64,000 nt of DNA, from assembly GCA_026874595.1 (NCBI GenBank), contig CM049316.1, forward strand, positions 50,725,676-50,789,675, read 5' to 3'. Under the pieces are notes generated by a model, which did no database searches, had not been told where the DNA came from, and saw only the letters and a program-made list of their open reading frames with translations. Source of the stretch: Sipunculus nudus. Its lineage: Eukaryota > Annelida > Sipuncula > Golfingiida > Sipunculidae. Numbering within the stretch: the first letter of the stretch is position 1; the number at the start of each line of letters is the position of its first letter. Below are positions 1 through 64,000 of the stretch, piece by piece. A program made the translations under genes and the position numbers.

Positions 1-344
1 GTATGCATAATATGATCCGATATGAGCTACACTCTGGATAAATAATGACTGCAACTTAGAATTCTGATATTTTAACCTATATTTTCAGATTTTTTTATTA
101 CAAATTTATAGAACTTGTAAAAAAAATGCATCTGATAAAAACTGTTAATGGAAAAAGTTGATATGCTAAAAAAATAGGCTTAAATATAAACTTAAATGCA
201 TTATACCCTTGAAAGTGAAATAAAGGTATTAGTCCATTCTGTCCACTTGCCTGTCCATCTGTAAATTTTTCTTATGCATCATAGTATCTCAAAACTTTTA
301 ATACTGTTTTTCTTTATGACATTCTTGTCAGAGTATTAGTTTTG

Positions 345-397
<53 letters not shown>

Positions 398-518
398 CAT
401 AACTTTACTATAACCAAGTAGAAGGGCCCTTTCCTCTTAGCTTCTCATATGCTTGTTTATATGAAAAACCTTACAATAGAATATTTTGCATATTTTGCAT
501 TTGCAAAAATTTCAAACT
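1..518. other. AT-rich non-coding stretch
   Basis: No ORF or recognisable gene. It is AT-rich with a long TA microsatellite near the middle, and it leads into a class B 3' terminus at 519-548. It is probably the decayed interior of a class B element whose 5' end lies outside the window. Confidence 0.6.
350..398. repeat. (TA)n microsatellite
   Basis: About nineteen uninterrupted TA dinucleotides followed by a slightly interrupted TTTATATATAT tail. Confidence 0.95.
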
Positions 519-548
519 TCAGCTTTTCCGTGACCCATGGGTTCCTTG
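519..548 (+). repeat. Class B 3' terminus with palindromic cap
   Basis: Reads CAGCTTTTCCGT, then GACCCATGGGTT (a one-base variant of the palindrome GACCCATGGGTC), then CCTTG followed by TT. The same arrangement occurs at 15,007-15,037, 45,454-45,484 and 56,214-56,244 with unrelated flanks, which defines it as a shared element end. Confidence 0.65.
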
Positions 549-579
549 TTTCCTTGTAAGTACTGTGGATTTAATTTTT

Positions 580-3500
580 AGCGAACCTGTGAGCTTATGC
601 GATGGTGTGGCGTCGTCCGGCGTCCGTCGGCCGTCGTCTGTACGTTAATCCATACTATCTTGAAAATGGCAAGAGTTAGCATCAAGAAATTTTCTGCAAA
701 AAATTAGTCATCTAAAAAACTCTATTGGATTTTGCTTATTTTTTGGCTAACTGCATTTTCTTGGTTTTTATAGAGAAAAAGCTAAAAAAACTTTTAAAAT
801 CTTCTTCTCTGAAACTGTTCAGCCAAATTATCCAATATTTCACAAAAATGATCCCTGGAACAATCTCACTCAAGTTTGTTCGAATGGTTTAAGTTCAGTG
901 GTTTTTGGCCGAGTTACAGCTAGTTGAACTTAGTCATCTGTCCAAAAAAGCATACTAAAATTACAATCTTAGAAATGGCTGGAGCTGTCATCGCCAAATT
1001 TTATGCCAATGTTGGTCACATGAGTCATGTCTGAAATTCAGGTATTGGTGGCGCCACCTGCATCGGCCTTTTTTGAACGGGGGTCATCAGTGCCCGTATC
1101 ATACTGTCAGCTACAAAAAACTTCTTCTCTGAAAGCATTTGGCCAAATTGTTTAATATCGCACAGAAATGATCCTAGGGTAGTACTTTCTGAAGTTTGTT
1201 CAAATTGTTTTGGTTAAGTGATTTTTGGCTGAGTTATTGGAAGCTAAACTTAGCCATTTTGCTTTATTTTCCCATAGGAGTTATAAACCTGCAAAACGTT
1301 TTTTGACTGACGCCACTGAGGCCAATTTGTTAAATATTTTACAAGAATAATCCCCTGAATAATTCTTATAATAATTGTCTTTTATGGTTCCAAAGAATGA
1401 ATTTTGGCTGAATAATAAAGATTGAATTGAGTCATTTTACCATATATGTTAGCTATGTGAAGCAGATACATCTAGCCTGGAACCAGTTTATCAGCATCCG
1501 TTACATCATGCCTCCAGACATTTAGATATCAGGTTATCTTTGGTTAATATTGACAAGAATGTTTTTTTAAACTTTAAAAAAAAGTAGATTTATGATTTTA
1601 TATATTCCTCATGCCAGGTAATGTTTACAATCACAGGTATACGTTAACCCATACTATTTAGAAAACGACTGGAGCTAGCATCATGAAATTTAATGCAAAA
1701 AATTAGCCATCTGAAAAAAATCTGCATTTTCTTAGATTTTATAGAGAAAAAGCTAAAAAAAACCTTTAAAAATCTTCTCCTCTGAAACAGTCAAGCCAAT
1801 TTGTTCAATATTTCACAGAAATAATCTTTTATACCATCTCGCTCAAGTTTGTTCAAATGGTTCAAGTTCTGTGAAGTTTGGCGGAATTACAGGAAGTTGA
1901 ACCTAGTCAACTTTCCAAAAAAGCACACTAAAATTACAATCTCAGAAACGGCCAGAGCTATGATCACCAAATTTTATGCCAGTGTTGGTCACATGAGTCA
2001 TATAAAATATTCAGGTATTGGTGGCGCCACCTGCATTGACCTTTTTTTGTACGGGGGTGATTGGTCATCTGTATATCAACCCATAATTTCTCAGGAATTG
2101 CAGGAGCTACCATCCCGAGATATTATGCAATTATCTGTCACATATCAAATGTTGTGGGATTCAGCTTATGTTTTTTGCTATCTGCATTTACTTAGATTTT
2201 ATAGGGGGAAAGCTGAAAAACCTTTAAAAGTCTTCTTGTAAACGGTCCAGCCAAATTGTTCAATATTTTACAGAACTGATCCCAGAGGCAAGCATTCTCA
2301 AGTTTGTTCAAATGGTTTGCATTTGATGAATTTTAGTGGAGTTAAATGAATTTGAACGGTCATTTGGCCAAGTAAGCATACTGACATAGTTATCTCAGAA
2401 ATGACAGAAGCTAGCATTACCAAGAATTGTGCAAATGTTGGTCACATGACTCATATTTGAAGTTGCAGATTTTGATGTGCCACCTACATTGACCTGTTTT
2501 TCATGGGCAAAATCCTCATAATTTTAGCCTCTTTCAGCTTAAATGTTTATGATGAAACTGTCAAGTTGAATCGTTCAATTTTTCAAAAGAATTCTCGTAG
2601 GACATGGTTCTTTCAATCATATCAGAAAAACTTAAGTTGGTCTTATGGCCATTATTATGTCTCACTCAAACTTGAGGACTGCAAAACTGTTTTTCTACAA
2701 AATTATTGTTTCAATTATAACTTCTGTTAAATGGCACAAAAATTATTCTTAGGTGGCCTTTGTTCAAGTTTATTTGAATGATTTTTGGCTGAATTATTGG
2801 ACCTTTAACAATGAAAGAACTGAATCTTTTATTTTTCTAGATATTTTGATAAAAAGTTTATGAATATTTCAGCTTGAAAAAAAAAGCATTCTAGCCAAAG
2901 TCTTTCAGTATGTGTAAACAGATTTGCCAACAGGCCAAGATTGTGTCTGTATATTTACATAGGTTAAGAAACTGCCAACTGTTTCAGATTTGGCAATAGA
3001 TAAATAGTTCATTCAGTGCAGCCAGATATAGGTCAAGAGTTCAGTCAGTGCAGCCAAGCACAAGGCATGTGATCCCCTCATGGGTGACATGTGAACACCA
3101 CATGGGCACCATGTGATCACCTCATGGGTGTCATGCCCCTCAGGGCTGCATGTGGAGCCAATCTATTTATAGCTTTGGCAGACTGCCAACTGTATCAGAT
3201 TAGGCAACAGGTCAAGAGTTCACTCAGTGCAGCCAGGTGCAGGTCAAAAGTTCAACCAGTCTAGCCAGGTGCAGGTCATGAGTTCACTCAGTGCAGTAGC
3301 CTGAGCTAGCAAATTTGTCACAGTTCACACGGGGCTATTGCCTTTCTCACCTAAGCGTGGTCAGCCCCATGCATCAGACTTAAGGTTAGTTTGATGTATT
3401 GGCCTAATATTTTGACGTGTCTATGTGTTTTTGATGGGTTTCTCGTTCACAAGACAGGTGTCACCACCTACAATGACATTTGCACAGTGTGACTTTTGTG

Positions 3501-3750
3501 CCTGCTTATTTCTATAGAGGAATTTGATATATCATCCTGAAATTGGACATATTTATACCTATCGTATTTTAATTATCGTATACTTGTCATATACAAGACT
3601 GGTGGTGCCACCTACAATAATTTTTTTGCACAGTGTGTGTCCCTGCTTATTTCTCAGGAGGGGTTTGATATATCAGTCTGAACTTTGGCATATGTATATA
3701 TCTCTGAAACCTGTTTGTATACAAGACTGGTGGTGCCAGCTACAATCATT
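580..3750 (+). mobile_element. Class A Helentron-like composite element, 3' truncated
   Basis: The 5' motif GCGAACCTGTG sits at 581-591, followed by a GTCC/CGTC-rich stretch to about 650. The body is tandem, diverged units of roughly 178 bp (CTTCTTCTCTGAAAC ... TTTTGGCTGAGTTA), with a second 5'-less run from about 1,640. A short-period region follows from about 2,892, with units built on AGGTCAAGAGTTCA, and then about 135-bp units centred on GGTGGTGCCACC to 3,750. The class A 3' cap is missing: a class B 5' hairpin begins at once, so the end was lost or replaced. The short ORFs inside are broken repeat translations, not genes. Confidence 0.6.
3209..3286 (+). promoter_or_regulatory. Cluster of DR2-like nuclear-receptor half-site pairs
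   Basis: Three AGGTCA-NN-AGTTCA pairs occur at 3,209-3,222 (spacer AG), 3,241-3,254 (AA) and 3,273-3,286 (TG); another is at 3,030-3,043. Each half fits RGKTCA, so each pair is formally a direct repeat with 2-bp spacing, the class bound by RAR/RXR-type receptors. They are part of a transposon-borne short tandem repeat, so function is only an inference. Confidence 0.4.
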
Positions 3751-4164
3751 TTTAGCTCAGCTGACTGTAAGTCAACTGAGGTATAGGAATGGCGCTTTGT
3801 CCGTGGTCCGTCTGGACGTCCGGCCGTCCGTTAGCACAAATCATAACAGCTGGTCCCTGAAACTTCTAAGTGAACATCCGGGGAGGTCAATTAAAAATTT
3901 CCTTGGAAACCTGAAATTAGGTCACTGCGACCTTTTTCCTTCCAGCTATGGGGCTTGAAAGTACCCCCCAGAATAGTAAAAAAATTGATACAAAACCTCC
4001 AATATCTTGATAATTAATGCATGGTTTGTCATGAATTTTGCCTTGAATATTGACCATGACTAGTTTTGTCAGTTCCTGAAACGTGGTGGTTTTCCTATTT
4101 TAACACATATTTTTTCTATTTATTTACTATAAAATGACAACAATCATGTCAGTTTCTCAGCTGT
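3751..4164 (+). mobile_element. Class B element fragment (5' part)
   Basis: Starts with the class B hairpin and carries the GTCCGTGGTCCGTC-like module. A short C run (3,963-3,968) matches the longer C runs at the same place in the class B copies at 30.6 kb and 37.8 kb. No 3' terminus is found before a different repeat begins. Confidence 0.55.
3756..3780 (+). repeat. Class B 5' terminal hairpin
   Basis: Imperfect inverted repeat: CTCAGcTGAC pairs with GTCAaCTGAG around a five-base loop. It is followed by a GTCCGT-rich stretch. The same hairpin is at 30,383-30,407 and 37,553-37,577, and a relative with slightly longer arms is at 30,770-30,798 and 37,942-37,970. Confidence 0.75.
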
Positions 4165-4231
4165 CATAACATCTGGTGTCCCAAAACCTGGTGTGTGTAT
4201 TGATCACAAGTGGATGCCCTATACTAATCAC

Positions 4232-4275
4232 CCTGTCTGTCAGTCTGTCTGTTTGTATGTCTGTCTGTCTGTCAA
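4232..4275 (+). repeat. (CTGT)n microsatellite
   Basis: Interrupted run of CTGT/GTCT units within the dispersed repeat; the paralogue at 45,597-45,632 has a purer run. Confidence 0.9.
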
Positions 4276-4472
4276 TCTGTCCATCCACACAAATTAGTTT
4301 CCAGATGATAACTCCAGTTAAGTTTGATATATTGGTTTCAAACTTAACTTATAAATGGCCCACCAATAAGGAATGTGTCTGCGTTTGAAGCCAAACTTTT
4401 CATCGCAAACCTTCCATCTTCAAGATATTGCTAACCTGCCACTAGGGGAAGATCATTTGATTTTTGGGTCAT

Positions 4473-4491
4473 AGGTCAAAGGTCAAGGTCA
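4473..4491 (+). promoter_or_regulatory. Triple AGGTCA array (DR1 plus DR0)
   Basis: AGGTCA at 4,473-4,478, one spacer A, AGGTCA at 4,480-4,485 and AGGTCA at 4,486-4,491. The first pair is a perfect DR1, the site class used by HNF4/RXR/COUP-type receptors. Further isolated AGGTCA half-sites follow near 4,633 and 4,769. Confidence 0.4.
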
Positions 4492-4787
4492 CAGGGCCCA
4501 TCCATTCACAAATAAGTTTATGGATGATAATTCTGCTTTGGATAGACAGACTGGCTTCAAACTTGATTTAATAATGACCAACCACATATGTAAATTCATT
4601 TTGATTTTCAGGGTCCAGCGATCTAAGTTAAAGGTCACAGAAGCCACATCTTTAAAAAGATTGTGGATGCACTGTAAATCAAACTTTTTATCCTCAACTT
4701 TCCATCGTTCACACATGGCTTACTTGCCCAAAGTGAGGAAACCTGTAGAATTTGAGGTTATCTGGTCAGAGGTCAAGGTCACTTTTT

Positions 4788-6752
4788 AGCGAACCGGTGA
4801 GTTTATGCGATGGTGTTGCGTCGTCAGTCATCTGTACATTAACCTATACTATCTTGAAAACGGCAAGAGTTAGTATCACGAAATTTTCTGCAAAAAATTA
4901 GTCATCTAAAAAACTATATCGGATTTTGCTTATTTTTTGGCTAATTGCATTTTCTTAGATTTTATAGGGAAAAAGCTAAAAAACCTTTAAAAATCTTCTT
5001 CTCCGAAACTGTTCAGCCAAATTGTGCAATATTTCACAGAAATGATTCCTGGAACAATCTCTCTCAAGTTTGTTCGATTGGTTTAAGTTCAGTGATTTTT
5101 GGCCAAGTTACAGGAAGTTGAACTTAGTCATCTGTCCAAAAAAGCATACTAAAATTACAATCTCAGAAATGGCTGGAGCTATCATCTCCACATTTTATGC
5201 CAATGTTGGTCACATGAGTCATATCTGAAATTGAGGTATAGGTGGCGCCACCTGTATTGGCCTTTTTTGTACGGGGGTCATCAGTGTTCGTATCATACTG
5301 ACTGCTACAAAAACTTTCTTCTCTGAAACCATATGGCCAAATTGTTTATTATTGCACAGAAATGATCCTAGGGTAGTGCTTTCTGAAGTTTGTTCAAATG
5401 GTCTCAGTTCAGTGACTTTTGGCTGAGTTATGGGAAGCTGAATTAGTCATATGCCATAACATCCCATTTAAGCTCAATGGCTACAAAGATCCCTTACTCA
5501 AAACCCACCGGGCCAAATTCTTAAATCTCACACATTAATTATCTTCAGATGTTGATAATTCAAGTGTGTTCAAATGGTTTCGGTTCAGTGCTTTTTGGCT
5601 GAGTTGAGGGAAGCTGAACTTAGCCAGTTTGCTGTCTCTTCCTATATGAGTGATAAACCTGCAAAACTGTTTTCGACTGATGCCACTGAAGCCAATTTGT
5701 TTAATATTTTACAAGAATAATCCCCACAATAATTCTCATAATATTTGTCTTTAACGGTTCCACATGAATGATTTTTGGCTGAAATATGGAAATTGAATTC
5801 AGTCCTTTTACCATATATGTTAGCTGTGTGAAGCAGTTACATCTAGCCTGAAACCAATTTATCAGTAACTATAACATCATGCCATTAGATTTCAGGATAA
5901 ATCGCTTGGCAGACTGCCAACTGTTTCAGATTTTGCAACAGGCCAAGGTCAGCCTGGATCCATTCATAGCTTTGGCAGATTGGCAACTGTATCAGGTTAG
6001 GCAACAGGTCAAAAGTTCACTCAGTGCAGCCAGGTATAGGTCAAGAGTTTACTCAGTGCAGTAGCTGTATTCTATTTATAGCTTTGGCAGACTGCCCTCT
6101 GCATCAAATTTGGCACCAAAGTTGAGCCTGGATCTATTTATAGCTTTGACAGACTGTCAACTGTGTCAGATTATGCAACAGGTCAAGAGTTCACTCAGTG
6201 CAGCCAGGTACAGGTCAAAAGTTCACACAGTCTAGCCAGGTGCGGGTCAAGAGTTCACTCAGTGCAGTAGCTTGAGCCAGCAATTTGTCACGGTTCACTC
6301 AGGGGAACTGCCTTTCTTACCTGGTCAGCCCAGTGCATCAAACTCCAGAAGTTTGATGTATTGGCCTGATATTTGGACCTGTCTGTGATGGCTTTCTCAT
6401 TCACAAGACAGGTGTCTCCACCTACAATGACTTTTGCACAGTGTGCCTGCTTATTTCTCAAGAGGAATTTGGTATATCATCCTAAAATTGGGCAAATTTA
6501 TACATATTGTAAAGCTTTGTTGTATACAAGACTGATGGCGCCACCTACAATAAGTTTTGCACAGTGTATGCCCCTGCTTATTTGTCAGGAGGGATATCAG
6601 CCTGAAATTGGGCATATGCATGTATACATCTCTGATGCTTTTGTCGTATACAAGACATATAGGCCTACTTGAAAAGTAATTGCCCAGCAATGAAGCAATT
6701 TACCTGGTGTTTAAAACCAATGCTCAGGTTTGCATTAGGCCTGTAGGCCTTG
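4788..6752 (+). mobile_element. Class A Helentron-like element with both ends
   Basis: The 5' motif is GCGAACCGGTG (4,789-4,799). The body has 178-bp-type units, a short-period AGGTCA-containing section (about 5,900-6,260) and 135-bp-type units with GATGGCGCCACC at 6,534-6,545. The 3' end has CTCAGGTTTGC (6,723-6,733), a variant of the inverted 5' motif, then the palindrome AGGCCTGTAGGCCT (6,737-6,750) and TG. Another class A 5' start abuts directly at 6,755. The left junction of the 41-kb duplication falls inside it, near 5,425. Confidence 0.65.
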
Positions 6753-9700
6753 TTAGCGAACCTGTGAGCTTATGCGATGGCGCAGCGTCGTCCGTCCATC
6801 GTCAGCCGTCTGCCGTCCGGGGCTGGCTTTCCGCCTTCCATGGCTATAAGTCAGAAACTGTCAGAGCTAGCAGCTCCAAATTACATGTATGAATTAGTCA
6901 TATGTGAAACTTGGTGCCCTAGAGCTTATTATTAGGTATCTGCATTAATTTAGATTTTATAGAAAAAAAGCTTAAAAACCTTTAAAAATCTTCTTCTCTG
7001 AAACTGTCCAGCCAAATTAACCAATATTTCACAGAAATGATCCCTGGAACAATCTTTCTCAAGTTTGTTCGAATGGTTCCAGTTCAGAGATTTTGGCCGA
7101 GTTACAGGAGGTTGAACTTTGTTAACTGTGCAAAAAAGCATATTAAAATTTAAATCTCAGAAATGGCTGAAGCTATCATCACCAAATTTTATGCCAATGT
7201 TGGTCACATAGGTCATATCTGAAATTGAGGTATTGGTGGCGCCACCTGCATCGGCCTTTTTTGTACGGGGTCACCAGTGCCTGTATCACACTGAGGGCTA
7301 CAAAAATCTTCTTCTCTGAAACCATATGGCCAAAATGTTTTATATTGCACAGAAATGATCCTAGGGTATTGCTTTCTCAAGTTTGTTCAAATGGTCTCTT
7401 TTCAGTGAATTTTCGCTAAGTTATGGAAAGCTGAATTTAGTCATATGCCATAACATCCCATTTTAGCTCAGTGGCTACAAAGATCTTCTTCTCAAAAAAC
7501 ACTGGTCCAAATTCTTAAATCTTACACATTAATTATCCTCAGATGTTGATAATTGAAGTTAGTTCTAATGGTTTTGGTTCAGTGCTTTTTGGCTGAGTTA
7601 CGGGAAGCTGAACTTAGCCAGTTTGCTGTATCTTCCTATATGAGTTATAAACCTGCGAAACGTTTTCTACTGATGCCACTGAAGCCAGTTTGTTTAATAT
7701 TATACAAGAATAATCCCTACAATAATTCTTATAATAATTGTCATTAATGGTTCCACATGAATGATTTTTGGCTGAATTATGGAGATTGAATCGAGTCATT
7801 TTACCATATATGTTAGCTGTGTTATGCTGTTACATCTAGCCTGGCACCAGTTTATCAGCATCTATTACATCATGCCACTAGACATTTAGATTTCAGGTTA
7901 TCTTTGGTTAATATTGACAAGAAAGTTTTTTTAAAAGCTCTTAACAAATTTAGATTTATGATTTAAGTTATTCATCATACTAGGCAATGTTACAATCATA
8001 GATATTCAGTTCTCTGTGGCTATATAAAGACAACTGTACATGGATTATTAATTATTGGTATCCCTACTCAACTTAATTCAAGAATTTGCCATCAATGAGA
8101 TATATCTGTATTTTAATTTTGCATTCAGTATGCGTCCGTAATAATTTTACATATATTCCTGATTGCTTTTTTATAAAAAGTCAACTGAAAAGCATTTTGT
8201 ATTGGAAAAATAAATTTCAAAGTTATTTCAAGTAGGGACCACTTTTATGTACAGATGGCAGCACTTGGTTTACCATTGGCAGATTGTCAGTGCCTTGATG
8301 TTGGCCATTAGCCAAGATGATGTCAGCTCTATAAATAGTTTTGTTCAAATGGTCTCAGTTCAGTGACTTTTGGCTGAGTTATGGGAAGCTGAATTTAGTC
8401 ATATGCCATAACAGCCCATGTAAGCTAAGTGGCTACAAAAATCTTCTTCTCAAAAACCACTGGGCCAAATTCTTAAATCTCACACATTAATCATCCTTAG
8501 ATGTTGATAATTCAAGTTTGTTCAAATGGTCTCAGTTCAGTGACTTTTGGCTAAGTTATGGGAAGCTGAATTTAGTCATATGCCATAACAGCCCATGTTA
8601 GCTGAGTGGCTACAAAAATCTTCTTCTCAAAAACCACTGAGCCAAATTCTTAAGTCTCATACATTAATTATCCTTAGAAGTTGATAATTCAAGTTGGTTC
8701 AAATGGTTTTGGTTCAATGATATTTGGCTGAGTTATGGGAAGCTGAACTTTGCCATTTTGCTGTATTTTCCCATATGAGTTATAAACCTACAAAACGTTT
8801 TTTGACTGAGGCAAATTTGTTTAATATTTTGCAAGAATTCCCTGAATCATTCTTATAATTATTGTCTTTTATGGTTCCAAAAATGAATTTTAGCTGAATT
8901 ATAAAGATTGAATTGAGCCATTTTACCATATATTTAAGCTGTGTGAAGCATATACATCTAGCCTGGCACCTGTTTATCAGCATCCATTACATCATGCCTC
9001 TAGACTTTAGATTTCAGGTTATCAATGGTTAATATTGACAAGAATGTTTTTTAAAAGCTTTTAAAAAATGTAGATTTAATATTTTAAATATTCCTCATGC
9101 CAGGCAATGTTTACAATCACAGGTTTACAGCTCTCTGTGGATATATATAAAGACGGCTGTACATGATTATAAATAATAGGTATCCATACTCAACTTAATT
9201 CAAGATTTTGCCATCAGTGAGATGTATCTGTATTATAATTTTGCATTCATTATGCATCTGTAGTAATTTTTAGCGAACTTGTGAGCTAATGCAATAATGT
9301 GGCAGCGTCCGCCGTCTGTATATTGGTTTGCATTTGATGAATTTTAGTGGAGTTACATGAATTTGAACAGTCATTTGGCCAAGTAAGCATACTGACTATC
9401 TCAGAAATGACAGGAGCTAGCATTACCAAGTATTGTGCAAATGTTGGTCACATGACTCATATTTGAAGTTGCAGATTTTGTGGTGCCACCTACATTGACC
9501 ATTTTTTATGGGCAAAAACCTCATATTGTGGCCTCTTTCAGCTTAAAATGTTTATGATGAAACTGTCAAGTTGAATCGTTCAATTTTTCAAAAGAATTAT
9601 CCTAGGACATGGTTCTTTCAATCATATCAGAAAAGCTTTTGTTGGTCTTATGGCCATTATTGTGTCTATTTCAAACTGAGAACTGCAAAACTGTTCTTCT

Positions 9701-10094
9701 ACAAAATTATTGTTTCAATTATAACTTCTGTAACATTACACAAAAATTATTCTTAGGTGGCCTTTGTTCAAGTTTACTTGAATGATTTTTGGCAGAATAT
9801 TTGGACCTTTAAACAAGAAAGAACTGCATCTTTTATTATTCTAGATATTTTGATAAAAAGTTTATGAATAAGTCAGTTTGAAAAAAAGGCATTTTAGCCA
9901 AAGTCTTTCAGTATGTGTAAACAGATTCACCAACACTCCAAGATTGTGTCTGTATCTTTAAATAGGTTAAGAAAGTGCCAACTGTTTCAGATTTGGCAAA
10001 TGATCAAGAGTTCATTCAGTGCAGCCAGATTTAGGTCAAGAGTTCAATCAGTGCAGCCAAGCACAAGGCATGTGATCACCTCATGGGTGACATT

Positions 10095-10790
10095 CTGATT
10101 TTATGACAGGTGGCGCCACCTACATTCACGTTTCCGCTGCAGACATCCAAACTCATATCTCGGGAACCGTTTGACCGATTGGGCCAACATTTTGCATGTG
10201 TTTAGATCTCACATAGCTCTATATCATACGCAAAACTGGTGGCGCCACCTGCAGCCATTTTTGCACAGCTCCCGTCTATTTGTCTGCCATGGGATAAAAT
10301 CACTCATATCTCGGCAGTGGTTTGACATATCTGCCTAAAATTTTGCAGGTTTATACATCCCCGACAGCTGTCTTGATTTTATGACAGGTGGCGCCACCTA
10401 CATTCTAGTTTATGCAGCAGACATCCAAGCTCATATCTTGGGAACCGTTTGACCGATTGGGCCAAAGTTTTGCATGTGTATAGTTCTCACATAGCTCTTT
10501 ATCATACGCAAAACTGGGGGCGCCACCTGCAGCATTTTTGCACAGCGTCCATCTTTTTATCTGCCTAGGGCTAAAATCACTCATATACATGTACTGGTTT
10601 GACTTATCTGCCTTAAATTTTGCATATGTATACAACTTGGACGGCTTCCTGGATTTCGTGGTAGGTGGCGCAACCTACATACACAATTTGGCTGCAGACA
10701 TCCATGCTAATATGCAACACTTCACTCTATTTCCCCTTGCCACTCAATCCATGCCTCACTTCACCCGTTCCACTCTGATTTAGGCGGATA
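10095..10790 (+). repeat. Dimeric tandem repeat, 129/149-bp monomers
   Basis: Palindromic cores at 10,109 (GGTGGCGCCACC), 10,238, 10,387, 10,516 (variant) and 10,664 (variant) are spaced 129, 149, 129 and 148 bp, so two monomer types alternate in a dimer of about 278 bp. The array lies just upstream of the hairpin terminus at 10,794. Confidence 0.85.
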
Positions 10791-10793
10791 CAC

Positions 10794-10823
10794 GTAGTCG
10801 CTTGTCGACTACCCGTATTCTAG
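10794..10823 (+). repeat. Helitron-like 3' terminus: hairpin plus CTAG
   Basis: A perfect 7-bp stem, GTAGTCG (10,794-10,800) and CGACTAC (10,806-10,812) with loop CTTGT, is followed after seven bases by CTAG (10,820-10,823) and then T. Helitron 3' ends are known for a short GC-rich hairpin a few bases before CTRR, with insertion before T. This fits, but no 5' TC end was assigned. Confidence 0.65.
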
Positions 10824-11533
10824 TTAATGTATGATAAGAGTGTGGTCGGTCATAATAGCCTATGGTTAATGTTGTCTTTGTTTGTAAAAACTGACATAAA
10901 ATAAAATGCTTGTATTATATCGAATTGTCAGAATCATTCTCCTATTATCACTCACATGTGCCTACTTGTCATGAAAGTACTGATGTGCATGCGTATATAC
11001 ATTTATTAACACGTTTTAAAAGCCAAAGCAACAAATATGCAGTGCATTTAAATTTATAAATCGTTATGGTTACATTTAAAGTTAGAGTTATATCCCTATG
11101 CATTAGCAATCAATCGATACGACCAATACAGCATGCAACGCATTTCGATTATCGTATCGACGTCGTGTATCGATTCGTATCGATATATCGATATATTGAT
11201 ACAGCCCTACTCGAAAGTGATATAAATTCAACTCAGTTTTAAATTCTACTACTGTATACAACTACACTGTACCACTACTAAAAGAACGAAAACTTTTACT
11301 ACTATAAAACCAAAGAAGCAAAAGCGTTTTTACTTTAAAATAATTGCATTACAGTTTATTTAGCGGACTGCTGCATTCCAGCTCTGGGAAAACAGCGTAT
11401 CCAGTTAGAAAATGGTGTTTTGGTAATTGCCATTCAAGCACATAAAGTTTACCTGCCTCATAGTCGCGTAATTTGTTTAAACTTTATAATAATTGCATTA
11501 TATTCTCTGTATTTCTGCTCTGGGAATGCATAT
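10824..11533. other. AT-rich non-coding stretch with transposon-like palindromes
   Basis: No coding signal. It contains a dense ATCGAT/CGTATCG palindrome region (see 11,112-11,210) and two imperfect copies of a CTCTGGGAA...-containing segment around 11,340-11,410 and 11,485-11,540. A minus-strand AATAAA lies at 11,360-11,355, about 175 bp past the Ulp1-PHD stop codon, and could be an old poly(A) signal. Confidence 0.5.
11112..11210 (-). mobile_element. Probable DNA-transposon end fossil
   Basis: Read on the minus strand it starts TAGGGCTGTATCAATA and continues with repeated ATCGATA/CGATACGA palindromes. TAGGGCTG-type starts followed by internal palindromes resemble hAT-like termini. No matching opposite end or target duplication was found, so this stays tentative. 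Confidence 0.35.
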
Positions 11534-13158
11534 TCATTGTTCGCAGAGGGTACATGTAAAGAAGTAATCCTCCGATATATCTTCAGGTACATTTGCACAA
11601 ATACTATGCCACCTTATACCACACATTGAACATGTTATCATATTTCCATAAAAATAGTCAGGATATTTGCATGGACAGTGTAATACTATCTCATGGTGCA
11701 CATGTTTAACCTTGACAGGACGTTTTCGCTGATTTTTTGGAAACAGTGTGAAATTTTTTGGCTCTAAACAGTTTTTTAAATGGGTTCTCATTCTATATTC
11801 ATCATATACCCAGTCACTATAATTTTAAAATTTAACCAACTGTTCAGCCTATTGTTGGAAAATTCAACCGTGTTTGCGATCGCATATACCCCACAATCTG
11901 AGATATTATTCTGTAACAAGGCATTCACTACCGAAACATGTAATTTAGATTGCTCCAAGTTGTAGATTTGGCAAAGCTGTATTTCTGTTGAAGAAGTAAG
12001 ACTCTTTGCGCCCCCCCCCCCCCCCCGCAAGCTATCTATTACAAACAAACCTCTCTCATCCGGTCGGACCGATATAAGCCAATGTTAATGTCCAGTGAAA
12101 TGTATTTGTACACACGGGCCTTTTTCGAGAACCTATATTTTTAAAACCTGTTTCAGGCACGATCCATTTGTTTCATTCATCACTGAATTAAGCAAGGTGT
12201 TAAAGTAGTATATCTTGGAATCTGATGATTTCTGGATATTGTTTTTGTCAAATTATTTGCGCAGGATGCACGGATATGCTTATCAGAAAGCCAAGAATCA
12301 TTTTCTATTTCTCTTTTATTTTGAACTGTTAGTCCGAATTCATGCAGCCAATACCTTGCTCGGCACGTCTGTTTTTCTGGTGAATTATGTATTAAAATTG
12401 GCAATATCGGATTTGCCTTTCTCTTTTTAACTGAAACATTGTTTTCAAATGTCGGCAATTTTTTTCGTTTTAGCGAGAGTCGATTTCTTTTTTTGTTTTT
12501 GTTGTTGTAATCTTCGGGGATTACTTTACGAATATCGCTTAGCGGGCTATTACATTCATTAGAGGTCACACAATTTTCCAAGGTTATTTTATTTGTGGTC
12601 TGTTTTTGTGTAGAGGATGCATTTATTTCAAAAGATTGTGTATCGATAATGCTTTCCGGCATCCCTACTGGACTACAATTAGGAGTTGGAAGCAAGGATG
12701 AACTGTCATCTTTACTTTTTTCTTTACTGTTACTATTACTCTTGCAAAAATCAAGTCTAATTCTCACTCGTTTCCGTTCTGAATTTTTCAAAATTGATTT
12801 TGGTGTTTTTTTTAAACTGTAACATTATTTAATGGTGTTATGGCCGGGTAGCTTGTGTCTTAACTTTATCAACAGTATCCTATTTAGTTTTCTGTTTCCA
12901 AACTGGAACCAGGTCATCTAGCTTGGGAGATTGCAGTTCTATCTCTAGGTGAGGTTATCATGGAAACATCGGTATCGGGAGCAGCTTCAAATTCGTACAC
13001 GAAATCTGATTTTCTCAGCTGTTTTCTACCCGTTTTTCTAGCCACCCTTTTCTTACTACACCGAGACATTAGTGAACATTTAGTTTGCGTTTTTGATCGA
13101 TTACATCCATACCATGTCCCATTGTTTTCCCATGAATACTGATCGCAGCGCCAATCAT
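11534..13158 (-). pseudogene. Decayed Ulp1-like cysteine protease with C-terminal PHD finger, copy 1
   Basis: Minus-strand reading gives, in order: a Cys/Trp-rich segment (starts DDWRCDQYSWENNG, four Cys; about 13,158-12,930); a basic linker with TPKSILK; WLSDKHI, a typical Ulp1 domain opening; HWLIS (His codon 12,084-12,082); VIDSL (catalytic Asp); QNNISDCG (Q-x5-C spacing, Cys codon 11,895-11,893); then a complete PHD pattern C-x-C-x12-C-x2-C-x4-H-x2-C-x15-C-x2-C ending at 11,534. The family removes SUMO-like modifiers, and Ulp1-PHD fusions are common in transposon-derived proteins. It is broken: in-frame stops at 12,135-12,133 and 12,087-12,085 (just before the catalytic His), and frameshifts near 12,950, between the linker and protease, and near 11,830. 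The 203-codon open stretch 12,791-12,180 is only one surviving piece. A transposon origin is inferred; a host gene remnant is possible. Confidence 0.75.
12011..12026. repeat. Poly-C tract inside the Ulp1 remnant (16 C)
   Basis: Encodes a glycine run on the minus strand between the catalytic Asp and Gln/Cys of the protease. The other copy (52,916-52,934) has 19 C, a difference of exactly one codon. Confidence 0.9.
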
Positions 13159-13179
13159 CTGGAACAGATGGGAGGAAAA
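13159..13179 (-). other. Candidate 3' splice site before the Cys/Trp-rich exon
   Basis: On the minus strand a pyrimidine-rich run (TTTTCCTCCCATCTGTTCC) ends in AG at 13,160-13,159, immediately before codons for the Cys/Trp-rich segment. It looks like a good acceptor and implies the source gene had at least one upstream exon, which I could not find. Confidence 0.4.
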
Positions 13180-13304
13180 TACTTTTAATATAAAAAAAAA
13201 ATAAACTGGTATCTGGTGGGATTTAATTTTTGACTATATATGCTGTACTTCATATCACACATTAACATAATTGCATAGAATAAGGAAAACGTATTTAGAC
13301 TGTA

Positions 13305-13420
13305 TGTGTGTGTGTGGGTGAGGGGGGGGGGGGGAGAAAAAGAGAGGAGAATGAGAGATGGTAGGAAATATAAGGAAGCGTATTAAGATTGTGTGTTGGG
13401 GAGAGAGAGAGAGAGAGGTT
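13305..13420. repeat. Compound microsatellite: (GT)n, poly-G, (GA)n
   Basis: TGTGTGTG followed by GGGTGA and 13 G, then AG-rich sequence and an AGAGAG run near 13,400. The second copy (54,212-54,323) has 10 G at the same place, so the tracts changed length after duplication. Confidence 0.9.
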
Positions 13421-13870
13421 ACACTATTTATATAACTACAGAAAGCAAGAAAGTGGAACTGCTCATACTTTCAAACTAAGGGGTTTCTTCAGTGGGTGGT
13501 ACGATCAAAGGATAATAGGATTACAGTACTTCAAATAGCTACAAAGGATTAATTACTCTGCCGAGGTCTATTTGTCATCACTGTCCGTACATAAACAATA
13601 TTACTCCATAAATGAATTGTTTGCCTTCAATTGTGCGCCATGGAAATTAATGAGTTTAATTAGTTTATTATTAAATAGCCAAATTGGCCATGTCTCTGGA
13701 TGAGGTTTGCCTGTAATAACTGTGTACACACCAGCACCTGCCTGAAAGGCCAGGCCGCCGGGAAGAGAATCCATAATTTAGTAATCAATTAACTTTGTTG
13801 GGGTATCCTCCGCTGCCCTTTTTTTATTATTATGTATTAAACCCGTTAAATTTTAGTCTTAGTGCCGAAT
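13421..13870. other. Unassigned low-copy stretch
   Basis: No recognised gene. On the minus strand of the second copy (54,678-54,454) a 74-codon ORF starts MDSLPGGLAFQAGAG. Here one extra T near 13,620 shifts the frame, so it is not kept open in both copies. It could be an exon trace or chance. Confidence 0.35.
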
Positions 13871-13973
13871 AAGTAAACCAAAATTTTGACATAGTTTTTA
13901 TATGTTTTATAATTTCAATATTAAGTAAACCACATATTTGACATACTATTTTATGTTTTATAATTTCTATATT
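13871..13973. repeat. Tandem duplication of a 52-bp AT-rich unit
   Basis: Two imperfect copies starting AAGTAAACCA (13,871) and AAGTAAACCAC (13,923), both ending near TTTTATAATTTC. Confidence 0.85.
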
Positions 13974-14284
13974 TCCATATTTAATGCATACCCTTTATAC
14001 CATTAAAAATTTAAGGATAGGTGAGTTTACGATAATTTCTATATGTCAAAATCAATGGGAAGCACTCATTGGTGGATCTCCGGGCAGGATGGCGGTCTCC
14101 GGACGATCTCAGGGTCGTCTCCGGGTGAGGTTTCCGTGGATAACTGAATAAATACTTTGTGCACTTGCAAATTAAGTATCATATTCAATGTGGATGTCAT
14201 TTAGAAGTGTCAAGGGGAAGGTTTAATAAGAATTGCTGCCTTATTAATTAAGATATCGCGTTGTCTTTATTTATAATCCCTCAG

Positions 14285-14382
14285 TTATCAACCAAGGTCA
14301 ACCTGCCTAATAAGGACACCTCACTATTAAGGACAAAACGATTGAGACCCTTGACTGTCCGCTTTAGACAGGTTTCACTGTA
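14285..14382 (-). mobile_element. pogo/Tigger-like transposon end fossil
   Basis: On the minus strand TA is followed by CAGTGAAACCTGTCTAAAG and then repeated AAGGACA-type subterminal motifs. CAGTGRAACCTC-type termini next to TA are typical of pogo/Tigger elements. Only one end is seen and no transposase. Confidence 0.4.
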
Positions 14383-14519
14383 TATCATGCAATTTGACTT
14401 GGGGCAGATAAGATTAATATAATCAATAATTTTTGTGTTGTGTTCATGTTAATTGTTAATTGTTGTGTTTGTGTTATTGGTTCTTGTTAAAATTGTTTAG
14501 TACATGCATTGTTCATATA

Positions 14520-15037
14520 CATGGTTCACATGTACTTGAAAAGTAATGGTCTAGCATTGAAGCATTATGTACCTGGTGTAGGTTGGATTGACATATGATT
14601 TCAAACTTGACTTTTGAATGAGCCACCACTAAAGCAAGAAATTTTACGATTTTTATGTCATTAGTTCAAAGGTCAAAGTCATTTGACCCACTTATTTAAA
14701 AAGATTATGGCTGCATTTTAAACCAAGCTTTTCATCCAAAACCTTCCATCTTGCGCATATTGCTAAAACTTTTCATCCCAAACTTTCCATCTTTCACACA
14801 TGGCTTACCTGCCATGTGGAAGAAATTTGTAGATTCTGAGGTTTCCTGGTCTGCGGTCAACATCCCATTTTTCAAAGATTGTTAAGATAATCTAAATGCT
14901 GTATGTTCAAGGATTGTAACTTCTCAAATATTGGGTCACAAAGTCATTGGTTAGATCACCGGAACCACATTTTGAAAAAGCTCATAAATATCCTTACAAT
15001 CAAATTCAGCTGAGGGTTGTGACCCATGGGTCCCTAG
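14520..15037 (+). mobile_element. Chimeric repeat: class A 3' region joined to class B tail
   Basis: From 14,520 to 14,580 the sequence matches the class A 3' subterminal region (CATATACATG ... GCATTGAAGCATTAT ... CCTGGTGTA). It then switches to sequence like 45,660-45,720 (TTGACATAT ... TTCAAACTTGACTT). It ends with a class B terminus: CAGCTGAG (15,007-15,014), the palindrome GACCCATGGGTC (15,021-15,032) and CCTAG before TT. Confidence 0.6.
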
Positions 15038-15350
15038 TTGAAAACAGATTTGGCACCATGGCAAGTTTCAACATGTCAAGAGGTCAATCAGTGCACCCAA
15101 GTGGGGTCCAGATATCACCATGGCAACTGACCTGGCTCTGCCTGGTGTCCAGATACAGTCTAGAGGATGTGTCTAAACACATCATCTAGAAGTTTAGAAC
15201 CTGCCAATTGTGTCAGATTTTACAAAAGGTCAAGTTATGCTCTGTCTCTATAAATAACTTTGGCAGACTGCCAACCATTTCAGATTTGCAAACAGGTCAA
15301 GTTTCAGTCAGTAAGAGCCAGTGGTAAGTTTCAGTCTGTAAGAGCCAGTG
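15038..15350 (+). repeat. Diverged short-period module of class A
   Basis: Contains GGCAGACTGCCAAC, CAGATTTGCAAACAGGTCAAG and duplicated AAGAGCCAGTGGT units, related to the short-period sections at 2.9 kb and 5.9 kb. It has no terminus of its own. Confidence 0.5.
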
Positions 15351-15823
15351 GTGTGGTTACATGTGGCACATTAGGCACTGTTGACCTGGGGGAAAGCTGA
15401 GCCTCCATTGCCAGGATGCATGAATGGGTGTAGCCGTGACAACCCGACTCGGTAGGCAATCGGATAATTTGGCTGGTAAGCCTACTTGAGTCGTGATACT
15501 AGTAATATTGTGGAATGTATCGCAGTGGTCTTGCATCAGGTTGCATTCATATTGTGGTAAACGGCCCATAATCTCAATATTATGCTGAGAATACAATAGT
15601 ATACATGTGAGCTCACAACCTAAACTGAAACACCGTCTCCATGGACAAAGGTCATTTCCTGTATCACCTGCAAGCTGCCTGCGTCCTGTAACCCGTGCGA
15701 GCCGTGCTTGTGTTCATGGGGTCATAAATTCAACAAACATGCCAAGGGGTTAACCAATGTGCTGGGTTAAACAGTAACTTTTCTCGCTCATATTTGGTAT
15801 TATTTAAAATTACACAAAAAATG
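15351..15823. other. Low-copy stretch without recognisable gene
   Basis: A minus-strand 79-codon ORF (15,596-15,357) is open in both duplicate copies but has no motif I recognise and no clear splice or start context. I treat it as probably chance. Confidence 0.35.
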
Positions 15824-16063
15824 CTAACGATTGGTCTGGTTTATGTTGATTGACTGTGTACCTTTAGGCCATGAAGCGTTGTCAGAAATGACGAAAATAT
15901 TTGCATCTTCATAAGGCCTTATAATGCGTTCCTCAGACTGAGATGTCATATGACACTCTGGCGCGCAAGTAATCTGGTCGTAATGCCAGAGGGTCGATAT
16001 GACGCTAGAATAGGTCTGACTCAATAACAAGGCTAAAAGAGGAACTTGTTCTTAGAAGTTATA
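15824..16063 (-). other. Possible orphan exon or ORF, unknown product
   Basis: The open frame runs from just after a stop near 16,063 to a stop at 15,824, about 78 codons. It opens with a hydrophobic stretch (VPLLALLLSQ) and has two Cys close together (ITCAPECHM). There is no ATG at the start, and the acceptor-like context upstream is weak. The second copy (57,031-57,270) keeps the same frame. I do not recognise a family. Confidence 0.25.
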
Positions 16064-16365
16064 GGGAAAAAGCTCAAAAACATTTTAAAATGTTCTTCTC
16101 TGAAACCATGCTGCCAAATTGTCTGTTCATCTGTCCCAATATCCCTCCCTGGCAAAAAGAACATATCTGAAATATCCTGACTGATACATCCTAGTTTTAA
16201 AATGTCCTAGTCCGAAACGTGCAGGTCTGAAAACGTCCATTTGGCGGAAATCATAATGACTAAGGTAGATATGCAGGACATGAGAGGATCAATATTAAAT
16301 TTAAAAAAAATAAACATTCATACTCCAAAACTTTGCACAGGTTTGCTTTAGGCCTGTAGGCCTAG
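16064..16365 (+). mobile_element. Class A fragment with 3' cap
   Basis: A fragment of a 178-bp-type unit is followed by unrelated sequence, then CACAGGTTTGC (16,336-16,346), the palindrome AGGCCTGTAGGCCT (16,350-16,363) and AG before TT, forming CTAG|TT at the end. Confidence 0.6.
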
Positions 16366-17418
16366 TTAATAAATCCATTCCTCTTTAGAGTTCCTATCTA
16401 TACACCAGAAATTAGTTCAGTATTTGTAAATTTTTTAAGTTATGGGCCTGAACATAATGCACTTTGAAAAAAATCAGGAAATATCTTTATTTCATATGTC
16501 ATATCTGAAATTGAGGTATTGGTGGTGCCACCTGCATCGAGTCTTTTTTGTACAGAGTCATCAGTACCTGTATCACACTGAGGGCTACAAAAAACTTCTT
16601 TTCTGAAACCATATGGCCAAATTGTTTAATATCCCACAGTAATAATCTTAGGGTAATGCTTTCTGAAGTTTGTTCAAATGGTGTCTGTTCAGTGACTTTT
16701 GGCCAAGTTATGGGAAGCTGAATTTAGTCATATGCCATAATAACCCATTTTAGCTCAGTAGCTACAAAGATCTTCTTCTCAAAAACTACTGCGCAAAATT
16801 CTTAAATCTCACACATTTATTTTCCTCAGATGTTGATAATTCAGGTTTGTTCAGTGCTTTTTAGCTGATTGAGGAAAGTTGAACTTAGCCAGTTTGCTAT
16901 ATCTTTATATATGAGTTATAAACCTGCAAAATGTTTTTTCACTGATGCCACTGAAGCCAGGCTGTTTAATATTTTACAAGAATAATCCCCACAATAATTC
17001 TTATAATAATTGTCTTTAATAGTTCCACATGAATGATTTTTGGCTGAAATATGGAGATTGAATCGAGTCATTTTACCATATATGTTAGCTGTGTGATGCT
17101 GTTACATCTAGCCTGGCACCAGTTTATCAGCATCTAGATTACATCATGCCACTAGACATTTAGATTTTAGGTTATCTGTGGTTAATATTGACAAGAATGT
17201 TTTTAAAAAGCTTTTAAAAATTAGATTTATGATTTAAATTATTCATCATACCATGCAATGTTACAATCATGGATATTTGGCTCTCTGTGGCTATATAAAA
17301 ACGACTGTACATGGATTATAAATGATTGGTATCCATATTCAACTTAATTAAAAAATTTGCCATCAAGGAGATGTATCTGTATTATAATTTTGCATTCAGT
17401 ATGAATGTGTAAGAATTA
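16366..17418 (+). repeat. Class B interior fragment and 5'-truncated class A body
   Basis: 16,380-16,480 matches the class B interior (GGGCCTGAACATAATGCAC). From about 16,495 it becomes class A body with GGTGGTGCCACC at 16,521-16,532 and 178-bp-type units, ending at the class C 5' terminus. There is no class A 5' motif. Confidence 0.6.
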
Positions 17419-17443
17419 GGGCCCCGCTTGACAAGCGGTGCCC
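17419..17443 (+). repeat. Class C 5' terminal hairpin
   Basis: A 25-bp near-perfect inverted repeat with 12-bp arms (GGGCCCCGCTTG against CAAGCGGTGCCC), one mismatch pair and a single-base centre. The identical structure is at 58,626-58,650. Confidence 0.9.
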
Positions 17444-19817
17444 TATAGTGATCACCTTGTCAGTCCGTCCTTCCGTACTTCCGTCAATGACACTTTCTTT
17501 TTGCCACAATAACTCAACAACAACATACTGCAGCTTTCCCAAATTCACAGGGATGATTCGTACCTATGACGGCTCCAGACCTGTCGAATTACAGACTTGT
17601 CGGAATTCAAATATGGCCACCACAGCCCAATCGCTGATTTTTTTTTTGCACGCGATAACTCAACAACATATTGCAGCTTTCCCAAATTCACAGGGATAAT
17701 TGGTACCAATCACAGCTCTAGACCTATCGAATTACAGACTTGTCAAAATTCAAATATGGCTGCCACAGCCCAATCGCTGATTTTCTTTAGCACGCAATAA
17801 CTGAACAACATACTGAAGCTTTCCCAAATTCACAGGGATGATTGGTACCTATGACAGCTCTAGACCTGTTGAATTACAGACTTGTCAGAATTCAAATATG
17901 GCCGCCATAGCCCAATCGCTGTTTTTCTGTTGCACGCAATAACTCAACAACTACATACTGCAGCTTTCCCAAATTCACAGGGATGATAGGTACCTATGAC
18001 AACTCGAGACCTGTCGAATTACAGACTTGTCAGAATTCAAATATGGCCGCCACATCCCAATCGCTGATTATCTTTTGCACGCAATAACTCAACAACAACA
18101 TACTGCAGCTTTCTCAAATTCACAAGGATGATTTGTACCTATGACGGCTCCAGACCTATCGAATTACAGACTTGTCCGAATTCAAATATGGCCGCCACAG
18201 CCCAATCGCTGATTTTTTTTTTGCACGCGATAACTCAACAACAACATACTGCAGCTTTCCCAAATTCACAGGGATAATTGGTACCAATCACAGCTCTAGA
18301 CCTATCGAATTACAGACTTGTCCAAATTCAAATATGGCTGACACAGCCCAATCGCTGATTTTCTTGCGCATGCGATAACTCAACAACAACATACTGAAGC
18401 TTTCCCAAATTCACAGGGATGATTGGTACCTATGACAGCTCTAGACCTGTCGAATTACAGACTTGTCAGAATTCAAATATGGCCGCCACAGCCCAATCGC
18501 TAATTATCTTTTGCACGCGATAATTCAACAACAACATTCTGCAGCTTTCCCAAATTCACAGGGATAATTGGTACCTATGACGGCTCCAGACCTATTGCAT
18601 TACAGACTTCTGGGAATTCAAATATGACTGCCTCAGCCCAATCGCTGATTTTCTTTCACACGCGATAACTCAACAACAACATACTGCAGCTTTCCCAAAT
18701 TCACAGGGATGATTGGTACCTATGACATACTGAGACCTGTCGAATTACAGACATGTCAGAATTCAAATATGGCCACCACATCCCAATCACTAATTTTCTT
18801 TTGCACAAAATAACTCAACAACAACATACTGCAGCTTTCCCAAATTCACAGGGATGATAGGTACCTATGACAACTCGAGACCTGTCGAATTACAGACTTG
18901 TCAGAATTCAAATATGGCCACCACATCCCAATCGCTAATTATTTTTGCACGCAATAACTCAACAACAACATACTGCAGCTTTCTCAAATTCACAAGAATG
19001 ATTTGTACCTATGACGGCTCCAGACCTGTGGAATTACAGACCTGTCGATATTCAAATATGGTTGCCACAGCCCGATCGCTGATTTTCTTTCGCACACGAT
19101 AACTCAACAACAACATATTGCAGCTTTCCCAAATTCACAGGGATGATTTGTACCTAAGACGGCTCCAGACCTATCGAATTACACACTTGTCCGAATTCAA
19201 ATATGGCCGCCACAGCCCAATCGCTGATTTTTTTTTGCACGCGATAACTCAACAACAACATACTGCAGCTTTCCCAAATTCACAGGGATAATTGGTACCA
19301 ATCACAGCTCTAGACCTATCGAATTACAGACTTGTCCAAATTCAAATATGGCTGACACAGCCCAATCGCTGATTTTCTTTCGCATGCGATAACTCAACAA
19401 CAACATACTGAAGCTTTCCCAAATTCACAGGGATGATTGGTACCTAAGACAGCTCTAAACCTGTCGAATTACAGACTTGTCAGAATTCAAATATGGCCGC
19501 CACAGCCCAATCGCTAATTATCTTTTGCACGCGATAATTCAACAACAACATTCTGCAGCTTTCCCAAATTCACAGGGATAATTGGTACCTATGACGGCTC
19601 CAGACCTATTGCATTACAGACTTGTCGGAATTCAAATATGACTGCCACAGCCCAATCGCTGATTTTCTTTCACACGCGATAACTCAACAACAACATACTG
19701 CAGCTTTCCCAAATTCACAGGGACGATTGGTACCTATGACATACTGAGACCTGTCGAATTACAGACATGTCAGAATTCAAATATGGCCACCACATCCCAA
19801 TCACTAATTTTGTTTTG

Positions 19818-22557
19818 CACAAAATAACTCAACAACAACATACTGCAGCTTTCCCAAATTCACAGGGATGATTGGTACCTATGACAGCTCTAGACCTGTC
19901 GAATTACAGACTTGTCAGAATTCAAATATGGCCGCCACAGCCCAATCGCTAATTATCTTTTGCACGCGATAATTCAACAACAACATTCTGCAGCTTTCCC
20001 AAATTCACAGGGATAATTGGTACCTATGACGGCTCCAGACCTATTGCATTACAGACTTGTCGGAATTCAAATATGACTGCCACAGCCCAATCGCTGATTT
20101 TTTTTGCACGCGATAACTCAACAACATATTGCAGCTTTCCCAAATTCACAGGGATAATTGGTACCAATCACAGCTCTAGACCTATCGAATTACAGACTTG
20201 TCCAAATTCAAATATGGCTGCCACAGCCCAATCGCTGCTTTTATTTAGCACGCAATAACTCAACAACATACTGAAGCTTTCCCAAATTCACAGGGATGAT
20301 TGGTACCTATGACATACTGAGACGTGTTGAATTACAGACTTGTCAGAATTCAAATATGGCCGCCATAGCCCAATTGCTAATTATCTTTTGCACGCAATAA
20401 CTCAAGCACAACATACTGCAGCTTTCTCAAATTCACAAGGATGATTTTTACCTATGACGGCTCCAGACCTGTGGAATTACAGACCTGTCGATATTCAAAT
20501 ATGGTTGCCACAGCCCGATCGCTGATTTTCTTTCGCACACGATAACTCAACAACAACATATTGCAGCTTTCCCAAATTCACAGGGATGATTTGTACCTAA
20601 GACGGCTCCAGACCTATCGAATTACAGACTTGTCCAAATTCAAATATGGCTGACACAGCCCAATCGCTGATTTTCTTTCGCATGCGATAACTCAACAACA
20701 TCATACTGAAGCTTTCCCAAATTCACAGGGATGATTGGTACCTATGACAGCTCTAGACCTGTCGAATTACAGACTTGTCAGAATTCAAATATGGCCGCCA
20801 CAGCCCAATCGCTAATTATCTTTTGCACGCGATAATTCAACAACAACATTCTGCAGCTTTCCCAAATTCACAGGGATAATTGGTACCTATGACGGCTCCA
20901 GACCTATTGCATTACAGACTTGTCGGAATTCAAATATGACTGCCACAGCCCAATCGCTGATTTTCTTTCACACGCGATAACTCAACAACAACATGCTGCA
21001 GCTTTCCCAAATTCACAGGGATGATTGGTACCGATGACATACTGAGACCTGTCGAATTACAGATATGTCAGAATTCAAATATGGCCACCACATCCCAATC
21101 ACTAATTTTCTTTTGCACAAAATAACTCAACAACAACATACTGCAGCTTTCCCAAATTCACAGGGATAATTGGTACCAATGACCGCTCCAGACCTATTGC
21201 ATAACAGACTTGTCGGAATTCAAATATGACTGCCACAGCCCAATCGCTGATTTTTTTTGCACGCGATAACTCAACAACATATTGCAGCTTTCCCAAATTC
21301 ACAGGGATAATTGGTACCAATCACAGCTCTAGACCTATCGAATTACAGACTTGTCTAAATTCAAATATGGCTGCCACAGCCCAATCGCTGATTTTCTTTA
21401 GCACACAATAACTCAACAACATACTGAAGCTTTCCCAAATTCACAGGGATAATTGGTACCTATGACGGCTCCAGACCTATTGCATTTCAGACTTGTCGGA
21501 ATTCAAATATGACTGCCACAGCCCAATCGCTGATTTTCTTTCACACGCGATAACTCAACAACAACATACTGCAGCTTTCCCAAATTCACAGGGATGATTG
21601 GTACCTATGACATACTGAGACCTGTTGAATTACAGACATGTCAGAATTCAAATATGGCCGCCACATCCCAATCGCTAATTATCTTTTGCAAGCAATAACT
21701 CAACAACAACATACTGCAGCTTTCTCAAATTCACAAGGATGATTTGTACCTATGGCGGCTCCGGACCTGTGGAATTACAGACCTGTCGATATTCAAATAT
21801 GGTTGCCACAGCCCGATCGCTGATTTTCTTTCGCACACGATAACTCAACAACAACATATTGCAGCTTTCCCAAATTCACAGGGATGATTTGTACCTAAGA
21901 CGGCTCCAGACCTATCGAATGACAGACTTGTCCGAATTCAAATATGGCCGCCACAGCCCAATCGCTGATTTTTTTTGCACGCGATAACTCAACAACAACA
22001 TACTGCAGCTTTCCCAAATTCACAGGGATAATTGGAACAAATCACAGCTCTAGACCTATCGAATTACAGACTTGTCCAAATTCAAATATGGCTGACACAG
22101 CCCAATCGCTGATTTTCTTTCGCATGCGATAACTCAACAACAACATACTGAAGCTTTCCCAAATTCACAGGGATGATTGGTACCTATGGCAGCTCTAGAC
22201 CTGTCGAATTACAGACTTGTCAGAATTCAAATATGGCCGCCACAGCCCAATCGCTAATTATCTTTTGCACGCGATAATTCAACAACAACATTCTGCAGCT
22301 TTCCCAAATTCACAGGGATAATTGGTACCTATGACGGCTCTAGACCTATTGCATTACAGACTTGTCGGAATTCAAATATGACTGCCACAGCCCAATCGCT
22401 GATTTTCTTTCACACGCGATAACTCAACAACAACATACTGCAGCTTTCCCAAATTCACAGGGATGATTGGTACCTATGACATACTGAGACCTGTCGAATT
22501 ACAGACATGTCAGAATTCAAATATGGCCACCACATCCCAATCACTAATTTTCTTTTG
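19818..22557 (+). repeat. Higher-order repeat copy 1 (2,740 bp, 19 monomers)
   Basis: Starts at the CACAAAATAACTC variant monomer. Marker monomers recur at +2,740 in the next copy. Confidence 0.9.
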
Positions 22558-25014
22558 CACAAAATAACTCAACAACAACATACTGCAGCTTTCCCAAATT
22601 CACAGGGATGATTGGTACCTATGACAGCTCTAGACCTGTCGAATTACAGACTTGTCAGAATTCAAATATGGCCGCCACAGCCCAATCGCTAATTATCTTT
22701 TGCACGCGATAATTCAGCAACAACATTCTGCAGCTTTCCCAAATTCACAGGGATAATTGGTACCTATGACGGCTCCAGACCTATTGCATTACAGACTTGT
22801 CGGAATTCAAATATGACTGCCACAGCCCAATCGCTGATTTTTTTTGCACGCGATAACTCAACAACATATTGCAGCTTTCCCAAATTCACAGGGATAATTG
22901 GTACCAATCACAGCTCTAGACCTATCGAATTACAGACTTGTCCAAATTCAAATATGGCTGCCACAGCCCAATCGCTGCTTTTATTTAGCACGCAATAACT
23001 CAACAACATACTGAAGCTTTCCCAAATTCACAGGGATGATTGGTACCTATGACATACTGAGACGTGTTGAATTACAGACTTGTCAGAATTCAAATATGGC
23101 CGCCATAGCCCAATTGCTAATTATCTTTTGCACGCAATAACTCAAGCACAACATACTGCAGCTTTCTCAAATTCACAAGGATGATTTTTACCTATGACGG
23201 CTCCAGACCTGTGGAATTACAGACCTGTCGATATTCAAATATGGTTGCCACAGCCCGATCGCTGATTTTCTTTCGCACACGATAACTCAACAACAACATA
23301 TTGCAGCTTTCCCAAATTCACAGGGATGATTTGTACCTAAGACGGCTCCAGACCTATCGAATTACAGACTTGTCCAAATTCAAATATGGCTGACACAGCC
23401 CAATCGCTGATTTTCTTTCGCATGCGATAACTCAACAACATCATACTGAAGCTTTCCCAAATTCACAGGGATGATTGGTACCTATGACAGCTCTAGACCT
23501 GTCGAATTACAGACTTGTCAGAATTCAAATATGGCCGCCACAGCCCAATCGCTTATTATCTTTTGCACGCGATAATTCAACAACAACATTCTGCAGCTTT
23601 CCCAAATTCACAGGGATAATTGGTACCTATGACGGCTCCAGACCTATTGCATTACAGACTTGTCGGAATTCAAATATGACTGCCACAGCCCAATCGCTGA
23701 TTTTCTTTCACACGCGATAACTCAACAACAACATGCTGCAGCTTTCCCAAATTCACAGGAATGATTGGTACCGATGACATACTGAGACCTGTCGAATTAC
23801 AGACATGTCAGAATTCAAATATGGCCACCACATCCCAATCACTAATTTTCTTTTGCACAAAATAACTCAACAACAACATACTGCAGCTTTCCCAAATTCA
23901 CAGGGATAATTGGTACCAATGACCGCTCCAGACCTATTGCATAACAGACTTGTCGGAATTCAAATATGACTGCCACAGCCCAATCGCTGATTTTCTTTCA
24001 CACGCGATAACTCAACAACAACATGCTGCAGCTTTCCCAAATTCACAGGGATGATTGGTACCGATGACATACTGAGACCTGTTGAATTACAGACATGTCA
24101 GAATTCAAATATGGCCGCCACATCCCAATCGCTAATTATCTTTTGCAAGCAATAACTCAACAACAACATACTGCAGCTTTCTCAAATTCACAAGGATGAT
24201 TTGTACCTATGGCGGCTCCGGACCTGTGGAATTACAGACCTGTCGATATTCAAATATGGTTGCCACAGCCCGATCGCTGATTTTCTTTCGCACACGATAA
24301 CTCAACAACAACATATTGCAGCTTTCCCAAATTCACAGGGATGATTTGTACCTAAGACGGCTCCAGACCTATCGAATGACAGACTTGTCCGAATTCAAAT
24401 ATGGCCGCCACAGCCCAATCGCTGATTTTTTTTGCACGCGATAACTCAACAACAACATACTGCAGCTTTCCCAAATTCACAGGGATAATTGGAACAAATC
24501 ACAGCTCTAGACCTATCGAATTACAGACTTGTCCAAATTCAAATATGGCTGACACAGCCCAATCGCTGATTTTCTTTCGCATGCGATAACTCAACAACAA
24601 CATACTGAAGCTTTCCCAAATTCACAGGGATGATTGGTACCTATGGCAGCTCTAGACCTGTCGAATTACAGACTTGTCAGAATTCAAATATGGCCGCCAC
24701 AGCCCAATCGCTAATTATCTTTTGCACGCGATAATTCAACAACAACATTCTGCAGCTTTCCCAAATTCACAGGGATAATTGGTACCTATGACGGCTCTAG
24801 ACCTATTGCATTACAGACTTGTCGGAATTCAAATATGACTGCCACAGCCCAATCGCTGATTTTCTTTCACACGCGATAACTCAACAACAACATACTGCAG
24901 CTTTCCCAAATTCACAGGGATGATTGGTACCTATGACATACTGAGACCTGTCGAATTACAGACATGTCAGAATTCAAATATGGCCACCACATCCCAATCA
25001 CTAATTTTCTTTTG
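22558..25014 (+). repeat. Higher-order repeat copy 2 (2,457 bp, 17 monomers)
   Basis: Same monomer order as copy 1 but lacking two monomers (283 bp) near 23,990, where a T-rich GCACGCG variant is replaced directly by the following CACACGCG variant. Confidence 0.9.
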
Positions 25015-27755
25015 CACAAAATAACTCAACAACAACATACTGCAGCTTTCCCAAATTCACAGGGATGATTGGTACCTATGACAGCTCTAGACCTGTCGAA
25101 TTACAGACTTGTCAGAATTCAAATATGGCCGCCACAGCCCAATCGCTAATTATCTTTTGCACGCGATAATTCAGCAACAACATTCTGCAGCTTTCCCAAA
25201 TTCACAGGGATAATTGGTACCTATGACGGCTCCAGACCTATTGCATTACAGACTTGTCGGAATTCAAATATGACTGCCACAGCCCAATCGCTGATTTTTT
25301 TTGCACGCGATAACTCAACAACATATTGCAGCTTTCCCAAATTCACAGGGATAATTGGTACCAATCACAGCTCTAGACCTATCGAATTACAGACTTGTCC
25401 AAATTCAAATATGGCTGCCACAGCCCAATCGCTGCTTTTATTTAGCACGCAATAACTCAACAACATACTGAAGCTTTCCCAAATTCACAGGGATGATTGG
25501 TACCTATGACATACTGAGACGTGTTGAATTACAGACTTGTCAGAATTCAAATATGGCCGCCATAGCCCAATTGCTAATTATCTTTTGCACGCAATAACTC
25601 AAGCACAACATACTGCAGCTTTCTCAAATTCACAAGGATGATTTTTACCTATGACGGCTCCAGACCTGTGGAATTACAGACCTGTCGATATTCAAATATG
25701 GTTGCCACAGCCCGATCGCTGATTTTCTTTCGCACACGATAACTCAACAACAACATATTGCAGCTTTCCCAAATTCACAGGGATGATTTGTACCTAAGAC
25801 GGCTCCAGACCTATCGAATTACAGACTTGTCCAAATTCAAATATGGCTGACACAGCCCAATCGCTGATTTTCTTTCGCATGCGATAACTCAACAACATCA
25901 TACTGAAGCTTTCCCAAATTCACAGGGATGATTGGTACCTATGACAGCTCTAGACCTGTCGAATTACAGACTTGTCAGAATTCAAATATGGCCGCCACAG
26001 CCCAATCGCTTATTATCTTTTGCACGCGATAATTCAACAACAACATTCTGCAGCTTTCCCAAATTCACAGGGATAATTGGTACCTATGACGGCTCCAGAC
26101 CTATTGCATTACAGACTTGTCGGAATTCAAATATGACTGCCACAGCCCAATCGCTGATTTTCTTTCACACGCGATAACTCAACAACAACATGCTGCAGCT
26201 TTCCCAAATTCACAGGAATGATTGGTACCGATGACATACTGAGACCTGTCGAATTACAGACATGTCAGAATTCAAATATGGCCACCACATCCCAATCACT
26301 AATTTTCTTTTGCACAAAATAACTCAACAACAACATACTGCAGCTTTCCCAAATTCACAGGGATAATTGGTACCAATGACCGCTCCAGACCTATTGCATA
26401 ACAGACTTGTCGGAATTCAAATATGACTGCCACAGCCCAATCGCTGATTTTTTTTGCACGCGATAACTCAACAACATATTGCAGCTTTCCCAAATTCACA
26501 GGGATAATTGGTACCAATCACAGCTCTAGACCTATCGAATTACAGACTTGTCTAAATTCAAATATGGCTGCCACAGCCCAATCGCTGATTTTCTTTAGCA
26601 CACAATAACTCAACAACATACTGAAGCTTTCCCAAATTCACAGGGATAATTGGTACCTATGACGGCTCCAGACCTATTGCATTTCAGACTTGTCGGAATT
26701 CAAATATGACTGCCACAGCCCAATCGCTGATTTTCTTTCACACGCGATAACTCAACAACAACATACTGCAGCTTTCCCAAATTCACAGGGATGATTGGTA
26801 CCTATGACATACTGAGACCTGTTGAATTACAGACATGTCAGAATTCAAATATGGCCGCCACATCCCAATCGCTAATTATCTTTTGCAAGCAATAACTCAA
26901 CAACAACATACTGCAGCTTTCTCAAATTCACAAGGATGATTTGTACCTATGACGGCTCCAGACCTGTGGAATTACAGACCTGTCGATATTCAAATATGGT
27001 TGCCACAGCCCGATCGCTGATTTTCTTTCGCACACGATAACTCAACAACAACATATTGCAGCTTTCCCAAATTCACAGGGATGATTTGTACCTAAGACGG
27101 CTCCAGACCTATCGAATGACAGACTTGTCCGAATTCAAATATGGCCGCCACAGCCCAATCGCTGATTTTTTTTGCACGCGATAACTCAACAACAACATAC
27201 TGCAGCTTTCCCAAATTCACAGGGATAATTGGAACAAATCACAGCTCTAGACCTATCGAATTACAGACTTGTCCAAATTCAAATAATGGCTGACACAGCC
27301 CAATCGCTGATTTTCTTTCGCATGCGATAACTCAACAACAACATACTGAAGCTTTCCCAAATTCACAGGGATGATTGGTACCTATGGCAGCTCTAGACCT
27401 GTCGAATTACAGACTTGTCAGAATTCAAATATGGCCGCCACAGCCCAATCGCTAATTATCTTTTGCACGCGATAATTCAACAACAACATTCTGCAGCTTT
27501 CCCAAATTCACAGGGATAATTGGTACCTATGACGGCTCTAGACCTATTGCATTACAGACTTGTCGGAATTCAAATATGACTGCCACAGCCCAATCGCTGA
27601 TTTTCTTTCACACGCGATAACTCAACAACAACATACTGCAGCTTTCCCAAATTCACAGGGATGATTGGTACCTATGACATACTGAGACCTGTCGAATTAC
27701 AGACATGTCAGAATTCAAATATGGCCACCACATCCCAATCACTAATTTTCTTTTG
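25015..27755 (+). repeat. Higher-order repeat copy 3 (2,741 bp, 19 monomers)
   Basis: Contains the two monomers missing from copy 2 and has one extra A near 27,283. The next CACAAAATAACTC at 27,756 starts a partial repeat that diverges within one monomer. Confidence 0.9.
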
Positions 27756-28463
27756 CACAAAATAACTCAACAACAACATACTGCAGCTTTCCCAAATTCA
27801 CAGGGATGATTGGTACCTATGACAACTCGAGACCTGTCGAATTACAGACTTGTCAGAATTCCAATATGGCCTCCACAGCCCGATTGCTGATTTTCTTTCG
27901 TGCGCTGTAACTCAACAACAACCTACTGCAGCTTTCCTGAATTCACAGGGATGATTGGTACCTATGAGGGCTCCAAACATATTGCATTACAGATCTGTCC
28001 GAATTCCAATATGGCCGCCACAGCCCAATCGCTGATTTTCTTTCGTGTGCAATAACTCACCAAAAACCTCAGGCAGCTTTCCCAAATTCACAGGGATGAT
28101 TGGCACCTGTAAGGGCTCCAGACCTTTTGGATAACAGACCTGTTGGAATTTCGATATGGCCGCTACTGCCCAATTGCTGATTTTCTTTCGTGCATGATAA
28201 CTAAAAAAACAACATACTTCAGCTTTTCCAAATTTACAGGGATCACTGGTCCCTATGCGGGCTCCAGACCTATTGAAATACAGACTTGCTCAAAATCAAA
28301 TATGGCTAACAGACTACATTCAGTTATTTTCTGTTGCACACATTATTTCAGACATATATCTTTTTTAATCCAGTACGATTTTTTCCCTCATGCATATTGA
28401 TAAAAACCTGTTTCTGTTTGTGATATTTTTCAAATTTAACTTAATTTTTCACCCATATGCAAA

Positions 28464-28507
28464 CTAGTCAAGCACTAGCAGAAACGCGGGGCCCTCTGAG
28501 GACCATT
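28464..28507 (+). repeat. Class C 3' subterminal inverted repeat and cap
   Basis: CTAGTcaagcACTAG forms a small hairpin. GTCAAGC and GCGGGGCCC are inverse matches to the 5' end, and CCTCTGAGG is a terminal palindrome. The element ends within one base of the start of the 7.3-kb tandem duplication. Confidence 0.6.
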
Positions 28508-29560
28508 GAAATTTTAACCAAAGTCTTTCAGTATGTGTAAACAGATATACCAACAGGCCAAGATTGAATCTGTATCTTTAAATAGGTTGAGAAACTGCCA
28601 ACTGTTTCAGATTTGGGAACAGATCAAGAGTTCATTTAGTGCAGCCAGATATAGGTCAAGAGTTCAATCAGTGCAGCCAAGCACATGGCATGTGATCACC
28701 TCATGGGTGACATGTGAACACCTCATGGGCACCATGTGATCACTTCATGGGTGTCAAGCCCCTCAGGGCAGGGCCCCTGCATGAGCTTATGCAATGGTGT
28801 GGCTACTATTTCAGATTAGGCAACAGGCTAGAGGTCAGTCTGGATCTATTTATAGCTTTGGCAGACTGCTAACTGTATCAGATTAGGCAACAGGTCAAGA
28901 GTTCACTCAGTGCAGCCAGGTATGGGTCAGGAGTTTACTCAGTGCAGAAGCTGCATTCTATTTATAGCTTTGGCAGACTGCCAACTTTGTCAGATTATGC
29001 AACAGGTCAAGATTTCACTCAGTGCAGCCAGGTACAGGTCAAAAGTTCACTCAGTCTGGCCAAATGCAGGTCATGAGTTCACTCAGTGCAGTAGTCTGAG
29101 AAAGCAATTTGTCACAGTTCACTCGGGGCAACAGCCTTTCTCACCTAAGCCTGGTCAGCCCCATGCATCAGACTCAAGGTAAGTTTAATGTATTGGCCTA
29201 ATATTTTGTGTCTATGTGTCTTTGATGGCTTTCTCGCTCACAAGACAGGTGTTGCCACCTACCATGACTTTTGAACACGTTTTTCTCAGGAGGGGTTTGA
29301 TATATCAGTCTGAAATTGGGCGTATGTATATATCTCTGATAGCTTCGTTGTATACAAGACTGGTGGTGCCAGCTACAATCTTTTAAGTGTTGTGTGCACC
29401 TATGCCAGAATTTCAGCAGTGATGTTTGTGTAATTGTTTCTTATTCAAAATGTTTAGTACTTGCATAGTTCATATACATGAAAATTAATGGTCAAGCATT
29501 GAAGCATTATACCTGGTGTATTCCCCAATGCACAGGTTCGCATTAGGCCTGTAGGCCTTG
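28508..29560 (+). mobile_element. Class A 3' part with cap
   Basis: Short-period module with several AGGTCANNAGTTCA pairs, then 135-bp-type units, then CACAGGTTCGC (29,531-29,541), the palindrome AGGCCTGTAGGCCT (29,545-29,558) and TG. CACAGGTTCGC is the exact reverse complement of the class A 5' motif. The 5' part is absent because the satellite element lies directly upstream. Confidence 0.7.
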
Positions 29561-30380
29561 TTTCATATATTGCTGATTTCTTTTTTTTTGTAAAATGTCA
29601 GCTGAAAAGCATTTTGTATTGGGAAAATGTATTTCAAAGTTATTTCAAGGAGGGACCACTTTCTACAGATAGCAGCACTTGGTTTACCATTGGAGATTGC
29701 CAGTGCCTTGATCTTGGCTATTAGCCAAGATGATATCAGCTCTTTAAATAGTTTTGGCACAGTGCCTGGATTGGAAGAAGTGCAGCCAGGTATAGGTCAA
29801 GAGTTCACTCAGTGCAGTAGCTGCATTCTATTAATAGCTTTGGCAGACTGCCCACTTCAACAGATTTGGCACCAATGTTCAGCCTGGATCTATAGCTTTG
29901 GCAGACTTCCAACTGTGTCAGATTATGCAACAGGTCAAGATTTCACTCAGTGCAACCAGGTACAGGTCAAAAGTTCACTTAGTCTAGCCAGGTGCAGGTC
30001 AAGAGTTCACTCAGTGCAGTAGCTTGAGGTAGTAATTTGTCACAGATCACTCGGGGGCAACTGCCTTACCTACCTTAGCCTGGTCAGCCCAGTGCATCAA
30101 ACTCAAGGGAGGTTTGATATATTGGCCTGATATTTTGACCTGTCCATGCATCTTTGATGGCTCTCTCGTTCACAAGACAGGTGTCACCACCTACATTGAT
30201 TTTTCCATAGTGTATGCGCCTGCTTTTTTCTACAGAGGAATTTTATACATCAGCCTGAAATTGGGCATATTTATACATATCGGGTAGCTTTGTAGTGTAG
30301 AAGACTGATGGTGCCACCTACAATAATTTTTACACAGTGTATGTCCCAGCTTATTTCGCAGGAGGGCTACAATCATTTTT
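29561..30380 (+). repeat. Second class A 3'-type module, no cap
   Basis: Starts with a T-rich segment and a module also found at 8,150-8,335 (AAAAGCATTTTGTATTGG). Short-period AGGTCA units and 135-bp-type units follow. It stops at the class B hairpin without a class A terminus. Two open frames of 65 and 131 codons here are repeat translations. Confidence 0.6.
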
Positions 30381-33123
30381 AGCTCAGCTGACTGTAAGTC
30401 AACTGAGGTATAGGTATGGCGCTTTTTCCATCGTCAGTCTGGCCGTCCGTTAGCAGGGCACAAATCGTATCCACTGACCCTAGAAGCCTGTAACTAAAAA
30501 TCTAGGGAGGTCCATAAAAAATCTATCTCCTTGGAAACCTGAAATTAGGTCACTGTAACCTATATCCTCCAAGCTATCCGGCTTGAAAGTACCCCCCCCC
30601 CCCGAATAATAAATAATTTGATACAAAACCTCCAATATCTTGATAATTGATGCATGGATTGTCATGAATCTTGCCTTGAATATTGACTATGACTAGATTT
30701 GTCAGTTCATGAAAAGTGGTGGCGCCACCTGTATATTTTCTTATTTTTAAGAATATTTATCTTCTTTTTAGCTCAGCTGACTATAAGTCATCTGAGCTAT
30801 AGTCGGGGTCCTTTGTTCGTCGGCTGTCCGTCCATCCATTAAACTGGCACGTTTTGAAACCATTGGGCCCACAAAAATCGGCATACCTTTAGAGGTACCC
30901 AAAATCTCCTACCATACTGAAAATTGGGTCACTACTTCATTCCTTCGATTTATTAAGGAAAACCCTCCATTTTCCATTAAAAACCCATTGTTACACTTCA
31001 AGACTGCCCAATATCAAAACCACTGACCTGATATTGACCATTTTTGATTTATCAGTTCCTCTATATATTTCCTATGTACATACCATAAATTAGTTCGATA
31101 TTTTTTAAATTCCTGAAGTAATGGGCCCAAACATAATGCACTTTGTAATAATTCAGGAAATTTATTTACTCTCTAACTTGAGAATTGCTGAAGCTAGAGT
31201 CTTTCTTTCAGGTATATATAACCGTATTTCGTCAAGATTCAATTGTATACCAAAAATTAGATCTGAATTTTTAAATTTTATAAGTTATTAGCATACCGGT
31301 AAATATTAAATCAGTACCTTAAATTTTTCTCAGATTTGACCAGGACACATTTTTTTTCCTGTAACTGCTGTGGATTTAATTTTCACAGCATGTTACCTTT
31401 AGCATTTCATTTCTTAACATCTGAAATTTGCAACAGTTGATCAAAAACTGTTGATTTTATTCCTGTTTTCAAGCACCATGTAAAGTATTGTTTAGATCAA
31501 GCAAGTGTTATGGAGTTTGCTAAAGCTCAGCTCCCAAGCTTCCCAGGCTAGCTCTCAGCTACCAAAATTTGGCATACAGTCAGATGTCCCCCAAACCCCC
31601 CTACCATACCAAAAGTTTGGTCACTAGAATTTCATTCCTTTGAGATGTTAAAAAAAACTTTAATTTTCAATTAAAAACCCATTGTTATACTTCAAGACTG
31701 CCTAATATCAAAACTACTGATCTGACTTTGATTATATAAAATATACATGTTATTCTATTTATACTCTATGCACATGCCAGAAATGATGTGAGTATTGCAA
31801 AACTGTTTTAAGTTATGGGCCCGAACATAATGCACTTTGTAAACAAGAAATATATTTACCCCCTTAACATGAAAATTGCTGAAGCTAGAGATTTTTTTTG
31901 TCAGGGATATAACATTATTTAATTCAGATTCAATTGTATACCCAAAATTAGTTCTGAATTTTTCAAATTTTATAAGTTATTAGCATAAATATAAAATCAG
32001 TACCTTAGATTTTGCCTAATTTTGATCATGGCTTGTTTGTTTCCTGAAAGCACTGTTGATGTCATTTTCATATCATGCAGAAATAAGGGTTTCAGCTTGT
32101 TATTTTTGAAAGTTGAAAGAAATTGGCCAAAAACTGTAGCTTTTATTAAATTTTTTATGAGACAATGTCAGACCCAGGCTCTACCCAGCCCCTCTTCAGT
32201 CACCTGTATGTCCTCAAGTTGACCTTTCAGGCCAATTATGCACGCTTGACGCGGGGCATATACTTGCAGCTGGGCAGCTTATTTGCTGGCCACAGCTGAT
32301 CCAGGTGTCCAACGCAGCTCATCTATTAGTTGTTTAGACCAACAGCATAACAATAAACAATGAATAAATAATTTTTTATAGGTTTATAATAACAACTTTA
32401 AAAATAATCAATAGAAAAGGAATTTGACAGTTGATGAGTGACATTGACAGGGAATTACCTTGCAGTTGCTGATGTTTTATGGATTTTGTATGGATGTATG
32501 AAAATGTATTCCAAGTAACACCATTGAGTCATCTATGGTATTTTTCTTTTCAATTTTAATAATGAAAAAAAAAAATAATTTAATTATATTGTACTATACT
32601 TTTAAGTATTATATGAAGGAAACCAATGATTGACAAAGATGCAGTTGAAAATTTTTAAATTTTACTCGGACAAGTACTTATTAAAGTTGTCAATGTGTTT
32701 CACTAATGACATTCAGACACATGGCTGTAACAGCTGTCACAAGACTATGTGAATAATCGAAATTTATATTATTGGTTCCTATATTTCAGTTAATAAAATT
32801 ACAATTGCCCATTTCTAGTTTTCTCCTTGTACAATTTATAGGGTATTCTTATGCTTGGGTTATTTTTTACACATATAATGGTTTCAAAGGTGAGAAACTT
32901 CAATTTTTTTCTGATACATTTTTTTTTAATAAAAAAATTTAAATATGATAAAAAATCAAATCTTAGACAAGTTCTCATTATGATTTCTGTAATGTTAATA
33001 ATTGTCATAAGACTCTTGCTATGTCTAGTGTAGATTGATGTGAAGGTAGTCCAAAGTGAAAATTATAGTTTTAATTTTGAATATAAATAAAATTCATAAA
33101 ACCAGGTACTTATGATCATTATT
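30381..33123 (+). mobile_element. Two nested or adjacent class B elements, copy 1
   Basis: The first starts with the hairpin at 30,383-30,407 and holds a 12-C run (30,592-30,603) and GGTGGCGCCACC at 30,718-30,729. The second starts with the hairpin at 30,770-30,798 followed by GTCCGTCCATCC. Its body contains a direct repeat of about 694 bp (GGGCCCRAACATAATGCAC at 31,123 and 31,817). No class B cap is found before the class A start at 33,124. No coding potential. Confidence 0.6.
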
Positions 33124-36100
33124 AGCGAACCTGTGAGCTTATGCGATGGTTTGGCGTCGTCCGGCGTCCGTCGGCCGTCGTCCGTCGTCTGTACGTTAAC
33201 CCATAGTCTCTTGAAAACGGCAAGAAGTAGCATCACCAAAATTTTATGCAAAAAATTACTCATCTAAAAAACTATATCGGATTTTGCTTATTTTTTGGCT
33301 AACTGCATTTTCTTAGATTTTATTGGGAAAAAGCTAAAAAAGCTTTAAAAATCTTCTTCTCCGAAAATGTTCAGCCAAATTGTCCAATATTTCACAGAAA
33401 TGATTCTCGGAATAATCTTTCTCAAGTTTGTTCGAATGGTGATTTTTGGCCGAGTTACAGGAAGTTGAACTTAGTCATTTGTCCATAAAAGCATACTAAA
33501 ATTACAATCTCAGAAACGGCTGGAGCTATCATCACCAAATTTTATGCCAATGCTGTTCACATGAGACATATCTGAAATTGAGGTATTGGTGGCGCCACCT
33601 GCATCGACCTTTTTTGTACGGGGGTCATCAGTGCCCGTATCATACTGACGGCTACAAAAAAAACTTCTTCTCTGAAACCATATGGCCAAATAGTTTAATA
33701 TCGCACAGAAATGATCCTAGGGTAGTGCTTTCTGAAATTTGTTCAAATGGTCTAAGTTCAGTGACTTTTGGCTGAGTTATGGGAAGCTGAATTTAGTCAT
33801 ATGCTGTAACAGCCCATTTTAGCTCAGTGGCTACAAAGATCTTCTCCTCAAAAACCACTGGGCCAAATTCTTGAATCTCACACATTAATTATCCTCAGAT
33901 GTTGATAATTCAAGTTTGTTCAAATGGTTTTGGTTCAGTGATTTTTGGCTGAGTTATAGGAAGCTTAACTTAGCCATTTTGCTGTATTTTCCCATATGAG
34001 TTATAAACCTGTAAAATTTTTTTTGACTGACCCTACTGAGGCCAATTTGTTTAATATTTTACAAGAATAATCCCCTGAATAATTCTTATAATAATTGTCT
34101 TTAATGGTTCCAAAGAATGATTTTGGCTGAATTATAAAGGTTCAATTGAGTCATTTTACCATATATGTTAGCTGTGTGAAGCAGATACACAGATACATCT
34201 AGATACATCTAGACTGGTACCAGTTTATCAGCATTTATTACATCATGCCTCTAGACATTTAGATTTCAGGTTATCTATGGTTAATATTGACAAGAATGTT
34301 TTTTAAAAGCTTTTAAAAAATGTAGATTTATGATTTTTAGATATTCCTCATGCCAGGCAATGTTTACAATCACAGCTATACAGCTCTCTGTGGGTATATA
34401 AAGACGGCTGTACATGGATTATAAATAATTGGTATCCATAGTCAAATTAATTCAAGATTTTGCCATCAGTGAGATGTATCTGTATTACAATTTTGCATTC
34501 AATATGCATCTTTATTAATTTTTAGTGAACCTGTGAACTAATGCGGTGGTGTGGCGGCGTTTGTCTTATGTACGTTTATCCATACTATTTTGAAAATGAT
34601 TGGAGATAGCATCATGAAATTTAATGCAAAAAATTAGCCATCTGAAAATTTTCTTAAATTTTATAGAGAAAAAGCTAAAAAATTTTTAAAAATCTTCTCC
34701 TCCAAAACACTCAAGCCAAATTGTTCAATATTTCACAGAAATAATCTTTTATACCATCTCCCTCAATTTTGTTCAGGAAGATGAACTTAGTCATCTGTCC
34801 AAAAAAGCATACTAAAATGACAGTCTCAGAAACAGCCAGAGCTATCATCACCAAATTTTTTGCCACTGTTGGTCACATGAGTCATATATGAAATTCAGGT
34901 ATTGGTGGCGCCACCTGAATTGACCTATTTTTGTACGGGGGTCATTGGCATCTATACATTAATCCATAATTTCTCAGGAATAGCAGGAGCTACCATTCCC
35001 AGATTTTATGCAATAATCTGTCACATATTAAATTTTGTGGGATTTAGCTTATTTTTTTTTTTGCTATCTGCATTTACTTAGATTTTATAAGGAAAAAGCT
35101 GACAATATTTTAAAAGTCGTCTTCTTGTAGACGGTCCAGCCAAATTGTTAAATATTTTACATAAATGGTCCCAGAGGCAAGCCCTCTCAAGTTTGTTCAA
35201 ATGGTTTGTATTTGATGAATTTTAGTGGAGTTACACAAATTTGAACAGTCATTCGGCCAAGTAAGCATACTGAAATGACAGAAGCTAGCATTACCAGGTA
35301 TTGTGCAAATGTTGGTCACATGACTCATATTTGAAGTTGTAGATTTAGTTGTTTCACCTACATTGACCTGTTTTTTTATGGGCAAAATTTTAGCCTCCTT
35401 CAGCTGAATGATGAAACTGTCAAGTTGAATTGTTCAATTTTTCAAATAAAATTATCCTAGGACATGGTTCTTTCAATCATATTAGAATATACTGAGTTTG
35501 TTGATTTTTGGTTGAGTTGTGAAAAGCTTAAGTTGGTCTTATGGCCATGATTATGTCTTTTTCAAATTGAGGACTGCAATAGTGTTCTTCTACAAAATTA
35601 TTATTTCAATTATATCTTCTGTAACATTGCACAAAAATTATTCTTAGGTGGCCTTTGTTCAAGTTTACTAGAATGATTTTTGGCAGAACTATTGGACCTT
35701 TAACAATGAAAGTACTGCATCTTTTATTATTCTAGATATTTTGATAAAAAGTTTATGAATATGTCGGCTTGAAAAAAAAAAGAAATTTTAACCAAAGTCT
35801 TTCAGTATGTGTAAACAGATATACCAACAGGCCAAGATTGAATCTGTATCTTTAAATAGGTTGAGAAACTGCCAACTGTTTCAGATTTGGGAACAGATCA
35901 AGAGTTCATTCAGTGCAGCCAGATATAGGTCAAGAGTTCAATCAGTGCAGCCAAGCACATGGCATGTGATCACCTCATGGGTGACATGTGAACACCTCAT
36001 GGGCACCATGTGATCACTTCATGGGTGTCAAACCCCTCAGGGCATGGCCCCTGCATGAGCTTATGCAATGGTGTGGCTACTATTTCAGATTAGGCAACAG

Positions 36101-36725
36101 GCTAGAGGTCAGTTTGGATCTATTTATAGCTTTGGCAGACTGCCAACTGTATCAGATTATGCAACAGGTCAAGAGTTCACTCAGTGCAGCCAGGTACAGG
36201 TCAAATGTTTACTCAGTCTGGCCAAATGCAGGTCATGAGTTCACTCAGTGCAGTAGTCTGAGAAAGCAATTTGTCACAGTTCACTCGGGGCAACAGCCTT
36301 TCTCACCTAAGCCTGGTCAGCCCCATGCATCAGACTCAAGGTAAGTTTAATGTATTGGCCTAATATTTTGACCTGTATATGTGTCTTTGATGGCTTTCTC
36401 GCTCACAAGACAGGTGTTGCCACCTACCATGACTTTTGAACACGTTTTTCTCAGGAGGGGTTTGATATATCAGTCTGAAATTGGGCGTATGTATATATCT
36501 CTGATAGCTTCGTTGTATACAAGACTGGTGGTGCAAGCTACAATCTTTTAAGTGTTGTGTGCACCTATGCCAGAATTTCAGCAGTGATGTTTGTGTAATT
36601 GTTTCTTATTCAAAATGTTTAGTACTTGCATAGTTCATATACATGAAAATTAATGGTCAAGCATTGAAGCATTATACCTGGTGTATTCCCCAATGCACAG
36701 GTTCGCATTAGGCCTGTAGGCCTTG
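33124..36725 (+). mobile_element. Class A Helentron-like element, both ends present (3.6 kb)
   Basis: The 5' motif GCGAACCTGTG is at 33,125-33,135, followed by a CGTCCGGCGTCCGTCGG stretch. The body has 178-bp units at about 33,350, 33,662, 33,838 and 34,018, and GGTGGCGCCACC at 33,588-33,599 and 34,904-34,915. A second internal start variant GTGAACCTGTG is at 34,525-34,535. Then come the short-period module, 135-bp-type units, CACAGGTTCGC (36,696-36,706), AGGCCTGTAGGCCT (36,710-36,723) and TG. This is one of the best examples of asymmetric terminal inverted repeats with a palindromic cap. Confidence 0.7.
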
Positions 36726-37550
36726 TTTCATATATTGCTGATTTCTTTTTTTTTTTTTTGTAAAATGTCAGCTGAAAAGCATTTTGTATTGGGAAAATGT
36801 ATTTCAAAGTTATTTCAAGGAGGGACCACTTTCTACAGATGGCAGCACTTGGTTTACCATTGGAGATTGCCAGTGCCTTGATCTTGGCTATTAGCCAAGA
36901 TGATATCAGCTCTTTAAATAGTTTTGGCACAGTGCCTGGATTGGAAGAAGTGCAGCCAGGTATAGGTCAAGAGTTCACTCAGTGCAGTAGCTGCATTCTA
37001 TTTATAGCTTTGGCAGACTGCCCACTTCAACAGATTTGGCACCAATGTTCAGCCTGGATCTATAGCTTTGGCAGACTGCCAACTGTGTCAGATTATGCAA
37101 CAGGTCAAGAGTTCACTCAGTGCAACCAGGTACAGGTCAAAAGTTCACTTAGTCTAGCCAGGTGCAGGTCAAGAGTTCACTCAGTGCAGTAGCTTGAGGT
37201 AGTAATTTGTCACAGATCACTCGGGGGCAACTGCCTTACCTACCTTAGCCTGGTCAGCCCAGTGCATCAAACTCAAGGGAGGTTTGATATATTGGCCTGA
37301 TATTTTGACCTGTCCATGCATCTTTGATGGCTTTCTCGTTCACAAGACAGGTGTCACCACCTACATTGATTTTTCCATAGTGTATGCGCCTGCTTTTTTC
37401 TACAGAAGAATTTTATACATCAGCCTGAAATTGGGCATATTTATACATATCGGGTAGCTTTGTAGTGTAGAAGACCGATGGTGCCACCTACAATAATTTT
37501 TACACAGTGTATGTCCCAGCTTATTTCGCAGGAGGGCTACAATCATTTTT
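36726..37550 (+). repeat. Second class A 3'-type module, no cap, copy 2
   Basis: Near-identical to 29,561-30,380, with a longer T run after 36,740. Confidence 0.6.
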
Positions 37551-40386
37551 AGCTCAGCTGACTGTAAGTCAACTGAGGTATAGGTATGGCGCTTTTTCCA
37601 TCGTCAGTCTGGCCGTCCGTTAGCAGGGCACAAATCGTATCCACTGACCCTAGAAGCCTGTAACTAAAAATCTAGTGAGGTCCATAAAAAATCTATCTCC
37701 TTGGAAACCTGAAATTAGGTCACTGTAACCTATATCCTCCAAGCGTTCCGGCTTGAAAGTACCCCCCCCCCCCCCGAATAATAAATAATTTGATACAAAA
37801 CCTCCAATATCTTGATAATTGATGCATGGATTGTCATGAATCTTGCCTTAAATATTGACTATGACTAGATTTGTCAGTTCATGAAAAGTGGTGGCGCCAC
37901 CTGTATATTTTCTTATTTTTAAGAATATTTATCTTCTTTTTAGCTCAGCTGACTATAAGTCATCTGAGCTATAGTCGGGGTCCTTTGTTCGTCGGCTGTC
38001 CGTCCATCCATTAAACTGGCACGTTTTGAAACCATTGGGCCCACAAAAATCGGCATACCTTTAGAGGTACCCAAAATCTCCTACCATACTGAAAATTGGG
38101 TCACTACTTCATTCCTTCGATTTATTAAGGAAAACCCTCCATTTCTCCATTAAAAACCCATTGTTACACTTCAAGACTGCCCAATATCAAAACCACTGAC
38201 CTGATATTGACCATTTTTGATATATCAGTTCCTCTATATATTTCCTATGTACATACCATAAATTAGTTCGATATTTTTTAAATTCCTGAAGTAATGGGCC
38301 CAAACATAATGCACTTTGTAATAATTCAGGAAATTTATTTACTCTCTAACTTGAGAATTGCTGAAGCTAGAGTCTTTCTTTCAGGTATATATAACCGTAT
38401 TTCGTCAAGATTCAATTGTATACCAAAAATTAGATCTGAATTTTTAAATTTTATAAGTTATTAGCATACCGGTAAATATTTAATCAGTACCTTAAATTTT
38501 TCTCAGATTTGACCAGGACACATTTTTTTTCCTGTAACTGCTGTGGATTTAATTTTCACAGCATGTTACCATTAGCATTTTATTTCTTAACATCTGAAAT
38601 TTGCAACAGTTGATCAAAAACTGTTGATTTTATTCCTTTTTTTTAAGCACCATGTAAAGTATTGTTTAGATCAAGCAAGTGTTATGGAGTTTGCTAAAGC
38701 TCAGCTCCCAAGCTTCCCAGGCTAGCTCTCAGCTACCAAAATTTGGCATACAGTCAGATGTCCCCCAAACCCCCCTACCATACCAAAAGTTTGGTCACTA
38801 GAATTTCATTCCTTTGAGATGTTAAGAAAAAACTTTAATTTTCAATTAAAAACCCATTGTTATACTTCGAGACTGCCTAATATCAAAACTACTGATCTGA
38901 CTTTGATAAAATAAAATATACATGTTATTCTATTTATACTCTATGCACCTGCCAGAAATGATGTGAGTATTGCAAAACTGTTTTAAGTTATGGGCCCGAA
39001 CATAATGCACTTTGTAAACAAGAAATATATTTACCCCCTTAACATGAAAATTGCTGAAGCTAGAGATTTTTTTTGTCAGGGATATAACATTATTTAATTC
39101 AGATTCAATTGTATACCCAAAATTAGTTCTGAATTTTTCAAATTTTATAAGTTATTAGCATAAATATAAAATCAGTACCTTAAATTTTGCCTAATTTTGA
39201 TCATGGCTTGTTTGTTTCCTGTAAGCACTGTTGATGTAATTTTCATATCATGCAGAAATAAGGGCTTCAGCTTGTTATTTTTGAAAGTTGAAAGAAATTG
39301 GCCAAAAACTGTAGCTTTTATTAAATTTTTTATGAGACAATGTCAGACCCAGGCTCTACCCAGCCCCTCTTCAGTCACCTGTATGTCCTCAAGTTGACCT
39401 TTCAGGCCAATTATGCACGCTTGACGCGGGGCATATACTTGCAGCTGGGCAGCTTATTTGCTGGCCACAGCTGATCCAGGTGTCCAACGCAGCTCATCTA
39501 TTAGTTGTTTAGACCAACAGCATAACAATAAACAATGAATAAATAATTTTTTATAGGTCTATAATAACAACTTTAAAAATAATCAATAGAAAAGGAATTT
39601 GACAGTTGATGAGTGACACTTACAGGGAATTACCTTGCAGTTGTTGATGTTATGGATTTTGTATGGATGTATGAAAATGTATTCCAAGTAACACCATTGA
39701 GTCATCTATGGTATTTTTCTTTTCAATTTTAATAATGAAAAAAAAATAATTTAATTATATTGTACTATACTTTTAAGTATTATATGAAGGAAACCAATGA
39801 TTGACAAAGATGCAGTTGATAATATAAATCTAAATTCCCAGGTCTTTTACAAGTGTTTCAGCTTGTTAATTTGTATTTATTTCAAATTTTTAAAAAAGTT
39901 AAAATATGTCAAAATTTTTAAATTTTACTCGGACAAGTACTTATTAAAGTTGTCAATGTGTTTCACTAATGACATTCAGACACATGGCTGTAACAGCTGT
40001 CACAAGACTATGTGAATAATCGAAATTTATATTATTGGTTCCTATATTTCAGTTAATAAAATTACAATTGCCCATTTCTAGTTTTCTCCTTGTACAATTT
40101 ATAGGGTATTCTTATGCTTGGGTTATTTTTTACACATATAATGGTTTCAAAGGTGAGAAACTTCAATTTTTTTCTGATACATTTTTTTTTAATAAAAAAA
40201 TTTAAATATGATAAAAAATCAAATCTTAGACAAGTTCTCATTATGATTTCTGTAATGTTAATAATTGTCATAAGACTCTTGCTATGTCTAGTGTAGATTG
40301 ATGTGAAGGTAGTCCAAAGTGAAAATTATAGTTTTATTTTTGAATATAAATAAAATTCATAAAACGAGGTACTTATGATCATTATT
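37551..40386 (+). mobile_element. Two class B elements, copy 2
   Basis: Hairpins at 37,553-37,577 and 37,942-37,970, and a 14-C run at 37,762-37,775 (12 in copy 1). It has the same 694-bp internal direct repeat as copy 1. It retains 88 bp near 39,820-39,910 that copy 1 lacks. Confidence 0.6.
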
Positions 40387-42261
40387 AGCGAACCTGTGAG
40401 CTTATGGGATGGTTTGGCGTCGTCCGGCGTCCGTCGGCCGTCGTCCGTCGTCTGTACGTTAACCCATACTCTCTTGAAAACGGCAAGAAGTAGCATCACG
40501 AAATTTTATGCAAAAAATTACTCATCTAAAAAACTATATCGGATTTTGCTTATTTTTTGGCTAACTGCATTTTCTTAGATTTTATAGGGAAAGCTAAAAA
40601 AGCTTTAAAAATCTTCTTCTCCGAAAATGTTCAGCCAAATTGTCCAATATTTCACAGAAATGATTCTCGGAATAATCTTTCTCAAGTTTGTTCGAATGGT
40701 TTAAGTTCGGTGATTTTTGGCCGAGTTACAGGAAGTTGAACTTAGTCATTTGTCCATAAAAGCATACTAAAATTACAATCTCAGAAACAGCTGGAGCTAT
40801 CATCACCAAATTTTATGCCAATGTTGTTCACATGAGACATATCTGAAATTGAGGTATTGGTGGCGCCACCTGCATCGACCTTTTTTGTACGGGGGTCATC
40901 AGTGCCCGTATCATAATGACGGCTACAAAAAAAACTTCTTCTCTGAAACCATATGGCCAAATAGTTTAATATCGCACAGAAATGATCCTAGGGTAGTGCT
41001 TTCTGAAATTTGTTCAAATGGTCTAAGTTCAGTGACTTTTGGCTGAGTTATGGGAAGCTGAATTTAGTCATATGCTGTAACAGCCCATTTTAGCTCAGTG
41101 GCTACAAAGATCTTCTCCTCAAAAACCTCTGGGCCAAATTCTTGAATCTCACACATTAATTATTCTTAGATGTTGATAATTCAAGTTTGTTTAAATGGTT
41201 TTGGTTCAGTGATTTTTGGCTGAGTTATGGGAAGCTTAACTTAGCCATTTTGCTGTATTTTCCCATATGAGTTATAAACCTGTAAAATTTTTTTTGACTG
41301 ACCCTACTGAGGCCAATTTGTTTCATATTTTACAAGAATAATCCCCTGAATAATTCTTATAATAATTGTCTTTTATGGTTCCAAAGAATGAATTTTGGCT
41401 GAAATATAAAGGTTCAATTGAGTCATGTTACCATATATGTGAGCTGTGTGAAGCAGATACACATATACATCTAGATACATCTAGACTGGCACCAGTTTAT
41501 CAGCATTTATTACATCATGCCTCTAGACATTTAGATTTCAGGTTATCTATGGTCAATATTGACAAGAATGTTTTTTAAAAGCTGTAGATTTATGATTTTT
41601 AGATATTCCTCATGCCAGGCAATGTTTACAATCACAGCTATACAGCTCTCTGTGGGTATATAAAGACGGCTGTACATGGATTATAAATAATTGGTATCCA
41701 TAGTCAAATTAATTCAAGATTTTGCCATCAGTGAGATGTATCTGTATTACAATTTTGCATTCAATATGCATCTGCATTAATTTTTTGTGAACCTGTGAAC
41801 TAATGCGATGGTGTGGCGGCGTTTGTCTTCTGTACGTTTACCCATACAATTTTGAAAATGATTGGAGCTAGCATCATGAAATTTAATGCAAAAAATTAGC
41901 CATCTGAAAATTTTCTTAAATTTTATAGAAAAAAGCTAAAAAAAAAAAAACTTTAAAAATCATCTCCTCCGAAACACTCAAGCCAAATTGTTCAATATTT
42001 CACAGAAATAATCTTTTATACCATCTCCCTCAATTTTGTTCAGGAAGATGAACTTAGTCATCTGTCCAAAAAACCATACTAAAATGACAGTCTCAGAAAC
42101 AGCCAGTGCTATCATCACCAAATATTTTGCCAGTGTTGGTCACATGAGTCATATATAAAATTCAGGTATTGGTGGCACCATCTGAATTGACCTATTTTTG
42201 TACGGGGGTCATTGGTCATCTGTACATTAATCCATAATTTCTCAGGAATAGCAGGAGCTAC

Positions 42262-42952
42262 TGTAACACCTGGGGGTTGGGGTTACGTGGGTGTAGGTTC
42301 AGGGTTCACTGAGTGCGAACGCCCGAGTGCGATGTCGCAATACATGCAAACATTCTCGCAGATGCATACATAAACTTCAGATTCCAAATTGGTAGTAAAC
42401 TCTATATATATTATTAAAATAAAATTACATAGTTTGAATGATGACGAGATGGACATGCGTGATGACAGATGCAGTCTCCAACAACAGAGTAATTGGCAAG
42501 GTCGAGGGATGATGCAATTCGCTGGCGCAGTCTACTACATGGTTGCTTAAATCTACCCAGGTAATAATTCCGTAATACAAGTCCGAATATCCAAGAATAC
42601 AAGTAGTTGTGAAATCCAACAGAGATAAACTTCCCCAAAACGTACTCCAAAAATAATTAACAAAGTGTTATCTTAATACTGAAGCGGTGCGAGCTGAAGC
42701 AAGTACGAACTGTGCCCCCCCCCCCCAAAGCTAGGCGGGCCCTTTATATAGCCTCTGACCCCCTGCTGTCTTGCACGTCTTCCGCCCCAGCGGTAGCCGC
42801 CCAGCCCGGTTTCCCTGCTGCGGATAACGGCCGGTCATCACTGACCTAGTGACTGCCCTCCGCATAATGTTTACTCGCAGCGTACCCCGGCATCGCGCAC
42901 CTGCGAGCACCAAGCGCTGGCTGCTCTCGCATACAGCCTGGTATTCGTTACA
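42262..42952 (-). mobile_element. Solo LTR of an LTR retrotransposon (691 bp)
   Basis: The insertion is absent from the paralogous site at 34,992. Ends are TGTAAC...GTTACA, fitting the TG...CA rule and forming a 6-bp inverted repeat, and CTAC is duplicated on both sides (42,258-42,261; 42,953-42,956). On the minus strand CTATATAAAG (42,751-42,742) is a TATA box in a GC-rich setting, with a G run about 20-25 bp downstream, so transcription would run leftward. No gag, pol or primer-site region is present, so this is a recombined solo LTR. TG/CA ends and a 4-bp duplication suggest Ty3/gypsy-like or similar; the family is not determined. The 60-78 codon ORFs inside are chance. Confidence 0.82.
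42742..42751 (-). promoter_or_regulatory. LTR TATA box
   Basis: CTATATAAAG on the minus strand, followed by GGGCCCGCC. It defines the orientation of the LTR. Confidence 0.65.
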
Positions 42953-43760
42953 CTACCATTCCCAGATTTTATGCAATAATCTGTCACATATCATATTTTG
43001 TGGGATTCAGCTTATTTTTTTGCTATCTGCATTTACTTAGATTTTATAAGGAAAAAGCTAACAATATTTTAAAAGTCGTCTTCTTGTAGACGGTCCAGCC
43101 AAATTGTTAAATATTTTACATAAATGATCCCAGAGGCAAGCCCTCTCAAGTTTGTTCAAATGGTTTGCATTTGATGAATTTTAGTGGAGTTACACAAATT
43201 TGAACAGTCATTCGGCCAAGTAAGCATACTGACATAGTACTCTCAGAAATGACAAAAGCTAGCATTACCAGGTTTTGTGCAATTGTTGGTCACATGACTC
43301 ATATTTGAAGTTGTAGATTAAGTGGTGCCACCTACATTGACCTGTTTTTTATGGGCAAAAAAAACTCATAATTTTAGCCTCTTTCAGCTTAATGATGAAA
43401 CTGTCAAGTTGAATTGTTCAGTTTTTCAAAAGAATTATCCTAGGACATGGTTCTTTCAATCATATAAGAATATACTGAGTTTGTTGATTTTTGGTTGAGT
43501 TGTGAAAAGCTTAAGTTGGTCTTATAGCCATTATTATGTCTTTTTTAAACTGAGGACTGCAATAGTGTTCTTCTACAAAATTATTATTTCAGTTATATCT
43601 TCTGTAACATTGCACCAAAATTATTCTTAGGTGGCCTTTGTTCAAGTTTACTAGAATGATTTTTGGCAGAACTATTGGACCTTTAACAATGAAAGTACTG
43701 CATCTTTTATTATTCTAGATATTTTGATAAAAAGTTTATGAATATGTCGGCTTGAAAAAA

Positions 43761-44819
43761 GAAATTTAAACCAAAGTCTTTCAGTATGTGTAAACAGATA
43801 TACCAACAGGCCAAGATTGAATCTGTATCTTTAAATAGGATGAGAAACTGCCAACTGTTTCAGATTTGGGAACAGATCAAGAGTTCATTCAGTGCAGCCA
43901 GATATAGGTCAAGAGTTCAATCAGTGCAGCCAAGCACAAGGCATGTGATTACCTCATGGGTGACATGTGAAACCTCATGGGCACCATGTGATCACTTCAT
44001 GGGTGTCAAACCCCTCAGGGCAGGGCCCCTGCATGAGCTTATGCAATGGTGTGGCTACTATTTCAGATTTGGCAACAGGCTAGAGGTCAGTCTGGATCTA
44101 TTTATAGCATTGGCAGACTGCCAACTGTATCAGATTAGGCAACAGGTCAAGAGTTCACTCATAGCAGCCAGGTATGGGTCAGGAGTTTACTCAGTGCAGT
44201 AGCTGCATTCTATTTATAGCTTTGGCAGACTGCCAACTGTGTCAGATTATGCAACAGGTCAAGAGTTCAGTCAGTGCAGCCAGGCAGGTACAGGTCAAAA
44301 GTTCACTCAGTCTAGCCAGGTGCAGGTCATGAGTTCACTCAGTGCAGTAGTCTGAGCAAGCAATTTGTCACAGTTCACTCTGGGCAACAGCCTTTCTCAC
44401 CTAAGCCTGGTCAGCCCCATGCATCAGACTCAAGGTAAGTTTGATGTATTGGCCTAATATTTTGACCTGTCTATGTGTCTTTGATGGCTTTCTTGCTCAC
44501 AAGACAGGTGTCGCCACCTACCATGGCTTTTGCACACGTTTTTCTCAGGAGGGGTTTGATATATCAGTCTAAAATTGGGCTTATGTATATATCTCTGATA
44601 GCTTCATTGTATACAAGACTGGTGGTGCCAGCTATAATCTTTTTGGTGTTGTGCGCACCTATGCCAGAATTTCAGCAGTGATGTTCGTGTAATTGTTTCT
44701 TATTCAAAATTTTTAGTACTTGCATAGTTCATATACATGAAAAGTAATGGTCCAGCATTGAAGCATTATACCTGGTGTATTTCCCAATGCACAGGTTCGC
44801 ATTAGGCCTGTAGGCCTTG
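43761..44819 (+). repeat. Partial third copy of the tandem unit
   Basis: Matches the first 1.05 kb of units 1 and 2 (start GAAATTTAAACCAAAG) but is more diverged than they are from each other. It keeps the 104-bp stretch missing in unit 2. It is probably the ancestral 3' module that paired with unit 1 to create the tandem duplication. Confidence 0.85.
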
Positions 44820-45453
44820 TTTAAATTTGTGATATTTGTTTATTTTGGATTCTCAAGAACTTTGTTTGGCTGAAACTGAACATATACCAGACATGTATTT
44901 AAATGCAAATATGAATATGTACTCCAAAATTTTATGTATAAGTTGGAATACAGGTAAAAATGAAAGTATTTGAATACAAATGGATTCATGAATATATTCT
45001 ATAATATTATTTTAATGATCATTTATTTCGATAATATTTATATATTTATTTTAATATTTATTATAATATTTATATATTATATATATATTTTTTAATATTA
45101 TTAAAAAATATTTGATGAAAAAGACATGATACTGTTATTATTTTTAATTTTAATTGTATTTGACACAATATTTGTTATTAATTTTAAATAAAGAGTTTAA
45201 CTTTTCAAATAATTCTGCTGCAATGTAGGTAAAGTTTTATGGCCAAGTCTAAACCTATGTGATAATACCACACCATTTCCAACTGTAAATAATATTAATG
45301 ACATCAGTCCTCTTCCCTGTCTCCAAGGATATTATCAAAATCTTACATAACTTGAGTTAAACACCATCAACTCATAATAGAGCTTATATTACCTCACAAA
45401 AACCAGCTTTTGCCTACCTCCTCATCCAAATCATATTTTGTGATCATATATAA
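44820..45453. other. AT-rich non-repeated stretch
   Basis: Very AT-rich (TATATTTATT and AATATTATT runs near 45,000-45,110), with no ORF of note. It ends at a class B 3' terminus, so it may be a class B interior not represented elsewhere in the window. Confidence 0.5.
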
Positions 45454-45484
45454 CAGCTGAGCGCTTTGACCCATGGGTCCCTTG
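45454..45484 (+). repeat. Class B 3' terminus with palindromic cap
   Basis: CAGCTGAGC (45,454-45,462) is the reverse complement of the class B 5' GCTCAGCTG. It is followed by GACCCATGGGTC (45,468-45,479), CCTTG and TT. Confidence 0.7.
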
Positions 45485-45596
45485 TTTTTACTTTAAAATG
45501 ACAAACATCATGTCAGTTTCTCAGCTGTGATTCCATCTAGTGTCCTAAAACCTGGTTTGTTAATTGATCACAAGTGGATGCCCTATATTAAGCACC

Positions 45597-45633
<37 letters not shown>

Positions 45634-45788
45634 CATCCAAAACAATTTATTTCCAGATGATAACTCCAGGTTGAATTGACATATCAATTTCAAACATGAC
45701 TTACTCATGGCCCACCATTAATTAAAGAAGAACCTGTATGATTTTTGGGTCATGTGGTAAAAGGTCAAGGTCACAAGACTCACTTTTT
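45485..45788 (+). repeat. Dispersed repeat with (CTGT)n, paralogue of 4.1-4.8 kb
   Basis: Shares CACAAGTGGATGCCCTATA and AGGTCA half-sites (AAAGGTCAAGGTCA near 45,758) with 4,165-4,787. The CTGT microsatellite is at 45,597-45,632. It leads directly into a class A 5' start. Confidence 0.6.
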
Positions 45789-47657
45789 AGCGAACCTGTG
45801 AGCTTATGCTATGGTGCGGCGTCGTCTGTACTGTGTCGTGCGTCGTGCGTCGTACGTCGTGCGTTGTCCGTACGTTAACCATAGCTATCTCAAACACGGC
45901 AGGAGCTATATATAGCATCACCAAATTTTTGGCAAATAATCAGTCCAATATTTCACAGAAATGATCCCTGGAACAATCTTTCCCAAGTTTGTTCGAATGG
46001 TTCCAGTTCGGAAGTTACAGGAGGTTATTCTTTGTTAACTGGGCAAAAAAGCATATTAAAATTTAAATCTCAGAAACGGCTGGAGCTATCATCACCAAAT
46101 TTTATGCCAATGTTGGTCACTTAGGTCATATCTGAAATTGAGGTATTGGTGGCGCCACCTGCATCGGCCTTTTTTGTACGGGGTCATCAGTACCTGTATC
46201 ACACTGAGGGCTACAAAAAACTTCTTCTCTGAAACCATATGGCCAAAATGTTTAATATTGCACAGAAATGATCCTAGGGTAGTGCTTTCTGAAGTTTGTT
46301 CAAATGGTTTCTTTTCAGTGACTTTTGGCTAAGTTATGGGAAGCTGAATTAGTCATATGCCATAACATCCCATTTAAGGTCAATGGCTACAAAGATCCCT
46401 TACTCAAAACCCACCGGGCCAAATTCTTAAATCTCACACATTAATTATCTTCAGATGTTGATAATTCAAGTGTGTTCAAATGGTTTCGGTTCAGTGCTTT
46501 TTGGCTGAGTTGAGGGAAGCTGAACTTAGCCAGTTTGCTGTCTCTTCCTATATGAGTGATAAACCTGCAAAACTGTTTTCGACTGATGCCACTGAAGCCA
46601 ATTTGTTTAATATTTTACAAGAATAATCCCCACAATAATTCTCATAATATTTGTCTTTAACGGTTCCACATGAATGATTTTTGGCTGAAATATGGAAATT
46701 GAATTCAGTCCTTTTACCATATATGTTAGCTGTGTGAAGCAGTTACATCTAGCCTGAAACCAATTTATCAGTAACTATAACATCATGCCATTAGATTTCA
46801 GGATAAATCGCTTGGCAGACTGCCAACTGTTTCAGATTTTGCAACAGGCCAAGGTCAGCCTGGATCCATTCATAGCTTTGGCAGATTGGCAACTGTATCA
46901 GGTTAGGCAACAGGTCAAAAGTTCACTCAGTGCAGCCAGGTATAGGTCAAGAGTTTACTCAGTGCAGTAGCTGTATTCTATTTATAGCTTTGGCAGACTG
47001 CCCTCTGCATCAAATTTGGCACCAAAGTTGAGCCTGGATCTATTTATAGCTTTGACAGACTGTCAACTGTGTCAGATTATGCAACAGGTCAAGAGTTCAC
47101 TCAGTGCAGCCAGGTACAGGTCAAAAGTTCACACAGTCTAGCCAGGTGCGGGTCAAGAGTTCACTCAGTGCAGTAGCTTGAGCCAGCAATTTGTCACGGT
47201 TCACTCAGGGGAACTGCCTTTCTTACCTGGTCAGCCCAGTGCATCAAACTCCAGAAGTTTGATGTATTGGCCTGATATTTGGACCTGTCTGTGATGGCTT
47301 TCTCATTCACAAGACAGGTGTCTCCACCTACAATGACTTTTGCACAGTGTGCCTGCTTATTTCTCAAGAGGAATTTGGTATATCATCCTAAAATTGGGCA
47401 AATTTATACATATTGTAAAGCTTTGTTGTATACAAGACTGATGGCGCCACCTACAATAAGTTTTGCACAGTGTATGCCCCTGCTTATTTGTCAGGAGGGA
47501 TATCAGCCTGAAATTGGGCATATGCATGTATACATCTCTGATGCTTTTGTCGTATACAAGACATATAGGCCTACTTGAAAAGTAATTGCCCAGCAATGAA
47601 GCAATTTACCTGGTGTTTAAACCAATGCTCAGGTTTGCATTAGGCCTGTAGGCCTTG
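45789..47657 (+). mobile_element. Class A Helentron-like element, both ends; duplication junction inside
   Basis: The 5' motif is GCGAACCTGTG at 45,790-45,800 followed by a run of CGTCGTGCGT-like units. From about 46,331 it is the duplicate of 5,425-6,752. It ends CTCAGGTTTGC, AGGCCTGTAGGCCT (47,642-47,655), TG, and the next class A 5' motif abuts at 47,661. Confidence 0.65.
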
Positions 47658-47659
47658 TT

Positions 47660-50600
47660 AGCGAACCTGTGAGCTTATGCGATGGCGCAGCGTCGTCCGT
47701 CCATCGTCAGCCGTCTGCCGTCCGGGGCTGGCTTTCCGCCGTCCATGGCTATAAGTCAGAAACTGTCAGAGCTAGCAGCTCCAAATTACATGTATGAATT
47801 AGTCATATGTGAAACTTGGTGCCCTAGAGCTTATTATTAGGTATCTGCATTAATTTAGATTTTATAGAAAAAAAGCTTAAAAACCTTTAAAAATCTTCTT
47901 CTCTGAAACTGTCCAGCCAAATTTAACAATATTTCACAGAAATGATCCCTGGAACAATCTTTCTCAAGTTTGTTCGAATGGTTCCAGTTCAGAGATTTTT
48001 GGCCGAGTTACAGGAGGTTGAACTTTGTTAACTGTGCAAAAAAGCATATTAAAATTTAAATCTCAGAAATGGCTGAAGCTATCATCACCAAACTTTATGC
48101 CAATGTTGGTCACATAGGTCATATCTGAAATTGAGGTATTGGTGGCGCCACCTGCATCGGCCTTTTTTGTACGGGGTCACCAGTGCCTGTATCACACTGA
48201 GGGCTACAAAAATCTTCTTCTCTGAAACCATATGGCCAAAATGTTTTATATTGCACAGAAATGATCCTAGGGTATTGCTTTCTCAAGTTTGTTCAAATGG
48301 TCTCTTTTCAGTGAATTTTCGCTAAGTTATGGAAAGCTGAATTTAGTCATATGCCATAACATCCCATTTTAGCTCAGTGGCTACAAAGATCTTCTTCTCA
48401 AAAAACACTGGTCCAAATTCTTAAATCTTACACATTAATTATCCTCAGATGTTGATAATTGAAGTTAGTTCTAATGGTTTTGGTTCAGTGCTTTTGGCTG
48501 AGTTACGGGAAGCTGAACTTAGCCAGTTTGCTGTATCTTCCTATATGAGTTATAAACCTGCGAAACGTTTTCTACTGATGCCACTGAAGCCAGTTTGTTT
48601 AATATTATACAAGAATAATCCCTACAATAATTCTTATAATAATTGTCATTAATGGTTCCACATGAATGATTTTTGGCTGAATTATGGAGATTGAATCGAG
48701 TCATTTTACCATATATGTTAGCTGTGTTATGCTGTTACATCTAGCCTGGCACCAGTTTATCAGCATCTATTACATCATGCCACTAGACATTTAGATTTCA
48801 GGTTATCTTTGGTTAATATTGACAAGAAAGTTTTTTTAAAAGCTCTTAACAAATTTAGATTTATGATTTAAGTTATTCATCATACTAGGCAATGTTACAA
48901 TCATAGATATTCAGTTCTCTGTGGCTATATAAAGACAACTGTACATGGATTATTAATTATTGGTATCCCTACTAAACTTAATTCAAGAATTTGCCATCAA
49001 TGAGATATATCTGTATTTTAATTTTGCATTCAGTATGCGTCCGTAATAATTTTACATATATTCCTGATTGCTTTTTTATAAAAAGTCAACTGAAAAGCAT
49101 TTTGTATTGGGAAAATAAATTTCAAAGTTATTTCAAGTAGGGACCACTTTTATGTACAGATGGCAGCACTTGGTTTACCATTGGCAGATTGTCAGTGCCT
49201 TGATGTTGGCCATTAGCCAAGATGATGTCAGCTCTATAAATAGTTTTGTTCAAATGGTCTCAGTTCAGTGACTTTTGGCTGAGTTATGGGAAGCTGAATT
49301 TAGTCATATGCCATAACAGCCCATGTAAGCTAAGTGGCTACAAAAATCTTCTTCTCAAAAACCACTGGGCCAAATTCTTAAATCTCACACATTAATCATC
49401 CTTAGATGTTGATAATTCAAGTTTGTTCAAATGGTCTCAGTTCAGTGACTTTTGGCTAAGTTATGGGAAGCTGAATTTAGTCATATGCCATAACAGCCCA
49501 TGTTAGCTGAGTGGCTACAAAAATCTTCTTCTCAAAAACCACTGAGCCAAATTCTTAAGTCTCATACATTAATTATCCTTAGAAGTTGATAATTCAAGTT
49601 GGTTCAAATGGTTTTGGTTCAATGATATTTGGCTGAGTTATGGGAAGCTGAACTTTGCCATTTTGCTGTATTTTCCCATATGAGTTATAAACCTACAAAA
49701 CGTTTTTTGACTGAGGCAAATTTGTTTAATATTTTGCAAGAATTCCCTGAATCATTCTTATAATTATTGTCTTTTATGGTTCCAAAAATGAATTTTAGCT
49801 GAATTATAAAGATTGAATTGAGCCATTTTACCATATATTTAAGCTGTGTGAAGCATATACATCTAGCCTGGCACCTGTTTATCAGCATCCATTACATCAT
49901 GCCTCTAGACTTTAGATTTCAGGTTATCAATGGTTAATATTGACAAGAATGTTTTTTAAAAGCTTTTAAAAAATGTAGATTTAATATTTTAAATATTCCT
50001 CATGCCAGGCAATGTTTACAATCACAGGTTTACAGCTCTCTGTGGATATATATAAAGACGGCTGTACATGATTATAAATAATAGGTATCCATACTCAACT
50101 TAATTCAAGATTTTGCCATCAGTGAGATGTATCTGTATTATAATTTTGCATTCATTATGCATCTGTAGTAATTTTTAGCGAACTTGTGAGCTAATGCAAT
50201 AATGTGGCAGCGTCCGCCGTCTGTATATTGGTTTGCATTTGATGAATTTTAGTGGAGTTACATGAATTTGAACAGTCATTTGGCCAAGTAAGCATACTGA
50301 CTATCTCAGAAATGACAGGAGCTAGCATTACCAAGTATTGTGCAAATGTTGGTCACATGACTCATATTTGAAGTTGCAGATTTTGTGGTGCCACCTACAT
50401 TGACCATTTTTTATGGGCAAAAACCTCATATTGTGGCCTCTTTCAGCTTAAAATGTTTATGATGAAACTGTCAAGTTGAATCGTTCAATTTTTCAAAAGA
50501 ATTATCCTAGGACATGGTTCTTTCAATCATATCAGAAAAGCTTTTGTTGGTCTTATGGCCATTATTGTGTCTATTTCAAACTGAGAACTGCAAAACTGTT

Positions 50601-51728
50601 CTTCTACAAAATTATTGTTTCAATTATAACTTCTGTAACATTACACAAAAATTATTCTTAGGTGGCCTTTGTTCAAGTTTACTTGAATGATTTTTGGCAG
50701 AATATTTGGACCTTTAAACAAGAAAGAACTGCATCTTTTATTATTCTAGATATTTTGATAAAAAGTTTATGAATAAGTCAGTTTGAAAAAAAGGCATTTT
50801 AGCCAAAGTCTTTCAGTATGTGTAAACAGATTCACCAACACTCCAAGATTGTGTCTGTATCTTTAAATAGGTTAAGAAAGTGCCAACTGTTTCAGATTTG
50901 GCAAATGATCAAGAGTTCATTCAGTGCAGCCAGATTTAGGTCAAGAGTTCAATCAGTGCAGCCAAGCACAAGGCATGTGATCACCTCATGGGTGACATTC
51001 TGATTTTATGACAGGTGGCGCCACCTACATTCACGTTTACGCTGCAGCCATCCAAACTCATATCTCGGGAACCGTTTGACCGATTGGGCCAACATTTTGC
51101 ATGTGTTTAGATCTCACATAGCTCTATATCATACGCAAAACTGGTGGCGCCACCTGCAGCCATTTTTGCACAGCTCCCGTCTATTTGTCTGCCATGGGAT
51201 AAAATCACTCATATCTCGGCAGTGGTTTGACATATCTGCCTAAAATTTTGCAGGTTTATACATCCCCGACAGCTGTCTTGATTTTATGACAGGTGGCGCC
51301 ACCTACATTCTAGTTTATGCAGCAGACATCCAAGCTCATATCTTGGGAACCGTTTGACCGATTGGGCCAAAGTTTTGCATGTGTATAGTTCTCACATAGC
51401 TCTTTATCATACGCAAAACTGGGGGCGCCACCTGCAGCATTTTTGCACAGCGTCCATCTTTTTATCTGCCTAGGGCTAAAATCACTCATATACATGTACT
51501 GGTTTGACTTATCTGCCTTAAATTTTGCATATGTATACAACTTGGACGGCTTCCTGGATTTCGTGGTAGGTGGCGCAACCTACATACACAATTTGGCTGC
51601 AGACATCCATGCTAATATGCAACACTTCACTCTATTTCCCCTTGCCACTCAATCCATGCCTCACTTCACCCGTTCCACTCTGATTTAGGCGGATACACGT
51701 AGTCGCTTGTCGACTACCCGTATTCTAG
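47660..51728 (+). mobile_element. Class A-type element ending in a Helitron-like hairpin, copy 2
   Basis: Duplicate of 6,755-10,823: start GCGAACCTGTG (47,661-47,671), internal start at 50,178, dimeric monomers from 51,000, hairpin arms 51,699-51,705 and 51,711-51,717, CTAG at 51,725-51,728 followed by T. Confidence 0.5.
51000..51695 (+). repeat. Dimeric tandem repeat, 129/149-bp monomers, copy 2
   Basis: Palindromic cores start at 51,014 and keep the alternating spacing of the first copy. Confidence 0.85.
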
Positions 51729-52438
51729 TTAATGTATGATAAGAGTGTGGTCGGTCATAATAGCCTATGGTTAATGTTGTCTTTGTTTGTAAAAACTGAC
51801 ATAAAATAAAATGCTTGTATTTTATCGAATTGTCAGAATCATTCTCCTATTATCACTCACATGTGCCTACTTGTCATGAAAGTACTGATGTGCATGCGTA
51901 TATACATTTATTAACACGTTTTAAAAGCCAAAGCAACAAATATGCAGTGCATTTAAATTTATAAATCGTTATGGTTACATTTAAAGTTAGAGTTATATCC
52001 CTATGCATTAGCAATCAATCGATACGACCAATACAGCATGCAACGCATTTCGATTATCGTATCGACGTCGTGTATCGATTCGTATCGATATATCGATATA
52101 TTGATACAGCCCTACTCGAAAGTGATATAAATTCAACTCAGTTTTAAATTCTACTACTGTATACAACTACACTGTACCACTACTAAAAGAACGAAAACTT
52201 TTACTACTATAAAACCAAAGAAGCAAAAGCGTTTTTACTTTAAAATAATTGCATTACAGTTTATTTAGCGGACTGCTGCATTCCAGCTCTGGGAAAACAG
52301 CGTATCCAGTTAGAAAATGGTGTTTTGGTAATTGCCATTCAAGCACATAAAGTTTACCTGCCTCATAGTCGCGTAATTTGTTTAAACTTTATAATAATTG
52401 CATTATATTCTCTGTATTTCTGCTCTGGGAATGCATAT
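51729..52438. other. AT-rich stretch with transposon-like palindromes, copy 2
   Basis: Duplicate of 10,824-11,533. The ATCGATA-rich block with CAGCCCTA is at about 52,017-52,115. No gene. Confidence 0.5.
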
Positions 52439-54066
52439 TCATTGTTCGCAGAGGGTACATGTAAAGAAGTAATCCTCCGATATATCTTCAGGTACATTTG
52501 CACAAATACTATGCCACCTTATACCACACATTGAACATGTTATCATATTTCCATAAAAATAGTCAGGATATTTGCATGGACAGTGTAATACTATCTCATG
52601 GTGCACATGTTTAACCTTGACAGGACGTTTTCGCTGATTTTTTGGAAACAGTGTGAAATTTTTTGGCTCTAAACAGTTTTTTAAATGGGTTCTCATTCTA
52701 TATTCATCATATACCCAGTCACTATAATTTTAAAATTTAACCAACTGTTCAGCCTATTGTTGGAAAATTCAACCGTGTTTGCGATCGCATATACCCCACA
52801 ATCTGAGATATTATTCTGTAACAAGGCATTCACTACCGAAACATGTAATTTAGATTGCTCCAAGTTGTAGATTTGGCAAAGCTGTATTTCTGTTGAAGAA
52901 GTAAGACTCTTTGCGCCCCCCCCCCCCCCCCCCCGCAAGCTATCTATTACAAACAAACCTCTCTCATCCGGTCGGACCGATATAAGCCAATGTTAATGTC
53001 CAGTGAAATGTATTTGTACACACGGGCCTTTTTCGAGAACCTATATTTTTAAAACCTGTTTCAGGCACGATCCATTTGTTTCATTCATCACTGAATTAAG
53101 CAAGGTGTTAAAGTAGTATATCTTGGAATCTGATGATTTCTGGATATTGTTTTTGTCAAATTATTTGCGCAGGATGCACGGATATGCTTATCAGAAAGCC
53201 AAGAATCATTTTCTATTTCTCTTTTATTTTGAACTGTTAGTCCGAATTCATGCAGCCAATACCTTGCTCGGCACGTCTGTTTTTCTGGTGAATTATGTAT
53301 TAAAATTGGCAATATCGGATTTGCCTTTCTCTTTTTAACTGAAACATTGTTTTCAAATGTCGGCAATTTTTTTCGTTTTAGCGAGAGTCGATTTCTTTTT
53401 TTGTTTTTGTTGTTGTTATCTTCGGGGATTACTTTACGAATATCGCTTAGCGGGCTATTACATTCATTAGAGGTCACACAATTTTCCAAGGTTATTTTAT
53501 CTGTGGTCTGTTTTTGTGTAGAGGATGCATTTATTTCAAAAGATTGTGTATCGATAATGCTTTCCGGCATCCCTACTGGACTACAATTAGGAGTTGGAAG
53601 CAAGGATGAACTGTCATCTTTACTTTTTTCTTTACTGTTACTATTACTCTTGCAAAAATCAAGTCTAATTCTCACCCGTTTCCGTTCTGAATTTTTCAAA
53701 ATTGATTTTGGTGTTTTTTTTAAACTGTAACATTATTTAATGGTGTTATGGCCGGGTAGCTTGTGTCTTAACTTTATCAACAGTATCCTATTTAGTTTTC
53801 TGTTTCCAAACTGGAACCAGGTCATCTAGCTTGGGAGATTGCAGTTCTATCTCTAGGTGAGGTTATCATGGAAACATCGGTATCGGGAGCAGCTTCAAAT
53901 TCGTACACGAAATCTGATTTTCTCAGCTGTTTTCTACCCGTTTTTCTAGCCACCCTTTTCTTACTACACCGAGACATTAGTGAACATTTAGTTTGCGTTT
54001 TTGATCGATTACATCCATACCATGTCCCATTGTTTTCCCATGAATACTGATCGCAGCGCCAATCAT
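52439..54066 (-). pseudogene. Decayed Ulp1-like cysteine protease with C-terminal PHD finger, copy 2
   Basis: Same domain order and lesions as 11,534-13,158: Cys/Trp-rich segment, SILK-containing basic linker, WLSDKHI, HWLIS, VIDSL, QNNISDCG, then the C4HC3 PHD pattern ending TCTLCEQ. The stop just before the catalytic His and the frameshift between protease and PHD are shared, so decay came before the duplication. Visible differences are the G tract (six instead of five glycines in frame) and a few substitutions, such as D for N and N for Y in the linker (53,699-53,088 open stretch). Neither copy can give a working protease without correction of several lesions, so this is not an active gene. 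Confidence 0.75.
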
Positions 54067-54087
54067 CTGGAACAGATGGGAGGAAAA
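54067..54087 (-). other. Candidate 3' splice site, copy 2
   Basis: Same pyrimidine-rich acceptor as at 13,159-13,179; AG at 54,068-54,067 on the minus strand. Confidence 0.4.
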
Positions 54088-54211
54088 TACTTTTAATATA
54101 AAAAAAAAATAAACTGGTATCTGGTGGGATTTAATTTTTGACTATATATGCTGTACTTCATATCACACATTAACATAATTGCATAGAATAAGGAAAACGT
54201 ATTTAGACTGT

Positions 54212-54323
54212 ATGTGTGTGTGTGGGTGAGGGGGGGGGGAGAAAAAGAGAGGAGAATGAGAGATGGTAGGAAATATAAGGAAGCGTATTAAGATTGTGTG
54301 TTGGAGAGAGAGAGAGAGAGAGG
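54212..54323. repeat. Compound microsatellite, copy 2
   Basis: GT run, 10-G tract, then AG-rich sequence and an uninterrupted AGAGAG run. The copy differs in length from 13,305-13,420. Confidence 0.9.
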
Positions 54324-54453
54324 TTACACTATTTATATAACTACAGAAAGCAAGAAAGTGGAACTGCTCATACGTTCAAACTAAGGGGTTTCTTCAGTGG
54401 GTGGTACGATCAAAGGATAATAGGATTACAGTACTTCAAATAGCTACAAAGGA

Positions 54454-54678
54454 TTAATTACTCTGCCGAGGTCTATTTGTCATCACTGTCCGTACATAAA
54501 CAATATTACTCCATAAATGAATTGTTGCCTTCAATTGTGCGCCATGGAAATTAATGAGTTTAATTAGTTTATTATTAAATAGCCAAATTGGCCATGTCTC
54601 TGGATGAGGTTTGCCTGTAATAACTGTGTACACACCAGCACCTGCCTGAAAGGCCAGGCCGCCGGGAAGAGAATCCAT
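54454..54678 (-). other. Unassigned 74-codon ORF
   Basis: Starts MDSLPGGLAFQAGAG. It is open here, but the duplicate at 13,550-13,770 has a one-base insertion that breaks the frame. No family recognised; low coding likelihood. Confidence 0.2.
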
Positions 54679-54774
54679 AATTTAGTAATCAATTAACTTT
54701 GTTGGGGTATCCTCCGCTGCCCTTTTTTTATTATTATGTATTAAACCCGTTAAATTTTAGTCTTAGTGCCGAAT

Positions 54775-54877
54775 AAGTAAACCAAAATTTTGACATAGTT
54801 TTTATATGTTTTATAATTTCAATATTAAGTAAACCACATATTTGACATACTATTTTATGTTTTATAATTTCTATATT
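54775..54877. repeat. Tandem duplication of a 52-bp AT-rich unit, copy 2
   Basis: Same two-copy structure as 13,871-13,973. Confidence 0.85.
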
Positions 54878-54953
54878 TCCATATTTAATGCATACCCTTT
54901 ATACCATTAAAAATTTAAGGATAGGTGAGTTTACGATAATTTCTATATGTCAA

Positions 54954-55256
54954 TATCAAATTAAACTATTTTATATGTTATCACATATTTTACTATACAA
55001 TTTATACTAAAGAAAATATTCTGTATCATATGCAAGAAAATATAATTAGTTATGAACATTTTACAAACATTCAAGAGTTTTCAGAAATTGAAAATTGGTA
55101 AAAAGAATATATGATTAGTTTATTAAACAGTTTTTTAAACAATATACGTATTTTAGTGACAGTTCCAATCAATCAGACTCGTAAACAATACAACATACCA
55201 GTATCAGAGCGGGGAAGTCAGACATGTATGTGGTGGCATCTGTTGTGGCGAGTGGG
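54954..55256. other. 303-bp segment missing from copy 1 of the duplication
   Basis: The paralogous site near 14,049 reads straight across, with AATCAA/AATATCAA-type microhomology at the edges. The segment has no inverted ends and no target duplication, so deletion from copy 1 is more likely than insertion here. Confidence 0.75.
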
Positions 55257-55489
55257 AATCAATGGGAAGCACTCATTGGTGGATCTCCGGGCAGGATGGC
55301 GGTCTCCGGACGATCTCAGGGTCGTCTCCGGGTGAGGTTTCCGTGGATAACTGAATAAATACTTTGTGCACTTGCAAATTAAGTATCATATTCAATGTGG
55401 ATGTCATTTAGAAGTGTCAAGGGGAAGGTTTAATAAGAATTGCTGCCTTATTAATTAAGATATCGCGTTGTCTTTATTTATAATCCCTC

Positions 55490-55589
55490 AGTTATCAACC
55501 AAGGTCAACCTGCCTAATAAGGACACCTCACTATTAAGGACAAAACGATTGAGACCCTTGACTGTCCGCTTTAGACAGGTTTCACTGTA
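55490..55589 (-). mobile_element. pogo/Tigger-like transposon end fossil, copy 2
   Basis: Duplicate of 14,285-14,382: TA then CAGTGAAACCTGTCTAAAG on the minus strand. Confidence 0.4.
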
Positions 55590-55726
55590 TATCATGCAAT
55601 TTGACTTGGGGCAGATAAGATTAATATAATCAATAATTTTTGTGTTGTGTTCATGTTAATTGTTAATTGTTGTGTTTGTGTTATTGGTTCTTGTTAAAAT
55701 TGTTTAGTACATGCATTGTTCATATA

Positions 55727-56244
55727 CATGGTTCACATGTACTTGAAAAGTAATGGTCTAGCATTGAAGCATTATGTACCTGGTGTAGGTTGGATTGACA
55801 TATGATTTCAAACTTGACTTTTGAATGAGCCACCACTAAAGCAAGAAATTTTACGATTTTTATGTCATTAGTTCAAAGGTCAAAGTCATTTGACCCACTT
55901 ATTTAAAAAGATTATGGCTGCATTTTAAACCAAGCTTTTCATCCAAAACCTTCCATCTTGCGCATATTGCTAAAACTTTTCATCCCAAACTTTCCATCTT
56001 TCACACATGGCTTACCTGCCATGTGGAAGAAATCTGTAGATTCTGAGGTTTCCTGGTCTGCGGTCAACATCCCATTTTTCAAAGATTGTTAAGATAATCT
56101 AAATGCTGTATGTTCAAGGATTGTAACTTCTCAAATATTGGGTCACAAAGTCATTGGTTAGATCACCGGAACCACATTTTGAAAAAGCTCATAAATATCC
56201 TTACAATCAAATTCAGCTGAGGGTTGTGACCCATGGGTCCCTAG
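55727..56244 (+). mobile_element. Chimeric class A/class B repeat with class B terminus, copy 2
   Basis: Duplicate of 14,520-15,037; CAGCTGAG at 56,214, GACCCATGGGTC at 56,228-56,239, CTAG ending at 56,244. Confidence 0.6.
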
Positions 56245-57030
56245 TTGAAAACAGATTTGGCACCATGGCAAGTTTCAACATGTCAAGAGGTCAATCAGTG
56301 CACCCAAGTGGGGTCCAGATATCACCATGGCAACTGACCTGGCTCTGCCTGGTGTCCAGATACAGTCTAGAGGATGTGTCTAAACACATCATCTAGAAGT
56401 TTAGAACCTGCCAATTGTGTCAGATTTTACAAAAGGTCAAGTTATGCTCTGTCTCTATAAATAACTTTGGCAGACTGCCAACCATTTCAGATTTGCAAAC
56501 AGGTCAAGTTTCAGTCAGTAAGAGCCAGTGGTAAGTTTCAGTCTGTAAGAGCCAGTGGTGTGGTTACATGTGGCACATTAGGCACTGTTGACCTGGGGGA
56601 AAGCTGAGCCTCCATTGCCAGGATGCATGAATGGGTGTAGCCGTGACAACCCGACTCGGTAGGCAATCGGATAATTTGGCTGGTAAGCCTACTTGAGTCG
56701 TGATACTAGTAATATTGTGGAATGTATCGCAGTGGTCTTGCATCAGGTTGCATTCATATTGTGGTAAACGGCCCATAATCTCAATATTATGCTGAGAATA
56801 CAATAGTATACATGTGAGCTCACAACCTAAACTGAAACACCGTCTCCATGGACAAAGGTCATTTCCTGTATCACCTGCAAGCTGCCTGCGTCCTGTAACC
56901 CGTGCGAGCCGTGCTTGTGTTCATGGGGTCATAAATTCAACAAACATACCAAGGGGTTAACCAATGTGCTGGGTTTAACAGTAACTTTTCTCGCTCATAT
57001 TTGGTATTATTTAAAATTACACAAAAAATG
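56245..57030. other. Low-copy stretch and diverged short-period module, copy 2
   Basis: Duplicate of 15,038-15,823. No recognisable gene. Confidence 0.4.
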
Positions 57031-57270
57031 CTAACGATTGGTCTGGTTTATGTTGATTGACTGTGTACCTTTAGGCCATGAAGCGTTGTCAGAAATGACG
57101 AAAATATTTGCATCTTCATAAGGCCTTATAATGCGTTCCTCAGACTGAGATGTCATATGACACTCTGGCGCGCAAGTAATCTGGTCGTAATGCCAGAGGG
57201 TCGATATGACGCTAGAATAGGTCTGACTCAATAACAAGGCTAAAAGAGGAACTTGTTCTTAGAAGTTATA
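57031..57270 (-). other. Possible orphan exon or ORF, copy 2
   Basis: The same open frame as 15,824-16,063, intact in both copies. The hydrophobic start and two Cys are conserved. Identity between such recent copies is weak evidence for coding. Confidence 0.25.
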
Positions 57271-57572
57271 GGGAAAAAGCTCAAAAACATTTTAAAATGT
57301 TCTTCTCTGAAACCATGCTGCCAAATTGTCTGTTCATCTGTCCCAATATCCCTCCCTGGCAAAAAGAACATATCTGAAATATCCTGACTGATACATCCTA
57401 GTTTTAAAATGTCCTAGTCCGAAACGTGCAGGTCTGAAAACGTCCATTTGGCGGAAATCATAATGACTAAGGTAGATATGCAGGACATGAGAGGATCAAT
57501 ATTAAATTTAAAAAAAATAAACATTCATACTCCAAAACTTTGCACAGGTTTGCTTTAGGCCTGTAGGCCTAG
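57271..57572 (+). mobile_element. Class A fragment with 3' cap, copy 2
   Basis: CACAGGTTTGC starts at 57,543, then AGGCCTGTAGGCCT and AG at 57,572. Confidence 0.6.
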
Positions 57573-58625
57573 TTAATAAATCCATTCCTCTTTAGAGTTC
57601 CTATCTATACACCAGAAATTAGTTCAGTATTTGTAAATTTTTTAAGTTATGGGCCTGAACATAATGCACTTTGAAAAAAATCAGGAAATATCTTTATTTC
57701 ATATGTCATATCTGAAATTGAGGTATTGGTGGTGCCACCTGCATCGAGTCTTTTTTGTACAGAGTCATCAGTACCTGTATCACACTGAGGGCTACAAAAA
57801 ACTTCTTTTCTGAAACCATATGGCCAAATTGTTTAATATCCCACAGTAATAATCTTAGGGTAATGCTTTCTGAAGTTTGTTCAAATGGTGTCTGTTCAGT
57901 GACTTTTGGCCAAGTTATGGGAAGCTGAATTTAGTCATATGCCATAATAACCCATTTTAGCTCAGTAGCTACAAAGATCTTCTTCTCAAAAACTACTGCG
58001 CAAAATTCTTAAATCTCACACATTTATTTTCCTCAGATGTTGATAATTCAGGTTTGTTCAGTGCTTTTTAGCTGATTGAGGAAAGTTGAACTTAGCCAGT
58101 TTGCTATATCTTTATATATGAGTTATAAACCTGCAAAATGTTTTTTGACTGATGCCACTGAAGCCAGGCTGTTTAATATTTTACAAGAATAATCCCCACA
58201 ATAATTCTTATAATAATTGTCTTTAATAGTTCCACATGAATGATTTTTGGCTGAAATATGGAGATTGAATCGAGTCATTTTACCATATATGTTAGCTGTG
58301 TGATGCTGTTACATCTAGCCTGGCACCAGTTTATCAGCATCTAGATTACATCATGCCACTAGACATTAAGATTTTAGGTTATCTGTGGTTAATATTGACA
58401 AGAATGTTTTTAAAAAGCTTTTAAAAATTAGATTTATGATTTAAATTATTCATCATACCATGCAATGTTACAATCATGGATATTTGGCTCTCTGTGGCTA
58501 TATAAAAACGACTGTACATGGATTATAAATGATTGGTATCCATAGTCAACTTAATTAAAAAATTTGCCATCAAGGAGATGTATCTGTATTATAATTTTGC
58601 ATTCAGTATGAATGTGTAAGAATAT
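57573..58625 (+). repeat. Class B interior fragment and 5'-truncated class A body, copy 2
   Basis: Duplicate of 16,366-17,418, ending at the class C hairpin. The last bases differ slightly (AATAT for AATTA). Confidence 0.6.
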
Positions 58626-61600
58626 GGGCCCCGCTTGACAAGCGGTGCCCTATAGTGATCACCTTGTCAGTCCGTCCTTCCGTACTTCCGTCAATGACAC
58701 TTTCTTTTTGCCACAATAACTCAACAACAACATACTGCAGCTTTCCCAAATTCACAGGGATGATTCGTACCTATGACGGCTCCAGACCTATCGAATTACA
58801 GACTTGTCGGAATTCAAATATGGCCACCACAGCCCAATCGCTGATTTTTTTTTGCACGCGATAACTCAACAACATATTGCAGCTTTCCCAAATTCACAGG
58901 GATAATTGGTACCAATCACAGCTCTAGACCTATCGAATTACAGACTTGTCAAAATTCAAATATGGCTGCCACAGCCCAATCGCTGATTTTCTTTAGCACG
59001 CAATAACTGAACAACATACTGAAGCTTTCCCAAATTCACAGGGATGATTGGTACCTATGACAGCTCTAGACCTGTTGAATTACAGACTTGTCAGAATTCA
59101 AATATGGCCGCCATAGCCCAATCGCTGTTTTTCTGTTGCACGCAATAACTCAACAACTACATACTGCAGCTTTCCCAAATTCACAGGGATGATAGGTACC
59201 TATGACAACTCGAGACCTGTCGAATTACAGACTTGTCAGAATTCAAATATGGCCGCCACATCCCAATCGCTGATTATCTTTTGCACGCAATAACTCAACA
59301 ACAACATACTGCAGCTTTCTCAAATTCACAAGGATGATTTGTACCTATGACGGCTCCAGACCTATCGAATTACAGACTTGTCCGAATTCAAATATGGCCG
59401 CCACAGCCCAATCGCTGATTTTTTTTTTGCACGCGATAACTCAACAACAACATACTGCAGCTTTCCCAAATTCACAGGGATAATTGGTACCAATCACAGC
59501 TCTAGACCTATCGAATTACAGACTTGTCCAAATTCAAATATGGCTGACACAGCCCAATCGCTGATTTTCTTGCGCATGCGATAACTCAACAACAACATAC
59601 TGAAGCTTTCCCAAATTCACAGGGATGATTGGTACCTATGACAGCTCTAGACCTGTCGAATTACAGACTTGTCAGAATTCAAATATGGCCGCCACAGCCC
59701 AATCGCTAATTATCTTTTGCACGCGATAATTCAACAACAACATTCTGCAGCTTTCCCAAATTCACAGGGATAATTGGTACCTATGACGGCTCCAGACCTA
59801 TTGCATTACAGACTTCTGGGAATTCAAATATGACTGCCTCAGCCCAATCGCTGATTTTCTTTCACACGCGATAACTCAACAACAACATACTGCAGCTTTC
59901 CCAAATTCACAGGGATGATTGGTACCTATGACATACTGAGACCTGTCGAATTACAGACATGTCAGAATTCAAATATGGCCACCACATCCCAATCACTAAT
60001 TTTCTTTTGCACAAAATAACTCAACAACAACATACTGCAGCTTTCCCAAATTCACAGGGATGATAGGTACCTATGACAACTCGAGACCTGTCGAATTACA
60101 GACTTGTCAGAATTCAAATATGGCCACCACATCCCAATCGCTAATTATCTTTTGCACGCAATAACTCAACAACAACATACTGCAGCTTTCTCAAATTCAC
60201 AAGAATGATTTGTACCTATGACGGCTCCAGACCTGTGGAATTACAGACCTGTCGATATTCAAATATGGTTGCCACAGCCCGATCGCTGATTTTCTTTCGC
60301 ACACGATAACTCAACAACAACATATTGCAGCTTTCCCAAATTCACAGGGATGATTTGTACCTAAGACGGCTCCAGACCTATTGCATTTCAGACTTGTCGG
60401 AATTCAAATATGACTGCCACAGCCCAATCGCTGATTTTCTTTCACACGCGATAACTCAACAACAACATACTGCAGCTTTCCCAAATTCACAGGGACGATT
60501 GGTACCTATGACATACTGAGACCTGTCGAATTACAGACATTTAAAAGAATTCAAATATGGCCACCACATCCCAATCACTAATTTTCTTTTGCACAAAATA
60601 ACTCAACAACAACATACTGCAGCTTTCCAAAATTCACAGGGATGATTGGTACCTATGACAGCTCTAGACCTGTCGAATTACAGACTTGTCAGAATTCAAA
60701 TATGGCCGCCACAGCCCAATCGCTAATTATCTTTTGCACGCGATAATTCAACAACAACATTCTGCAGCTTTCCCAAATTCACAGGGATAATTGGTACCTA
60801 TGACGGCTCCAGACCTATTGAATTACAGACTTGTCGGAATTCAAATATGACTGCCACAGCCCAATCGCTGATTTTTTTTGCACGCGATAACTCAACAACA
60901 TATTGCAGCTTTCCCAAATTCACAGGGATAATTGGTACCAATCACAGCTCTAGACCTATCGAATTACAGACTTGTCCAAATTCAAATATGGCTGCCACAG
61001 CCCAATCGCTGCTTTTATTTAGCACGCAATAACTCAACAACATACTGAAGCTTTCCCAAATTCACAGGGATGATTAGTACCTATGACATACTGAGACGTG
61101 TTGAATTACAGACTTGTCAGAATTCAAATATGGCCGCCATAGCCCAATTGCTAATTATCTTTTGCACGCAATAACTCAAGCACAACATACTGCAGCTTTC
61201 TCAAATTCACAAGGATGATTTTTACCTATGACGGCTCCAGACCTGTGGAATTACAGACCTGTCGATATTCAAATATGGTTGCCACAGCCCGATCGCTGAT
61301 TTTCTTTCGCACACGATAACTCAACAACAACATATTGCAGCTTTCCCAAATTCACAGGGATGATTTGTACCTACGACGGCTCCAGACCTATCGAATTACA
61401 GACTTGTCCAAATTCAAATATGGCTGACACAGCCCAATCGCTGATTTTCTTTCGCATGCGATAACTCAACAACATCATACTGAAGCTTTCCCAAATTCAC
61501 AGGGATGATTGGTACCTATGACAGCTCTAGACCTGTCGAATTACAGACTTGTCAGAATTCAAATATGGCCGCCACAGCCCAATCGCTAATTATTTTTTGC

Positions 61601-64000
61601 ACGCGATAATTCAACAACAACATTCTGCAGCTTTCCCAAATTCACAGGGATAATTGGTACCTATGACGGCTCCAGACCTATTGCATTACAGACTTGTCGG
61701 AATTCAAATATGACTGCCACAGCCCAATCGCTGATTTTCTTTCACACGCGATAACTCAACAACAACATGCTGCAGCTTTCCCAAATTCACAGGGATGATT
61801 GGTACCTATGACATACTGAGACCTGTCGAATTACAGACATGTCAGAATTCAAATATGGCCACCACATCCCAATCACTAATTTTCTTTTGCACAAAATAAC
61901 TCAACAACAACATACTGCAGCTTTCCCAAATTCACAGGGATAATTGGTACCAATGACCGCTCCAGATCTATTGCATAACAGACTTGTCGGAATTCAAATA
62001 TGACTGCCACAGCCCAATCGCTGATTTTTTTTGCACGCGATAACTCAACAACATATTGCAGCTTTCCCAAATTCACAGGGATAATTGGTACCAATCACAG
62101 CTCTAGACCTATCGAATTACAGACTTGTCTAAATTCAAATATGGCTGCCACAGCCCAATCGCTGATTTTCTTTAGCACACAATAACTCAACAACATACTG
62201 AAGCTTTCCCAAATTCACAGGGATAATTGGTACCTATGACGGCTCCAGACCTATTGCATTTCAGACTTGTCGGAATTCAAATATGACTGCCACAGCCCAA
62301 TCGCTGATTTTCTTTCACACGCGATAACTCAACAACAACATACTGCAGCTTTCCCAAATTCACAGGGATGATTGGTACCTATGACATACTGAGACCTGTT
62401 GAATTACAGACATGTCAGAATTCAAATATGGCCGCCACATCCCAATCGCTAATTATCTTTTGCAAGCAATAACTCAACAACAACATACTGCAGCTTTCTC
62501 AAATTCACAAGGATGATTTGTACCTATGACGGCTCCAGACCTGTGGAATTACAGACCTGTCGATATTCAAATATGGTTGCCACAGCCCGATCGCTGATTT
62601 TCTTTCGCACACGATAACTCAACAACAACATATTGCAGCTTTCCCAAATTCACAGGGATGATTTGTACCTAAGACGGCTCCAGACCTATCGAATGACAGA
62701 CTTGTCCGAATTCAAATATGGCCGCCACAGCCCAATCGCTGATTTTTTTTGCACGCGATAACTCAACAACAACATACTGCAGCTTTCCCAAATTCACAGA
62801 GATAATTGGAACAAATCACAGCTCTAGACCTATCGAATTACAGACTTGTCCAAATTCAAATATGGCTGACACAGCCCAATCGCTGATTTTCTTTCGCATG
62901 CGATAACTCAACAACAACATACTGAAGCTTTCCCAAATTCACAGGGATGATTGGTACCTATGGCAGCTCTAGACCTGTCGAATTACAGACTTGTCAGAAT
63001 TCAAATATGGCCGCCACAGCCCAATCGCTAATTATCTTTTGCACGCGATAATTCAACAACAACATTCTGCAGCTTTCCCAAATTCACAGGGATAATTGGT
63101 ACCTATGACGGCTCTAGACCTATTGCATTACAGACTTGTCGGAATTCAAATATGACTGCCACAGCCCAATCGCTGATTTTCTTTCACACGCGATAACTCA
63201 ACAACAACATACTGCAGCTTTCCCAAATTCACAGGGATGATTGGTACCTATGACATACTGAGACCTGTTGAATTACAGACATGTCAGAATTCAAATATGG
63301 CCACCACATCCCAATCACTAATTTTCTTTTGCACAAAATAACTCAACAACAACATACTGCAGCTTTCCCAAATTCACAGGGATGATTGGTACCTATGACA
63401 GCTCTAGACCTGTCGAATTACAGACTTGTCAGAATTCAAATATGGCCGCCACAGCCCAATCGCTAATTATCTTTTGCACGCGATAATTCAACAACAACAT
63501 TCTGCAGCTTTCCCAAATTCACAGGGATAATTGGTACCTATGACGGCTCCAGACCTATTGCATTACAGACTTGTCGGAATTCAAATATGACTGCCACAGC
63601 CCAATCGCTGATTTTTTTTGCACGCGATAACTCAACAACATATTGCAGCTTTCCCAAATTCACAGGGATAATTGGTACCAATCACAGCTCTAGACCTATC
63701 GAATTACAGACTTGTCCAAATTCAAATATGGCTGCCACAGCCCAATCGCTGCTTTTATTTAGCACGCAATAACTCAACAACATACTGAAGCTTTCCCAAA
63801 TTCACAGGGATGATTGGTACCTATGACATACTGAGACGTGTTGAATTACAGACTTGTCAGAATTCAAATATGGCCGCCATAGCCCAATTGCTAATTATCT
63901 TTTGCACGCAATAACTCAAGCACAACATACTGCAGCTTTCTCAAATTCACAAGGATGATTTTTACCTATGACGGCTCCAGACCTGTGGAATTACAGACCT
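58626..64000 (+). mobile_element. Class C element with 145-bp satellite, copy 2, cut by window end
   Basis: The 5' hairpin is at 58,626-58,650 and monomers start near 58,716. The array matches the first one but lacks three monomers (433 bp) corresponding to about 19,170-19,600; the offset changes from 41,207 to 40,774. A higher-order repeat of 2,740 bp runs 60,592-63,331, with a second begun at 63,332. A small scrambled patch (TTTAAAAGAATTC near 60,540) is private to this copy. The 3' end is not in the window. Confidence 0.75.

Follow-up and report, generated by a model that had tools for sequence, protein, structure and literature searches.

The closest described systems come from the oyster Crassostrea gigas. 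In the available text on Cg_HINE elements, most carry up to 5 central repeats and the longest array of the set reaches 29.3 monomers (PMC7492417). CgiSat01 (Cg170/HindIII) includes an element-associated array of 89 monomers—association being counted when a box lies on one or both sides—so that element-associated arrays of the length described below are already known in oyster; the Scalvenzi–Pollet idea given in the same partial source holds that arrays lengthen as mobility falls (PMC8268682).

We analyzed a 64,000-nt window of Sipunculus nudus DNA (the whole stretch, with coordinates counted from its first letter) that contains a 75-monomer array of a 145-bp repeat. Its likeness to Cg_HINE is one of layout: a 5′ sub-terminal inverted repeat paired with a complementary arm, a GTCC/GTCY microsatellite, a central array (there mostly of 140–180-bp repeats), a 3′ sub-terminal repeat with a palindrome (putative here), and insertion sites that are T-rich there and probably so here. 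The difference lies in the 75 monomers and nested higher-order units found here, against the maximum cited above (PMC7492417, available portions). As with CgiSat01, the array is element-associated, and short arrays are common and long ones rare; CgiSat01, however, also forms a standalone array of 232 monomers, whereas none was seen here among the eight long arrays checked, and the available text describes no colinear short relative, unlike L032 here (PMC8268682). DINE-TR1 of Drosophila is, by the title of its report, heterochromatin-enriched (Dias et al. 2015, via PMC6947457), whereas our case comprises one locus and its duplicate. HINE/DINE-1 elements, as far as the source text available goes, share palindromic sub-terminal repeats (in a mite HINE), central repeats, and putatively a 3′ palindrome and a T-rich/TT preference, but the mite HINE repeats lie 2–4 nt from the 5′ end, whereas the conserved 5′ block here begins ~6 nt ahead of GGGCCC (PMC4067079).

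What is new is the colinearity with L032, the 19-monomer units of 2,740 bp, the 55-monomer segmental duplicate, and the ~17-nt 3′ loss; a limited literature search, covering partial texts, returned no description of higher-order units inside Helentrons. Arguments on satellite origins usually proceed from end states. In this case, a single genome provides a series for one family—0 monomers, 1–14, ~15–24 (mostly with ends), and 55 and 75—and the locus would show stepwise how a transposon core can become satellite-like DNA.

Anatomy of the element and its family

The element copy consists of the following parts, all on the forward strand:

17419..28507, +, element copy: a 145-bp core between left and right end modules
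17419..17443, +, 5′ sub-terminal inverted repeat GGGCCCCGCTTG and its complementary arm, a 25-bp hairpin (from folding and genome-wide 14-mer counts)
17444..17493, +, remainder of the 5′ module: TATAGTGATCACC, followed at ~17459–17485 by a microsatellite-like stretch of GTCC type
17494..28306, +, 145-bp tandem array (from TRF and monomer segmentation)
28358..28507, +, right module, with the 3′ sub-terminal inverted repeat GCGGGGCCC at 28486–28494; the family terminus beyond it is truncated, with ~17 nt gone

An earlier note on this DNA had proposed a Helentron-like element with its core expanded to ~74 copies. TRF reports 74.9 copies at period 145 and segmentation yields 75 monomers, the last partial, in agreement with that proposal, and the anatomy fits the HINE plan; the array lengths used throughout (75 and 55 monomers) are those of a single assembly. 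The left bound is, as claimed, a 25-bp palindrome: the left end, GGGCCCCGCTTGACAAGCGGTGCCC, has 12-bp arms paired at 11 of 12 positions and, folded as DNA, beats 200 of 200 shuffles (z −5.0). The resemblance of the 5′ module to element classes A and B is real (82.5% match to 4206–4245 and 80% to 45570–45609) but short, being limited to left-end positions 13–51.

At the right end, the inverse matches noted earlier survive in part. GCGGGGCCC is the exact inverse of the left end's first 9 bases, but the GTCAAGC half is peculiar to the window locus, occurring in 0 of 16 family right ends (16 of 18, with L017 and L019 left out as lacking the anchor); 11 of the 16 read GTCCAGC instead, and we rejected the two halves as a split 14-bp terminal repeat. 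Across the same set, GCGGGGCCC is exact in 8 and ATCTAGT is kept in 13. The family 3′ end extends ~31 nt beyond GGGCCC (TCTGAGGACCATTGTCCGACCACATCTAGTT), which gives an asymmetric pair of sub-terminal repeats. The small palindrome said to follow the right match exists in the family consensus as GGAC-CATT-GTCC, but half of it is missing from the window copy, which breaks off after TCTGAGGACCATT(G) with ~17 nt absent; neither the consensus GGACcattGTCC (z 0.48) nor the truncated window end (z 0.45) folds better than shuffles. Both end modules are present, one of each, yet with this terminus lost the array falls just short of being held between both ends.

The family is dispersed in the genome, with short arrays. 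The left-end 14-mer GGGCCCCGCTTGAC has 254 + 304 = 558 exact matches in the 1.43-Gb genome, against 1 + 0 for its reversed control, and a right-end 24-mer (≤1 mismatch) has 226 + 227, against 0 + 0. We fetched 40 loci, corresponding to the first 41 of the 558 left-end matches, on contig C1 only (L030 contains two left ends; L038, with a perfectly palindromic end, was fetched on the wrong side and is uninformative, though still counted). The earlier note had named two outcomes that would refute it, a lack of short elements with these ends and end motifs unspecific to 145-bp arrays; neither came about. Of the 40 loci, 36 bear monomers, 0.8–13.9 each with a median of 6.1 (counts for L030, L037, L046, and L048 add up separate blocks, one block of L046 lying beyond the right module and one of L048 running off the fetched sequence). 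The right module is found in 33 of 40, and L043 has both ends, zero monomers, and a length of 157 bp. Among the matches listed, the stretch where left ends are completely listed contains 27 exact right ends, of which 12 have an exact left-end partner, over spans of 673–2,351 bp. The complementary arm is readable in most sampled left ends (absent in L018, L019, L026, and L043), and the GTCC-type microsatellite was read in the left modules of the sampled elements that were printed.

Long arrays follow the same pattern. Among the 31–32 scored of ~3,000 candidates, the next longest arrays have ~24, 22, and 19 monomers. The left module accompanies all eight long arrays examined (for array C3, as judged from genome-wide exact 14-mer matches) and the right module six of them. 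Of the top-scored candidates, none of these eight is a long 145-bp array free of element ends; the idea of a satellite born from an element core is therefore supported as to the core origin but premature as to the birth.

Monomer order and higher-order units

The array resolves into two edges and three higher-order units:

17529..19843, +, leading edge, monomers 1–16; the first three are closest to L032 monomers 1, 2, and 3
19844..22583, +, higher-order unit 1: 19 monomers, 2,740 bp
22584..25040, +, higher-order unit 2: a hybrid of 17 monomers that has lost 283 bp internally
25041..27781, +, higher-order unit 3: 19 monomers, 2,741 bp; differs from unit 1 by 6 mismatches and a single 1-bp gap
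27782..28357, +, trailing edge, monomers 72–75, single copy; colinear with L032 monomers 4-5-6-7

In pairwise alignment, full higher-order units differ by 5–12 mismatches per 2,740 (99.6–99.8% identity), and monomer types differ from each other at ~21 positions per monomer. The seven-monomer element L032, which is without its own right end, provides the key to the order. Window monomers 72–75 best match its monomers 4, 5, 6, and 7, and window monomers 4–71 each match one of its monomers 1–3, although the fine 1/2/3 assignment is uncertain because these three resemble each other. Colinearity with both array edges therefore indicates that monomers 1–3 became 71 copies and that 4–7 stayed single. 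Eighteen further sampled elements have ≥6 monomers; the 1-2-3 order occurs in none of them, and the last four are ordered in 2 (L018 and L034). L032 is a relative and not the parent, since the edge monomers are only ~89–94% identical; the window array has 25 distinct monomer types, 12 of which find their best match in L032 and 13 in six other elements.

Block duplication also appears elsewhere in the family. Near-identical monomer pairs occur in 3 of 3 sampled elements with ≥11 monomers versus 2 of 30 with 2–10, a count that excludes 7 of the 40 loci (L010, L026, L038, L039, L042, L043, and L048, which have no array, about one monomer, or a broken one) and uses only the larger block of L030 and L037; in L016 and L031, the pairs lie mostly four apart. 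Because a short relative aligns with both array edges, grown and ungrown monomers can be told apart, and the growth mechanism is therefore testable with reads and relatives, not just inferred.

Insertion site and tandem duplicate

Both flanks belong to a local repeat, and a second copy of the element begins near the end of the window:

16493..17418, +, left flank; unoccupied paralogues (8146, 9268, 34520, 41782, and duplicates) diverge at the element start and read AATT|TT
28508..28943, +, right flank; homology to local-repeat copies (35782, 43761) begins abruptly and does not continue the left-flank repeat
58626..64000, +, second element copy, within a ~41-kb tandem segmental duplication; 55 monomers overall

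Left-flank paralogues end at 8146, 9268, 34520, and 41782, and right-flank paralogues begin at 2888, 9891, 35782, and 43761. Because the two flanks match different parts of the local repeat, the original insertion is not reconstructable, and a simple insertion closable within the window was rejected; the search for a complete empty site returned only the unoccupied left-flank paralogues. The present right flank of the window copy thus appears to differ from that of the original insertion. All 20 sampled elements read T at both −6 and −3, whereas the window copy reads G at −6; in 16 of the 20 flanks sampled, TTA stands before the left end.

The second copy starts with the same left end and extends past the window by 2,823 bp (to base 2,823 of L029). 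It shares the edge types of the window copy (ABCDEFGHIDJ and VWXY) and has one block fewer, 55 versus 75 monomers; between the copies, left flanks differ at 8 of 3,363 positions and right flanks at 23 of 4,141. A smaller, diverged tandem duplication (28957–32652 vs 36119–39823, 98.5%) lies between the two copies.

Origin and growth of the array

We consider it highly probable that the array arose by overgrowth of the core of a HINE-type (non-autonomous Helentron-like) element. An element of about seven monomers would have inserted at a T-rich site; deletion or end-joining would then have taken ~17 nt of the 3′ end together with the original right flank, a loss that probably immobilized the window element. 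Misaligned (unequal) exchange or in-place block duplication may have amplified monomers 1–3, with growth proceeding first by few-monomer blocks and later by 19-monomer units while the four monomers beside the right module stayed single. After tandem duplication of the ~41-kb segment, the block numbers of the two arrays would have diverged to 75 and 55. A bolder version, which we offer tentatively and regard as unlikely, is that 3′-end damage ends mobility, lifts limits on core length, and lets the half far from the 3′ module grow by rising blocks (~3–4 monomers, then 19); crippled elements would, on this view, be where satellites start, with growth from one side. Against truncation having come before growth, six other long arrays retain the right module.

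The blocks could also have come from rolling-circle amplification—circles reinserted, or Helitron-type replication skipping the 3′ terminator—and not from in-place unequal exchange. The damaged 3′ terminus and the near identity of the higher-order units are consistent with this, and terminator loss has been proposed as the source of plant Helitron tandem arrays (Xiong et al., via the available text of PMC12628747). Many of those plant arrays, however, repeat the 5′ end (PMC12628747), whereas the window array has a single left and a single right module, and the hybrid unit with its 283-bp, near two-monomer deletion is the expected product of unequal exchange, which leaves the rolling-circle route doubtful. 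It is highly unlikely that an element instead captured a piece of an older 145-bp satellite, making the locus a meeting point: although published work considers repeat capture by Helitrons (PMC12628747, in part) and the zero-monomer L043 would fit it, the eight long arrays checked of the top-scored candidates include none free of ends, the monomers at the edges follow the same order as in the short element L032, and a comparison of seven seven-monomer elements (L015 left out) shows the last monomer to be specific to its position (0.84 versus ~0.70).

The ends themselves could be read differently. Since TTA precedes GGGCCC, a terminal-inverted-repeat transposon, for example a PIF/Harbinger-like one, is a candidate, and it would account for the inversion of GGGCCCCGC and GCGGGGCCC as well as for the TTA seen in most sampled flanks. 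Right-end conservation nonetheless continues ~31 nt past GGGCCC, placing the repeats away from the very ends, and the 5′ hairpin, GTCC microsatellite, core array, and 3′ sub-terminal repeat match the HINE plan as given in the available text of PMC7492417; we find this classification most improbable. Finally, an assembly artefact, such as both haplotypes placed in tandem, might account for the 75 monomers and for the 41-kb tandem copy. Flank divergence between the copies (0.24–0.56%) would fall within the ordinary heterozygosity of many animals, but the duplicate sits head-to-tail inside a 79-Mb contig with the diverged 98.5% duplication between the copies, and the 55-monomer copy alone exceeds twice the next longest array (~24, among those scored), so that we think an artefact quite unlikely.

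A HINE-type element would be moved by the Rep/helicase of an autonomous Helentron with the same ends. L026 was rejected as such a partner: its match to the left end is limited to 19 bp, and its two open frames above 110 aa lack the appearance of a Rep protein, as judged by eye. Inspected by eye among the matches listed (up to 100 places per end), no Helitron-type Rep domain (Helitron_like_N) lies inside an element with the family ends. The genome itself has at least 143 Helitron_like_N matches (150 of 195 candidates scored), against 0 of 14 control genomes, and some lie in open frames longer than 2,200 aa, up to 2,426 aa.

End modules of the array element and the family that shares them

The earlier note claimed a satellite array of about 74 copies between element ends, and the measured structure bears this out, with 74.9 copies lying between a left (5′) and a right (3′) module.

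17419–28507: 145-bp tandem array, 74.9 copies, flanked by two end modules

At the start of the left module is a 25-bp hairpin, GGGCCCCGCTTGACAAGCGGTGCCC, with folding much better than that of its shuffles (z −5.0); TATAGTGATCACC and a GTCC-type microsatellite follow it downstream. The right module contains GCGGGGCCC at 28486–28494, the inverse of the first 9 bases of the left end. The likeness of the 5′ module to others in the window, also noticed earlier, was found again: Two similar modules (GATGCCCTATA..CACCCTGTCTGTC), at 4206–4281 and 45570–45633, precede CTGT microsatellites and perhaps represent other nonautonomous Helentron-like elements (HINEs).

The end modules mark a dispersed family. 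Across the 1.43-Gb, 153-contig assembly, in which the window occupies C11:50725676-50789675, the left 14-mer has 254 + 304 exact matches vs. 1 + 0 for the reversed pattern, and the right 24-mer (≤1 mismatch) has 226 + 227 vs. 0 + 0 for its control. We sampled 40 loci covering the first 41 left-end matches listed, all on contig C1 (20 with ~10 kb and 20 with ~2.4 kb of sequence; for one of the 40, L038, the sequence read lies on the wrong side of its end). Monomers of 145 bp occurred in 36 of these loci, at 0.8–13.9 per locus (median 6.1 over all 40; counts sum separate blocks in four of the 36), and the right module in 33. Short elements with the same ends, expected on the earlier reading, do exist, and in this sample the end motifs go with 145-bp arrays. 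Monomers were absent from L043, which has both ends within 157 bp, and from the stretches read beyond the left ends of L026 and L039. Where the left-end list is complete, 27 exact right ends are listed: 12 have an exact left-end partner at 673–2,351 bp, and the other 15 have none within 50 kb. At one locus, L030 (G000:C1:46522000-46524330), two same-orientation left ends lie ~660 bp apart and form a tandem or nested pair; about two monomers belong to the first, and about five plus the right module to the second.

Block structure and probable growth of the array

The array in the window (copy 1, 75 monomers) has a duplicate starting at 58626 (copy 2, 55 monomers). With a limit of ≤2 differences within a type, the monomers of the two copies fall into 27 types; between types, monomers differ at ~21 positions.

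Order of monomer types in the two copies
Copy 1: ABCDEFGHIDJ KFGLI (GMNOJPGLIQRLSJTFGLI) (GMNOJPGLIUSJTFGLI) (GMNOJPGLIQRLSJTFGLI) VWXY
Copy 2: ABCDEFGHIDJ Za (19-monomer unit) (19-monomer unit) VWXY

The four full higher-order units of both copies measure 2,740–2,741 bp and differ at 5–12 positions; copy 1 has a 283-bp deletion in its middle unit, which shows 4–16 further differences from the others. Between the two copies, the left flanks differ at 8 of 3,363 positions and the right flanks at 23 of 4,141. Taken together, unit and flank divergence would place the change of the arrays by one block on roughly the same time scale as the segmental duplication that carries them.

Comparison with a seven-monomer family element, L032, shows which part of the array probably grew. 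Window monomers 1, 2, and 3 best match L032 monomers 1, 2, and 3, and monomers 72–75 best match its monomers 4, 5, 6, and 7, whereas each of monomers 4–71 best matches one of L032 monomers 1–3. The same comparison with 18 further sampled elements of six or more monomers gave 1-2-3 for none of them and the final four in order for two (L018 and L034). Of 25 distinct monomer types, 12 also find their best match in L032; because edge-monomer identity is only ~89–94%, it is a relative, not the parent, and its own right end has been replaced by other sequence. Block growth on a smaller scale is seen in other family elements: Near-identical monomer pairs (at most eight differences; 7 of 40 loci not usable) were present in all three sampled elements with at least 11 monomers but in only 2 of the 30 with 2–10. 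In L016 and L031, the paired monomers are mostly four apart.

Two genome searches, one with a 19-monomer unit (32 scored of 2,986 candidates) and one with 7.9 kb of array (31 scored of 3,012), both ranked copy 2 first among the matches listed. Next came arrays of approximately 24 (C14), 22 (C1), 19 (C5 and C1), 17 (C3), 16 (C6), and 15 (C10) monomers; copy 1 is absent from both sets of listed matches, and these are lower bounds. Of eight arrays of ~14–24 monomers whose 500-bp flanks were read, the left module adjoined all eight (seven by their flanks, with its first 10 bases unmatched at C1:68.6, and the C3 array by the genome-wide left-end matches) and the right module six.

Insertion site and surrounding duplications

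That the array is still held between both ends, as first proposed, stands for the two modules but not for the complete 3′ terminus. The family right end extends ~31 nt beyond GGGCCC, to CTAGTT, with ATCTAGT still visible in 13 of 16 aligned ends (2 of 18 were left out for lack of an anchor); the right-end inverted repeat itself is exact in 8 of the 16. Both copies end after TCTGAGGACCATT(G), where local repeat begins, so that ~17 nt are lost along with one half of the 3′ hairpin. Because the right flank aligns to another part of the local repeat than the left, a deletion or other rearrangement accompanied this loss. Left-flank paralogues without the insertion read AATT|TT at the insertion point. 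Upstream of GGGCCC, every one of 20 elements sampled has T at −6 and −3; in the window copy, position −6 is G. Sequence around the 5′ boundary is nearly identical between copies except at its extreme, where 17413–17420 reads GAATTAGGG and 58620–58627 reads GAATATGGG.

Other features of the window
5024–22796 and 45943–64000, continuing in L029: tandem segmental duplication, ~41 kb, whole array element and flanks (99.1% identity over first 9 kb)
28957–32652 and 36119–39823 (98.5%); 32648–34993 and 39911–42261 (96.8%): tandem duplication, ~7.2 kb, directly right of array
571–2110, 4783–5889, 6750–9308, 16493–17417, 33118–34560, 40381–41834, 45943–50213, 57700–58623: related ~1-kb units with internal 148–177-bp sub-repeats
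12180–12824 and 53088–53732, (−) strand: 214-aa open frame in both duplication copies

The ~1-kb unit family fills much of the window, and one unit has the array element at its edge. Of the ~7.2-kb duplication, only the later version seems to follow the second array. A Pfam search of the 214-aa frame at 12180–12824 (−) gave no match at E ≤ 0.1.

Relation to Helentron-like elements

The best reading of the array element is a HINE-type element with a core that grew where it stands. Its plan matches that described for the oyster HINE (PMC7492417, section 7). Amplification may have proceeded by unequal exchange and not by a rolling circle; immobilization would have preceded array growth. In oyster, arrays associated with a Helitron box on one side or on both have been published with up to 89 monomers (PMC8268682), so array length alone is not new. 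Higher-order units inside a Helentron-type element were not found described in the portions of the literature searched (including PMC10218199), and may exist in print. Helitron Rep domains are present in the genome (143 matches), none of them tied to the family ends among the places listed. By chance, or perhaps as part of a larger composite, the short family element L036 is followed on its own strand by a Helitron_like_N match 3.8 kb from its left end in the downstream direction (G000:C1:66566810, C1:66570627).
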